From Turnera subulata (Eukaryota > Streptophyta > Magnoliopsida > Malpighiales > Passifloraceae), in contig JAKUCV010003316.1 of assembly GCA_028386065.3 (NCBI GenBank), forward strand, positions 53,135 to 117,134: 64,000 bases of DNA, given 5' to 3'. Below the pieces are notes generated by a model. The model made no database searches and was not told the origin of the DNA. It saw nothing but the letters and a program-made list of their open reading frames with translations. Shown in pieces: positions 1-64,000 of the stretch. The translations under genes were made by a program, and so were the position numbers. Positions within the stretch are counted from its first letter, which is position 1, and each line of letters starts with the position of its first letter.

Positions 1-251
1 ACAAATTTTTGTCTAATTTGAAAGCGGATTACGTTTATTTCAAAGGTTTTTTTTGTTGAATTAGAGGGCGGATTATATTTACTTTAAAGGTTTTCCTTAA
101 ATTTGCAAGGCTAGAGCGTAATGAATTTGGAAGAACGAGCTTTTCCATTAAACAATGAGATAATCAAACCCTTTATGAGCCTTTTTTATTTAAAAGAATG
201 CATATTATACTTGGCGACATGGATAAATAAATTTATGATGATAAATATGAG

Positions 252-371
252 AGGTGCGATCATACCAGCACTAATGCACCGAATCCCATCAGAACTTCGA
301 AGCTAAACGTGCTTGGACGGGAGTAGTACTAGGATGGGTGACCTTTTGGGAAGTCCTCGTGTTGCACGCCT
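252..371 (+). rRNA. 5S rRNA copy 1 (class A), diverged
   Basis: Starts AGGTGCG instead of GGGTGCG; box A reads GAAGCTAAACG and the intermediate element GGACGGGAG; end GCACGCCT. Box C core intact. Confidence 0.85.
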
Positions 372-669
372 CTTTTTGCTCCCTCCCCTAGGCAACTTGG
401 AACGGTTACATTTATTTCAACGGCTTCTGTCCAATTCGAGGGCGGATTATGTTTATTCTAAAGGATTTTTTTTTTTTGAATTTAAGGACAAATTATATTT
501 ACTTTAAAAATTTTCCTTAAATTTGCGAGGCTAGAGCGAAATGAATTTGGAAGAACGAGCTTCTCTAGTAAAGAGGAAGCTAATCAAACCCTTTATAACC
601 TCTTTTATTTAGAAGAAATCAAATTATACTTGGCGGCTAGGATAAATAAATTGATGATGATGGATATGA
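372..669 (+). repeat. Representative 5S spacer with two internal sub-repeats
   Basis: All spacers share this plan: T run, a GC-richer block containing GGCAACTTGGAACGG, two copies of a roughly 50-bp sub-repeat containing GAGGGCGGATTATATTTA followed by a T tract, then a conserved block ending in the TATA-like motif. The short spacer between copies 22 and 23 (9130-9382) lacks the first sub-repeat, which explains its 373-bp step. Open frames across these spacers are chance products of the repeat. Confidence 0.8.
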
Positions 670-787
670 GTGCGATCATACCAGCACTAATGCACCGGAT
701 CCCATCAGAACTCCGAAGATAAACGTGCTTGGGCGAGAGTAGTACTAGGATGGGTGACCTCCTGGGAAGTCCTCGTGTTGCACCCCT
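670..787 (+). rRNA. 5S rRNA copy 2 (class B), 118 bp
   Basis: Lacks the first two bases of the gene together with the -1 C. Box A reads GAAGATAAACG; the rest follows the plant consensus closely, including the GTTGCACCCCT end. Confidence 0.85.
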
Positions 788-1085
788 CTTTTTGCTCCCA
801 CCCCTCGGCAACTTCGAACGGTTACATTTATTTCAACGGCTTTTTGTCAATTAGAGGGCAGACTATATTTATTTTAAAGGTTTTTCCATTGAATTTGAGG
901 GCAGATTATATTTACTTTAAAGGTTTTACTCAAATTTGAGAGCCTAGAGCAAAACGATTTTGGAAGAACGAGCTTTTCCATTAAAAAGAAAGATAATCAA
1001 ACACTTTATGAGCCACTTTTGATTTAGAAGAAATCCAATTATACCTAGCGACTTGGAAAAATAAATTTATGATGATGGATATGAC

Positions 1086-1205
1086 GGGTGCGCTCATACC
1101 AGCTCTAGTGCACCAGATCCCAACAGAACTCCGAAGTGAAATGTGCTTGCGTGAGAGTAGTACTAGGACGGGTGACCTCCTGGGAAGTCCTCCTGTTGCA
1201 GCTCT
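1086..1205 (+). rRNA. 5S rRNA copy 3 (class C), diverged
   Basis: GCGCTCAT near the start, CCAACAG for CCATCAG, box A GTGAAATGTGC, TTGCGTGAG in the intermediate element, box C GGACGGGTG, end GCAGCTCT that no longer pairs with the 5' end. Confidence 0.82.
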
Positions 1206-1505
1206 CTTTTTGCTCCTGCCACTCGGCAACTTGGAACGGTTACAATTATTTCAACGGCTTTTTGTCCAATTCGAGGGCGGATTATATTTGTTTTAAAGGT
1301 TTTTTTTTTTTGAATTTGAGGGCGGATTATATTTACCTCAAGGAATTTCCTCAAACTTGCGAGTCTAAAGCAAACTGAATTTGGAAGAACGGGCTTTTCC
1401 ATTAAAAAAAATGATAATCAAACCCCTTATGAGCCTATTTTATTTAGAAGAAATCCAATTATACTTGGTGACTTGGATAAATAAATTTATGGTGATGGAT
1501 ATGAC

Positions 1506-1625
1506 GGGTGCGATCATACCAGCGCTAACGAACAGGATCCCATCAGAACTCGGAAGTGAAACGTACTTGGGCAAGAGTAGTTCTAGGATGGGAGACCTCC
1601 TAGGAAGTCCTCTTGTTACACCCCT
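1506..1625 (+). rRNA. 5S rRNA copy 4 (class D)
   Basis: AACGAACAGG in the helix region, box A GTGAAACGTAC, GGGCAAGAG, box C GGATGGGAGACC (changed base), end TTACACCCCT. Confidence 0.82.
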
Positions 1626-1921
1626 CTTTTTGCTCCCGCCCCTCGGCAACTTGGAAAGGTCACATTTATTTCAACAGCTTTTTGTCCAATTCGAGGACGG
1701 ATTATATTTATTTTAAAGGTTTTTTTTTAATTTGAGTGCGGATTATATTTACTTTAAAGGTTTTCCTCAAATTTGCGAGGCTAGAGCGAAATGAATTTGG
1801 AAGAACGAGCTTTTCCATTAGAAAAGAAGATATTCAAACCCTTTATGAGCCTCTTTTATTTAGAAGAAATCCAATTATACTTGGCGACTTGGATAAATAA
1901 ATTTATGATGATGGATAAGAC

Positions 1922-2041
1922 GGGTGCGATCATACCAGCACTAATGCACTGGATCCCATCAGAACTCCGCAGTGAAACATGCTTGGGCGAGAGTACTACT
2001 AGGATTGGTGACCTTCTGGGAAGTCCTCGTGTTCCAACCCT
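1922..2041 (+). rRNA. 5S rRNA copy 5 (class E)
   Basis: Box A CGCAGTGAAACATGC; ACTACTAGG; box C GGATTGGTGACC; end TTCCAACCCT. The spacer T run after it is seven bases. Confidence 0.82.
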
Positions 2042-2338
2042 TTTTTTGGTCCCGCCCCTAGGCAACTTGGAACGGTTACATTTATTTCAACGGCTTTTTG
2101 TCAAATTCAAGGGCGGAATATATTTATTTTAAATGTTTTTTTTTTGAATTTGTGGGCAGATTATATTTAATTTAAAGGTTTTCCTCAAATTTGCGAGCCT
2201 AGAGCGAAGTGAATTTTGAAGAATGAGCTTTTCCATTAAAAAATAGATAATCAAACCCTTTATGAGCTTCTTTTATTTAGAGCAAATCAAATTATACTTG
2301 GCGACTTGGATAAATAATTTTATGATGATGGATATGAC

Positions 2339-2458
2339 GGGTGCGATCATACAAGCGCTAATGCACCGGATCCCATCAGAACTCCGAAGCTAAACGTGCT
2401 TGGGCGGGAGTAGTACTAGGATGGGTGACCTTTTGGGAAGTCCTCGTGTTGCACACCT
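2339..2458 (+). rRNA. 5S rRNA copy 6 (class A)
   Basis: ATACAAGCGC near the start, box A GAAGCTAAACG, GGGCGGGAG, box C with CCTTTTGGG, end GCACACCT. It opens the second five-unit block. Confidence 0.85.
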
Positions 2459-2757
2459 CTTTTTGCTCCCTCCCCTACGCAACTTGGAACGGTTACATTT
2501 ATTTCAACAGCTTATGTCCAATTCGAGGGCGGATTATATTTATTCTAAAGGATTTTTTTTTTTGAATTTGAGGAAAAATTATATTTACTTTAAAAATTTT
2601 TCTCAAATTTGCGAGGCTAGATCAAAATGAACTTGGAAGAACGAGCTTCTCTAGTAAATAGGAAGCTAATCAAACCCTTTGTAAGCCTCATTTATTTAGA
2701 AGAAATCAAATTATACTTGGCGGCTAGGATAAATAAATTGATGATGATGGATATGAC

Positions 2758-2877
2758 GGGTGCGATCATACCAGCACTAATGCACCGGATCCCATCAGAA
2801 CTTTGAAGAAAAACGTGCTTGGGCGAGAGTAGTACTAGGATGGGTGACCTCCTGGGAAGTCCTCGTGTTCCACCCCT
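2758..2877 (+). rRNA. 5S rRNA copy 7 (class B)
   Basis: Box A damaged to GAAGAAAAACG, with CTTTG for CTCCG before it; end TTCCACCCCT. Confidence 0.83.
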
Positions 2878-3175
2878 CTTTTTGCTCCCACCCCTCGGCA
2901 ACTTGGAACGGTTACATTTATTTCAACGGCTTTTTGTCAATTAGAGGCAGACTATATTTTTTTAAAAAGATTTTTCCTTTGAATTTGAGGGCAGATTATA
3001 TTTACTTTAAAGGTTTTACTCAAATTTGAGAGCCAAGAGCAAAACGATTTTGGAAGAACGAGCTTTTCCATTAAAAATGAAGATAATCAAACACTTTGTG
3101 AGCCTCTTTTGATTTAGAAGAAATCCAATTATACCTGGCGACTTGAATAAATAAATTTATGATGATGGATATGAC

Positions 3176-3295
3176 GGGTGCGCTCATACCAGCACTAATG
3201 CGCCGGATCCCAACAGAACTTCGAAGTGAAATGTGCTTGGGCGAGAGTAGTACTAGGACGGGTGACCTCCTGGGAAGTCCTCATGTTGCAGCTCT
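3176..3295 (+). rRNA. 5S rRNA copy 8 (class C)
   Basis: Same GCGCTCAT, GGACGGGTG and GCAGCTCT marks as copy 3, but with an unaltered GGGCGAGAG element; CATGTTG near the end. Confidence 0.83.
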
Positions 3296-3594
3296 ATTTT
3301 TGCTCCTGCCACTCGGCAACTTGGAACGGTTACATTTTTTTCAACGGATTTTTGTCCAATTCGAGGGCGGATTATATTTGTTTTAAAGGTTTTTTTTTTT
3401 GAATTTTAGGGCGGATTATATTTACCTCAAGGAATTTCCTCAAACTTGCGAGGCTAGAGCGAAATAAATTTGGAAGAACGAGCTTTTCCATTAAAAAAGA
3501 TGATAATCAAACCCTTTATGAGCCTATTTTATTTAGAAGAAATCCAATTATACTTGGTGACTTGGATAAATAAATTTATGATGATGGATATGAC

Positions 3595-3713
3595 GGGTGC
3601 GATCATACCAGCGCTAACGAACAGGATCCCATCAAAACTCGAAGTGAAACGTACTTGGGCGAGAGTAGTTCTAGGATGGGTGACCTCCTAGGAAGTCCTC
3701 GTGTTACACCCCT
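3595..3713 (+). rRNA. 5S rRNA copy 9 (class D), 119 bp
   Basis: One base is missing before box A (ACTCGAAGTG) and CATCAAAAC replaces CATCAGAAC; TTCTAGG and the ACACCCCT end mark the class. Confidence 0.83.
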
Positions 3714-4010
3714 CTTTTTGCTCTCGCCCCTCGGCAACTTGGAAAGGTTACATTTATTTCAACGGCTTTTTGTCCAATTCGAGGGCGGATTACATTTATT
3801 TTAAATTTTATTTTTTTAATTTGAGTGCGGATTATATTTAGTTTAAAGGTTTTCCTCAAATTTGCGAGGCTAGAGCGAAATGAATTTGGAAGAACGAGCT
3901 TTTCCATTAGAAAAGAAGATAATCAAACCCTTTATGAGCCTCTTTTATTTAGAAGAAATCCAATTATACTTGGCGACTTGGATAAACAAATTTATGATGA
4001 TGGATAAGAC

Positions 4011-4130
4011 GGGTGCGATCATACCAGCACTAATGCACTGGATCCCATCAGAACTCCGCAGTGAAACATGCTTGGGCGAGAGTACTACTAGGATTGGTGA
4101 CATTCTGGGAAGTCCTCGTGTTCCACCCCT
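4011..4130 (+). rRNA. 5S rRNA copy 10 (class E)
   Basis: Near-twin of copy 5: CGCAGTGAAACATGC, GGATTGGTGAC, with CATTCTGGG downstream; end TTCCACCCCT. Confidence 0.83.
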
Positions 4131-4425
4131 CTTTTTGGTCCCGCCCCTAGGCAACTTGTAAAGGTTACATTTATATCAACGGCTTTTTGTCAAATTCAAG
4201 GGCGGAATATATTTATTTTAAATGTTTTTTTTGAATTTGTGGGCAGATTATATTTAATTTAAAGGTTTTCCTCAAATTTGCGAGCCTAGAGCGAAGTGAA
4301 TTTTGAAGAATGAGCTTTTCCATTAAAAAATAGATAATCAAACCCTTTATGAGCCTCTTTTATTTAGAGCAAATCAAATTATACTTGGCGACTTAGATAA
4401 ATAATTTTATGATGGTGGATATGAC

Positions 4426-4545
4426 GGTTGCGATCATACAAGCACTAATGCACCGGATCCCATCAGAACTCCGAAGCTAAACGTGCTTGGGCGGGAGTAG
4501 TACTAGGATGGGTGACCTTTTGGGAAGTCCTCGTGTTGCACACCT
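4426..4545 (+). rRNA. 5S rRNA copy 11 (class A)
   Basis: Starts GGTTGCG; otherwise as copy 6, including the GGGCGGGAG element and GCACACCT end. It opens the third five-unit block. Confidence 0.84.
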
Positions 4546-4845
4546 CTTTTTGCTCCCTCCCCTAGGCAACTTGGAACGGTTACATTTATTTCACCGGCTT
4601 CTGTCCAATTCGAGGGCGGATTATATTTATTCTAAAGGTTTTTTTTTTTTTGAATTTGAGGACAAATTATATTTACTTTAAAAATTTTCCTCAAATTTAC
4701 GAGGCTAGATCAAAATGAATTTGGAAGAACGAGCTTCTCTAGTAAAGAGGAAGCTAATCAAACCCTTTATGAGCCTCATTTATTTAAAAGAAATCCAATT
4801 ATACTTGGCGGCTAGGATGAATTAATTGATGATGATGGATATGAC

Positions 4846-4965
4846 GGGTGCGATCATGCCAGCACTAATGCACCGGATCCCATTAGAACTCCGAAGATAA
4901 ACGTGCTTGGGCGAGAGTAGTACTAGGATGGGTGACCTCCTGGGAAGTCCTCGTGTTGCACCCCT
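4846..4965 (+). rRNA. 5S rRNA copy 12 (class B)
   Basis: ATGCCAGCAC near the start, CCATTAG for CCATCAG, box A GAAGATAAACG; 3' half matches the consensus. The upstream TATA-like site is altered (ATTAATTG). Confidence 0.84.
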
Positions 4966-5263
4966 CTTTTTGCTCCCACCCCTCGGCAACTTGGAACGGT
5001 TACATTTATTTCAACGGCTTTTTGTCAATTAGAGGGCAGAGTATATTTATTTTAAAGGTTTTTCCTTTGAATTTGAGGGTGGATTATATTTACTTTAAAG
5101 GTTTTCCTCAAATTTGAGAGCCTAGAGCGAAACGATTTTCGAAGAACGAGTTTTTCCATTAAAAAAGAAGATAATCAAACACTTTATGAGCCTTTTTTGA
5201 TTTAGAAGAAATCCAATTATCCTTGGCGACTTGGATAAATAAATTTATGATGATGGATATGAC

Positions 5264-5383
5264 GGGTGCGCTCATACCAGCACTAATGCAATGGATCCCA
5301 ACAGAACTCCGAAGTGAAATGTGCTTGGGCGAGAGTAGTACTAGGACGGGTGACCTCCTGGGAAGTCCTCGTGTTGCAGCTCT
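5264..5383 (+). rRNA. 5S rRNA copy 13 (class C)
   Basis: GCGCTCAT, ATGCAATGG, GTGAAATGTGC, GGACGGGTG and a GCAGCTCT end. Confidence 0.83.
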
Positions 5384-5681
5384 CTTTTTGCTCCTGCCAC
5401 TCGGCAACTTGGAACGGTTACATTTATTTCAACTTCTTTTTGTCCAATTCGAGGGGGGATTATATTTATTTTAAAGGTTTTTTTTTTGAATTTGAGGGCG
5501 GATTATATTTACCTCAAGGAATTTCCTCAAACTTGCGAGGCTAGAGAGAAATGAATTTGGAAGAACAAGCTTTTCCATTAAAAAAGATGATAATCAAACC
5601 CTTTATGAGCCTATTTTATTTAGAAGAATTCCAATTATACTTGGTGACTTGGATAAATAAATTTATGATGATGGATATGAT

Positions 5682-5801
5682 GGGTGCGATCACACCAGTG
5701 CTAACGAACAGGATCCCATCAGAACTCGGAAGTGAAACGTACTTGGGCGAGAGTAGTTCTAGGAAGGGTGACCTCCTAGGAAGTCCTCGTGTTACACCCC
5801 T
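5682..5801 (+). rRNA. 5S rRNA copy 14 (class D)
   Basis: -1 base is T instead of C; GATCACACCAGTGC near the start; box C GGAAGGGTGACC; TTACACCCCT end. Confidence 0.82.
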
Positions 5802-6098
5802 CTTTTTGCTCCCGCCCCTCGGCAACTTGGAAAGGTTACATTTATTTCAACGGCTTTTTGTCCAATTCGAGGGCGAATTATATTTATTTTAAAGGTTTTT
5901 TTTTTAATTTGAGGGCGGATTATATTTACTTTAAAGGTTTTCCTCAAATTTGCGAGGCTAGAGCGAAATGAATTTGGAAGAACGAGCTTTTCCACTAGAA
6001 AAGAAGATAATCAAACCCTTTACGAGCCTCTTTTATTTAGAAGAAATCCAATTATACTTGGCGACTTGGATAAATAAATTTATGATGATGGATAAGAC

Positions 6099-6218
6099 GG
6101 GTGAGATCATACCAGCACTAATGCGCTGGATCCCATCAGAACTCCGCAGTGAAACATGCTTGGGCGAGAGTACTACTAGGATTGGTGACCTTCTGGGAAG
6201 TCCTCGTGTTCCACCCCT
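6099..6218 (+). rRNA. 5S rRNA copy 15 (class E)
   Basis: GGGTGAGATC start, ATGCGCTGG, CGCAGTGAAACATGC, GGATTGGTGACC. Last copy of the five-unit domain. Confidence 0.83.
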
Positions 6219-6515
6219 CTTTTTGGTCCCGCCCCTAGGCAACTTGGAACGGTTACATTTATTTCAACGGTGTTTTGTCAAATTGAAGGGCGCAATATAT
6301 TTATTTTAAATTTTTTTTTTTTGAATTTGTGGGCAGATTATATTTAATTTAAAGGTTTTCCTCAAATTTGCGAGCCTAGAGCGAAATGAATTTTGAAGAA
6401 TGAATTTTTCCATTAAAAAATAGATAATCAAACCCTTTATGAGCCTCTTTTCTTTAGAGCAAATCAAATTATACTTGGCGACTTGGATAAATAATTTTAT
6501 GATGCTGGATATGAC

Positions 6516-6635
6516 GGGTGCGATCATACAAGCACTAATGCACCGGATCCCATCAGAACTCCGAAATGAAATGTGCTTGGGTGAGAGTAGTACTAGGATG
6601 GGTGACCTCCTAGGAAGTCCTCGTGTTGCAGCCCG
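6516..6635 (+). rRNA. 5S rRNA copy 16 (class F)
   Basis: ATACAAGCAC, box A GAAATGAAATG, GGGTGAGAG; end GCAGCCCG. First copy of the four-unit domain. Confidence 0.84.
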
Positions 6636-6928
6636 CTTTTTGCTCCCACCCCTCGGCAACTTGGAACGGATACATTTATTTCAACGACTTTTCGTCCAAT
6701 TTGAGGGCGGATTATATTTATTTTAACGGTTTTTTTTTTACTTGGGCGGATTATATTTACTGCAAAGGTTTTCCTCAAATTTGTGAGGCTAGAGCGAAAC
6801 GAATTTGGAAGAACGAGCTTTTCCACTAAAAAAGAAGATAATCAAACCCTTTATGAGCCTCCATTATTTAGAAGAAATCAATTATACTTGGCGACTTGGA
6901 TAAATAAATTTATGATGATGGATATGAC

Positions 6929-7048
6929 GGGTGCGATCATACCAGCACTAATGCATCGGATCCCGTCAGAACTCCTAAGTTAACAATGCCTGGGCGAGAG
7001 TAGAACTAGGATGGGTGACCTCCTGGGAAGTCCTCGTGTTGCACGCCT
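6929..7048 (+). rRNA. 5S rRNA copy 17 (class G)
   Basis: GCATCGGATCCCGTC, CCTAAGTTAACAATGCC in the box A region, AGTAGAACTAGG, end GCACGCCT. Confidence 0.82.
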
Positions 7049-7344
7049 CTTTTTGCTCCCACCCTTAAGCAACTTGGAACGGTTACATTTATTTCAACAG
7101 CTTCTGTCCAATTCGAGGGCGGATTATATTTATTTTAAAGGTTTTTTTATGAATTTGAGGGCGGATTATATTTACTGCAAAGCTTTTCCTCAAATTTGAG
7201 AGGCTGGAGCGAAATGAATTTGGAAGAACGAGCTTTTCCATTAAAAAGGAAGACAATCAAACCCTTCATGAGCCTCTTTTATTTGGAAGAAATCCAATTA
7301 TGCTTGGTGACTTGGACAAGCAAATTTATGATGATGGATATGAC

Positions 7345-7464
7345 GGGTGCGATCATACCAGCACTAACGCACAGGATCCCATCAGAACTCCGAAGTTAAA
7401 CGTACTTGGGCGAGAGTAGTTCTAGGATGGGTGAGCTCATTGGAAGTCCTCGTGATACACCCCT
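7345..7464 (+). rRNA. 5S rRNA copy 18 (class D')
   Basis: Box A AAGTTAAACGTAC; box C GGATGGGTGAGC with CATTGG; CGTGATACACCCCT end. Confidence 0.82.
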
Positions 7465-7758
7465 TTTAGCTCCCGCTCCTTGGCAACTTGGAACGGTTAC
7501 ATTTATTTCAACGGGTTTTTGTCCAATTCGAGGCCGGATTATATTTATTTTAAAGGGTTTTTTTGAATTTGTGGGCGGATTATATTTACTTTTAAGGTTT
7601 TCCTCAAATTTACGATGCTAAAGCGAAATGAATTTGGAAGAACGAGCTTTTCCGTTAGAAAAGAAGATAATCAAACCCTTTATGAGCCTTTTTTATTTAG
7701 AAGAAATCCAATTATACTTGGCAACTTGGATAAATAAATTTATGATGATGGATATGAC

Positions 7759-7878
7759 GGGTGCGATCATACCAGCACTAATGCACAGGTTCCCATCAGA
7801 TTACCGCAGTGAAACGTGCTTGCGCGAGAGTACTACTAGGATGGGTGACCTTCTGGGAAGTCCTCATGGTGCACCCCT
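7759..7878 (+). rRNA. 5S rRNA copy 19 (class E)
   Basis: GGTTCCCATCAGATTACC is an unusually damaged central region; box A CGCAGTGAAACGTGC; CTTGCGCGAG; end GGTGCACCCCT. Confidence 0.8.
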
Positions 7879-8174
7879 CTATTTGGTCCCACCCCTAGGC
7901 AACTTGGAACGGTTACATTTATTTCAACGGCTTTTTGTCAAATTCAAGGGCGGATTACATTTATTTTAAAGGTTTTTTTTGAATTTGTGGGCGGATTATA
8001 TTTAATTTAAAGGTTTTCCTCAAATTTGCGAGCCTGGAGCGAAATGAATTTGGAAGAATAAGCTTTTCCAATAAAAAGGAAGAAAATCAAACCCTTTATG
8101 AGCCTCTTTTATTTAGAGAAAATCAAATTATACTTGGCGACTTGGATAAATAATTTAATGATGGTGGATATGAC

Positions 8175-8295
8175 AGGTGCGATCATACAAGCACTAATGC
8201 ACCGGATCCCATCAGAACTCCGAAATGAAATGTGCTTGGGCGAGAGTAGTACTAGGATGGGTGACTTCCTAGGAAGTCCTCATGTTGCACCCCCT
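8175..8295 (+). rRNA. 5S rRNA copy 20 (class F), 121 bp
   Basis: AGGTGCG start, GAAATGAAATG box A, box C followed by TTCCTAGG, and one extra C in the end (GCACCCCCT). Confidence 0.82.
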
Positions 8296-8594
8296 CTTTT
8301 TGCTCCCACCCCTCGGCAACTTGGAACGGTTACATTTATTTCAACGACTTTTTTTCCAATTCAAGGGCGGAATATATTTATTTTAAAGATTTTTTTTTTT
8401 GAATTTAAGGGCGGATTATATTTACTGCAAAGGTTTTCCTCAAATTTGCGAGGCTAGAGCGAAATGAATTTGGAAGAACGAGCTTTTCCATTAAAAAAGA
8501 AGATAATAAAACCCTTTATGAGCATCTTTTATTTAGAAGAAATCCAATTATACTTGGCGACTTGGATAAATAAATTTATGATGATGGATATGAC

Positions 8595-8714
8595 AGGTGC
8601 GATCATACCAGCACTAATGCATCGGATCCCATCAGAACTCCGAAGTTAACAATGCTTGGGCGAGAGTAGTACTAGGATCGGTGACCTCATGAGAAGTCCT
8701 CGTGTTGCATCCTT
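8595..8714 (+). rRNA. 5S rRNA copy 21 (class G)
   Basis: AGGTGCG start, GCATCGG, GTTAACAATGC, box C GGATCGGTGACC with CATGAG; end GCATCCTT. Confidence 0.81.
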
Positions 8715-9009
8715 CTTTTCGCTCTCGCCCCTCGGCAACTTGGAACGGTTACATTTTCTTCAACGGCTTTTTGTCCAGTTCGAGGGCGGATTATATTTAT
8801 TATAAAGGTTTTTTTGAATATGAGGGCGGATTATATTTACCTAAAAGACTTTCCTCAAATTTGCGAGGCTAGAGCGAAATGAATTTGGAAGAACGAGCTT
8901 TTCCATTAGAAAGGAAGATAATCAAACCCTTTATGAGCCTCTTTTATTTGGAAGAAATCCAATTATACTTGGTGACTGGGATAAATAAATTTATGATGAT
9001 GGATATGAC

Positions 9010-9129
9010 GGGTTCGATCATACCAGCACTAACGCACAGGATCCCATTAGAACTCCAAAGTTAAACGTACTTGGGCGAGAGTAGTTCTAGGATGGGTGAC
9101 CTCCTGGGAAGTCCTCATGTTACACCCCT
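9010..9129 (+). rRNA. 5S rRNA copy 22 (class D')
   Basis: GGGTTCGATC start, CCATTAG, CCAAAGTTAAACGTAC. It is followed by the shortened spacer that lacks one sub-repeat. Confidence 0.82.
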
Positions 9130-9382
9130 CCTTTTACTCACGCCCCTCGGCAAGTTGGAAATGCTACATTTATTTCAAGATTTTTTTTGAATTTGAGGGT
9201 GGATTTTAGATACTTTAAAGGTTTTCCTCAAATTTGCGAGGCTAGACAGAAATGAATTTGGAAGAACGAGCTTTTCCATTAGAGAAGAAGAAAATCAAAC
9301 CCTTTATGAGCCTCTTTTATTTTGAAGAATTCCAATTATACCTGGCGACTTGGGGGAATATATTTATGATGATGAATATGAC

Positions 9383-9502
9383 GGGTGCGATCATACCAGC
9401 ACTAGTGCACTAGATCCCATCAGAACTCCGCAGTGAAACGTGCTTGGGCGAGAGTACTACTAGGATGGGTGACCTTCTGGGAAGTCCTCATGTTGCACCC
9501 CT
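9383..9502 (+). rRNA. 5S rRNA copy 23 (class E)
   Basis: GTGCACTAGATCCC, CGCAGTGAAACGTGC, ACTACTAGG, CATGTTGCACCCCT. The upstream region is altered (GGGGGAATATAT in place of GGATAAATAAAT). Confidence 0.82.
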
Positions 9503-9796
9503 CTTTTTGGTCCCTCCCCTAGGCAACTTGGAACGGTTACATTTATTTCAACGGCTTTTTGTCAAATTCAAGGACGGATTATATTTATTTTAAAGGTTTT
9601 TTTGAAATTGTGGGCGGATTATATTTAATTTAAAGGTTTTCCTCAAATTTGCGAGCCTTGAGCGAAATGAATTTGGAAGAATGAGGTTTTCCATTAAAAA
9701 AGTAGAAAATCAAACCCTTTATGAGCCTCTTTTATTTAGAGAAAATCAATGGTACTTGGCGACTTAGATAAATAGTTTAGTGATGATGGATATGAC

Positions 9797-9916
9797 GGGT
9801 GCGATCATACAAGCACTAATGCACCGGATCCCATCAGAACTCCGAAATGAATTCTGACTTGGCGAGAGTAGTACTAGGATGGGTGACCTTCTAGGAAGTC
9901 CTCGTGTTGCACCCCT
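9797..9916 (+). rRNA. 5S rRNA copy 24 (class F)
   Basis: Box A region heavily changed (GAAATGAATTCTGACTTGGCG); box C intact; GCACCCCT end followed by a long T run. Confidence 0.8.
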
Positions 9917-10210
9917 TTTTTTGTTCCCACCCCTCGGCAACCTGGAATGGTTACACTTATTTCAACAACTTTTTGTCCAATTCGAGGGCGGATTATATTT
10001 ATTTTAAAGATTTTTTTAATTTAATGGCGGATTATATTTTCTGCGATGGTTTTCCTCAAATTTGCGACGCTAGAGCGAAACGAATTTGGAAGAACGAGCT
10101 TTTCCATTAAAAAAGAATATAATCAAACCCTTTATAAGCCTCTTTTATTTAGAAGAAATCCAATTATACTTGGCGACTTGGATAAATAAATTTATGATGA
10201 TGGATATGAC

Positions 10211-10330
10211 GGGTGCGATCATACCAGCACTAATGCATCGGATCCCATCAGAACTTCGAAGTTAACATTGCTTGGGTGAGAGTAGTTCTAGGATGGGTGA
10301 CCTCATGGGAAGTCCTCGTGTTGCACCCCA
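10211..10330 (+). rRNA. 5S rRNA copy 25 (class G)
   Basis: GCATCGG, GTTAACATTGC, GGGTGAGAGTAGTTC, CATGGG after box C; end GCACCCCA followed by CTTTTCGCTC. Confidence 0.82.
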
Positions 10331-10628
10331 CTTTTCGCTCCCACCCCTCGGCAACCTGGAATGGTTACACTTATTTCAACAACTTTTTGTCCAATTCGAG
10401 GGCGGATTATATTTATTTTAAAGTTTTTTTTTTTGAATTTGAGGGCGGATTATATTTACCTAAAAACTTTTCCTCAAATTTGCAAGGCTAGAGCGAAATG
10501 AATTTGGAAGAACGAGCTTTTCCATTAAAAAGGAAGATAATCAAACCCTTTGTGAGCCTCTTTTATTTGGAGGAAATCCAATTATACTTGGTGACTTGGA
10601 TAAATAAATTTATGATGATGGATATGAC

Positions 10629-10748
10629 GGGCGCGATCATACCAGCACTAACGCACAGTATCCCATCAGAACTCCGAAGTTAAACGCACTTGGACGAGAG
10701 TAGTTTTAGGATGGGTGACCTCCTGGCTTGTCCTCGTGTTACACCCCT
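10629..10748 (+). rRNA. 5S rRNA copy 26 (class D')
   Basis: GGGCGCGATC start, CACAGTATCCC, GTTAAACGCAC, GGACGAGAG, and CTGGCTTGTCC in place of CTGGGAAGTCC. Confidence 0.81.
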
Positions 10749-11046
10749 CCTTTTGCTCCCGCCCCTCGGCAACTTGGAACGGTTACATTTATTTCAACAG
10801 GTTTTTGTCCAATTCGAGTGCGGATTACACTTATTTTAAAGGTTTTTTTTTTTAATTTGAGGGCGGATTTTAGTTACTTTAAAGGTTTTGCACAAATTTG
10901 CGAGGCTACAGCGAAATAAATTTGGAAAAACGAGCTTTTCCATTAGAAAAGAAGAAAATCAAACCCTTTATCAGCCTTTTTTATTTTGAAGAAATCCAAA
11001 TATACTTGGCGACTTGGAGAAATAAATTTATGATGATCAATATGAA

Positions 11047-11166
11047 GGGTGCGATCATACCAGCACTAATGCACCGGATCCCATCAGAACTCCGCAGTGA
11101 AACGTGCTTGGGCGAGAGTACTACTAGGATGGGTGACCTTCTGGGAAGTCCTCGTGTTGCACCCCT
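11047..11166 (+). rRNA. 5S rRNA copy 27 (class E)
   Basis: A at -1 instead of C. The gene is otherwise a clean E copy with CGCAGTGAAACGTGC and ACTACTAGG. Confidence 0.84.
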
Positions 11167-11463
11167 CTTTTTGGTCCCGCCCCTAGGCAACTTGGAACGG
11201 TTACATTTATTTCAACGGCTTTTTGTCAAATTCAAGGGCGGATCATATTTATTTTAAAGGTTTTTTTTATTGAATTTAGGGCGGATTATATTTACTGCAA
11301 TGGTTTTCCTCAAATTTGCGAGGCTAGAGCGAAACGAATTTGGAAGAACGAGGCTTTCCATTAAAAAAAACATAATCAAACCGTTTATGAGCCTCTTTTA
11401 TTTAGAAGAAATTCAATTATACTTGGCGACTTGGATAAATAAATTTATGATGATGGATATGAC

Positions 11464-11583
11464 GAGTGCGATCTTACCAGCACTAATGCATCGGATCCCA
11501 TCAGAAATCCGCAGTGAAACGTGCTTGGGCGAGAGTACTACTAGGATGGGTGACCTTCTGGGAAGTCCTCGTGTTGCACTCCT
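11464..11583 (+). rRNA. 5S rRNA copy 28 (G/E chimera)
   Basis: The 5' third carries the G mark GCATCGG; from box A onward it carries E marks (CGCAGTGAAAC, ACTACTAGG, CCTTCTGGG). The upstream spacer is of the kind that precedes G. This is what an exchange inside the gene would leave. Confidence 0.82.
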
Positions 11584-11878
11584 CTTTTTGGTCCCGCCCC
11601 TAGGCAACTTGGAACGGTTACATTTATTTCAACGGCTTTTTGTCAAATTCAAGGGCGGATTATATTTATTTTAAAGGTTTTTTTAAATTTGAGGGCGGAT
11701 TATATTTAATTTAAAGGTTTTCCTCAAATTTGCGAGCCTAGAGCGAAATGAATTTGGAAGAATGAGCTTTTCCATTAAAAAAGAAGAAAATCAAACCCTT
11801 TATGAGCCTCTTTTATTTAGAGAAAATCCAACTGTTCTTGGCTACTTGGATAAATAGTTTAATGATGATGGAAATGAC

Positions 11879-11998
11879 GGGTGCGATCATCCAAGTACTA
11901 ATGCTCCGGATCCCATCAGAACTCCGAAATGAAATGTGCTTGGGCGAGAGTAGTACTAGGATGGGTGACCTCCTAGGAAGTCCTCGTGTTGTACCCCT
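11879..11998 (+). rRNA. 5S rRNA copy 29 (class F)
   Basis: ATCCAAGTAC near the start, ATGCTCCGG, GAAATGAAATG; end TTGTACCCCT. Confidence 0.82.
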
Positions 11999-12294
11999 CT
12001 TTTTGCTCCCACCCCTGGGAAACCTGGAACGGTTACATTTTTTTCAACGACTTTTTGTCCAATTCGAGGGCGGATTATATTTATTTTAAAGGTTTTTTTT
12101 TAAATTTAAGGGCGGATTATATTTACTGCAATCGTTTTCCTCAAATTTGCGAGGCTAGAGCGAAACGAATTTGGAAGAACGAGCTATTCCATTAAAAAAA
12201 TGATAATCAAACCCTTTATGAGCCTCTTTTATTTAGAAGAAATTCAATTATACTTGGCGACTTGGATAAATAAATTTATGATGATGGATATGAC

Positions 12295-12414
12295 GGGTGC
12301 GATCATACCAGCACTAATGCATCGGATCCCATCAGAACTCCGAAGTTAACAATGCTTGGGCGAGAGTAGTTCTAGGATGGGTGACCTCATGGGAAGTCCT
12401 CGTATTGCACCCCA
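12295..12414 (+). rRNA. 5S rRNA copy 30 (class G)
   Basis: GCATCGG, GTTAACAATGC, TTCTAGG, CATGGG, CGTATTGCACCCCA. Identical to copy 32. Confidence 0.84.
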
Positions 12415-12713
12415 CTTTTCGCTCTCGCCCCTCGGCAACTTGGAACGGTTACAATTATTTCAACGGCTTTTTGTCCAATTTGAGGGCGGATTATATTTTT
12501 TTTAAATGTTTTTTTTGTTTTGAATTTGAGGGCGGATTATATCTACCTAAAAGACTTTCCTCAAATTTGAGGCTAGAGCGAAATGAATTTGGAAGAACGA
12601 GCTTTTCCATTAAAAAGGAAGATAATCAAACCCTTTATGAGTCTCTTTTGTTTGGAGGAAATCCAATTATACATGGTGACTTGGATAAATAAATTTATGA
12701 TGATGGATATGAC

Positions 12714-12833
12714 AGGTGCGATCATACCAGCACTAACGCACAGGATCCCATCAGAACTCCAAAGTTAAACGTACTTGGGCGAGAGTAGTTCTAGGATGGG
12801 TGACCTCCTGGGAAGTCCTCGTGTTACACCGCT
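12714..12833 (+). rRNA. 5S rRNA copy 31 (class D')
   Basis: AGGTGCG start, CCAAAGTTAAACGTAC, end TTACACCGCT. Identical to copy 33. Confidence 0.84.
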
Positions 12834-13131
12834 CCTTTTGCTCCCGCCCCACGGCAACTTGGAACGGTTACATTTATTTCAACGGGTTTTTGTTCAATTC
12901 GAGGGCGGATTACATTTATTTTAAAGGATTTTTTTTTGAATTTGAGGGCGGACTATATTTACTTTAAAGGTTTTCCTCAAATTTGAGAGGCTACGGCGAA
13001 ATGAATTTGGAAGAACAAGCTTTTCCATTAGAAAAGAAGATAATCAAACCCTTTATGAGCCTCTTTTATTTAGAAGAAATTCAATTATACTTGGCGACTT
13101 GGATAAATAAATTTATGATGATGGATATGAC

Positions 13132-13251
13132 GGGTGCGATCATACCAGCACTAATGCATCGGATCCCATCAGAACTCCGAAGTTAACAATGCTTGGGCGA
13201 GAGTAGTTCTAGGATGGGTGACCTCATGGGAAGTCCTCGTATTGCACCCCA
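13132..13251 (+). rRNA. 5S rRNA copy 32 (class G, duplicate of copy 30)
   Basis: Base-for-base repeat of copy 30, 837 bp downstream, including its CGTATTG change. Confidence 0.84.
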
Positions 13252-13550
13252 CTTTTCGCTCTCGCCCCTCGGCAACTTGGAACGGTTACAATTATTTCAA
13301 CGGCTTTTTGTCCAATTTGAGGGCGGATTATATTTTTTTTAAATGTTTTTTTTGTTTTGAATTTGAGGGCGGATTATATCTACCTAAAAGACTTTCCTCA
13401 AATTTGAGGCTAGAGCGAAATGAATTTGGAAGAACGAGCTTTTCCATTAAAAAGGAAGATAATCAAACCCTTTATGAGTCTCTTTTGTTTGGAGGAAATC
13501 CAATTATACATGGTGACTTGGATAAATAAATTTATGATGATGGATATGAC

Positions 13551-13670
13551 AGGTGCGATCATACCAGCACTAACGCACAGGATCCCATCAGAACTCCAAA
13601 GTTAAACGTACTTGGGCGAGAGTAGTTCTAGGATGGGTGACCTCCTGGGAAGTCCTCGTGTTACACCGCT
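13551..13670 (+). rRNA. 5S rRNA copy 33 (class D', duplicate of copy 31)
   Basis: Base-for-base repeat of copy 31, 837 bp downstream. It also opens the first six-unit 2.5-kb block. Confidence 0.84.
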
Positions 13671-13968
13671 CCTTTTGCTCCCGCCCCACGGCAACTTGGA
13701 ACGGTTACATTTATTTCAACGGGTTTTTGTTCAATTCGAGGGCGGATTACATTTATTTTAAAGGATTTTTTTTTGAATTTGAGGGCGGACTATATTTACT
13801 TTAAAGGTTTTCCTCAAATTTGAGAGGCTACGGCGAAATGAATTTGGAAGAACAAGCTTTTCCATTAGAAAAGAAGATAATCAAACCCTTTATGAGCCTC
13901 TTTTATTTAGAAGAAATCCAATTATACTTGGCGACTAGGATAAATAAATTTATGATGATGGATATGAC

Positions 13969-14088
13969 GGGTGCGATCATACCAGCACTAATGCACCGGA
14001 TCCCATCAGAACTCCGAAGTGAAACGTGCTTGGGCGAGAGTACTACTAGGATGGGTGACCTTCTGGGAAGTCCTCGTGTTGCACCCCT
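13969..14088 (+). rRNA. 5S rRNA copy 34 (class E)
   Basis: Box A GAAGTGAAACGTGC with ACTACTAGG. The flank GCACCTAGGC (for GCCCCTAGGC) is shared with copies 40 and 44. Confidence 0.84.
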
Positions 14089-14383
14089 CTTTTTGGTCCC
14101 GCACCTAGGCAACTTGGAATGGTTACATTTATTTCAACGGCTTTTTGTCAAATTCAAGGGCGGAATATATTTATTTTAAAGTTTTTTTTGAATTTGTGGG
14201 CGGATTATATTTAATTTAAAGTTTTGTCTCAAATTTGCGAGCCTAGAGCGAAATGAATTTGGAAGAATGAGCTTTTCCATTAAAAAAGTAGATAATGAAA
14301 CCCTTTATGAGCATCTTTTATTTAGAGAATATCCAATTATACTTGGCGACTTAGATAAATAATTTTATGATGATGGATATGAC

Positions 14384-14503
14384 GGGTGCGATCATACAAG
14401 CACTACAGCACCGGATCCCATCAGAACTTCGAAATGAAATGTGCATGGGCGAGAGTAGTACTAGGATGGGTGACCTCCTAGGAACTCCTCGTGTTGCACC
14501 CCT
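14384..14503 (+). rRNA. 5S rRNA copy 35 (class F)
   Basis: ATACAAGCACTACAGCACC, GAAATGAAATGTGCATGGG, GGAACTCC after box C. Confidence 0.82.
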
Positions 14504-14801
14504 CTTTTTGCTCCCACCCCTCGGCAACTTAGAACGGTTACATTTATTTCAACGACTTTTTGTCCAATTCGAGGGCGGATTATATTTATTTTGAAGGTTT
14601 TTTTTTTGAATTTAAAGGCGGATTATATTTACTGCAAAGCCTTTCCTCAAATTTGCGAGGCTAGAGTGAAACGAATTTGGAAGAACGAGCTTTTCCTTTA
14701 AAAAAGAAGATAAGCAAACCCTTTAAGAGCCTTTTTTATTTAGAAGAAATCCAATTTTACTTGGCGACTTGGATAAATAAATTTATGATGATGGATATGA
14801 C

Positions 14802-14921
14802 GGGTGCGATCATACCAGCACTAGTTCATCGGATCCCATCAGAACTCCGAAGTTAACAGTGCTTGGGCGAGATTAGTACTAGGATGGGTGACCTCCTGGG
14901 AGGGCCTCGTGTTGCACCCCT
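14802..14921 (+). rRNA. 5S rRNA copy 36 (class G)
   Basis: CTAGTTCATCGG, GTTAACAGTGC, GCGAGATTAG, and GGGAGGGCC replacing GGGAAGTCC; shared with copy 42. Confidence 0.82.
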
Positions 14922-15213
14922 CTTTTCGCTCTCGCCCCTCGGCAACTTGGAACAATTTATTTCAACGGGTTTTTGTCAAATTCGAGGGCGGATTATATTT
15001 ATTTTAAAGATTTTTTTTTGAATTTGAGGGCGGATTATATTTACCTTAAAGACTTTCCTCAATTTTGCGAGGCTGGAGCGAAATGAATTTGGAAGAACGA
15101 GCTTTTCCACTAAAAAGGAAGACAATCAAACCCTTTATGAGCCTCTTTTATTTGGAAGAAATCCAATTACACTTGATGACTTGGATAAATAAATTTTTGA
15201 TGATGGATATAAC

Positions 15214-15333
15214 GGGTGCGATCATACCAGCACTAACGCACAGGATCCCATCAGAACTCGGAAGTTAAACATACTTCGGCGAGAGTAGTTCTAGGATGGG
15301 TGACCTCCTGGGAAGTCCTCGTGTTACACCCCT
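15214..15333 (+). rRNA. 5S rRNA copy 37 (class D')
   Basis: GGAAGTTAAACATACTTCGG in the box A and intermediate region; TTACACCCCT end; shared with copy 43. Confidence 0.82.
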
Positions 15334-15631
15334 CTTTTTGCTCCCGCCCCTTGGCAACTTAGAACGGTTACATTTATTTCAACGGGTTTTTGTCCAATTC
15401 GAGGGCGGATTATATTTATTTTAAATGTTTTTTTTTGAATTTGTGGGCGGATTATATTCACTTTAGAGGCTTTCCTCAAATTTGTGAGGCTAGAGCGAAA
15501 GGAATTTGGAAGAACGAGCTTTTCCATTAAAAAAATAAGATAATCAAACCCTTTATGAGCCTCTTTTATTTTGATGAAATCCAATGATACTTGGCGACTT
15601 GGATAAATAAATTTATGATGATGGATGTGAC

Positions 15632-15751
15632 GGGTACGATCATACCAACACCAATGCACCGGATCCCAACAGAACTCCGAAGTGAAACGTGCTTGGGCGA
15701 GAGTACTACTAGGATGGGTGACCTTCTGGGAAGTCCTCGTGTTGCACCCCA
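15632..15751 (+). rRNA. 5S rRNA copy 38 (E/G chimera)
   Basis: GGGTACGATC, CCAACACCAATG and CCAACAG at the 5' side; E marks GTGAAACGTGC and ACTACTAGG in the body; then the GCACCCCA end and CTTTTCGCTCTCG flank that belong to class G. It looks like the reciprocal kind of exchange to copy 28. Confidence 0.81.
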
Positions 15752-16048
15752 CTTTTCGCTCTCGCCCCTCGGCAACTTGGAACGGTTACAATTATTTCAA
15801 CGGCTTTTTGTCCAATTTGAGGGCGGATTATATTTATTTTAAATGTTTTTTTTTTTGAATTTGAGGGCGGATTATATCTACCTAAAAGATTTTCCTCAAA
15901 TTTGAGGCTAGAGCGAATTGAATTTGGAAGAACGAGCTTTTCCATTAAAAAGGAAGATAATCAAACCCTTTATGAGTCTCTTTTATTTGGAGGAAATCCA
16001 ATTATACTTGGTGACTTGGATAAATAAATTTATGATGATGGATATGAC

Positions 16049-16168
16049 AGGTCCGATCATACCAGCACTAACGCACAGGATCCCATCAGAACTCCAAAGT
16101 TAAACGCACTTGGGCGAGAGTAGTTCTAGGATGGGTGACCTCCTGGGAAGTCCTTGTGTTACACCGCT
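16049..16168 (+). rRNA. 5S rRNA copy 39 (class D')
   Basis: AGGTCCGATC start, CCAAAGTTAAACGCAC, CCTTGTGTTACACCGCT end. Opens the second six-unit block (2498 bp after copy 33). Confidence 0.83.
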
Positions 16169-16466
16169 CCTTTTGCTCCCGCCCCACGGCAACTTGGAAC
16201 GGTTACATTTATTTCAACGGGTTTTTGTTCAATTCGAGGGCGGATTACATTTATTTTAAAGGATTTTTTTTTGAATTTGAGGGCGGACTATATTTACTTT
16301 AAAGGTTTTCCTCAAATTTGAGAGGCTACGGCGAAATGAATTTGGAAGAACAAGCTTTTCCATTAGAAAAGAAGATAATCAAACCCTTTATGAGCCTCTT
16401 TTATTTTGAAGAAATCCAATTATACTTGGCGACTAGGATAAATAAATTTATGATGATGGATATGAC

Positions 16467-16586
16467 GGGTGCGATCATACCAGCACTAATGCACCGGATC
16501 CCATCAGAACTCCGCAGTGAAACGTGCTTGGGCGAGAGTACTACTAGGATGGGTGACCTTCTGGGAAGTCCTCGTGTTGCACCCCT
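16467..16586 (+). rRNA. 5S rRNA copy 40 (class E)
   Basis: Clean E copy (CGCAGTGAAACGTGC); lies 2498 bp after copy 34. The downstream spacer has a damaged first sub-repeat (AAATTTATTTGCAG). Confidence 0.84.
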
Positions 16587-16881
16587 CTTTTTGGTCCCGC
16601 ACCTAGGCAACTTCGAATAGTTACATTTATTTTAACGGCTTTTTGTCAAATTTATTTGCAGATTATATTTATTTTAAAGTTTTTTTTTGAATTTGTGGGC
16701 GGATTATATTTAATTTAAAGTTTTTTCTCAAATTTGCGAGCAAGAGCGAAATGAATTTGGAAGAATGAGTTTTTCCATTAAAAAAGTGGATAATGAAACC
16801 CTTTGTGAGCCTCTTTTATTTAGAGAAAATCCAATTATACTTGGCGACTTAGATAAATAATTTTATGATGATGGATATGAC

Positions 16882-17001
16882 GGGTGCGATCATACAAGCA
16901 CTACTGCACCGGATCCCATCAGAACTCCGAAATGAAATGTGCATGGGCGAGAGTAGTACTAGGATGGGTGACCTCCTAGGAAGTCCTCGTGTTGCACCCC
17001 T
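16882..17001 (+). rRNA. 5S rRNA copy 41 (class F)
   Basis: ATACAAGCACTACTGCACC and GTGCATGGG, 2498 bp after copy 35. Confidence 0.84.
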
Positions 17002-17299
17002 CTTTTTGCTCCCACCCCTCGGCAACTTAGAACGGTTACATTTATTTCAACGATTTTTTGTCCAATTCGAGGGCGGATTATATTTATTTTGAATGTTTTT
17101 TTTTTAATTTAAAGGCGGATTATATTTACTGCAAAGCTTTTCCTCAAATTTGCGAGGCTAGAGTGAAACGAATTTGGAAGAACGAGCTTTTCCTTTTAAA
17201 AAAGAAGATAATCAAACCCTTTATGAGCCTTTTTTATTTAGAAGAAATCCAATTTTACTTGGCGACTTGGATAAATAAATTTATGATGATGGATATGAC

Positions 17300-17419
17300 G
17301 GGTGCGATCATACCAGCACTAGTTCATCGGATCCCATCAGAACTCCGAAGTTAACAATGCTTGGGCGAGATTAGTACTAGGATGGGTGACCTCCTGGGAG
17401 GGCCTCGTGTTGCACCCCT
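17300..17419 (+). rRNA. 5S rRNA copy 42 (class G)
   Basis: CTAGTTCATCGG, GTTAACAATGC, GCGAGATTAG, GGGAGGGCC; 2498 bp after copy 36. Confidence 0.84.
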
Positions 17420-17718
17420 CTTTTCGCTCTCGCCCCTCGGCAACTTGGAACGGTTACATTTATTTCAACGACTTTTTGTCCAATTCGAGGGCGGATTATA
17501 TTTATTTTAAAGATTTTTTTTTGAATTTGAGGGCGGATTATATTTACCTTAAAGACTTTCCTCAATTTTGCGAGGCTGGAGCGAAATGAATTTTGGAAGA
17601 ACGAGCTTTTCCACTAAAAAGGAAGATAATCAAACCCTTTATGAGCCTCTTTTATTTGGAAGAAATCCCAATTACACTTGGTGACTTGGATAAATAAATT
17701 TATGATGATGGATATGAC

Positions 17719-17838
17719 GAGTGCGATCATACCAGCACTAACGCATAGGATCCCATCAGAACTCGGAAGTTAAACATACTTCGGCGAGAGTAGTTCTAGG
17801 ATGGGTGACCTCCTGGGAAGTCCTCGTGTTACACCGCT
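17719..17838 (+). rRNA. 5S rRNA copy 43 (class D')
   Basis: GAGTGCG start, CGCATAGG, GTTAAACATACTTCGG, end TTACACCGCT; 2505 bp after copy 37. Confidence 0.84.
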
Positions 17839-18136
17839 TCTTTTGCTCCCGCCCCACGGCAACTTGGAACGGTTACATTTATTTCAACGGGTTTTTGTTC
17901 AATTCGAGGGCGGATTACATTTATTTTAAAGGATTTTTTTTTGAATTTGAGGGCGGACTATATTTACTTTAAAGGTTTTCCTCAAATTTGAGAGGCTACG
18001 GCGAAATGAATTTGGAAGAACAAGCTTTTCCATTAGAAAAGAAGATAATCAAACCCCTTATGAGCCTCTTTTATTTAGAAGAAATCCAATTATACTTGGC
18101 GACTAGGATAAATAAATTTATGATGATGGATATGAC

Positions 18137-18257
18137 GGGTGCGATCATACCAGCACTAATGCACCAGATCCCATCAGAACTCCGAAGTGAAACGTGCTTG
18201 GGCGAGAGTACTACTAGGATGGGTGACCTTCTGGGAAGTCCTCGTGTTGCACCCCCT
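18137..18257 (+). rRNA. 5S rRNA copy 44 (class E), 121 bp
   Basis: ATGCACCAGATCCC, GTGAAACGTGC, ACTACTAGG; one extra C at the end (GCACCCCCT), then CATTTTGG in place of the usual T run. Confidence 0.84.
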
Positions 18258-18556
18258 CATTTTGGTCCCGCACCTAGGCAACTTGGAACGGTTACATTTA
18301 TTTCAATGGCTTTTTGTCCAATTCAAGGGCGGATTATATTTATTTTAAAGGTTTTTCTTTTGAATTTGTGGGCGGATTATATTTAATTTAAAGGTTTCCT
18401 CAAATTTGCGAGCCTAGGGCGAAATGAATTTGGAAGAACGAGCTTTTCCATTAAAAAAAAAGATATTCAAACCCTTTATTAGCCTCTTTTTTGTTCAGAA
18501 GAAATACAATTGTACTTGGCGACTTGGATATATAAATTTATGCTGATGGATATGAC

Positions 18557-18647
18557 GGGTGCGATCATACCAGCACCAATGCACCGGATCCCATCAGAAC
18601 TCCGAAGTTAAACGTGCTTGGGTGAGAGAAGTACTAGGATGGTTGAC
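18557..18647 (+). pseudogene. 5S rRNA copy 45, truncated inside box C by a retrotransposon LTR
   Basis: The copy runs 91 bp, from GGGTGCGATCATACC to GGATGGTTGAC, and then switches abruptly to TGTCACGCCCCC, the outer end of an LTR. Its box A (GTTAAACGTGC) is one base from the usual plant GTTAAGCGTGC, closer than in most of the array. It ends the array. Confidence 0.9.
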
Positions 18648-20549
18648 TGTCACGCCCCCACTAGCGCAAATGGCCAAGTGCCTAGAGCAGCTAATCGTGC
18701 CATTTAGGCACCCTCAAGCCTTTCTTCGATATGGCAGAAGTTAGAGGCTTCAGCCGTAAAATTAAACCCAAGACTCACACAAAGGGATACCATCACATAA
18801 TACGAGTTTTATTTGCACAACTATCATACACAAAAGATGTACATTATTATTACCAAACGACATATTAACATAACCAATACATGTTACAAAACCATGCTGC
18901 AAGGGCACTATCTTACAAGCCTACATCAGTTTGGTTCGTATGTACACAAAATTAGGACCTAGCCAAAGTTTGCTTAATACCCATCTCTAAGGATCCCTCC
19001 TATCCGGGTCCTCCCACACGGGCTTATCCCTCTCTCCCGAACCTGAAAATAGAGTTAGAGGAAAGGGGTGAGTCTACAACTCAGTAAGATAGGAAAGCAT
19101 GCATGAAATGCTCACAATGCATGCTATGCTGGACATGAGCAACATTAAGTAAATTCCATAGGCTTCCTTTCAATCCAACGCCCCATCAGTAGGGGAACAA
19201 TGCCCTATGGCGACTATGCGATCGGGTAGCAATGTTTGTACCGATTTTTAGCCAACAGCCCCCAATATGAGGCATTCCGAGTTATGGGAAGTGCACATGA
19301 GTTGCTGCCCAACCACACAGCCCCTAGTAGCCATTGTTTAAACCTGCCATTTGAGCCAAGCACGCAAAGCCCTTCTAAAGGCTCCACAACCTGTTAATTG
19401 GCGCACAAGAGTTATACAAGTTCCCAATAATTCCTTGGTACGTACAAGCTCTGCTTGCACTACCCTCTCAATCACTTGGCCAATGATTTATGATGATGCT
19501 AATGTATGCATATATAGTGCATAACCCCAATTCGTGGGCACCAGAATAAGCCAACACAAGGCAATAGGCACTTGAGCCACAAACAACAGCAATCATGCAC
19601 CATTGGTGCAATTCAGGTAGCCACGGGCTTTCCGCCCAAACACAAAATGCATTGGCAACACCCCAAGCATGAATCCTTAACTTACTTAAAAGTTATACCT
19701 CTCTGGGCCTTTCTTCCTTTTGGGTCTCCTTGTGATCCCCTACCATACAACCAAAAGACATCAATAACCAGCTCAACATTCATAGGGAACCAACAAACAT
19801 ATGAAAGCACATAACTCATGTCCTGGGCGAACCATTGGTTAGCCCTAGGCTACTTTGGGCACCTGCTGGTGCGCCAATGATTAGCACACCAATAGTGCAC
19901 CAGTGGTGCATCCACGCCTCCAAAATCCCTTGCAATTAGTTTCCCTCTGAACCAATTGTGCACCTGCAAGGTCAATTGGCCACCTTTGGTGCCAATTACT
20001 TGCATTGGGCATGCCAATTGTGGCCATGGAAGGCCAATTCTACACCAACCCTTAAGGTTCTACCCTAGCTCACCTTTCTTGCTCTTGTTCTTCTTTTTTC
20101 CTTCAACCTTCAATTTCCTCTAAGTGCTTCTGGTCAAGCACGAAATTGGCAGCAAGTGAGAGGCTTGAGGTGCTTGCTTCCCTTTTGTTGCATGGGCAAG
20201 CAGGTGACTAAGCAGCCACTTACATGCCCAGCAATTCTGGTGGCAGCACCTCATGCTCCCTTGCCACCTCCTACTTGAACCAACAACCAGCCAACTTTAA
20301 TCCCTTTTCACCATATTACTTTTACCCCTTAGTAACTCCACCCTGACACTCAGCAGCTCCTTATTGGCTGTGCCCTTTTGAGCAAAGGGTGCAGCTCTTG
20401 GCATGCTAATGGCACCAAAACGTGCCAACTGCGCACCAGCAACACAATTCTGCGCCCATTGGCCACACACACACACAGAGTCCAGACCATGGCTCTTCCC
20501 ATCAAGTAAATTTTTCCGAGACTCCCACTGTACACGGGGCCTCACATCA
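18648..20549 (-). repeat. 3' LTR of the chromovirus (about 1.9 kb)
   Basis: Bounded by TGTCAC at 18648 and TCACATCA at 20549 on the plus strand, so both ends show TG...CA and a short inverted repeat. AAGGGGAGG precedes it on the minus strand. Inside are several TGGTGC/GCACCA-rich stretches around 19850-20050. Open frames here are not genes. Confidence 0.75.
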
Positions 20550-21821
20550 CCTCCCCTTACAAGAAATTCGTCCGTGAATTTTACCTGAGAACAAATGCGG
20601 GTACTTGTCCAACATCTCTCTCTCGGATTCCCAAGTAACCTCTTGTCCAGAGGCGTCTTTCCAAACAACTTTGACAGAAACTATATCTTTATTTCGCAAT
20701 CTGCGAACTTGTCTATCAATAATCCCTATCGGTTGTGCTTCGTAAGTTAACTTCTCTCCCAACTGCACTTCTTGTGGTGCAATTACATGTGACGGATCTT
20801 GTAACTACTTCCGCATCATAGACACATGGAATACCGGGTGAATCTCTGAAAGGTTTGGTGGCAATGCAAGTCGATATGCCACCAGACCAATCCTCTCGAG
20901 GACCTCAAACGGTCCCAAATATCGGGGGCTCAACTTCCCCTTCTTACCAAACCGCATCACTCCCTTAGTCGATGAAACTTTCAAAAATACCATGTCCCCA
21001 ACAGAAAATTCCAAATCCCTTCTCCGGTTATCCACATAGGATTTCTGTCTGATTTGGGCAGCCATCAAGTTCTCACGAGCAATCTTCACCTTTTCGGTGG
21101 TGAGTTGAACAATCTCGGGACCAATTAATTTCCTCACTCCGACTTCATCCCAGCAGACCGGGGTCCGACATCTACGCCCATATAATGCCTCATACAGGGC
21201 CATTCCGATACTAGACTGATAGCTGTTATTATAGGCAAATTCAACCAACGATAAGTACTTATTCCAATTGTCCTCGTAACTAAGCATACAAGCCCTTAAC
21301 ATGTCCTCTAAAATCTGTATTACCCGTTCACTTTGTCCGTCCATTTGCGGGTGAGATGCGGTACTCAGATTAAATTGAGTCCCAAAGCTTTCTGGAAGCT
21401 TTGCCAAAATTTCGACGCAAATTTCGAGCCTTGATCAGAAACTCTCGAGACTGGCAGACCATGCAATCTCACGATTTCGTCAACATATACTTGCGCTAAC
21501 TTCGCAAAATTATAGGTGGTCTTAACGGGCAGAAAATGAGTAGACTTAGTCAATCTACCCCTGCTAGCCAAATAGAATCGAATCCACCAGCAGTGCTCAC
21601 AAAATCCATAGCAATTCTTTCCCACTTCCATTCCAGAACAAATAAGGGTTGAAGCAACCCCGGTGGTTTCTGATGTTCCCCTTTTACTTGCTGACATACC
21701 AAGCACCTCGCAACATAATTAGCCACATCCCGCTTCATATCTCTCTCTCTCTCTCTCTTTTCCTCTCTCTGTTTTCGCAAATGCTGGCGGTTTTCTCTTC
21801 CTTGTCCGCCGATCTTGGTGG
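20547..21821 (-). pseudogene. Integrase C-terminal half plus chromodomain of the chromovirus
   Basis: From high to low coordinates: remnant of the zinc-binding region (ARCLVCQQVKGEHQKP), integrase core with SHPQMDGQSERV, then a GPFEVLERIG and HPVFHVSMM tail, an in-frame stop near 20805, and a chromodomain-like segment (VSVKVVWKDASGQEVTWE). The first core acidic residues lie in a stretch with frame changes around 21370-21700. The reading frame ends KGR and then TGA exactly where the LTR starts, so the polypurine tract is coding sequence here. A plant chromodomain of this kind is thought to steer integration to heterochromatin. Confidence 0.85.
20550..20558 (-). other. Polypurine tract of the chromovirus
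   Basis: AAGGGGAGG on the minus strand directly before the LTR start TGATGTGA; it would prime plus-strand DNA synthesis. Confidence 0.7.
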
Positions 21822-22320
21822 TGTGAACACCCAAATTTGACCCATGGTTTATTCTATTATTTATGAATTATGAGTATATTTATGTCTTTGATTGATGAGA
21901 TGATTTGATTTGAGGCATGAATATATTTGTGGTTTATTGATGGTAGAGTAATGATATTTTATTTGTTTGACTTTTTTATTTGTCTTTGGCCCTTAATAAT
22001 TTATTTAATTTTGGGTTAGAAATAAGTATAAGGGTTGGGCCAATAGAATATGGGATTCTTGCAGCCCATTAAAACACATGATTTGCAGCCTATTTTAGTT
22101 CTAATTTTCGTGAAAATTAAGGACTAAAAATATCTTTTTTATGTTTTTGTAATTATTATTTTAATATGTATACTTGGTGGGGAAGTAAAGTGGGAGTATT
22201 CTAGAATATTTTAGAGTATTTCTAAGCTAAGGAATAACTTAGAGGGCGTAAAAACCTAGTAGGAATCGGATTGAGGAGAACAAATGCTCAAAAAGGAAAA
22301 AAACAGGAACAGTGAACAGG

Positions 22321-22395
22321 TCCTGGCGGACATGGGAGGAAGACCGCCAGGTCCTGGCGGACATGTTGCGATGACCGCCAGGGTCCTGTTTTGAC
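22321..22395 (+). repeat. Inverted GGTCCTGGCGGACAT / ACCGCCAGG cluster in the LTR
   Basis: CCTGGCGG and its complement CCGCCAGG alternate, giving stem-loops. The second LTR copy has an expanded and partly decayed version at about 28850-28975, so the copy number changed after insertion or during replication. Confidence 0.65.
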
Positions 22396-22500
22396 TATTT
22401 TTCTTATTTTTCTTCTTTTTTGATTCTAGCTCTTAACCATCAGATTAAGCGGTTCAATCTCGACCCTGGATGATGAGGACGACCCTTAGGACTTGAACAC

Positions 22501-22508
22501 TATAAATA
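22501..22508 (+). promoter_or_regulatory. TATA box of the 5' LTR
   Basis: TATAAATA between CTTGAACAC and GAGCCCTCCCCC. The same motif and flanks recur at 29083-29090 in the second LTR copy. Confidence 0.7.
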
Positions 22509-23777
22509 GAGCCCTCCCCCTTCACATAATACATTAGAGAAATCTCTTCTACACACCATTGGTTAGAAAACCTAGAGAAAACACTTCTTCTCTAGGGTTT
22601 TAGAGTATTGGAATAGCTACTATTTTGGAGAAATCTCGTGGAGAGGAGTAGCAACAACCCAGTAGAAGAGATTGGAGCAAATTGTTGGACTAGAAGGTGC
22701 AAACCCGAGAGGAGTGTTCTTCCCTGTGCAGTCTTGGGAAAATCGTGATATCTCGGGCTACAGACGTCTGATTGTTGCGTTCTTGGAGTCCTTGGAAAGC
22801 TAGGAGAGAGATCTACAACTTTTCTGTTGACGCTAGACTCTGAGCCGATCTCCTTTAGTACCAGTTTGCGATTGAATTCGAGTCAAGATTCTGTTGAGAA
22901 GCAGAAAGCTAATGGGAGCGAGAGGAGGGATTCAAGAGGTAACCCTAATCCTCTAATTAGATGTTTGCTGCTGATTCATCTTGTTGTGATGCTATTGATG
23001 ATGCTATTTTGATTTCTATGTGAATCCATTTTAGAGCTACGTGGCTTTGACCCCGGTCACTCGGGTACGTAGGTAGTCTCGGTCTGAAAAGGAGATGCAA
23101 GCCAAATTGTGTGATTCTTTTCTTTTCTATGTTGTCATGTTGTGTTGATGCATTGATATCGCTGGGATGTTGATATTGCCGCTGAGATATTGATGTTGTG
23201 ATCATAATATTTATATTGCTATTATAACGTTGATATTACTATGATTTCGCCTATGAGATGTGTTGTGTTGTTGCGATATTGCCGTGATGTTAATGTTGTG
23301 ATCGCATGTTAATATTTTGGTCTTGATATTGATGTTACTGTGGTGGTATTGATGTTGCTGTGTTCTTATTGCATTGTCTGTTGTGTGTGTTGTGTGATGC
23401 CATGTACGAACTACGTGAGCTTTGAAACCGGCTGCCGGTGTATGTAGGTGGATTCTAGTGGTGGAATCTCAAGCTCAATTATGTGTTTATTTTCTGTTTT
23501 GCTTTTATTTTTGTTTTTGTTTCTATTGTTGTGTTGCTTGTGCATAAGGCATACAGGAATCTTCAATTGTACATGATTTTGCCCCAACATGGATGGGTGC
23601 CTTACACCTTCCCATCTGTGACGAACCCCCGAATCCTACGTCTTTGGGTAGCTAAGACCCATTGTTGTGGGTTATGGAAGTCAAGATTTTTCTCTGAATT
23701 TTGTCCTTAATAAAATTTGGGTGGCAACTCCTTTGATGTATTGAGGGATCAAATTAATTTTTGGTCGGGTCCTCACA

Positions 23778-23797
23778 TTTGGCGACTTCATTGGGGA
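23778..23797 (+). other. Primer-binding site, Ogre/Tat type
   Basis: TTTGGCGACTTCATTGGGGA directly follows the LTR end CCTCACA. TGGCGAC followed by TGGGGA is the form seen after Ogre/Tat LTRs, where tRNA-Arg is the usual primer. Confidence 0.7.
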
Positions 23798-26700
23798 CTT
23801 AGAGGGTTCAACAAATTGTGTGCAATCGTTGATTATTGTATGCCTTTTTGTTTGTCATATGCGTGCCATGCATTCATGAATTATGCCTTAAGAGGGTACG
23901 GGGATCCTAGTCCTGTACATACCAACATACGGGGTTATCGGCTAGAGTGAACCTATTTCTCGCCGTTTACCAATGATAGGGGTTAATAGGCCTGACCTCA
24001 CGCGGCGTACTACGTCACATGTGAGAAGGCCAAGCTATCCCTTAGCGACGGTCCTTTGGCCCCCAACCGAACATCTACCCTGAGTATCTCATACATGATT
24101 AATCAATACATGGTAAGTGTATTTTGTGTGATTTCTGCTGTGGATTTTTAGTGCTTTTTGTTTTTGTAAAACCCGAAAAACAAAAAAAATAGAAAAGAGC
24201 ATAATCAAAAAAAATTAGCGGGACCGCCGTGCTAACTCTACGTAGAGTGCAATATTGTGTGGTGTAAATTGACGACTCTAGCAAACATACTATAGGGGTG
24301 TAAGTCCATACACGAATATTGGTGTTGATTTTTGTTGTTGTTTCCCTAGCTGTCAGTCTACCTTGTTTTAGGAATCCACAATCACATACATTGAACATAA
24401 CATAACATATTTTTCAAACTAAAAAAAAAAATCGAGCCAAGGCGTATTGTCTTCAAAACCCCTATCATTGTTGAAACTTAAGAGAAGAAAAATTGCTTTC
24501 AAAATAAGAAAACTGTTTTGCGAGTATATCCCATCGTGCTTTCTTACCGAGTTTTAAAATAAAACAAAGCCAAAGGCTAGGATTCCTGATAACCATGAGC
24601 TTATCACTAGAGAATTATCCCCTAGGATACCATGGGTGAGTAATGCCTCAGTTGAAAGGAGATGGGGAAGACATTAGAAATCATGGACAGATCCCGAGGT
24701 AATAACCCTATGAGTGGATGGAGAGAGATGATGAAGACAATGGCAATCTTGGACGAACCCTAAGGCAATGATTATGAGAAGATGACTATGTTGAAGGCGA
24801 GCCGAGTTTGGGCCTTCTCGTGAGAGGGGATGTAAGCCCCAAAGATTAAAGTGACGTTGAGGTGCCGAATTGAGATGTCGGGGTGACTTTGGGCCATCTC
24901 GTGAGAGGAGATGTAAGCATCGAATTTTATTTGTGAACCAAGTGAATGAGCCGAGCTGAGGAGCCGTTTGAGGTGTGAGGTGGAAGATGATGAGCTAAGT
25001 CAAAGAGTTGAGACATTGCCATTGGGCCTTCTCGAAGGAACGAGATGTAAGCCCCAATAATTCGGAGACGATGAGGACGAGGAGACGGGGATGAGACAAC
25101 GAAGATAGAGACCATGAGATGGTGAAGATGGCGTTGAGTATGACGGTGGAGATGATGCATTTCAAGGTGTAGATAAGAGGTGCAAGTAAGGATCGACTAG
25201 AGACCCAGGGCCAAATTGCTAAGTATGGAAAGATGATAACCAAGAGTTGAGAGAGGCAGTGAAATTGATTTCGAGTCGAGTTGAGATGAGTGTTGATTTG
25301 ATGATATGCGTGTACAAATGTGCTTGATTTTTAGTGTGGCAAAGTGATTGAGTAACCTCATGATATTCCACTGGATCAATTTAGAGGACCTTGAACCGAA
25401 CTACGAGGACCTGATTCTGTGGGTGTAACCCTTTCCTACATGAGCCGGCCTCCAAACACTTACCCCTACCAATTCCCATGTATCCAACCCAACCTCCACA
25501 TTGATCCCATCACATCTACCTTGAACACTTGTCTAAAAGAGTTGCTTCCCAAAGATGAATCTAGTTACCCGAAAGAGTTCTATCCGAGAGCACTTAAGGG
25601 TCACTTTCCTAAAAAAAAAAAAGAAAGAGAAGAAAAAAAGAATTGGAAAAAAAAGAAAAAGAAAGGAAAGAAGAAAAAAAATCAAAAAAAAAGGGAAAAA
25701 TGAAGAGAAAAATGAGAGAGTGACCCATAGTGCTTGAATGTTGATTCATCAAACCGAGAGAAGACAAGTGTTCCCCATTGAACCCATCTCAGTGAGCCTC
25801 TCCCTTTACACCACCTTTACAAACACTTCAAACCAAACACCCCATTCACAGAAACGTAGGCAACTCGGCAACGGGCCCAATCTATAAATGATGGTTCCCA
25901 AATTGATTCGATGGAATGGTTGGAGTTATTGCTAGACGGACATGCCACAATGTTGAATGTATCATTAGACTCCCTCCCTCTAGCTTATATTAAGTTGAAG
26001 TTGATAATCGAGCCTGGCCCCCTCAATCAACACGCTTTGCATTCTATCATTAATGGTGTACCTCTTCGAATGATTCTTGAGTTGAAGCTGATAGTCTACC
26101 CAGCTATTGGCCGTCCGAGTACACTTGGGCCGAAGTGGTTTATGTCTTCCCCGAGCATAGCAATCTATGGCTACTGTCCCCCAAGAGTAGAAAAAGAAGA
26201 GGAAAAAAGGGGAAAAGAGAAAAGAAAAGAAAGGAAAAAATAAGGTCCACTAGGTTGAAAACCCGAATGGGCGGCTTAGGCAAAAGTTAAGGCAAAAGAG
26301 GAGTGAGGATAGTAGCCAACGACGAAGACATACTCGCACACTAGACCATGTTGCTCCTTAAAGACGACTCATTGATTACGCCATACACAGTCATCCGGGC
26401 ACGTCGCCTTCTTTTTCTTTATGAAGAGATATCCACTCATCCATTGACTTTTCCTTTTTAGATAATCCTTCATCCAAACCTTTCAGCAAGGAATGTTTGC
26501 CCCTGGGTTCAAGTTAGAATTTGAAGTGGATAAGTTCACAGTTGTTAGGGCTCCATCTTTTTTATGCTTTTGTGTTTTGGATGGGATAACTCACTTTTAT
26601 TGACTTTTACCTTGGCTCGGTTGATTTTCAAAATTCGTGCATCATATTAGGGGCATTAGAGCACTTGGATTCAAAAAAACAAAGAAGAACAAAAACAAGC

Positions 26701-27169
26701 ATGTAGAAGTAGAGAGCACTTGTATTCATGGTAAGAGAGGGTGAGATGAGAGGATAGATAGAGAAAAGAAAGAAAGAACAAGAGGAAAAGAAGAAGGAGA
26801 GAGAGAGAGAGAGAGATAGAATAACATATCATGGCATTTGCATTCTACATGTAGAGACTAGGGGCATCCCCATGCGTTTAAGAGACAACACATATAGATA
26901 TGCTCATGCGTCATAGGCATGGATTCCTTAGACAAGGTAGATTTTGAAAGAGGCACCATCATCTTGTGTAGGCTTAGATATCCTAGAGTTGCTAGACAGT
27001 ATTGATTATAGACAAGTGGCAAGTCATGCCTCAGTTTTTGATTCGTCAAGTTAACACCACACTATAGGGGCAAAGCTGTCCTAAATTTTTTTAGAAAGTT
27101 GATGTGAATATTGGGGCATTCTCATAGTAAGAGATGTAAGGCCCAAGTTTTTTGTGAAATGATGCTAAG
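23798..27169 (+). other. Non-coding internal region of the LARD-like element
   Basis: No conserved domain is visible in any frame. It holds a motif GGGCC(T/A)TCTCGTGAGAGG..GATGTAAGC at about 24812, 24890 and 25024, with a weaker copy at 27113, and purine runs at 25605-25710 and 26186-26240. A GA dinucleotide run lies at 26793-26814. The longest open frames are lysine- or glutamate-rich products of the purine runs. Confidence 0.7.
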
Positions 27170-28216
27170 GGCATGCTACTCCATGATTTGAATTGTGTGA
27201 TTTTCTGGGCATGCTACCCCATTAGAGTTGATGCCTGATCCTAAAAGCATAGCTGACCATGTTTATTTTGGAATGAATGCATAAAGAGCATAGCTGTCTT
27301 AGTTTTTCAAACTTGAATGAGGGGTATAGATGCCCTAATTTTTGAAAGTTGAACAATGGAATAGTTGCCTGGTTTTTTCTTAACATGAGGAGCATAGTTG
27401 TCCTAATTTTTGAAGTTGAGAAGGGCATAGCTGCCCCTTTTTTTGAAGTTGATTACACCTTGGGCATAGCTGCCCGCACCATCGAGAAAATGCATAACTG
27501 CCTGGGCATAGCTTCCCGCACCAATGAGAAAAGGCATAACTGCCCGCATTTTCGAAGTTGACTACGTCTTGGGCATAGCTGCCCGTATCATTAAGAAGGG
27601 CATAACCGCCCGAATTTTTTGAATTAAAGTGTATTAGAGGAATAGCTATCCAAGTTTTTGACACACATGAAGGGCATAGCTGCCCGAGTCTTTAAGACAC
27701 ATAAAGGGCATAACTGCTCGAATTTCTGAGTTGGTTTCAAGTGGGGGGCATAGCTGCCGAAGTCTTTGAAGAAGGTTGCATCATGGGCGTAGCTGTCCGA
27801 AATATGTGGAGTCAATTTTGCACTGAGGGCATAGTTGCCAGACTTTTTGTACACATTAGGGGCATAGTTGCCCGAGTTTTAAAATCTAATTGCATGAAGG
27901 GCATAGTTGTTTGGGTTTTCAAGTTTATTGCATTAGGGGTATAGCTGTCTGAGTTTCTGAATTGGAGTACATGAAGGGCATAACTGCCCGGATTTTTGAA
28001 ATTAGTTAGGGGCATAACTGCCCGAATTTTTGAAATTGATCTCAAATTAATAGCAAAGCTACCCCGAGCTTTTGAGATAACTACACATCATAGGCATAGC
28101 TGCCTAAAATTTTGAGATAATTACACATTAGGGGCATAGCTGCCCCTTCTTTTGGAAAACCTTGATTGAACCTTGGTGGCATAACTGCCCTAGATTTTCA
28201 AACCAAGAGCATAGCT
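27170..28216 (+). repeat. Array of about 29 GGGCATAGCTGCCC hairpin motifs
   Basis: The motif GGGCA-TAGC-TGCCC (5-bp stem, 4-base loop) or a variant recurs every 35-45 bp, separated by T-rich and GAA-rich linkers such as GAATTTTTGAAATT. Clear copies include 27424, 27464, 27571, 27672, 27976, 28011 and 28133. Several variants keep pairing (GGCATAACTGCCC does not, GGGCAT..TGCCC does). The frames through it read repeated CP or LCP because of the motif and are not proteins. Confidence 0.8.
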
Positions 28217-28324
28217 ACTCAAAATTTCAGCATATCATGGCATCAACATCAATAGGATGACTCCTCCAAATTTGGTTGTTCTTCTTTTTGTTGGTTCAAC
28301 TTGAAACTTCTAAAGCCTCACCAA

Positions 28325-28335
28325 CGAGGGGCATC
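28325..28335 (+). other. Polypurine-type tract before the 3' LTR
   Basis: ACGAGGGGCATC lies directly in front of TGTGAACACCC. It is short and imperfect. Confidence 0.45.
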
Positions 28336-29421
28336 TGTGAACACCCAAAGTTGACCCATGATTTATTCTATTTATAAATTATAAATATATTTATGTCTTT
28401 GATTGAGGAGATGATTTGATTTGGGGCATGAATATATTTGTGATTTATTGAAGGTAGAGTAATGATATTTTATTTGTTTGACCCTTTTATCTGTCTTTGG
28501 CCATTAATTATTTGTTAGAGTTTGGGTTAGAAATAAGTATAAGGGTTGGGCCAATAGAATATGGGATTCTTCAATTGTAGCAGCCCATTAAAACACATGA
28601 CTTGCAACCTATTTTAGTTCTAATTTTCGTGAAAATTAAGAATTAAAAATATCTTTTTTGTGTTTTTATGGAAAATAAGTGTGGAAATTATTATTTCAAT
28701 GTGTATACTTGGTGGGGACGTAAGGTGTGACTATTCTAGAATATTTTAGAGTGTTTCTGGGCTAAGGAATAACTTAGAGGGCGTGAAAACCTAGTAGGAA
28801 TCGGATTGAGGAGAAAAAGTACTCAAAAAGGAAAAGGACAGGAACAGTGAACAGGTCCAGACGAACATGTTAGGAGGACCGACAGGTCCTGGCGGACATG
28901 GGGAAGACCGCCAGGTCCTGGCGGACATGTTGCGATGACCGTTAGGGTCCTGGCGGACATAAGGTCCTGTTTTGGCTGCTTTTTTTATTTTTCCTCTTTT
29001 TTGATTCTAGCTCTTAACCGTCAGATTAAGCGGTTCAATCTCGACGCTTGGATAATGAGGACGACCCTTAGGACTTAAACACTATAAATAGAGCCCTCCC
29101 CCTTCACATAATGGACACATTAGAGAAATCTCTTCTACACACCATAGGTTAGAAAACCTAGAGAAAACTCTTCTTCTCTAGGATTTTAGAGCATTAGAAT
29201 AACTGCTATTTTTGTGAAATCTCGTGGAGAAAAGTAGCAACAACCCAGTAGCAGAGGGAGATCAAAAGGATTACAAGAAGGAGGCCAGTCGGAGCAAATT
29301 GTTGGAGTAGAAGGTGCAAACTCGAGAGGAGTGTTCTTCCCTGTGCAGCCTTGGGAAAATCGCAATATCTCGGGCTACAGACGTCGGATTGCTGCGCTGC
29401 ATTTTCTGAGTCCTTGAAAAG
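28336..29421 (+). repeat. Truncated 3' LTR of the LARD-like element
   Basis: Collinear with 21822-22800 of the 5' LTR up to GAGTCCTTGAAAAG, with small indels. It then jumps into Copia integrase coding sequence with no LTR end, so the last 0.9 kb or so is missing. The exact junction is uncertain by about 20 bp. Confidence 0.8.
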
Positions 29422-29963
29422 AAGCTAAAGTGTGTCCGCAGAGATAAGGTGGTGAGTACACAGGTCCATTTGATGATTATAAAGAACATGGTATTCGGCA
29501 TCAGTTTACTCCTCCCAAACCTCCACAATTGAATGGCTTAGCTAAAAGGATGAACAGAACTTTGATTGAGAGAACCAGATGCTTACTTTCTCAATCAAAG
29601 TTACCACAGCTTTTCTGGGGAGAAGCACTACTTACAGCAGCTTATGTGCTGAACCATTCACCCTGTGTTCCTCTTCAGTATGAAGCTCCAAAGAAGTTGT
29701 GGTTAGGAAGGGAAATATTCTATGATCACTTACGAGTATTTGGGTGCAAAGCTCCTGTCCACATTCCGAAGGATGAAAGAAGCAAACTGGATGCTAAGAC
29801 GAGGCAGTGTGTATTCATCGGTTATGGCCAAGACATGCTTGTCTATAGGTTCTATGATCCGGTGGAGAAAAAGCTTATCAGGAGTCGAGATGTTTTCTTT
29901 ATGGAGGATCAAACCATAGAAGATATTGATAAATCAGATAAGTCCAGTAATGCTTCAACATAG
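29422..29963 (+). pseudogene. Copia integrase fragment
   Basis: Reads from the DNGGEY-type region (here RRDKGGEYTG) through FTPPKPPQLNGLAKRMNRTL, LPQLFWGEAL and a C-terminal GCKA..VHIPKDERSKLD segment. The acidic residue after PQLNGLA, normally E, is K here, and the DN of the motif reads DK. A stop closes the frame at 29961. The changes at catalytic positions together with the truncation make it non-functional. Confidence 0.88.
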
Positions 29964-29981
29964 TATCAGTTACCTCCAGCA

Positions 29982-31344
29982 ATGGTGCCGAGGCAAGTTG
30001 GAGATGATGTTCAGGATATTCTTCCTCAAAATCTAGATGTTCCTATTGAAGATGGGTCAGTAGAAGCTAATAGTAACGAGGATGATTGCAATGATGATAT
30101 AGTCAGGGATAACCATCCTCAGCCTTCAAGTAGCTCTCCTTATCGCACAAGGTCTGGCAGAGTTGTGCAACGCTCTACCAGATATTCTCCAAGTGATTAC
30201 TTATTACTTACTGACCGGGGAGAACCAGAAAGCTATGATAAAGCTATTGATGATGAGCATAAGGAGAAGTGGGTTAAAGCCATGCAAGAAGAGATGAAAT
30301 CCTTGCATGAGAATAAGACATTTCATTTGGTGAAGTTTCCTAAGGGCAAGAGTGCTTTGAAAAACAAGTGGGTGTTCAGAATCAAGCATGAAGAGCATAG
30401 TCCACTTCCTAGATTCAAAGCAAGATTGGTTGTTAAAGGTTTCAATTAAAGGAATGGGATAGAATTTGATGAAATCTTCTCACCAGTGGTGAAAATGACC
30501 TTAATTCGCACGGTGCTGGGAATAACTGCAAGTCTCAACCTGGAGGTTAAGCAGATGGATGTTAAAACAGCCTTCCTATATAGTTATTTGGAAGAAGAGA
30601 TATACATGGAGCAGCCAGAGGGTTTCCAGCAGAAAGGAAAAGAATGTTTGCAGATTGGGGAAGAACCTCTACGGCTTGAAACAAGCCCCAAGATAGTGGT
30701 ATAAAAAATTTTAGTCGGCGATGGAGCAATAGGGCTACAAGAAGACTACCTCAGATCACTGTGTGTTCGTTCAGAAATTTTCTAACAATGATTTTACTAT
30801 CCTGTTGCTCTATGTGGATGATATGCTGATCGTTGGCCAGAATGTTTCCAGAATCAACAGCTTGAAAGTACAGCTAAGCAAGTTTTTTGCCACGAAAGAC
30901 TTGGGGCCAGAAAAGCAAATTCTCGGGATGAGAATCATTTGAGACCGACAGGCTAAGAAGATATGGTTGTCTCAGGAGAAGTACATTGAGAAAGTTCTTC
31001 AGGGGTTCAACATAGATAAGACTAAAGTAGTTAGTTGTCCTCTTGCTAACTACTTTAGATTGAGTTCTGAGCAGAGTCCCTCCACAGATGAGGAGAAGAG
31101 AGAGATGGAACGAGTTCCATATGCTTCAGCAGTTGGAAGCTTGATGTATGCCATGGTATGTACCCAACCAGATATTTCTCAGGCAGTCGGAGTGGTAAGC
31201 CGATACCTTTCAAATCCAGGAAAGGAGCGTTGGAATGCTATCAAGTGGATTCTCAGGTATCTTCGAGGAACCTCCAAAATGTGCTTGTGTTATGGAAGAG
31301 AAACCAGTGCTGGTTGGATACACCGATGCGGATATGGCTGGTGA
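29982..31344 (+). pseudogene. Copia reverse transcriptase, broken
   Basis: The linker is rich in S, P and D; RT starts near 30240 (KAMQEEMKSLHENKTF, LPRFKARLVVKGFN), stops at 30447, resumes with DEIFSPVVKMTLIRTVLG and VKQMDVKTAFLYSYLEEEIYM, then loses frame near 30650. The active-site box LLYVDDMLIV is readable near 30810 and GSLMYAMVCTQPDISQAVG near 31136 in other frames. Confidence 0.87.
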
Positions 31345-31408
31345 TGTTAGTTCCAGAAAATCTACATCAGGATACCTAATTAATTTTTCAGGGGGAGCTG
31401 TGTCATGG

Positions 31409-31903
31409 TGTAACGTCCTGGCTTGTCGACTGTCACTACAGACCAAGACGGGACCTTTCCAACATGCTTGGTTTTCACTCGCACATTTCCGGGGAAAACT
31501 TCTCAAGAGGTCACCCATCCTAGAATTGCTCCAAGTCGAGCACGTTTAACTTTTGAGTTTTTTCTAGAATGAGCACCAAAAAGGTAGGTGCTCCTTGTTG
31601 ATATAGCTAGTACCCATCAAATCGTTTAAGTTATTCTCAATTGTACAGTCCCATACCTGTACAACTTCGAAATCACTTCATTTGAGCTATTCTCAATTAT
31701 ACAGTCCCATAACCGTATAACTACAAAATTGCCCCAACTATGTAGCCCCATCCCTACACAGTCTTAGGATCTCTCCTATTCCGGTTTGGATTCGGTTCAT
31801 TCCTGTGCCCCTCCGTCTAGAAGCCCGCTGGAAGGCGCTCCTTATCCAAGCTCATTCCGGCACCGGCGTCCACTTCCCGACCTCATAGACCCCGGTTGTC
31901 ACA
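31409..31903 (-). mobile_element. Cassandra-like TRIM solo LTR with a 5S-derived promoter block
   Basis: On the minus strand it runs from TGTGACAACC to GGACGTTACA (495 bp, TG...CA). Positions 31497-31557 read on the minus strand as GTTAAACGTGCTCG, then TCTAGGATGGGTGACCTC and AGAAGT, i.e. box A through box C of 5S rRNA. LTRs carrying 5S-derived pol III promoters are the hallmark of Cassandra. It interrupts RNase H between CATGG and CATGC, a near target duplication (4 of 5 bases). No second LTR or internal domain is present, so it is a solo LTR. The length is longer than the few hundred bases usual for Cassandra, so it may be a variant. Confidence 0.75.
31497..31557 (-). promoter_or_regulatory. 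5S-derived box A to box C block in the Cassandra-like LTR
   Basis: Shares GTTAAACGTGC and AGGATGGGTGACCTC with the 5S array at 1-18647 but differs in the intermediate element (GACTTGGAGCAATTC). It would act as a pol III internal promoter on the minus strand. Confidence 0.75.
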
Positions 31904-32360
31904 CATGCAGTCAAGGCTACAAAAGTGTGTTGCATTGTCAACGATAGAAGCTGAGTTTATTGCAGCAACGAAAGCATGCAAGGAGTTGTTGTGGATGAAG
32001 AAGTTTTTAACTGAACTTGGATTCTCGCAAGACAATAATCAATTGTTTTGTGATAGTCAGAGTGCTATCCTTCTTATGAAGAATGCCATTATTCCTGCAG
32101 CCCGCCAATTCATTAACCATAGCCATATTCTAGTTAATGGCCGTATAGTGGATATACCAAGTTATCGCTGCAAACCCCGAGATCTTATTACAGTGAAGGA
32201 TGAACAAAAATCGAAAGATATGATTCAAAATTCACATGATTAGAACTCGAAAAGATCCATATAGAAGAGAATAGATCTGATATGCTGACAAAGACACTTC
32301 CAAGAGAGAAGTTTGAATTTTGCCGAGAAGTTGCAAGGATGGTGGATTCCCCATGTAGTC

Positions 32361-32375
32361 AGAAAGGGGGAGAAT
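32361..32375 (+). other. Copia polypurine tract
   Basis: AGAAAGGGGGAGAAT immediately in front of the LTR start TGCTAGG. Confidence 0.75.
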
Positions 32376-32746
32376 TGCTAGGTATTGTTTCCTCCACATG
32401 GATGGGGCCAACTTGAATTATTCAAAAAAGATAAAAGAAAAAATATCAAACAGAAAGGGACGAAGAAGGTGGCAGTAACTTTTTCGATTGACATAGTATT
32501 GGTAGTAGCCAGGGAGTATGGTGTTCAACTGTACCTCATGTTTCTCTACAGCAAAAGAAGAGGTGATGGCGACAGAACAATTTTGGAGGATATTTTTATA
32601 GCTGAATATGTGTACCATGATATACTGCACTAGAAGGTGAAAAAATGGAGCACATAATTGTTGCTTCAATCCCTATAAAAAGGGTGCAATCTTCAGTGCC
32701 AAAACACACAACGTAGAGTACAAAGAGTGAAGGAAAGATAGAGTGA

Positions 32747-33210
32747 GGGTTTTCGGGTTTTTTGGGCCCCTATGTTTAGTGGTTTGGCCAATTTGGTACC
32801 CCGACATTTTTTTTGGTCGGGCATATACCCCGAGATTATATAGGCAGGCCAAACGTATACCCCTGGTCAGGCACCTGCAGACGTGGAGGCTGCCCGGGGT
32901 ATTTTGCGCGTGTTACTGTAGCAAAACGACGTCATTTTAGAGGATTGGCTTTGAGTGAAGTGGGCCCCACTAGGCCACCTGTGTCCGATGTGGCATGAAA
33001 CGGTGTCGTTTTCTCACTTAAAACGACGTCGTTTTGCTACAGTAACACGCGCAAATATCCGGGCAGCCTCCACGTCAGCAGGTGCCTGACCAGGGGTATA
33101 CGTTTGGCCTGCCCATGCAATCTCGGGGTATATGCCCGGCCAAAAAAAAATGTCGGGGTACCAAATTGGCCAAACCACTAAACACAGGGGCCCAAAAAAC
33201 CCAAAAACCC
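32747..33210 (+). mobile_element. Foldback MITE with long inverted arms, probably Mutator-like
   Basis: The first roughly 190 bp (GGGTTTTCGGGTTTTTTGGG through GTCGGGCATATACCCCGAGA) recur inverted at the end (33120-33210), and the inner parts also pair (AAAACGACGTC... on both sides). Flanks GATAGAGTGA and GAGAGAGAGA agree at 8 of 10 bases, in keeping with a 9-10 bp target duplication. No coding capacity. Confidence 0.78.
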
Positions 33211-33651
33211 GAGAGAGAGAAAAAGAGAGGGAGAGTGTGAGAAAAAATATAGTCCTTCTTAAATCAGGAAGTGATAGAATAGTCCTTCATAATTTAGGAA
33301 GTGACAAAATAATGAGATAGTGATAGAATAGTCCTTCATAATTTAGGAAGTGACAAAATAATGCATCTCAGATTAGGAGTGACAAAATAGTAAGGAAAAT
33401 ACTTTTGGGGGTATTTTTAAGAAACACTTTTTGTGGGACACTATTTTGGGTAGAGCACTAGGTTTTATTTACCCCTAATTTTATTTTAGAAAAATCTCTT
33501 TTTGTAAGCCTACTATTTTGTAGTGGAAGTTTTCTGCAGGTTTAAACTTGTGGATGTAGCCCGATAAATTTTTGGGTGAACTACGTTAAATTCTTGTGTG
33601 CCATTTATTTTCTTGTTGATCATTATTCCGCAAGTGCCACTAGGACCAACA
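33211..33651 (+). other. Remainder of Copia LTR; no gene
   Basis: AT-rich, with three imperfect copies of a TAGTCCTTCATAATTTAGGAAGTGACAAAATAAT-type repeat; nothing coding is seen. Confidence 0.6.
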
Positions 33652-34343
33652 GAAAATTGGTTTTCTAAATTTCTCTGAATACCCGCTAACCTGGCTAGTG
33701 ACCTCCTCTTCCTTATATTAATATTTCCGAAAACTTCCTTATTCTACTGCTTCAATTTTTTCCTCAGGTCCTGAATGTTGGAAGAAACACTACCAACTTT
33801 GTGCCAGTGCTCAGCAATAAAATGCTGAAAGTCTGGGTGAGAGGGCCATGCCGCCTGGAATAGGAAATGCTTATTCAAAGGTATCGCCGGAGCTGCAGGA
33901 ATCTTAAGACTCACAAGTCTATGATCAAAACCCATTCGTGGTCTGTTAATGACCTCTATGAGCTCTAATCTTCCATTGTGAATTACATAAGAACCTGTCT
34001 ATTCTCTCATAATCCCCTCCCCTATGCCAGGTAAACTTACTGCCCCTAGCTCCCATATCTAGTAAACCAGTCACCGAAATACAATCAATAAATTTCTTAG
34101 TTGCTACTCCTCTCCTTCCGGTTCTGTTTTTCCTTTCCTCACCTGCCAGAATAGTATTAAAATCATCCCCTACTAACCAAGGTTCAAAAATTCCAACTCC
34201 TATTACCTCCAAATTCCTCCAAAGGAAAGTCTTCTATTCTTCCTGTGGACTACCATAAATTGCAGTGAATAAAAGAGGAATTCGGTATCACAACTTTGGT
34301 CTGAATCACCCTATCTTCATTTCATAAAATCCAAATTCCCCAG
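33652..34343 (-). pseudogene. L1-type LINE ORF2, endonuclease domain and beyond (segment 1)
   Basis: On the minus strand: PWLVGDDFNTILAGEE, then DMGARGSKFTWHRG and YERIDRFLCN, the signature blocks of plant L1 endonucleases (catalytic GDFN; FTW; ERLDR). It continues through GFDHRLVSLKIP into the region before RT and ends at 33652, where the Copia LTR starts. The first catalytic part of the endonuclease lies about 15.6 kb away at 49916-50116, because a Tat element has inserted at 34344. Several stops and shifts make it non-functional. Confidence 0.87.
34339..34343 (+). other. Target-site duplication, left copy (CCCAG)
   Basis: CCCAG directly before the Tat LTR; the same five bases follow the right LTR at 49916-49920. 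Confidence 0.9.
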
Positions 34344-35222
34344 TGTTTACACCAAGACCAAAATCGTAAAGGCCCATTTGTTTGGTCCAAAACCAATGTC
34401 CACTACAGGTCCAAGATCAGCGTCATCCGTAGGTCCAGGACCGATGTCATCCGCAGGTCCAAGCCCGATGTCATCCACAGGTCCAAGACCGATGTCATCC
34501 ACAGGTCTAGGACCGATGTTATTCATCGGGCTAGGATGCCTTGGTTCACTCGTCTTTCGTTGGACTAAGCCTGATATCCAATACAGGTTGGGGACGGTAG
34601 ATGGGGATTGGTATCTTTCTAAGTCCGATGTTTTAAGCTGGTCTTCCTTGGGCTTGAATTCGAATTGTGCAAGGATTGGCTTGTGATCAGGAAATTCCAC
34701 AGGTCGCTAGAGCCTGCGCAATCTTCTATGATTCCTTTTCGTATTTGAAAGTTTAAAGGGGAAAGACTCGGGATTAGAGGATATCCTTCGTGTGATGTTT
34801 AGAATTTGAAATAAGGTTTTGATGCGGTTTTGGATTTTATCAATTGTCTAGGGATAGCCTATTTAAGGTTATGGATAACGCTTGTACCGGGATGGCAAAT
34901 TTCTCAATGAAAGAACAATTTTTACCTTTTATTAGTTTATCATTATCATGCTTTCTTAGTTTAGTGTAACTTAGAAAACCCAAAACACAAAACCCGATTT
35001 AGGGCGTTTGACGTTCGTCCGTTCGGCCTTTCATTCAAAGGTCGGATTCGGTTGTCGGTCTGGCCTTTTCATCGGTCGGATCGGCAGGTTAGCATCAAAA
35101 CCCAGTCCAGGACGCGCGACACCGTCCGTTCGGCCTTTCAACGGTCGAATCTGGTCATCGGTTTGGCTCATCAAACAGTCGAATCCGTGAGTTGAGGGTC
35201 GCTCGCTGTTCGTGCGCGAACA
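34344..35222 (+). repeat. 5' LTR of the Tat element (879 bp)
   Basis: TGTTTACACC...GCGAACA. Contains about four copies of a 24-bp repeat (TCATCC.CAGGTCCAAGACCGATG) at 34425-34525 and a TATTTAAG TATA-like site near 34858. Confidence 0.92.
34425..34525 (+). repeat. 24-bp minisatellite inside the LTR
   Basis: Four tandem units of the form TCATCC(A/G)CAGGTCCAAG then (C/A)CCGATG; the same array is at 49118-49218 in the 3' LTR. On the minus strand it reads as repeated DDIGLGPV-like peptide, a by-product of the repeat. Confidence 0.8.
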
Positions 35223-35243
35223 GTTTTTGGCACGCCCGGTGGG
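35223..35243 (+). other. Primer-binding region of the Tat element
   Basis: GTTTTTGGCACGCCCGGTGG directly follows the LTR end. TTGGCACGCCCGGTGGGAC is the form commonly seen after Tat-lineage LTRs. Confidence 0.7.
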
Positions 35244-35281
35244 ACCCACGTTCCACTACAGAAGAAGTCTGAGCATTAACC

Positions 35282-36642
35282 ATGCCCGAGACGAGAAGTC
35301 AGCAGCTCCGAAAGGCTGTAGAGGAGATCGTTCTGGCCAGGAGAGCGATCAATGAGGAACAGAAGCAGCCAGGCTTCACTGGTGCTCTAGCGAGCGCCAA
35401 GCGACGCGAGGTAGGCGATCGACAGGCTCAACTTGAGCAGCTGCATGGAAAAGCCAAGATAGAGACATTGATCAAAGAGGTCAAAGATTCGCTACGCGGC
35501 CAAAGCAAGGCCGAAGTCGTGGCGGAGTTGCCAGCCGGCCAGGGTAAGGCTGTAGCAGATCAGTCAGCCAGCCTGTGTAAGGCTGACGGGAAGAGGAAGG
35601 TCGGTGAGGATAATCCATTCGTCGAGGGAGATCCTGTTGAGGTAGAATATGAAGAAGAAGGGGCAGATGACTCGCATTACAGTTCGCCTTCTCCTACCAA
35701 GATTCTTCATTTTGGGAGGCCTTCAGCACAGCGGGCAGGTACTGCATATGTCCATATGGCAGAGTCCTCTGCCGCACAGCAGGCGTCCAGGTATGAAAGG
35801 CCTATCCTCACGGAGGGCCAGTTAGCTGCAATTGCAACCTCGGTAGAGGAGCAGAACCTTCGACTGGCCAAGAGATGGAGGTACGACTGGCGAACATGAT
35901 GAAAGCCACCATTAGCACATCCATTAGTACAGCCATGCAACAGGTTCATCAGAGGGTGGAGCGACTGGAGTCCTCTGTCATTCAACCACGGGTTACTAAT
36001 CCGCCTGTTCCCCAGCATAATAACAATGTTGTTTTGCCTAACCAGCTTCTTGCAGGGAATCATCCAGGTGGCGTTCTAAGGGCAGAGTGGCGGTTAACCC
36101 AGGAAGGGGCACAAATTGACGCCGAACAGGCCATAGGGGGCGTCCGTGGTGGAGCCCAATTGAATGCCCCAAGGGTTGGCCACCAAGGCCAGCCACATGT
36201 TCCGGTAGAGAACAATCTTTGGGGTTATCAGCCTCAGGGTGTTGGAGGACATCAGCCGCAAGGTGGGGGAGGTACAGACGACCTGAACAATGGCCCCCAA
36301 CAACCGCCGCTCGTCCAGGCTGTTGGCAATAACGGCCCACCTTTTAATGGCGCCAATCAGGGACCCTTCAATCCCAATATGGTTCCCCGGTATGACAATT
36401 ATAACCAGGGGGGCAATGGCGTTTTCAATCAAAATCAGAGAGGGTTTCACTACAACGTTGCCCCCGAAGTAAACCAGGGGGGCAACGGGCCTTTCCATCA
36501 GATGAGAGGCCTCAACCCAGAAGGTTACTTCTATGGAAGGGAGATCCCCGTGGAGCAGCCTTTACCGGTACAGCAACCCCCGCGCATGCACCAGCCTTTG
36601 CCATTCCAACAACTGGTGCATCAGCCAGGGGTCGATCGTTAG
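35282..36642 (+). pseudogene. Tat gag, N-terminal region (frame change near 35870)
   Basis: ATG at 35282 (ACCATGCC context) opens a 205-codon frame rich in K, E and Q that runs out at 35899; the protein carries on in another frame from 35875, so about one base is missing near 35870. The second frame is a Q/N/G/P-rich low-complexity region (QGGNG, QPQGVGGHQPQG) that ends at a TAG at 36640. Low-complexity leaders of this kind precede the gag core in Tat elements. The TAG is followed by CAGCTG and sits in a glutamine-rich run. Confidence 0.8.
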
Positions 36643-38232
36643 CAGCTGGTTGAGGTTTTGCAGCAGCTTGGTATAGAGGTGAGGCCAGGCGCACGCTACA
36701 CCTATGGGCAGCCTTACCCAGAATGGGTCGATCGAGTTCATGTTTTTCCCCAAGGTTTCCGGAAACCTGACTTCAGCCAGTTCTCAGGGGAGGGCCAGGT
36801 TACAACGATGGAGCATATAGCCAAATTTTTTTCGCAGTGCGGCGATATTAATATTAACCCGTTTATGAAGCTGCGTTTGTTTGGTGAGACTCTGACAGGT
36901 GTCGCCTTCCATTGGTACTCCACTCTACCGGCAGGGTCGGTGCAGGCTTGGGAGCAGATGGAGAACTTGTTCCACGAGCAATTCTTCAGGAGTTTGGAGG
37001 AGGTGACCTTGGCAGACTTAGCTCGTGTGGCCCAGCAGTATGGCGAGCCAGTCTTGGAATACGTAGGTCGGTTCCGTGGCTTCCGACTGAAATGTAAGAC
37101 TCAAATCCCTGAGAGAGATGCAGTGCAGATATTGATGAACGGCCTCCAATGGGAATTGAGGAAAAAGGTTATTGGGGCGAGGTTTACTGACGTGGGTCAG
37201 TTTACAGAGGAAGTAAGCAGAATTGAAAAGCTGGCCAATTCAAAGGTCAAAGTTAAACACGCCAAGGCTTCTTACTTCAGAGATTCTAAGGATTTGGCAT
37301 ATGCAGAGATCGATTACCAGGAGGAAGAAAGTGGGGCCTCTGCTGAGGAAAAAGTTTGCTTGGCAGAAATCAAGACTGGCCGACCGTTTCAGTGTCCTGC
37401 CTTGAAGAAGGTGAAGGCGAAGGAAGAGGTCCCCACCAATCGACAACAACAAAGGCCTAATGGGGGGAAATGGAAATCCGATCAACGGCCGTTCGCTTTC
37501 GACATAACGAAGGCCGGTGAGATTTTTGATCAATTGCTTGCTAATGGCCAGATTACTTTGCAGGAGAACCACAAGATACCGACTGAAGCCGAGATAGCAG
37601 GCAAACTGTATTGCAAATGGCATGACAGGTGGAGCCATGATACCAATCACTGCACCACCTTCCGCCGACAGATCCAACAGGCCATAGATTCGGGGCGTTT
37701 GATTTTTCCCATGCAGGTGGATACTGATCCTTTTCCACAACGGTCTGCTTCGGTAAACATGGTAGCCTTTTTACCTCCTAAGCCACCCCTCGGGGCTGGC
37801 TATGCTAAGAAGGCACCTCGTGATTCCCCCAGGCCTCAGTTGGAGGTCGTTGGAGCAGAGAAGGTGAAAGCTATTCAGATGAACTATGAAGTGACCCGCT
37901 GTTCTGAGTGTAGGAGGGTCAACCCAGGAGTACAGTTGCGTTCCGAGGTAGTGGATAATAGGCCCCCATCCAGAATGAAGAGGCCTATCGTTCCCAGAGA
38001 TGATAAGTGGCATATAAACCAGCCAAGAGAACCATTCAGGCATGCACAGCCTAGTTCTCCCCGGGAGCATTTGAGGGATTTGGAGTCACGGTTTGAAAGG
38101 TTTAGACTCACCAAAACCCAAAAAAGGCGGATGCAGAGATTGCGGCACGAGCTGGGTGTCAGCCATCCCATACCCCTGAAGAGAATAGGGGTGGAGAGAA
38201 CACCGATGGAGTCAGGCTCAAAGAAAAATTAG
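36643..38232 (+). CDS. Tat gag core (capsid-like domain)
   Basis: Same frame as the preceding segment after the TAG. It holds the Retrotrans_gag-type block: FSGEGQVTTMEHIAKFF, a FHWYSTLPAGSVQAWEQ stretch and RRSL-type helices (FFRSLEEVTLADLARV), then YCKWHDRWSHDTNHC, a zinc-binding-like Cys/His cluster. Gag packages the RNA into particles in the cytoplasm. The frame ends at TAG 38230, after which the same frame continues into the protease. Over 500 codons without another stop suggests recent activity. Confidence 0.85.
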   Translation, partial: QLVEVLQQLGIEVRPGARYTYGQPYPEWVDRVHVFPQGFRKPDFSQFSGEGQVTTMEHIAKFFSQCGDININPFMKLRLFGETLTGVAFHWYSTLPAGSVQAWEQMENLFHEQFFRSLEEVTLADLARVAQQYGEPVLEYVGRFRGFRLKCKTQIPERDAVQILMNGLQWELRKKVIGARFTDVGQFTEEVSRIEKLANSKVKVKHAKASYFRDSKDLAYAEIDYQEEESGASAEEKVCLAEIKTGRPFQCPALKKVKAKEEVPTNRQQQRPNGGKWKSDQRPFAFDITKAGEIFDQLLANGQITLQENHKIPTEAEIAGKLYCKWHDRWSHDTNHCTTFRRQIQQAIDSGRLIFPMQVDTDPFPQRSASVNMVAFLPPKPPLGAGYAKKAPRDSPRPQLEVVGAEKVKAIQMNYEVTRCSECRRVNPGVQLRSEVVDNRPPSRMKRPIVPRDDKWHINQPREPFRHAQPSSPREHLRDLESRFERFRLTKTQKRRMQRLRHELGVSHPIPLKRIGVERTPMESGSKKN

Positions 38233-39345
38233 GGTTTTGGAAAGTCTGTGGCACAGAGACTTGGTGGTCGGCTTCAGCGACCGGTGAGAGAGAGATTGGG
38301 TGATCGGTCCCGAAGACCGGTCATAGAGAGGTTGGGGCGATATGAAAGCCCGGTGGCCCATTCTTCAAATTCCAAAGCACAGTCGAAGGCCCGAGGACCG
38401 GCAAGGAAGGAGACCAGGCCACAGACCAAGGCTTGGGTTCCTAAGCGAAAACCTGTGAATCTTGTAGAGCTGCTGGAAGAAGACGACTCTTTACTTGAAG
38501 GGTCAGAAGGCGATAATGAAATGCCACAGGCCATACAATTTGGTTCCCTTCCGGAGAAGGCACCAATCAATATGACCTTTGTGTTTCCTTTCTCTTTCAG
38601 TGCAAGGCCTGACCAGCCTTCATCCCTGGAAGGTGATGTGGAGGAAGACCAAGAACCTGTTGCAATGATGTCTTTTCAGAATACGAAGGTCTCTCTTCCC
38701 AGGGGCGAGCAGTTCCCGTGTCCTGCCCAGAATGGAATATATCACTTAAAACCATTGTATATTTCTGTTTCAATGTTTGGCAGGCAGGTTTCAAAGGTGA
38801 TGGTCGATGGAGGGGCAGCTCTTAATATATTGCCATTTTCCGCCTTTAAGAAGATTGGCTGTGAGCAGAAGGACTTGCTTCCTTCGGACTTGACTATGGT
38901 TTCATTTGTTGGGCAGCCGACAAAGGCTGCAGGCGTCTTTGCAGTAGACCTTGAGGTTGGCTCTAAAGCCTCGAAAACGGCTTTCTTTGTTGTCCGAGAG
39001 AAGACGTCGTATAACGGCCTGTTAGGCCGAGACTGGATTCACGCGAATATGGCAGTCCCATCGACCCTTCACCAGATGCTCATTATGTGGAATGAGAAAG
39101 GTGAGACAGAGGTCGTCAAGGGAGACCAATTTCACCCGTCGGTAAGCCAAAATTTTGCCGATGCTTGGTATTTTCAGGAGGGTCTTGGTCCAATCCATTT
39201 TGAAGGGGAGACGTCAGAAGGCAAACCGGCCAGATATTTAATGACAAGGCCGAAGTCTCTTGTGGAGCCTCTTCCCATGTCATCAGCTATGCCAACGCAA
39301 CCTGCCCGTGTTGGCCCAATCATTGAAGAGATTGATGGATTGTGA
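38233..39345 (+). CDS. Tat protease region
   Basis: In the same frame as gag. The aspartic protease motif is MVDGGAALNILP near 38800 (the D-G-G/S-A catalytic loop), followed by LLGRDWIHA near 39020, the usual second block. The N-terminal half is basic and repetitive (RLGG, RPV.ERLG). The frame ends at 39345 with GL and TGA, and pol continues in the next frame, with an 86-bp overlap. Confidence 0.85.
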   Translation, partial: GFGKSVAQRLGGRLQRPVRERLGDRSRRPVIERLGRYESPVAHSSNSKAQSKARGPARKETRPQTKAWVPKRKPVNLVELLEEDDSLLEGSEGDNEMPQAIQFGSLPEKAPINMTFVFPFSFSARPDQPSSLEGDVEEDQEPVAMMSFQNTKVSLPRGEQFPCPAQNGIYHLKPLYISVSMFGRQVSKVMVDGGAALNILPFSAFKKIGCEQKDLLPSDLTMVSFVGQPTKAAGVFAVDLEVGSKASKTAFFVVREKTSYNGLLGRDWIHANMAVPSTLHQMLIMWNEKGETEVVKGDQFHPSVSQNFADAWYFQEGLGPIHFEGETSEGKPARYLMTRPKSLVEPLPMSSAMPTQPARVGPIIEEIDGL

Positions 39346-42300
39346 ATCTGATGTTTGTATGCAGGCTATTTGGCGAGCTGCAGCACTTCTTGCAGTGGAA
39401 GTTGTGAACGCCGAATGCTTACGTGAGGAAGATGAGGAAGAGGGAGTCGGGACCAATGTGGAGGAAGACCTTCCTCCAGCCCCAAGGAAAATGGAGGACG
39501 ATCCTGCTGAAGTACAAGACCCTCTAGAGGAGGTAAACCTGGGCACCAGTGAGGACCAGCGCCCGACCTATGTTAGCGGAATTCTAGAGCCACAGATCAA
39601 AATCCCGCTGATTGAGTTGTTAAGGGAGTACAAAGATTGTTTTGCTTGGGATTACCATGAGATGCCTGGGCTGGATAGGAACCTGGTGGAGCATCGGCTG
39701 CCTACCAAGCTGGGTTTTAAACCATACAAGCAGAGGCCGAGAAGGATGTCACCAGGTGTTGAAGAGGCAGTAAAAATGGAGATTGATTGGTTGCTAAAGG
39801 CCGGTTTTATTAGAACGGCCAGGTATGTGGAATGGCTTTCGAACATTGTTCCTGTTTTGAAAAAGAATGGAAAGCTACGAGTATATGTAGACCTTAGGAA
39901 CTTGAACTTGGCCACACCGAAAGATGAATATCCCATGCTGATGGCGGACATGCTTGTTGATTCGGCAGCTGGCAACGAGCTCTTGAGCTTCATGGATGGT
40001 TATTCTGGGTATAACCAAATCTATATCACTGAGGAAGATGTCCACAAGACCGCCTTTCGCTGCCCTGGTGCGATCGGGACTTATGAGTGGTTGATGATGC
40101 CTTTTGGTCTTATAAATGCAGGTGCCACTTACCAGCGGGCGATGAATCTGATATTCCATGACTTGATCGGCCTTTTCCTCCAGGTCTATATCGACGATAT
40201 CGTGGTAAAGTCAAAGAAGAAGGGAGACCATTTGGGGCATTTGAGGCTGGTTTTTGACAGAATGCGCACCCATGGGTTAAAATTAAACCCCCTCAAGTGT
40301 GCCTTTGGCGTTCGTGCTGGTAATTTTTTGGGATTCCTTGTGCATCAAAGAGGCATCGAAGTGGACAAGAATAGGGCCAGAGCAATTATACAGGCTTGGC
40401 CGCCATCTAACAAGAAGGAGTTGCAACGGTTGCTCGGCCAAGTCAACTTTTTGAGGAGGTTCATCTCTAATCTGGCCGGGCGGACGACTTCTTTTAGTCG
40501 CTTGTTACGTTTAAAAGATGGAGATGAGTTTGTGTGGGGTGATGATGAACAGGCGGCTTTTGATGATTTAAAAAGGTACTTAACTAAGCCGCCAGTACTT
40601 ATGCCTCCGGTCCCTGGTAAGCCGTTGCTTTTGTATATATCGGCTACTGATGTTTCAATTGGGGGGCTGTTGGCACAGGAAAACGCAGACGGCTATGAGC
40701 AGGCCGTTTATTACTTAAGCCGTTCAGTGACTGATGTGGAGCGCAGGTATACTCCCATTGAACGGCTGTGTCTATCTCTATTCCATGCATGTACTAAGCT
40801 TCGATGGTACTTATTGCCAACTATTGTTTATGTTGTTTGTCAAACTGATATAATAAAATACATATTGTCTAGGCCAATCATGCGGAATAGGATTGGCCGG
40901 TGGGTCTTGGCACTTTCTGAGTTTTCACTGAAGTATGTTGCACAGAAGGCCGTTAAAGGACAGGCTTTAGCGGACTTTTTGGCAGACCACCCTACAGAAG
41001 GGCTGGGGTCCTCACCGGTGGGGATAATGCGGGTCGCTGCGGGGGCGTGGCTGTTACATTATGACGGCTCGAAGACAAGAAACGGGGCTGGTGCGGGTAT
41101 CCACATCACATCACCTGACGGTTGGCAGACTCGGATGTCTTTTCTCTTGGACTTCCCCTGTTCCAATAATCAGGCAGAATACGAGGCTCTGATCATTGGG
41201 ATGGAGGTCCTCATCGAGTTGGGGGCATCAGTGGTGGCGGCTAAAGGAGATTCCATGCTAGTCACTGCTCAATTCTCGGGCGAGTACAAATGTGCTAACC
41301 CTGTCTTGGCCAGGTACCGCGAAAGGGTCAGGGAATTAGCCGGCCTATTTTTGGAGTTCGAGTTAACCTTCTGCGTCCGAGACTTGAATGTTGAAGCTAA
41401 TGAGTTGGCGCAGCATGGTTCGGGTTATAGGGAAGCTTGGGAGAACTGCAGTGGGGTGGCCGTGATTAGAAGGAGTTCTCCATCTGTCTCTCTTACTGTA
41501 GAATCATCGATTTCGCTTGCAAATGGCTCAGAAGAGGTCATCGACCATCCAGGCCAGCTTTCCTTGTTTGTTTCAGGTACTAGCTTGGAGGATTGGCGGA
41601 GGGAAATCATCGATTACTTACAGGATCCAAGTTCTCCGGCTGATAAGAAGACAATGAGGAGGGCCGTGGATTACGTTTTGCTCGCCGGAGTGCTCTATAA
41701 GAGGGACCGGTGTGGAGTTTTGCTCAGGTGTCTTGATCCAAAGGAGGCATTCCTTGTCCTCGCCGAAATTCATGAAGGTGTGTGTGGAGCCCATCAGGCT
41801 GGTAGAAAGATGGCGTGGCAGGTTCGTACCCAAGGCTATTTTTGGCCATCTCTCATCAAGGATTGTGAAGACTTTGCAAGTGGGTGTGAGGAGTGTCAGC
41901 GACATGCTCCCATCCGACACATCCCAGTGCAAGAGCTGTCGTCCGTAGTCAAGCCTTGGCCCTTTAGGGGATGGGCTATCGATGCCATCGGGATGATCTA
42001 TCCACCCTCATCCAAGGGCCATCAATATATCTTAGTAGCTACCGACTACTTTACTAAATGGCCTGAGGCAGCAGCTGTGAAGTCTGTTGATCAGGATTCT
42101 GTCATGCAGTTCATCAAGCATCATATTATCCACAGGTTTGGTACTCCAGAGACCATTACGACGGATCAAGCGAAAGCCTTCACAGGGGAGAAGATCGTGC
42201 ATTTTGCAAGAGAGTATGGTTTTCGTTTCCTTCGGTCATCCCCCTATTATGCACAGGCTAATGGTCAGGCGGAGGCGACGAATAAAACCTTGATCTTGAA

Positions 42301-42820
42301 CATTAAGAAAGCAATTGCCGAGTCCAGTCCTAAGGCTTGGCATTTAATTTTGGATGAGGTTTTGTGGGCCCAGAGGACAACTGTGAAGAGTGCAACTGGT
42401 ACATCTCCATTCCGGTTGGTGTACGGTGTTGATGTTGTTTTACCGGACAATATTACAGAGGAGCGTTTGGAGGCCTTGGACCATTTGCTCGCACAGAAAA
42501 AGAAGGTGGAACGAGCTTACAATAAGAAAGTTCGTGTGCAGACCTTTGGAGAGGGAGACCTGGTGTGGAAGGCCATTCTGCCTATTGAAAAGAAATTTGC
42601 TAAGCTTGGGAAATGGTCTCCCACTTGGGAGGGCCCTTTTTGCGTCCATAAGGTGCTGTCAAGAGGGGCTTATCTACTGAGGGATGTCGATGGTCAAGTT
42701 CATGATAGTTCCATCAATGGAAAGTTTCTTAAGAAGTATAGACCGTCACCCTGGCAGGCCATCGATGACAAGGATTATGCCGATTACCGGCGTGACAGAC
42801 GCAACTGGTGGCAAGAATAA
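39260..42820 (+). CDS. Tat pol: reverse transcriptase, RNase H, second RNase H, integrase
   Basis: One open frame of 1186 codons. RT spans about residues 135-320 with NGKLRVYVDLRNLN, MPFGLINAGATYQRAM and the YIDD box near 40190. An RNase H follows (LLLYISATDVSIGGLLAQ, around residues 455-560). A second, archaeal-type RNase H starts at HYDGSKTRNGAGAGI near 41060 with NNQAEYEAL and AKGDS. Integrase has an HHCC finger (HEGVCGAHQAG...CEECQRH) and a core with AIDAIG, TTDQAKAF and GQAEATNK supplying D, D and E. It ends before a tail of about 130 residues. No stops. The true upstream edge is uncertain because of the overlap with the protease frame; a ribosomal frameshift, a short splice or simple decay are all possible. 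Confidence 0.92.
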   Translation: MWSLFPCHQLCQRNLPVLAQSLKRLMDCESDVCMQAIWRAAALLAVEVVNAECLREEDEEEGVGTNVEEDLPPAPRKMEDDPAEVQDPLEEVNLGTSEDQRPTYVSGILEPQIKIPLIELLREYKDCFAWDYHEMPGLDRNLVEHRLPTKLGFKPYKQRPRRMSPGVEEAVKMEIDWLLKAGFIRTARYVEWLSNIVPVLKKNGKLRVYVDLRNLNLATPKDEYPMLMADMLVDSAAGNELLSFMDGYSGYNQIYITEEDVHKTAFRCPGAIGTYEWLMMPFGLINAGATYQRAMNLIFHDLIGLFLQVYIDDIVVKSKKKGDHLGHLRLVFDRMRTHGLKLNPLKCAFGVRAGNFLGFLVHQRGIEVDKNRARAIIQAWPPSNKKELQRLLGQVNFLRRFISNLAGRTTSFSRLLRLKDGDEFVWGDDEQAAFDDLKRYLTKPPVLMPPVPGKPLLLYISATDVSIGGLLAQENADGYEQAVYYLSRSVTDVERRYTPIERLCLSLFHACTKLRWYLLPTIVYVVCQTDIIKYILSRPIMRNRIGRWVLALSEFSLKYVAQKAVKGQALADFLADHPTEGLGSSPVGIMRVAAGAWLLHYDGSKTRNGAGAGIHITSPDGWQTRMSFLLDFPCSNNQAEYEALIIGMEVLIELGASVVAAKGDSMLVTAQFSGEYKCANPVLARYRERVRELAGLFLEFELTFCVRDLNVEANELAQHGSGYREAWENCSGVAVIRRSSPSVSLTVESSISLANGSEEVIDHPGQLSLFVSGTSLEDWRREIIDYLQDPSSPADKKTMRRAVDYVLLAGVLYKRDRCGVLLRCLDPKEAFLVLAEIHEGVCGAHQAGRKMAWQVRTQGYFWPSLIKDCEDFASGCEECQRHAPIRHIPVQELSSVVKPWPFRGWAIDAIGMIYPPSSKGHQYILVATDYFTKWPEAAAVKSVDQDSVMQFIKHHIIHRFGTPETITTDQAKAFTGEKIVHFAREYGFRFLRSSPYYAQANGQAEATNKTLILNIKKAIAESSPKAWHLILDEVLWAQRTTVKSATGTSPFRLVYGVDVVLPDNITEERLEALDHLLAQKKKVERAYNKKVRVQTFGEGDLVWKAILPIEKKFAKLGKWSPTWEGPFCVHKVLSRGAYLLRDVDGQVHDSSINGKFLKKYRPSPWQAIDDKDYADYRRDRRNWWQE

Positions 42821-43784
42821 ATTTATTTTTATATATACTACAAGGGCGATGTAAGTTCGATCATCGTTCATGAGAAATTTATTGTGTGGTGTTACAGGCC
42901 AGTGTTTGGCTGATATTTGATGGAACGATTTGTTCCTTGGCAATAAAATCGTTTTATGCTAGATTCGGCAGGTTTCTTTGAACTTTGTGTTAAGACGTCT
43001 CCTTTGTCTGTCGTGAGGGTAGAGCGATTTTCACACATCGTTCTTGGTTGAAGGAGACTCAATTATTATAGCAAAAGGGGTCTGCCTTTTTGAAAAGAGC
43101 AGTCCATGGGGCCACTAAGGGACCGTGTTATTTGTTGGCCGAGATCTTACTAAGACGATTTAGGTAGAATTCGGAGGTATGAGTTTTCTTATTATTGGCT
43201 GAAACGATCTTTTTGATCGTTTGAGGAAGTAATTATGGGAGGATTTAGCTAATGCGAAGGAGGGATTTGCCGTCTCATAGCTTATTCACGACCGATGACC
43301 TTGAAAGTCCCACAAAGGTATGATTATGTATACATGGAAGCTTAAATTTGTATATACATAACATGAGGAACGACCTTTGTCTTGGATTTTGGAAGAAGTA
43401 TGTGTACTGGAATAGCAACTTCGGGCTGTGAAAATAAGCAATGGAAGAATGATTGCTTTGTAAATCGGGAGTTCACATCGTCCTAAGTCCTGATTTTGAT
43501 AATGGTCGTTCCATGGGTTGAGCTTGGCGTTTGGTTTGTTAAAGGAAGAAACGGTTGTTTTTATTGGTCGGTTTTATAAAGGAAAATTGAATGACAAGAT
43601 CGATATTGGTCATCTATCAAGAGACCGCCCAAAGCGGTCAATCTAAGTATTCAGCCAAAAAAAAAAAGTAAAGACCGTTGTGGTTTATCGGTCGATTATT
43701 CATGAAGTAAAAAGCAATTAAAAGACACTTTGAGGGGGAGGCATAAAGTAGCATAAAATAAGATGGAAAGACCATTATATCGGT
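42821..43784 (+). other. Spacer between pol and the antisense gene; no gene seen
   Basis: Rich in CGATC/GGTCG motifs and AT tracts, with no conserved frame. Transcription of pol and of the antisense gene would converge here, so both 3' untranslated regions and poly(A) sites should lie in it. Confidence 0.6.
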
Positions 43785-46700
43785 TTATTCTAGTTCGTCA
43801 TCCGAAGAAGGGAGTGCGGCCTGAAGCTGGCGAATGCGTCTGTTCACGGCTTTGCGGCGCTTGTCTTCCTCCTCCATGGCTAGTCGTTTTGCCTTCAGTT
43901 GTTCAGTCTCTATTACGAGGGCCTTTATTTTTTCTGCTTTATGGCAGCAGGACGTCAGGAGCTCCTTTTCTTGTTGCTTTTCAGCCAATGTTTCGGTCTG
44001 CAGATCCTTTAGTTTGGAAAGAAGCTCGTGTATCTCTTTCTCTTTCCGCGTCATGGAGGAACGGAGGTTGTTTACGACTTCTACATCAGCCTTCATTTGG
44101 TTTGAAATGACCTCCACGTTTTTGGTGTTAGCTTCGATACGATGATTGACATCTTTTGGGTTGGCCTGTGTGGATGAGTTAAACTTCACTAAGAAGTCGT
44201 GATCGTCCTGCACATGTGAGAAGAAGGAGGATAGACTAGATAAGAGTTCATTGTCGACAATTAGCCCAGCGTTCGTCTTCAGGGTGTTTTGAGCCTCCAT
44301 AGCTCGGTCGACCAGTTCCTGACTCCCTAGGCCAGAGATTCCTTTCTTGGCGAACTCTTTTAGGAAGGATATGGCATTCTTTACTTGGAGGTGTCGATTA
44401 TCCTTTTGTTGAGCAGGGGTGTTGGTATTAATTTGGTCCTTATTTCCAAGCCACGCAAGTAGTTCCTGTGCGAAAATCAAGGAATAAGATGTAGCTCATC
44501 GGCATAATTATAAGAGGGGAAGTTTTGATTACATACCTTTATGGCTTCTAAGGCCTCTGGTTTCTTGCCTGGGTTCGCCCAAGGAGGGAGGGGTCGCGGC
44601 GGCTCTTGAGCCCCCTTGCTATTGTTTGGAGCTTCCTTGGCTTGTGTCGTGCCCTGTTCCCCTCGTAGTGCCTCCATGGAAGTTTGGGTCCTTGTCATTG
44701 CTTTGACAGTATTCAGGGTAGTAACAAGCGTGGTTTGTTTGGACTTTTGCAAGGTATCGGTTGTTCTGGCCCCAGGGGTGGCTTCGGTTGTCGTGTCCTT
44801 GCTGGTTATCTGTGGAGCATTGGCCGGTATCATTGGATTGGCTTTCTGTGGGGCATCGGTCGTCATGTCTTTGTGGGTTGCCTGCGGAGCATCGGCCGGT
44901 GTAGCCGGGTTGGCGTCGGTCATGGTGGCTTTGTGGATTCTATGCAAGGCATGGGTCATTCCTTGGTAGTCATCGTTTTTTCCTGTGTTTGAAGGAGTTG
45001 TTTCCTCTTGATCGGTGGGCATTACAACGATCTCAGTTGTGTTGGTGTTTGGGGGAGTTGTCGCCTCTTGTTCCACGTCATTGGCCTCATTCTCAAGATT
45101 TGGAGACATTGCTATTTCGTGAAACATGGGTTAGGAGTTTTCTAAAAAAAGGGCTTAACTCGTGTTTTGTTCAAGAGAATACCTTGATCCTGTAGCTCAA
45201 CAAGTTCGGCATCAAGCACTTCGACCAACTTCCCTTCCGGAGTTTGTCGCATCAACTTATACTTTTGTGGAGGCGCCACGACCCAGTTGCCTAAGTTTGG
45301 GAGAGGACTTGGTAGCTTGGGAGTTGTGCTCCTTGGTGCTTGCCGGAGTTTTTTCTGTTAAAGGTAAAGTGGAGAGGTCAACTTGTGTTCTGAATTCGTT
45401 TGGAAATACTCGACGTCTTTAATTACCTTGTGTTCTTCCGGCGTTGTCTCTTCCTCGGGCGTCTCATGGCCGGATTTTCGCTTCGGCTTTGCGGTTGTCT
45501 GGTGTGTAGGTTTATCTGCGGCCAGTGATGGTTAGTCACGCAGAATGAAATTAGGAGTGTATGAAATCGGAAGTTTGTGCGAGCTTACCTGGTGGGGTTG
45601 TCAGGTTGATTAAATCAAGGACGTCTCCGAAGGCTACTTCAAAGATGACCGCTGCTTTCTTTTCCCACCAACGTTGTGCCTGTATTGATTTTGAAGGTTT
45701 GATGTCCAGGATTTTTGGGGTTTGGCATTCCCTGATGAGGAGCCGTTGGCAAAGGATAGCTTGGATTCCTGCCGCTCGGTTGGTGACTTTTGAGCGTTTG
45801 TCTGTGGCTTTGTTGAAGGAGAAAAGTAGAGGAACGGGGATATATTGTGTGAAACCCAATTGTTCACTGCAATAGTGGGGATTGTAGGCCTCAAACCCGC
45901 ATCGATTGTTCCGTAGATCGATGTATGTGTGGTACGGTAAGTCTCTGGCCGTTAAGACACTTTGCCATGCAGTTCGACGGAAGGCATGGTGCTTTTCGTC
46001 CAGATCGAACTCGGAGTTGTTCAAGTATTCAGGTCCCCAGGCTAGTGGTTCTTCTACTTCTTCGTTTGAGTCAGATGGCGAATTAATTAGTCGCTTGCAG
46101 ACCAGTTGACGGACTGCGCACATCCTGGAAGGGCTTCGTTGTGCCAGATTATGAAAGAAGACGAGGTGGGTTTGTGTGTCCGGTAAAGCATTCTGGGCTG
46201 TCAATAGCCGAGGGAAGAAGCAGATGGATTCTTTGGGTCCCCGTGGTGACCTGTCGTATTTGAAGACTTCTGGAAAGGTGGCAGTCATCCACAGTTGTAC
46301 TAGCCATATCGGCCCAGAGACGTGAGGCGTGAATTGTCCCTGATCTAGGGAAGTTAGCTCGTGGAGACCCCTGTAAATGGCTGCTAGTACTTGGGGCCCA
46401 AAAGCCAAATGCGGTGTCCCAGAGGCCATTTGAGCCGCGATGGTCTTGAAGAAAGTGGTGACGTATGTGGAGCGAACACAAAAAACGAACTTATTAAGGA
46501 ATAAGTTCATGAACATGAAGTTTTGAAGGTTAGGATCCTTTTCAGTCATGCCATTGGATATGTACGCATCGTAGTATTCTTCTTTGGGAGGATCCTCCAG
46601 GTGTTCGCCTTCGTTGGTTAAATCCAGAGGTTGTCCGTGGGGATGAAGGCCAAATAACACAGCAAGGTCGAAAAGGTTGATTGTAGACATACCAAATTTG

Positions 46701-47185
46701 AAAACAAAGCAATTGATCGACTTATTCCAAAAGCTAGCAACCGCGCACAATGCGGGTCGATTGATCTTGATCTCATCGCTTGTCAGCATGATTAAGTGGT
46801 AGATTCCGGTCTGTCTCCATTTGTCTCCGAAGGTTGGCTCCAGTGTTCTTACCCATTGTTTCCACTTTTTCATATGGGAGGTAGTGGCGAATGGCCACGT
46901 CTTGATTACTTTGTCGTCCCCGGTTGGCCGCATCCATGCACTCATGTTAATGTTATGGCCGATTAGCATGTCTTTTCTATTAAGGGGGCAGACTATGGAG
47001 TGTTGTGGGTGGTCATCGCGAAGAGAAGGACCTAGGGCTATACCGCTTTCCACTGAGAAACAGGGCAAGGAGAAGCCGAGGTTGTTCACGGCTTGTTTGA
47101 AGATGACGATTTTGTCTGTTATTTCACCTTCATAAGATGCAGCTTTGGGGAGAGTTGCGATAGGTAACCTTGGTGCGGCGGCCAT
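43785..47185 (-). CDS. Antisense five-exon gene: plant mobile domain (PMD) protein with coiled-coil tail
   Basis: Exons on the minus strand: 47185-45589, 45515-45427, 45354-45183, 45111-44537, 44465-43785. The four introns are 73, 72, 71 and 71 nt, all GT...AG with good sites (AG|GTAAGC, AAG|GTAATT, AAG|GTATTC, AAG|GTATGT donors). The exons join in frame to 3114 nt, about 1037 residues, with no internal stop. Residues about 145-190 (ALCAVASFWNKS, then FKFGMSTINLFDLAVLFGL) match the plant mobile domain, found in MAIN/MAIL1-type proteins and in transposon proteins. The middle is T/P/A-rich with repeated DAPQ; the last 225 residues are highly charged with heptad-like coiled coil. It sits between pol and the 3' LTR, opposite to pol. 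Antisense extra frames are known in Tat elements; the complete spliced structure here suggests a working gene. Function is unknown. Confidence 0.87.
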
Positions 47186-47448
47186 TGAAGGGTTTGGCGC
47201 GTGTTGTTGGGCTTGTTTTGGAAGGAGGGATCGGTGAGCTTCTTAAATCTTGGTGGTTGTTGTGTCCTCTTAAATAAAGATCGATGGGGTATGGTTCTGG
47301 TGGGTGGCCGTTGTCTTGTGGAGCACGTTTCTTGTAGGAACCTTTGTGTGAAAGGGAAGCTTGAGGTCGATTTTATCTTGGAATCTTGGAGATTGGCTTT
47401 AAGTTTCTTAGGGATAGAGTCGACGTTGGTGGTTTGGCGCCGATCTCC

Positions 47449-47457
47449 TTTTATATA
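47449..47457 (-). promoter_or_regulatory. Probable TATA box of the antisense gene
   Basis: TTATATAAAA on the minus strand, about 265 bp before the ATG at 47185. No open frame in between. Similar TATATAAAAT motifs recur in the repeats further upstream, so the choice of this one is inference. Confidence 0.5.
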
Positions 47458-47589
47458 AGGATTTTTAGTTGAGCGAAGAGGGATTGAATTCGATTTGGAG
47501 GTGGACTCTTGGAGTTTGAAAGGAGAAGTCGGCCGATTGCTTGGGGCGGTTTGTAAGGTCATTTCAGGATGTGGGTCGGTCGATTCTTA

Positions 47590-48345
47590 TCATTCTTCCC
47601 TGTGATATGCATTGCTCGACATGTGGTGTTGGCTACTTAGATCGATCTGTGTCCCAGGTCGGTCATGGGCATATGTCGTTTGGTGTTGATTAATTGGATC
47701 GATTTTATTTTATATAAAATCGGTTGGGATGTCGTTGGGTGTTGGCTACTTCGATCGATCTGTGTCCCCGGTCGGTCATGGGCATATGTCGTTTGGTGTT
47801 GATTAATTGGATCGATTTTATTTTATATAAAATCGGTTGGGCATATGTCGTTGGGTGTTGGCTACTTCGATCGATCTGTGTCCCCTGTCGGTCATGGGCA
47901 TATGTCGTTTGGTGTTGGATTAATTGGATTGATTTTATTTTATATAAAATTGGTTCGGGCTTGGTGTTGATTAATTGGATCGATTTTATTTTATATAAAA
48001 TCGGTTGGGCATATGTCGTTGGGTGTTGGCTACTTAGATCGATCTGTGTCCCGGGTCGGTCATGGGCGTATGACGTTTGGTGTTGGTTAATTGGATCGAT
48101 TTTATTTTATATAAAATCGGATGGGCATATGTCATTTGGTGTTGGCTACTTAGATCGATCTGTGTCCCAGGTCGGTCATGGGCTTATGTCGTTTGGAGTT
48201 GGATAATTGGATTGTTTTTATTATATAAAGTCGGTTCGGGCTTGATTAATTGGATCGATTTTATTTTATTATATAAAATCGGTTCGGGCTTGATTAATTG
48301 GACCGATTTTATTTTATTTAAAATCGGTTCTAGAATGGAAGAATA
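47590..48345 (+). repeat. Tandem repeats with GATCGATCTGTGTCCC and TTTATATAAAATCGG modules
   Basis: Two modules alternate: GATCGATCTGTGTCCC.GGTCGGTCATGGGCATATGTCG (at about 47641, 47755, 47869, 48037, 48151) and TTGATTAATTGGATCGATTTTATTTTATATAAAATCGGTT (about 47687, 47804, 47925, 47967, 48088, 48240, 48292). The second module folds back on itself (CGATTTTA...TAAAATCG). Open frames through it only reflect the repeat. Confidence 0.82.
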
Positions 48346-48727
48346 AGGTCATGGGTCGTTGAGCTTGGTGTTGTTTACTTAGATCGATCTGTGTCTCTGG
48401 TCGGTCGTGGGATCTTCCGGAAGAGGTTTGTGTGCCGTGGTGTGGGTGTTCTTTGTGCTCAGTATGGGGATTGGTAGAGGGCCGATCTGTGGTTATCACG
48501 GAGGTCGATGTGAGGACTGTCAGTTATTTCTTGGATCGATCTGTGAGGCCCGTCAATTATTTCTTGGATCGATCTGTGTCTCGGGCAGATCGACTAGTAG
48601 GGTCGGCCACTTAGTCCTGTGCACGGCCGTGGGTCTGTGTATGACGCAGATCATTCTTAGCGGGTTATTGCAGAGCATAGGCCTTGATCGATGGATGGGT
48701 CTTGCAGGTCGGTCTGTGTCCTATAGG

Positions 48728-48946
48728 TTGACCTTTTGACCCTGTTGACCAATGGGATTGATTTTTGACCCGGTCGACCTTCAAGGTTGACTTTTTGGCC
48801 GGATTGACCGGCAGGTTTGCCTTGTCGCTCGGTTGACCAATACAGTTGACTTTCTTCTCAAGTGACCGACGGGATGACCTTTTTGCTCGATCGTCCGACG
48901 GGGTGTCCAGGGGTTGACTCTTGCCTTGTCATTCGTTTGAGTTGAC
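48728..48946 (+). promoter_or_regulatory. Cluster of ten TTGAC(C/T) motifs (W-box-like)
   Basis: Ten plus-strand TTGAC cores in 219 bp, most as GTTGACC or GTTGACT, e.g. 48728, 48745, 48942. TTGAC(C/T) is the WRKY factor site. The cluster lies about 1.5-1.8 kb upstream of the antisense gene and just before the 3' LTR. It may be a decayed short repeat instead of a chosen regulatory array. Confidence 0.45.
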
Positions 48947-49024
48947 TTCTGGTCATGGTGCTTCGATTTTGGCTGATGGTAAGGATCACCCCTTCGAATT
49001 GTGATAGTCTCCAATCAAAGGGCT

Positions 49025-49036
49025 GAGGGGGGCAAC
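49025..49036 (+). other. Polypurine tract of the Tat element
   Basis: GAGGGGGGCAAC immediately before the 3' LTR start TGTTTACACC. Confidence 0.75.
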
Positions 49037-49915
49037 TGTTTACACCAAGACCAAAATCGTAAAGGCCCATTTGTTTGGTCCAAAACCAATGTCCACTACA
49101 GGTCCAAGATCAGCGTCATCCGTAGGTCCAGGACCGATGTCATCTGCAGGTCCAAGCCCGATGTCATCCACAGGTCCAAGACCGATGTCATCCACAGGTC
49201 TAGGACTGATGTTATTCATCGGGCTAGGATGCCTTGGTTCACTCGTCTTTCATTGGACTAAGCCTGATATCCAATACAGGTTGGGGACGCTAGATGGGGA
49301 TTGGTATCTTTCTAAGTCCGATGTTTTAAGCTGGTCGTCCTTGGGCTTGAATTCGAATTGTGCAAGGATTGGCTTGTGATCAGGAAATTCCACAGGTCGC
49401 TAGAGCCTGCGCAATCTTCTATGATTCCTTTTCGTATTTGAAAGTTTAAAGGGGAAAGACTCGGGATTAGAGGATATCCTTCGTGTGATGTTTAGAATTT
49501 GAAATAAGGTTTTGATGCGGTTTTGGATTTTATCAATTGTCTGGGGATAGCGTATTTAAGGTTATGGATAACGCTTGTACCGGGATGGCAAATTTCTCAA
49601 TGAAAGAACAATTTTTACCTTTTATTAGTTTATCATTATCATGCTTTCTTAGTTTAGTGTAACTTAGAAAACCCAAAACACAAAACCCGATTTAGGGCGT
49701 TTGACGTTCGTCCGTTCGGCCTTTCATTCAAAGGTCGGATTCGGTTGTCGGTCTGGCCTTTTCATCGGTCGGATCGGCAGGTTAGCATCAAAACCCAGTC
49801 CAGGACGCGCAACACCGTCCGTTCGGCCTTTCAACGGTCGAATCTGGTCATTGGTTTGGCTCATCAAACAGTCGAATCGGTGAGTTGAGGGTCGCTCGCT
49901 GTTCGTGCACGAACA
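49037..49915 (+). repeat. 3' LTR of the Tat element (879 bp)
   Basis: Same length as the 5' LTR with roughly 11 substitutions and no indels by eye. Several differences are C/T or G/A changes (e.g. CATCTGCAGG for CATCCGCAGG, GTGCACGAACA for GTGCGCGAACA). Confidence 0.92.
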
Positions 49916-50116
49916 CCCAGCAATGCCCCACGCCTCCATATGGTGGGAATTAGAAAAATGCAATCTTCTTATAATCGAATCTGCCCTCCTATTACTTACT
50001 CTAGGCTCCATTATAACTACAACCTCAGGCTTGAAATCAAAACACAACTCCTCGAAGGTGCGAGCAAATTATTTTTTACCAGCATCCTGACAATTCCAAA
50101 TTAAGATAGCAATCAT
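49916..50116 (-). pseudogene. L1-type LINE ORF2, N-terminal endonuclease (segment 2)
   Basis: ATG at 50116 opens MIAILIWNCQDAGKK, the usual plant L1 ORF2 start (WNC.G.G), followed by an in-frame stop and then FDFKPEVVVIMEPRVS, the endonuclease E-containing block, and SHHMEAWGIAG. It breaks at the CCCAG duplication and continues at 34343. Together the two segments show that the Tat element landed inside the endonuclease. Confidence 0.87.
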
Positions 50117-50846
50117 GGTTCAAGGGAGTGTTGGAGGGGAACTAACAAAAATAAAATAGAATATTGAGAAGAAGAGGCCGCAGCCTCCTCAACCAAAACC
50201 ATAGAAGAAACAACGTGATGGCTGACTTGTGAGTGATGGTTACCAGATCCCTCTAATGAGGAGATATTTTGAAGACAACACTTGATCAGGTGGCTCTTTT
50301 GGATGGAGAGTGGTTTGATTGTCAACATTAGTTGACAGGATCTTTCTTCCAAAGGAGGGAAGACTCTGACCGATTGTTTAGTTGGTTGCTCATGGGGATG
50401 GATGTAGCTATTGTAGAATGAATAGAGACATCTAGTGTAATTGAAGTATGTTTCTTGTGGGGAGCTTGAGGTTGAATATGTGGAAGAGTGTTTTGTGGTT
50501 GGCTTGATGAAGAAAATCTAGCAAAGTTTGTGGTTTTCATAGGAGAGACAACAATTTTGTTCCGAGAATGGTTAACATCATATAGAGGCATTCATAGAAC
50601 TTTTACTTTGCTGGCAAGTGATATGGAAGTTGGTCTGTGTTTTTTGCAGGGCTAACGGAGGGGAACGAAGGAGAAAGAAGGAGATTTTTTTTTTTTTTTT
50701 GAGAAAAGAAGGAGAATTTTTAATTTAACCTTGTTTGGGAATAAAAATTTAATAGTGGGGATGGAAAACTTATTAACCTCCTGAAGGAGGGAGAAATTTT
50801 AAAACTAAATAATGATTTTAAATTTCGCAATTAACTTCTCACATTC
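50117..50846 (-). pseudogene. LINE region between ORF1 and ORF2 (segment 3)
   Basis: The frame 50591-50328 (SSSSQPQNTLPHIQPQAPHKK) is S/P/T/Q-rich, like the tail of plant L1 ORF1 proteins, but no motif is decisive. A T16 run at 50685-50702 flanked by similar AAGGAGA words may be a small later insertion. Its place between two clear LINE parts is the main reason to assign it. Confidence 0.5.
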
Positions 50847-51691
50847 GGGTTAATTACTCTGTTACCACCTAAACTTTTAATCAAACAAATTTAACCACCT
50901 GAATTAAAATACGGGGATTGAGGTACTTCAAATTTTATTTTTGTAAGATTTAACCACCTGAACTAAAAATTTAACCATCTAAACTAAAAAAACCAAGATA
51001 GAGGTACCTCGAACTTAATTTTTGTAAGATTTAACTGCTTGAACTAAAAAAAATAAGATAGAGGTACCTTAAACTTTGTTTTTATAAAATTTAGCCCCCT
51101 CCATCAACCATTTAACCCTTTTTATCTAGCACTGTAGCATTATTGGAGATAAAATTTTAAAAATTAAATTGAAGTATGTAGTTTAACTAATGTTTTTAAA
51201 TTACTCTAAATGAGACACAGTAAACCACATATAAACGATTGAAGTCCTGAAGCAACTTTGTTTCTTGTTTCTTTAATTTTCTATCCTTTACGACAAATAA
51301 CTTGAACTAGAGTCTTGTGAATTTTTTCTGAGACCATGGCTATGGGAATAGATTTTTAAGGAACCAACACATGAAAAAAAAAATATAGTAAGGGTGCAAT
51401 CCCAAATTGATATAAACTCTGAAGTTTTCAATTAAAAACAATCATAAGAATTGAATTAATTTATTTTATTTTATTTGTGTTATGCATTGATAACACTTCA
51501 TGGAAGGGGTTAAATATTGAATAGAAGGGCAAAATCTTATAAATATAAAGTGTAAGCTACCTCCATTTTGATTTTTTTAGTTCAAATAGTTAAATCTTAT
51601 AAAAATAAAATTTGAAGTACCTTTATCCCAGTTTTGATTTTTAGTTCAGGCATTTGACCAAAAGTTCAGGTGGTAAAGGAGTAATTAGCCC
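50847..51691 (+). mobile_element. Mutator-like MITE (845 bp)
   Basis: The ends are inverted repeats of over 100 bp: GGGTTAATTACTC...ACCACCTAAACTTTT on the left and its complement (AAAAGTTCAGGTGGT...GTAATTAGCCC) on the right. Flanks TCTCACATTC and TCCCACATTC agree at 9 of 10 bases, the 9-10 bp duplication of Mutator elements. The left arm holds two further copies of a GATTTAAC.ACCTGAACTAAAA module. AT-rich, no coding frame. Confidence 0.82.
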
Positions 51692-52126
51692 TCCCACATT
51701 CTAAAAAAATAATTTGTAAATTGTCAAAATTACCTACAATTCTCTTCCCTTCCCTTTAATGAATTTATCCAAATAAATTAAATTCAAAATTTTCTCCTCC
51801 CTAATATTTCCATCCCTTCCCTTCCCCTCTGTATTCATTCTCAAACATACTATTAGAGTTTTTAGATTTGGAGGTCTGGGTAATAGAATTGGTCGCAAGT
51901 TGGGCATGGAATTGCACTGGGGCATCACTAAAAACAGTAGTGTTGACTCTCCAAAGCTGCAAACCTATTGTCTGAGAGCTCAGCATTGTTGGATCACTTG
52001 GCCCATCCTCTGGCTTTTTAGTAACTCGTCTATTCCTACTAGGGACATTCATCCATTCTCCCAAACCGCGATTAAGAGCAGTGGCTGCGTGATTCTGGTT
52101 ACTCAGCCCCAAAGTCTGAGGCTTTA
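51692..52126 (-). pseudogene. L1-type LINE ORF1, C-terminal region (segment 4)
   Basis: On the minus strand a frame reads LKPQTLGLSNQNHAAT and GLGEWMNVPSRNRRVTKKPE. The WM.V..R.RR block is like the region after the zinc knuckle in plant L1 ORF1. It ends at the Harbinger boundary 52126; the zinc knuckle itself is on the far side at 58860. Confidence 0.65.
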
Positions 52127-52170
52127 AGGGTGCGTTTGGAACGCGGGACAGGGACGGGCGAGTTGGGACT
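52127..52170 (+). repeat. Left terminal inverted repeat of the Harbinger element
   Basis: GGGTGCGTTTGGAACGCGGG with GACAGGGACGGG following; the first 12 bases are the classic PIF/Harbinger end. Preceded by TTA at 52124-52126. Confidence 0.8.
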
Positions 52171-52399
52171 TCGTCCCAAAGGGTGGATGTTTGGAACGGT
52201 GGACACACTGTTTACTGGGGACGCGAGTCCTAAAAACTCGGGAAGAAATCGATTTTTTCCGTCCCAACGAAAAGGTGGGGACGAAGTCCCGTCCCAAGGA
52301 CTACACTGTTTCGGTGACCCTTTTACCCCCGCCCATTTTCCGAAATGGCCAAAAGCCCACGAAGTTTAAAAACGGAAAACCCTCACCGAAATCACTCAC

Positions 52400-52700
52400 G
52401 CCAGGTACGTCTCGCTTTCTCCCTCATTCTGTTCTCTCTTTCTCCTCTCTCGTTCTCCTCTCTCGTTCTCCTCTCTCCTGCTCTGGCCTCTCCCGATATG
52501 ATCTCACTCTCTCTTCTTCCTCTCGTTCTCTTTTCCAATTATCCTATGCTTGTTCCTGCGTATAACTTCTTCATCTATCTTGTGCCGTCTCTTCTGCTGT
52601 TGTGTAGATTTGTGGGTGTGTCTGGTTATTGTTCTACTATAATTAGGTTTAGTAGTACGAATTGATTATTTATTTCGCTTCCATATGGGTTTTATTGTAG
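52400..52700 (+). other. Pyrimidine-rich leader of the Harbinger element
   Basis: Runs of TCTCC and CTCTCTCG, typical of a plant 5' untranslated region near a promoter; overlapping open frames encode S/L-rich chance peptides. No gene is claimed. Confidence 0.5.
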
Positions 52701-54130
52701 TGGATTGTGGTTTGCGTGCTTCGATTTACCCCAACATGCCCCGATCCCCAAATCAACATGAGCCCTAATTTAGAAATTCACTGTCAAGCATGAAATTAAT
52801 TGAAGTGTTGGGTCTAATATGTGTTTCTTTGCATTCATGTGAGTTAATTTGTGGCTTGCGTGCTTCGTTTTACCCCAACATGCCCCTATCCCCAAATCAA
52901 CATGTACCCTAATTTTGAAATTTACGGTGAAGCATGAAATTGATTGTGGTGTTGGGTCTGATACGTGTTTCTTTGCATTCATATGAGTTAATTTGTGGCT
53001 TGCGTGCTTCGATTTACCCCAAGATGCCCCGATCCCCAAATTAACATGAACCCTAATTTAGAAATTGACTGTCAAGCATGAAATTAATTGAAGTGTTGGG
53101 TCTAATATGTGTTTCTTTGCATTCATGTGAGTTAGTTTGTGGCTTGTGTGCTTCGATTTACCCCAACATGCCCCGATCCCCAAATCAACATGAACCCTAA
53201 TTTAGAAATTTACTGTGAAGCATGAAATTGATTGTGGTGTTGGGTCTGATACGATCTTTGCATTCATGTGAGTTAGTTTGTGGCTTGTGTGCTTCGATTT
53301 ACCCCAACATGCCCCGATCCCCAAATCAACATGAACCCTAATTTAGAAATTTACTGTGAAGCATGAAATTGATTGTGGTGTTGGGTCTGATACGTGTTTC
53401 TTTGCATTCATATGAGTTAATTTGTGGCTTGCATGCTTCGCCGATCCCCAAATAAACATGAACCCTAATTTAGAAATTGACTGTCAAGCATGAAATTAAT
53501 TGAAGTGTTGGGTGTAATATGTGTTTCTTTGCATTCATGTGAGCTAATTTGTGGCTTGCGTGCTTCGATTTACCCCATGATGCCCCGATCCCCAAATCAA
53601 CATGAACCCTAATTTAGAAATTCACTGTCAAGCATGAAATTAATTGAAGTGTTGGGTCTAATATGTGTTTCTTTGCATTCATATGAGTTAACTTATGGCT
53701 TGCATGCTTCGCCGATCCCCAAATGAACATGAACCCTAATTTAGAAATTGACTGTCAAGCATGAAATTAATTGAAGTGTTGGGTGTAATATGTGTTTCTT
53801 TGCATTCATGTGAGTTAATTTGTGGCTTGCGTGCTTCGATTTACCCCAAGATGCCCCGATCCCCAAATCAACATGAACCCTAATTTAGAAATTCACTGTC
53901 AAGCATGAAATTAATTGAAGTGTTGGGTCTAATATGTGTTTCTTTGCATTCATGTGAGTTAATTTGTGGCTTGTGTGCTTCGATTTACCCCAACATGCCC
54001 CAATCCCCCAATCAACATGAACCCTAATTTAGAAATTTATTGTGAAGCATGAAATTGATTGTGGTGTTGGGTCTGATACGTGTTGCTTTGCATTCATATG
54101 AGTTAATTTGTGGCTTGCGTGCTTCGATTG
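52700..54130 (+). repeat. Tandem repeat, about ten units of roughly 130-146 bp
   Basis: Unit landmarks: TTTGTGGCTTGCGTGCTTCG, TTTACCCCAACATGCCCCGA, AACATGAACCCTAATTTAGA, then AAGCATGAAATTAATTG and GTGTTGGGTCTAATATGTG. Copies recur at about 52709, 52850, 52996, 53138, 53280, 53424, 53553, 53693, 53822, 53966 and 54110. Some lack the ATTTACCCCAACATGCC part. Two sub-types (AATTAATTGAAG and AATTGATTGTGG) alternate. Confidence 0.88.
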
Positions 54131-54367
54131 GTGTAGTTGTAGTGAATTTCCAGTGTAGTTGAGCGTGATATGTTTATGTGTGGTAGATTGTTGGGAGTGC
54201 GTTTGTAATGTACTTATGTGCAACCTCACTCTAAACGGGCAACGTATATAGGCTGGAAACCGGATGTTGTGGCCTACTGGTCCAAAATGAGCCTAAGCTG
54301 ATGTACCACTAGGGAGACAAAGCCATATACGTGCCAATATTAGGGTGTGGTTGCCGCATCAGTCGTT

Positions 54368-54739
54368 CATTGAGCCTAAAATTCTGCTCTTTGTGTAAAC
54401 AGAACTGCTTTGAAAAAGGAAGTGAGTGCGAGGCATTGTGAAGAAAAGCTGAAATCAAGTTATATTGGGAAGTTAACAGAGGTATGTCTATCTATGACTT
54501 CTGTGAAATGATGTTGGTACATGTGTGTTCAGTTGACATATGGTGCTTATTTACATTGAGCCTAAAATTCTGCTCTTTGTGTAAACAGAACTGCTTTGAA
54601 AAAGGAAGTGAGTGCGAGGCATTGTGAAGAAAAGCTGAAATCAAGTTATATTGGGAAGTTAACAGAGGTATGTCTATCTATGACTTCTGTGAAATGATGT
54701 TGGTACATGTGTGTTCAGTTGACATATGGTGCTTATTTA
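54368..54739 (+). repeat. Exact 186-bp tandem duplication before the transposase
   Basis: 54368-54553 and 54554-54739 appear identical by eye (CATTGAGCCTAAAATTCTGC ... GGTGCTTATTTA). Each copy contains TTAACAGAGGTATGTC, a possible splice donor, so it may duplicate a leader exon. Confidence 0.85.
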
Positions 54740-54827
54740 TGTTTTTTGCTTTTTGTCCATGCTGTTCTGTATGGTGCATGCTGTAGTGTGTGTTTTCTCC
54801 TCCTCCTCTGCTTGTTATAGACTGAAT

Positions 54828-56126
54828 ATGAATCGTCGCGAACGTTCGATTATTGCTGCTGTGTTAGTGATTTGGTGGACCAACCTGCAATTGTTGTTGA
54901 GTTCTGCTGCATTTCTAGTTGCATACATACATAATGTGGGTTCAACGAATGAGAATAGGAGAGCTTTGAGGAATAGGACTTTTACAAGTTACGCAAGTAG
55001 ACGGGAAGTCATAGACTCATTGTGTAAGGCGTCTGACACCGACACTATAGACAACCTTAGGATGGACATGAATGCATTTGATAAGTTGTGTGAGCTACTT
55101 AGAGTTAAGGGTGGTCTTAAATCGAATGGTGCAGTAGAGGTAGAGGAGCAGGTTGTCATTTTCACACATATCCTTGCACACCACGAGAAAAATAGGGTAA
55201 TGCAGACTAGGTTCAGCAGATCAAGAGAGACAATAAGTAGGCATTTCCATGCAGTTTTGAAGGCTGTCATTATGGTGCAGAATGAGTTGTTAGTGAAACC
55301 AGAACCTGTTCCTGAGGATTGCAGTGATCATAGGTGGAAATGGTTCAAAGGGTGCTTAGGTGCATTAGATGGTTGCTACATAGATGTAACTGTTCCTGAT
55401 GCACAGAAGTCTAGGTATCGAAGTAGGAAGGGTCATATAGCAACTAATGTGCTAGGGGTATGTAACCGAGACATGAATTTCATTTATGTCTTTCCTGGAT
55501 GGGAGGGATCTGCAACTGATGCAAGGATCTTGCGTGACGTGGTTGGGAGAAGGAATGGACTACAAGTCCCTCAGGGTAGGTTTTTAATCATAGCATAGAA
55601 CATAAAATTGGCACATGTTAAAGTGATAGTTTAATTAATAGAGCATGTGATGATGTTTTAGGTAACTATTATTTGGTTGATGCTGGATATACCCATGGTC
55701 CTGGGTTTTTGGCCCCTTATAGGGGTGTGCGGTACCACTTGAGGGAGTGGGTGACAAGTGGTATCAGAATGCCGAGGAACCGCGAAGAGTTCTTCAATAT
55801 GAAGCATGCTATGGCAAGAAATGTCATCGAACGTGCTTTTGGGTTGCTTTTGGGCAATTCTTAGAAGCCCATGTTTTTACCCAATTGTAACTCAAGGTAG
55901 GATCATCATGGCATGTTGCTTGCTGCATAACTTCATTAGGGCCACCATGGCAGTTGATCCGGAAGAAAACACTCCAACTGATGACCCCGCCGCGGATGAA
56001 GATGATACAGAAGAGCCCCCTCAGTATGTTGAGGCCGTTTCTACAACTCCAGGGTGGAATGCAGAGGGTGATGACTTAGCGCAGCAGATGTATGATGATT
56101 GGAGAGCAAGTCATGCATGTAATTAG
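54828..56126 (+). pseudogene. PIF/Harbinger transposase (DDE), frameshifted
   Basis: Exon 1 starts at the ATG of MNRRERSI (54828; an upstream ATG in frame at 54738 is possible) and ends at 55575; an 86-nt GT...AG intron follows, and exon 2 begins at 55662, phase kept. Motifs: FSRSRETISRHFHAVLKAV (helix-turn-helix), GALDGCYIDV (first D), YYLVDAGYTHG (second D), RNVIERAFGLL (E). Just after the E block, near 55850, the frame shifts; the C-terminal part (WAILRSPCFYP and CCLLHNFIRATM) runs in the next frame to 56126. The catalytic triad is in the first frame but the last helix region is not, so it is probably inactive. The enzyme would cut and paste the element. Confidence 0.9.
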
Positions 56127-56412
56127 ACATGCTTTGTTACATTTAAACAATTTTCCACATTAACTGTATTGAATATTTCTGCGGAGTTAATAATTGTGCC
56201 CTAAAACAATAATTCAATTTTCTGCCTCATAGAACTGTATTAGATTGTTTGTATAATTGACTGTAATTGGTAGTTGGATTGGTTGACTGTGTAATTTACT
56301 GTGTGCTTGATTGTTGGATTAATTAATTGTGTAATTAGATGAGTGATTGTTTAATTGTTTCTGCCATGTGTTGGATGTGTATGTATGGTTTATATTTGTG
56401 CATAGAGTACCG
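56127..56412 (+). other. Spacer between transposase and Myb-like gene
   Basis: AT-rich; TTGTGCATAG just before the ATG at 56413 could be a splice acceptor of a leader intron. No coding frame is supported. Confidence 0.5.
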
Positions 56413-57408
56413 ATGGGAGACAGGAGGGTGTGGTCCGATGCTGAGGTCGATGCGTTTGTCGACATCCTGGAGGAGCTGGTTGTTGAGGGGCAGATGGTGG
56501 ATGTTGGGTCCTTCCGACCTGGATCCATCACCCAGATTGTGACGAGGATGAATGCCAAGTTCCCCACTGCCAGTTTTAATGCCAACCATGTCTGCAACAA
56601 GATGAAGAGGTTCAAGGCTAAGTTTTTTGCTGCTGCGGACATGGCCAACACAAGCGGCTTCGGCTGGAATTCTGAGAAGTTCTGTGTCGAAGTGGATGCC
56701 CAGAACATCCTCGATGCATATCTGAAGGTAAGTTTGGTTTCTCTGGTTCCCTAAGCTTGCTTTTTGTTGTTCTGTTTTATTTCAATATGCATCTGTCCCG
56801 CTGTATTGAATGGAATATGTTTTTTGCTGCAGAAATATCCTAGCCGGGAGTATGTTTGTGGGAGAGCCTTCCCTCAATTCCCAAAGCTGCAACGAATATT
56901 TGGTCGTGATAGGGCCACGGGAGAATATGCAGAAACTCCGGCTGATGCCTTGCAGAATATGCAGCAGGAGATGCAGCAGGAGGAGGTGGGAGACATCACT
57001 GGAGATTCTGCACAGGCACCCACTGCCAGCATGGGCACCACTGGAGCCGCACTCGGTGGTGGCGCCGCATCCTCTTCCGCGGCACCACCAGATGCGTCCA
57101 TGGCATCCGGCTCACAGGGGAGCAAGAAGAGGAAGGCCCAGGCCAATGATGCTCTGTGGGCTCTGACTGATGCCATTTGCAGTGGGTTTGAGAAGGCGTG
57201 CATGCATCTAGGTGACATTGCAGCAGCCATTCGAGGGAAAGATTCGCCCCGTGCTTTGGGAGAGGAGCTGAGGAAGATGGGGATTACTACACTTGATGTG
57301 ATTCAGGTTGTGAAGGCAATGGGGCGTCAACCCGAGTATGCCAACTATTTCTGGGAGCTGGAACCCGAGCAACGCATTCAGTTAGTCGCCAGCCTGCTTG
57401 GGAAGTGA
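56413..57408 (+). CDS. Myb/SANT-like DNA-binding protein of the Harbinger element
   Basis: Two exons: 56413-56727 and 56833-57408, with a 105-nt GT...AG intron (AAG|GTAAGT, CTGCAG|A), phase 0 on both sides; 296 residues, no stops. Residues 6-105 (RRVWSDAEVDAFVDILEELV, FNANHVCNKMKRFKAKF, SGFGWNSEKFCVEV) form a Myb/SANT-like domain as in the Harbinger accessory protein, which binds the element ends and brings the transposase into the nucleus. The middle is A/S/G-rich with a basic KKRKAQ nuclear signal; the tail (MGITTLDVIQVVKAMGRQPE, FWELEPEQR) is helical. Start chosen for the conserved MGDRRVW. It appears intact although the transposase is broken. Confidence 0.9.
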
Positions 57409-57912
57409 AGTTTGTAGGGGGTGTAGTAGTTGCTGCCGTTTTTGATGCAGTCTTGCCTTTTGGTACATATGACAGTAGCCTACTGACTAGTTAGCAGCTT
57501 AGGAACTAACCCACTCCGCAGTTTAGAAGCTTATAAATGCTTTTATAGTCATCTGTGCTATGCAATTTTGGATATTCTCGGCTAGTAAGTCATGGCATGA
57601 TGCATTTTGTAAGTATTGGGTACATGTACTAGGTTATTTCTCTGGATGCTTCTCCTTGTGTGGTATGATTGCTTTAGGTAATGAATGAATTATTGCTTGG
57701 CAGTTCTGACCAGCAGTATTCTATATGTTTGTTGCCATTATTTTTCATGTAATTGCTAGTTTGGTAAGTTGCTATGTTGAACATGCTTGCTTCATTTTTT
57801 CTTCTGATGGTAGCTGTGTCTAAGTGTATATGGTTGGATTGAAGTTGTCTTGTGGTTGTTCGTGTTATTGGTGTTGTAACATGATTTGGGCATGTGTAGG
57901 TGTGACCCATAG
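57409..57912 (+). other. Spacer upstream of the third Harbinger reading frame
   Basis: T-rich, no conserved frame. It should contain the 3' end of the Myb-like gene and the first exon of the next frame, neither of which can be placed from sequence alone. Confidence 0.5.
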
Positions 57913-58283
57913 GCAAATATAAGTATTATGTTGTCTATAACGGGAGACGCAATGGTGTTTACGACAATTGGGACGAGGTTAAGCTGCAAATTGATTCCTT
58001 TCTGCATGCCAAATTCAAAGGTTTCAAAACCTTACAGGAAGTAGAAGTTGCGTATGTGTTAATCGAGCAACGATGGGTACGTGACAATGCACATATTTTC
58101 GATGACACTCCATCAAATCCGAGCGCAAATGCGGGTGTGCCCTCATATATGCGAATGCCTAGGACCAATTTTCAGGACATGGGAGTTGCTTTGGATGCTC
58201 ATGTGAAGTATATAGACTTGCTCAAAATGGCATTTGGGTTTGTCTTAGCATTAGTTGTCATGGCCATTGTGAAGAATTTGTAA
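57913..58283 (+). CDS. Third Harbinger frame: RNase H1/viroplasmin-type hybrid-binding domain plus membrane segment
   Basis: An open frame begins after CCCATAG (possible splice acceptor; TGA lies in frame just upstream at 57903) and runs to the stop at 58281. About 123 residues. YKYYVVYNGRRNGVYDNWDE, then FKGFKTLQEVEVAY, follow the pattern of the N-terminal hybrid-binding domain of RNase H1, also found in caulimovirus viroplasmin (Y-V-V..GR..GVY..W.E, F.GFKT..EA). A linker is P/N-rich; the last 21 residues (LLKMAFGFVLALVVMAIV) look like a membrane anchor. No RNase H catalytic domain. No start codon is visible in the exon, so a first exon is missing or unplaced. The role is unknown; capture from a host gene is possible. 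Confidence 0.6.
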
Positions 58284-58814
58284 TCACTAACAAAGAGTTA
58301 GTTGAATTCGTTATCTGTACCTTTTTATTAAGTTACAACTTATCCAATCTGTGTACTGTAACAATATTTCACCAACTTTCGGATGTTTGGGGATCGGAAG
58401 AGAACGTTAAATCATCCATATATTTAAAATGGAAAGTGAGAGTTAATTACCAATTAATCTTGTTATATTCAAGTATATCCGTTTTCATATTACCTAATTT
58501 ATCCATATAATTTCATTACAGAGGATGAGTAATGGAAACATCCGTAACCAAAAAATTGTCTAAGAGTTGTGCGAACAGTAGCGGTTTCCAAGGGTTTTGA
58601 GTTAATTTTTTTTTACAACAAATTTTAATGGCAAATACATTGTCACATACACAAAATGATCGTATCAATAAATAAAATATTGGTTTTTCATCTTACAAAC
58701 CTTCATTACCTCTTAAAATACTGTTCATTCTATACTTAACCACTTTGCCCAGCACCAAGGGCAATTTGGACATTACTGCATTTAGTCCCGAGGTCTGTAC
58801 AGCCAACCAAACAT

Positions 58815-58858
58815 GATTTAGTACATCAGTCCTAATCTCTGTCCACTAAACCAAACGC
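58815..58858 (-). repeat. Right terminal inverted repeat of the Harbinger element
   Basis: Read on the minus strand: GCGTTTGGTTTAGTGGACAG, then AGATTAGGACTGATG. Compared with the left end it lacks AGGGT at the tip. TTA follows at 58859-58861. Confidence 0.7.
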
Positions 58859-59200
58859 TTAATTGGACAGGACAAAATGAGGGCAAGCACCACTACTATG
58901 TCCGACCATCCCGCAACTACTACAGATTTGAGATAAACTCTCACAAATACATAACCTGAATCCTTTCTCCTTCCACAATAACAGTCCCTTTTAATAGTTT
59001 AGTAAAACCAATTGAAACCACAAACCTCACAAATTTGCCCCTTCCAAAGTTTCTTGTATGCATATCAATCTTAACGGTAATCCTGTTTAGTTCTTTGTTG
59101 TAGGTAAGTGGAGCCTTGACTTGGTGATACTCGGTCCACTAAATTTCTAGACCATCATCATAACTAAAGTTATTTTATCACATAAATGACTTACTTTTGG
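58859..59200 (-). pseudogene. L1-type LINE ORF1, RNA-binding and zinc-knuckle region (segment 5)
   Basis: On the minus strand: NRITVKIDMHTRNFGRGKFVR (the IG..VKVD.NT...RG.FAR block of plant L1 ORF1), VIVEGERIQVMY, a stop, then CSSCGMVGHSSGAC, a perfect C-x2-C-x4-H-x4-C zinc knuckle at about 58883-58925. This sits directly against the Harbinger right end, and ORF1 resumes at 52126. It is the 5'-most part of the LINE that can be recognised. Confidence 0.82.
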
Positions 59201-59259
59201 TATTAGTAAAGTATCATGTGAACAATGGCGGAGCTAGACAAAAGTTTGAGAGGCGCCTG

Positions 59260-59579
59260 CCACCGGGGGTGGTGGCCCAGCGGTAAAGCCTTTAGCCTGC
59301 CATCTCTAGGACTCGGGTTCGAGTTCCGGCGCTTCCATTCAAGCCCCATAATAGTGTGATATGGCTGAATATGGCCCTCCACACTGTGGGGTGGTGGCCG
59401 TTGAGCCCGGGGTCCCCCCGACACTAAGACGTGTAGCAGGCGAGGGTGTCCGCTGGTGCCCCGGTGGGCGGTCTCTCCTATGAGGAGGGTCTAATGTCAG
59501 GATGTAACCAGTATTGACTGGGACCTGGACCGACGGGGCTATGACGACACCACTAATGCCTTTTTTTTGTCGAAAAAGA
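59260..59579 (+). mobile_element. tRNA-derived SINE
   Basis: Pol III box A TGGCCCAGCGG at 59272 and box B GGGTTCGAGTTCC at 59315 have the spacing of a tRNA head. A unique body follows and it ends in a T run (59561-59568). Flanking AAAAGTTTGAGAGGC.GCC and AAAAGTTTAAGAGACGGCC look like a target duplication of about 18 bp with a few mismatches. Plant SINEs move with LINE machinery. It is not a tRNA gene because the 3' half of the cloverleaf is absent. Confidence 0.82.
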
Positions 59580-59920
59580 AAAAGTTTAAGAGACGGCCAA
59601 TATAATTTTTTCCCCCAATAATATGGACCTAAGAGAGACCAAATGTAAATTGCAATAGGTCTCAAATAAGAAAATCAAAAATTTAGCCCCTAGCCCTCCT
59701 CCACTGCATGTGAACGCAAACTAGGCTCTCCCGGACAAATATTATAGAACAATAATTGAAAGTTTATATCACATACAAAATTTATAATTAAAAAAAAAAA
59801 GTTGAACTAACTTCTCATACAACAAACTTATATAACATTTGCATCCAGTGAACCAACAAATGCTTTCGTCACTATAAGGGATGATAACATAGGTGTTGCA
59901 CTCCTCGTCTTGTTTCTCTA
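59580..59920 (+). other. No feature recognised
   Basis: AT-rich sequence between the SINE and a Copia remnant; no frame, inverted ends or familiar motif. Confidence 0.5.
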
Positions 59921-60216
59921 AATGATGAAGAAGTTGATAGAGGAACTGAAGTTATCCCAAAACAACAAATTGTCTCTTTATTGTGACAACAAAGCCGTTA
60001 TTAATATAATCCACAATCCTATTCAACATGATCGAACGAAGCATATTCAGATTAATCGGCACTTCATCAAGGAGAAGTTAATATATGGAGTTCTTGACAT
60101 TTTTCATGTCTCTTAGAACAATCAATTGGCTGATGTTTTTACGAAAAGACTTGACAACAAGACTTGTCTTCAGTTAGTTTCCAAGTTAGGAATATGTGAT
60201 ATCTTTGCACCAACTT
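59921..60216 (+). pseudogene. Copia RNase H, C-terminal remnant
   Basis: Reads MMKKLIEELKLSQ, LYCDNKAVINIIHNPIQHDR and IQINRHFIKEKL, then NNQLADVFTKRLDN and SKLGICDIFAPT before a polypurine tract: the standard end of Copia pol. A stop follows FHVS. It is a 5'-truncated copy, less related to the element at 29422. Confidence 0.87.
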
Positions 60217-60225
60217 GAGGGGGAG

Positions 60226-60377
60226 TGTTGACCGCCATAAAAATTAAAAAAGAAAAAATAACTTTACTTGGAGTATAAGTTTAGGATTCCTAGTTTTAAT
60301 AGTATTATACTTGTATAAATAGTGGTGTATGTTTACCCTATGTATTATTAGAAAATCGTTTCACAAAAATCTTCACA
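60226..60377 (+). repeat. Short 3' LTR of the second Copia remnant (152 bp)
   Basis: TGTTGACCGCC follows the tract TGAGGGGGAG and it ends TCTTCACA, where a DC1 coding frame begins on the other strand. TATAAATA at 60314 is a TATA box. The 5' part of the element is missing. Confidence 0.65.
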
Positions 60378-60932
60378 TTTAAAAATCCGAGTTGCACTTT
60401 GAGCAATTAGGAGATGTTGGGGATGGTATAGATGCTGTATATGTATTGGTTTGTCACTACATGATTCATGAAAAATTTTGTAGCAATGGAAACAAGCATA
60501 TGCTATATCATAGACAGGGATGATACATGCATGGCAAACAAGAAGCTCATCAAACGTGCAAGTGACGGGTGTCAATTTATGATCATGGATGGAATCAACA
60601 ATCGTATTTTTGCTACTTTGCGAATTTTGGAACTGATGGAGTGTTAAAGAAGAACCACATTTTATATCAAGCTCAAAAGGACATTCCTGACATTTGTAGC
60701 CATCGGTGAAGGAAACATGTAGGCATCCATCACAAAAGATGGGTTTGATGTAATCTGAGGGATAGATCGCAAGGAGATGCTGAGGGTGGAGAGGATGTTT
60801 TATTTGAAGTGGCAACTCAGCGCAAAGTTTGTGGTAATGAATGTTGCAAAATTTGCTGATGTAGTATGGTGAATAATGCACTTGGGCTTTGCACCCGTCA
60901 CAGACTATCTTAAGATATGTTGCAAAACCCGT
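60378..60932 (-). pseudogene. DC1-domain (Cys/His-rich) protein fragment
   Basis: The open frame has the divergent C1 pattern: VCDGCKAQVH, FCNIHYHKLCAELP, HPLHPQHLL, FCDGCLHVSFTDGYKCQECPFELDIKC, HDHKLTPVT, CHACIIPVYDIAYACFHCYKIFHESCS and HPQHLLI. That is about two and a half repeats; plant DC1 proteins usually have many more and several hundred residues. A stop precedes the frame at 60933-60935, and downstream it runs into the Copia LTR at 60377 (the last dozen or so codons are LTR). So it is a gene remnant truncated on at least one side. Full members bind zinc and are linked to stress signalling. Confidence 0.82.
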
Positions 60933-60938
60933 TTAAAA

Positions 60939-62700
60939 TTCCGCCATAAGGAACAAAGCTCATTCCTTCACTGTAGCAACAAACCAATATAGAAGAAAAT
61001 AGAAACATAACAAAATTCCAACACCTTCAGTCACCTAGACAAAAAATACTTGAAGGACGGGAGCAGAGTATAGACCTCAACCACAACCTAGGACGCGGCG
61101 ACGACAACATAACCTATTCCAAGTAAACAAAAGCAGAAACCATCATCACAATCTCAAAGCTTCAGATGCAAAACCATACTGAACCATATAGACCATATGA
61201 GCTAGAGAGAGAAATAACAAGAAGGAAAACCAGAGTAAGCCCACTGTTGCGCTCTCCCGAATCGAGTACTTGCTCCTTGTTTCAACTGAAGCACAGACAA
61301 CTAACTTCACAGATATTCCAAATTTATGCAAACCAACAAAACAATTATTAGGGCGTTTCAAGGACTCCCTTCATTATTGCTAACAAGTTTCCTTGTAAAA
61401 CCAATGCAGAAATCCTGAAAAAGAAGGCAACAATGTCACATTTTATGTCCAACTTGAAGGCATGAGATAATTATAGTCAATAGTAGGAGGGGAAGAACAA
61501 CAGGGACCAAAACTTCTCAAAGTCCTAACAAATTAGTATGAGAACAAACCAGGATTCCACCAACACCGAAACCATGTCAACTCAAGGCAGAAACCTTCCT
61601 GCAATCCATACACATGACAAGTCATAGGAGGAAATTATACCTAACGTAAATTTTACCCCAAAAAAATGAGGGAGAGAAACCAGGCTCAAACAAACTCAGG
61701 CAGAATTGGGTGCCCCACATCTCTACCTATTGCAGAATCAGGCCTTGGATGCTGAAGCATTTAAAAGCACAAAACACAGACTCGCAACGAATACTTGATG
61801 CACATGAAATATGCATAGTTTTAGGCATGATTTTAGATGTATTTTACTCTCAATTTATCATGATTTTATGTCTTACTTTGCATTATTTCATCATATTTAC
61901 TTTGCATTATATCATCATATTCCCTTAAATTCCATCCCTTACTGTATGATTAGTGATTTCAGGTGCATTTTGAAGGATTTCTAGTGATTTTATTGGAGAA
62001 TTCGAAGAAATAGCCTCTGGCACAGCATGAGCCTGTTTCGAGCCTTTTGTTCATTGCAGCATCAGTGAAAGGCCATGAATGCCCCTCCACTCACGAGTTA
62101 TCCACTCGATTTCACCTCCTTCGCCTTGATCCACGAAGCCATCACGCCACTCCATCAATCTCAAAAAGAATTGAATTCAATTACACAAAAAAATGGGAAG
62201 AAATCGCATACAGCCTCAGGCACAGGCCCAGCACAGGCTCAGCCTGTGGAATATGCAGATGACCAGAACGCGAAGAAAAGAATATTAAACTCAGCCACTT
62301 GCAGAACTTTCAACTCTGCAATCATGACCTGAGCGACTCAGAAGACTTTAAGCATGGGAAAGAGGAGATAATCATCACACCCAAAGAATTTAACAATTAA
62401 AGAACCATTATCCTCTGCCTAAGTCTTCTAAAATCTGCAGATTTGCAGATTTCACCCATTCGGCATACCTCCCATGGTGCCTTATCTCGAGAAGCAAGAT
62501 GGGCAACTAAAGCTCAACTTGCCCAACTGCCATACCTTCCAGCACGTGGGAGAAGAGAGAAGAAGAGGATCTGAGCATATAAAAAAGAAGAAGGAAGGAA
62601 GAAGAAGGGGGGAAGAACCCATCGATAAAATACCCTTAACTTGCAGAAGTTCTTGGAACAAAAGGGTTAAAGGGGATACACGATTCTGCAGCCTTTTCTA
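60939..62700 (+). other. No gene recognised
   Basis: Read in all frames, the stretch has only short unpatterned frames. 61790-62000 (ATTTTACTCTCAATTTATCATG and CATTTTGAAGGATTTCTAGTG-like words) resembles LTR-type DNA but no boundary pair was found. 62580-62620 is a GAAGAAG-rich simple stretch. Confidence 0.5.
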
Positions 62701-64000
62701 GGCAAAAATTGTGTTGTCCCGAACCTCCATATTTGTTCCAGTCCTTATGCCAACCATTTTTTAGAACAATAGACCTACGCTAGAGGGGGGTGAATAGCGT
62801 TTATCGGATTAAAACGAAATAAGCAGGAAATAAATGCGGAATTAAAGATTGAAGGACACAAGCAATTTATCCTGGTTCACACACACACTACTTGTGTGGC
62901 TAATCCAGTCCTTCAAGAGACTCTCTTGAAGATGTAAGTTTCCGAAAATGCCTTATGACATTCATACGCAAGTAAACAGGCAGCGGAAAAATGGAAACTA
63001 ACCAAGGAACTCATGCAAAGCCACATAAACCGTGTAACAATTTTACGTACCTTGTAAGATTGAGGTCTTTCACTCAATTGCCGGAAGGAATCAGTGAGAG
63101 CGAGACAACAGCCTGGCTCCTCTACGGTATCCACACGAACCGTGATAGCTTGGTGTCGTCCCACGATACAAGCCTCGAGCACCCCAGACTGGTGTGCTAG
63201 CAACAATAATAACCGGGGCTGTGTTTGTGGTGGTTTTGGTGTTCTTCTTTTCTTTCACAAAGAAGAAGAAGAAGAGAGGGGGTAAGAAGTCTGAAAACTC
63301 AAGCACAAAGGCAGGAGCTAGGCAACAAAAACGTGAGTGAAGAGGAGAATGTGATCAGATCACAATCCTTAGCACCATCCTCCATAATGCACAATAGTTT
63401 AAACACTAATGCCCATAATGGTGGACCAATGATGATGATGATACCCACCATTGTCCCCCACTAATCCCAATCAGACCACAACCCACCAAACAAGCATGTC
63501 TGAACAATAATTCACAGAATTATTGATCCCAAAACTGGCCCTGGTTCAACCATGATCCAACCGCGATTCAACCACCGTCCAACCACACCCAGTCCAACCC
63601 TGGTCCAACCACGGTTCGACCTTCTGCTCGAATCATTGGTTCTATGTGTGTGACCCAGTAGGCACTTGTAACGTCCGGCAATAATTGTAAAATTCTCATT
63701 TTACAATTATAAGCAAAGAGCGGCGTCTAGCAACACATCATTGCTACCCGAACGACAAGATCAGTACTGATTCTCTGTGCCTCGGAACATGTCATCGTCC
63801 CTTCGTCCCATTATCAAGATCAAACACGAGACATGGAATATGTCAATCTCGTATGTGTTTAATCTATGTTTCTTGATCCCCGAGTTAACTGTATAAGACG
63901 GATTCCCGTGATATCACCATATCACCTAATCCGAGCATGGCCATGCATTTAACAGTTCAACTCTATCAAGAAACCATCCGATAATATACCCGTTATATGG
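62701..64000 (+). other. Repeat-like non-coding DNA, probably LTR-element derived
   Basis: Contains CTAGAGGGGGGTGAATAGCG at 62783, a phrase met in plant Copia-type repeats, CACACACACACTACTTGTGTGG near 62880, a CTTCAAGAG/CTCTTGAAG pair at about 62912 and the hairpin at 63681. The ends are not in the window or not recognisable. The assignment is a weak inference. Confidence 0.35.
63681..63710 (+). repeat. Perfect 13-bp inverted repeat with 4-base loop
   Basis: ATAATTGTAAAAT, loop TCTC, ATTTTACAATTAT. No T run follows, so it is not an obvious terminator; it may be a structural part of the surrounding repeat. Confidence 0.7.

Follow-up and report, generated by a model that had tools for sequence, protein, structure and literature searches.

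Intron retention and purifying selection in a five-exon antisense plant mobile domain gene of a Tat retrotransposon, probably Ogre-like, of Turnera subulata

An LTR retrotransposon of the Tat lineage of Ty3/gypsy in the genome of Turnera subulata houses an antisense gene that encodes a plant mobile domain (PMD), is divided into five exons by four introns, keeps these introns from copy to copy and is under purifying selection comparable with that on pol. The gene lies on the minus strand at 47185-43785, between pol and the 3' long terminal repeat (LTR), in a stretch of 64,000 nucleotides of contig JAKUCV010003316.1, hereafter the window (Table 1). Antisense frames of Tat elements have long been listed together with the question whether they are functional, and the example described here has the structure of a gene with several introns.

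The first-pass annotation of the window had described a single stop-free frame of 3114 nt antisense to pol, made up of five exons that are separated by four GT-AG introns, each 71-73 nt long. This structure was reproduced: the joined exons, 3114 nt with the stop codon, encode 1037 residues and contain no internal stop. The intron lengths modulo three are 1, 0, 2 and 2, so that unspliced read-through loses the frame. The GC content of introns 2-4 (0.35-0.38) is below that of every exon (0.46-0.54), and that of intron 1 is 0.47. No sense frame of at least 120 codons in the frame list of the window overlaps the gene. A perfect TATA box upstream of the ATG was found in 0 of 17 other copies examined, and its position in 12 other aligned rows is occupied by interrupted or altered stretches; because it is present in the window copy alone, it is ruled out as a conserved promoter.

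Table 1. Features of the retrotransposon and its antisense gene in window coordinates
Feature	Position	Strand	Details
Target site duplication, left	34339-34343		CCCAG, identical to right copy
5' LTR	34344-35222	+	879 bp, TGTT..AACA
gag frame	36643-38232	+	PF03732, E 8.2e-13
Protease frame	38233-39345	+	in the frame of gag, one stop codon between; PF13975, E 5.8e-4, under curated cut-off
pol frame	39245-42820	+	reverse transcriptase, RNase H, RVT_3 (second RNase H), integrase
Exon 5	43785-44465	-	681 nt including stop; charged, coiled-coil-like C-terminus
Intron 4	44466-44536	-	71 nt, GT..AG
Exon 4	44537-45111	-	575 nt, fast-evolving linker
72-nt internal repeat of exon 4	44780-44914		
Intron 3	45112-45182	-	71 nt, GT..AG
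Exon 3	45183-45354	-	172 nt
Intron 2	45355-45426	-	72 nt, GT..AG
Exon 2	45427-45515	-	89 nt, contains basic KPKRK
Intron 1	45516-45588	-	73 nt, GT..AG
Exon 1	45589-47185	-	1597 nt, begins with ATG
Plant mobile domain	45791-46807	-	residues 127-465, PF10536
TATA-like box TATATAAAAGG	47447-47457	-	272 nt upstream of ATG, window copy only
Tandem-repeat region	47625-48330		between gene start and 3' LTR
3' LTR	49037-49915	+	purine-rich tract immediately upstream
Target site duplication, right	49916-49920		5 nt

The window copy of the retrotransposon spans 34344-49915 and is 15,572 bp (15.6 kb) long. Its LTRs have TG..CA ends and are 98.75% identical, and their difference at only 11 of 879 sites, together with CCCAG on both flanks, bears out the earlier description of the element as young. 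If 7e-9 or 1.3e-8 substitutions are assumed per site and year, the LTR divergence corresponds to an insertion about 0.5-0.9 million years ago. Pol matches the Pfam families RVT_1 (1.4e-28), RT_RNaseH (3.5e-19, residues 456-559), RVT_3 (7.4e-13, residues 605-723) and rve (3e-12), with parts of the integrase at residues 831-1001. This order upholds the assignment to Tat in the first-pass annotation: in Ogre and Retand elements the additional RNase H domain follows the first one and precedes the integrase (PMC6317226), as it does in the window copy. A spacing of about 270 bp between the protease and reverse transcriptase frames was applied as one Ogre criterion; in the window copy the two frames overlap when read from stop to stop with splicing ignored. 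An extra frame with a PMD, a trait typical of Ogre elements though not defining by itself, is present.

Compared with 17 related copies, 84 nt are deleted in frame from the window pol near 42446, in the C-terminal part of the integrase; undeleted copies exist. A lost sense intron was ruled out as the origin of this gap, because the relatives have coding sequence, in frame, in the facing stretch. At 35273-36642, downstream of the 5' LTR and upstream of gag, there are two sense frames without a Pfam match; they may correspond to the leader frame reported for Ogre elements. Just before the element, at 29964-32243, there are broken polyprotein frames, the first of which (29964-30449) matches RVT_2, the Copia-type reverse transcriptase. 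Elsewhere in the window, a satellite-like array of 144/127-nt units occupies 52597-54155, and a perfect 186-nt tandem duplication at 54368-54739 adjoins a DDE_Tnp_4 frame at 54723-55598, which we take to be Harbinger-like.

The PMD of the antisense gene lies within exon 1. PF10536 matches this exon over profile positions 1-302 of 347 with an E-value of 2.2e-27 and 96.6 bits against a curated cut-off of 34.9, in agreement with the similarity to PMD proposed earlier. The basic KPKRK patch of exon 2, which we take to be nuclear-signal-like, is found in 18 of 19 aligned rows and in the more distant relative L030. For exons 3 and 4 there is no Pfam match with an E-value up to 1, and the Pfam matches of exon 5 are all under their cut-offs, as is, by far, a weak match of this exon to an NCBIfam SMC model (E 0.019). 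The TRP28 domain (PF04195) was not detected by a Pfam search of exons 1, 3, 4 and 5 at E-values up to 1. When the exon-1 protein was compared with a protein database, 0 of 5497 candidates reached E<=0.001, so the comparison of relatives covers the source genome. A sequence search of the PDB gave no match, and a single-sequence structure prediction had a pLDDT of 32, which made it unusable.

The exon-1 protein matches at least 88 places in the 518.7-Mb genome, and the PMD family model matches at least 117. Of the exon-1 matches, 24 places were examined, namely 20 loci (L009-L028) and L029-L032, some of which span several matches; older fragments are mostly outside this set, and every relative is from this single genome. 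Beyond the 3' end of the gene, pol is found on the opposite strand in 18 of the 20 loci, and LTR sequence is on the other side of the gene in 19 of 20, in L020 as no more than two short pieces. L021 gives a half-length match and L027 is too diverged for DNA alignment, and the remaining 18 copies, 12 close and 6 older, were aligned with the window to give 19 rows.

All four introns are present in every one of the 18 aligned copies. The letters of the splice dinucleotides are kept at 287 of 288 positions, the sole exception being in L023, an old copy, whereas 4054 of 4833 letters of the intron bodies are identical to the window (Fisher 4e-20, with cells that are not independent). Among the 12 close copies, 11 of 14 net length changes in exons are divisible by three, against 1 of 26 in introns (Fisher 1.7e-6). 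In the 6 older copies the corresponding numbers are 6 of 20 and 2 of 17, which is not significant (p 0.25), and such a weak in-frame bias is expected once copies are dead. Likewise, the spliced frame is unbroken in 4 of the 19 rows (the window, L011, L013 and L019), as expected for copies that are mostly dead; the frame of L009 ends 12 codons early. The spliced exon 4/5 junction was not found within 3 mismatches in the 518.7-Mb genome by a scan that covered this one of the four junctions, skipped very common words and had no positive control on the same genome; the probe would have matched 18 of the 19 aligned rows, had these been spliced. The presence of all four introns in 18 of 18 copies and the absence of this junction support the earlier proposal that the introns persist through retrotransposition. 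This evolution of the copies suggests that the antisense gene is spliced.

Selection was estimated from pairwise dN/dS values (NG86 with Jukes-Cantor correction, without ancestral reconstruction), the pairs not being independent. For the PMD, the 45 pairs within group A give a dN/dS of 0.121, the 3 pairs within group B one of 0.124 and the 30 pairs between A and B one of 0.084; against three older sets it is 0.115, 0.125 and 0.141. These values are far below 1, as the claim of a selected gene had implied, and the purifying selection is comparable with that on pol (0.08-0.14 for the PMD against 0.06-0.18). In these elements, dN/dS at the end of pol is 0.120-0.179; against L027 it is 0.064, but with a dS of 1.77, near saturation. 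This pol control includes L027 and leaves out L010, L021 and L022. Exon 5 shows 0.17-0.29 and the whole spliced frame 0.18-0.25, while exon 4 is weakly constrained (0.46-0.64). Bootstrapping excludes a dN/dS of 1 in 9 of 9 pairs for exon 1 and in 8 of 9 for exon 5, the exception being the close pair L011/L016, in which exon 5 gives 1.02 with an open upper limit. Variable sites at codon positions 1, 2 and 3 amount to 15.0, 8.8 and 39.3% in exon 1 (13 rows) and to 24.6, 31.2 and 33.3% in exon 4, which shows little bias; 28-46% of intron sites are variable. Thus, the PMD part is constrained about as strongly as pol and the linker much less.

Divergence of L018, L019 and L020 from the other close copies is high in exons 1-3; beyond about gene position 2200, and in pol, it falls toward the level seen within groups. 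The close elements look like mosaics, as would arise from template switching.

The gene structure can be followed in part into deeper relatives. In L030, which shares 56% identity across part of exon 1, counterparts of the boundaries of all four introns are readable by eye. In L027, which is about 50% identical, some intron boundaries are readable and exon 2 is absent. A deeper group of about 30% identity (L029, L031 and L032) also has PMD genes, and that of L031 is opposite to a reverse transcriptase. L032 has a phase-1 donor at the place matching intron 1 without a clean acceptor, so that the position of intron 1 in the deep clade is only suggestive. On the minus strand of L032, PMD frames and then a separate coiled-coil-like frame are seen at 1804-2502 and 3634-5262, with GT/AG candidates between them. 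A frame of 2224 codons at C1425 was rejected as artefactual, being produced by a stretch of N (L029 contains 2932). TRP28 has 82 matches in the same genome, for example at L033-L036, so that this genome may hold Tat antisense genes of both kinds; within 1.8-3.2 kb per locus, L033-L036 show no match to the window pol, exon 1 or exon 5.

A PMD tree (FastTree, 200 columns, 15 rows) places the window family, the deeper group and the PMD genes L001-L003 on separate branches. L001-L003 form a branch of their own with a support of 1.0 and lie outside any element of the window family; they are probably PMD-C. The three best-scoring other PMD genes of the genome have frames of 740-1059 codons that continue unbroken past the PMD, and the identity between the element PMD and host PMD genes is about 23-30% over the matched parts. 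The PMD had been assigned to the MAIN/MAIL1 type, but it belongs instead to an element-borne group apart from those three genes. This placement agrees with the PMD-A clades of Ikeda et al. 2017, in which PMD-A1/A2 are described as Gypsy-only and PMD-C as mostly genic (PMC5418596).

The best explanation of these results is probably an antisense-transcribed, spliced accessory gene of an Ogre-like Tat element, the protein of which is needed as pol is and may regulate the element's expression or its nuclear entry and integration. The antisense strand would be transcribed, its five exons spliced and the mRNA translated into a probably nuclear protein of about 1040 residues, consisting of the PMD, the basic patch, a variable linker and a coiled-coil-like C-terminus. 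The element would need this protein in the way it needs pol, so that selection would preserve the frame and splice sites from copy to copy. In retrotransposition, reverse transcription copies RNA of the sense strand. The introns read CT..AC there and would not be removed, which presumably accounts for their survival. The likeliest role of the protein may be regulation of the element's own expression or of the entry of the element into nuclear chromatin and its integration there. A nuclear site of action is indirectly indicated by the KPKRK patch, by the precedent of gene23 of the maize element Grande and by host PMD proteins, which are at least partly nuclear (PMC8616336).

Blunting of the host's PMD-dependent silencing would be one specific form of this role. 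The protein would then compete with or poison the host MAIN/MAIL1-PP7L complex and so free the element from silencing. Because this reading is contained in the best explanation, the odds of the two overlap; we regard it as possible but on balance doubtful. It is in keeping with the requirement of the PMD proteins MAIN and MAIL1 for silencing of transposable elements and their binding to PP7L (PMC7156037; PMC8616336), and with the strong constraint on the window PMD. However, the element PMD, at about 23-30% identity, is far from the host genes and on its own branch, and strong, even constraint looks less like the product of an arms race than like that of a constant function in replication. If the antisense RNA rather than the protein were the working product, duplexes with the genomic RNA might tune silencing or copy number; an antisense transcript over the sense transcript could give double-stranded RNA, a possibility raised in PMC7264820. 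Neither the codon-position bias of exon 1 nor the in-frame length changes and a PMD dN/dS near 0.1 are predicted by an RNA product, to which we give a slight chance.

The likeness of the gene to an ordinary intron-bearing host gene could also reflect recent capture of such a gene with its introns, inserted in antisense orientation as a passenger. Against this stand the opposite and downstream position of pol in 18 of 20 loci, including L027 at only about 50% identity, the selection acting between copies, and the separate clustering of the three best-scoring other PMD genes with their unbroken frames. The PMD tree disfavours recent capture of a MAIN-like gene in particular, and the chance of any such recent event is very slight; ancient capture of a host gene is possible. 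Short introns can often be picked by eye in any sequence, and GT-AG introns might have been chosen to bridge stops in a chance open frame. Yet splice letters, frame and codon pattern are conserved over 18 copies and PF10536 matches at 2.2e-27, so that the comparison of copies refutes this reading; a chance frame appears very unlikely, with next to no probability left to it.

The antisense gene suggests a way for introns to live in a retrotransposon, and a protein and splice sites held as firmly as pol argue that the gene is needed for the spread of the element. Surveys of uninterrupted frames catch such genes only partly, exon 1 encoding about half of the protein. A defined protein is now at hand for testing the proposed silencing link between element and host PMDs. 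RNA-based silencing favours intronless transcripts. A more speculative and rather unlikely extension is that antisense housing lets the lineage keep a multi-intron gene whose spliced mRNA would escape RNA silencing, that its PMD protein would engage the host PMD-phosphatase complex, and that the host MAIN/MAIL silencing genes would derive from such a counter-silencing gene of an element or have a common origin with it.

Steinbauerova et al. 2011 reportedly described extra frames with a PMD in Gypsy elements. PMDs occur in Gypsy and Ogre elements (PMC9289625) and were found in 57% of Ogre elements by Neumann et al. 2019 (PMC6317226). The window gene has in common with these frames the domain, the superfamily lineage and a place outside the polyprotein, but it is split into five exons, runs antisense, has conserved splice sites and is under selection as strong as that on pol. 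The strand of the PMD frames is unstated in the available text of both reports (PMC6317226; PMC9289625). In the 2019 survey, getorf was used to predict frames without interruption and with a minimum length of 250 codons (PMC6317226). Ikeda et al. applied Fgenesh to the surroundings of element PMDs, so that their data may contain spliced models (PMC5418596). Element PMDs, antisense Tat frames and the idea of a counter-silencing role for element PMDs, already suggested in PMC8616336, are known. No multi-intron antisense gene selected like pol was found among the titles and abstracts listed in the literature search, and such a gene appears to be new relative to the literature searched.

Antisense frames are the rule in recently active Retand elements (PMC11963269). 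Their TRP28 (PF04195) genes are likewise antisense and sit downstream of pol, ahead of the 3' LTR, in a region that often has tandem repeats, and Smc-like domains are given for some clusters (PMC11963269); the window gene bears a PMD, and its scanned exons show no TRP28 match. TRP28 is missing from 2 of 63 Retand clusters, so that it is not an exclusive criterion, and the word intron is absent from the main text of that paper (PMC11963269). Grande gene23 of maize is also an antisense accessory gene, transcribed from its own promoter and giving a nuclear product (PMC7264820); its expression has been demonstrated, whereas that of the window gene is predicted from sequence. Host MAIN and MAIL1 share the PMD with the window gene (PMC7156037; PMC5418596), but the host PMD genes of the Turnera genome stand on a separate branch.
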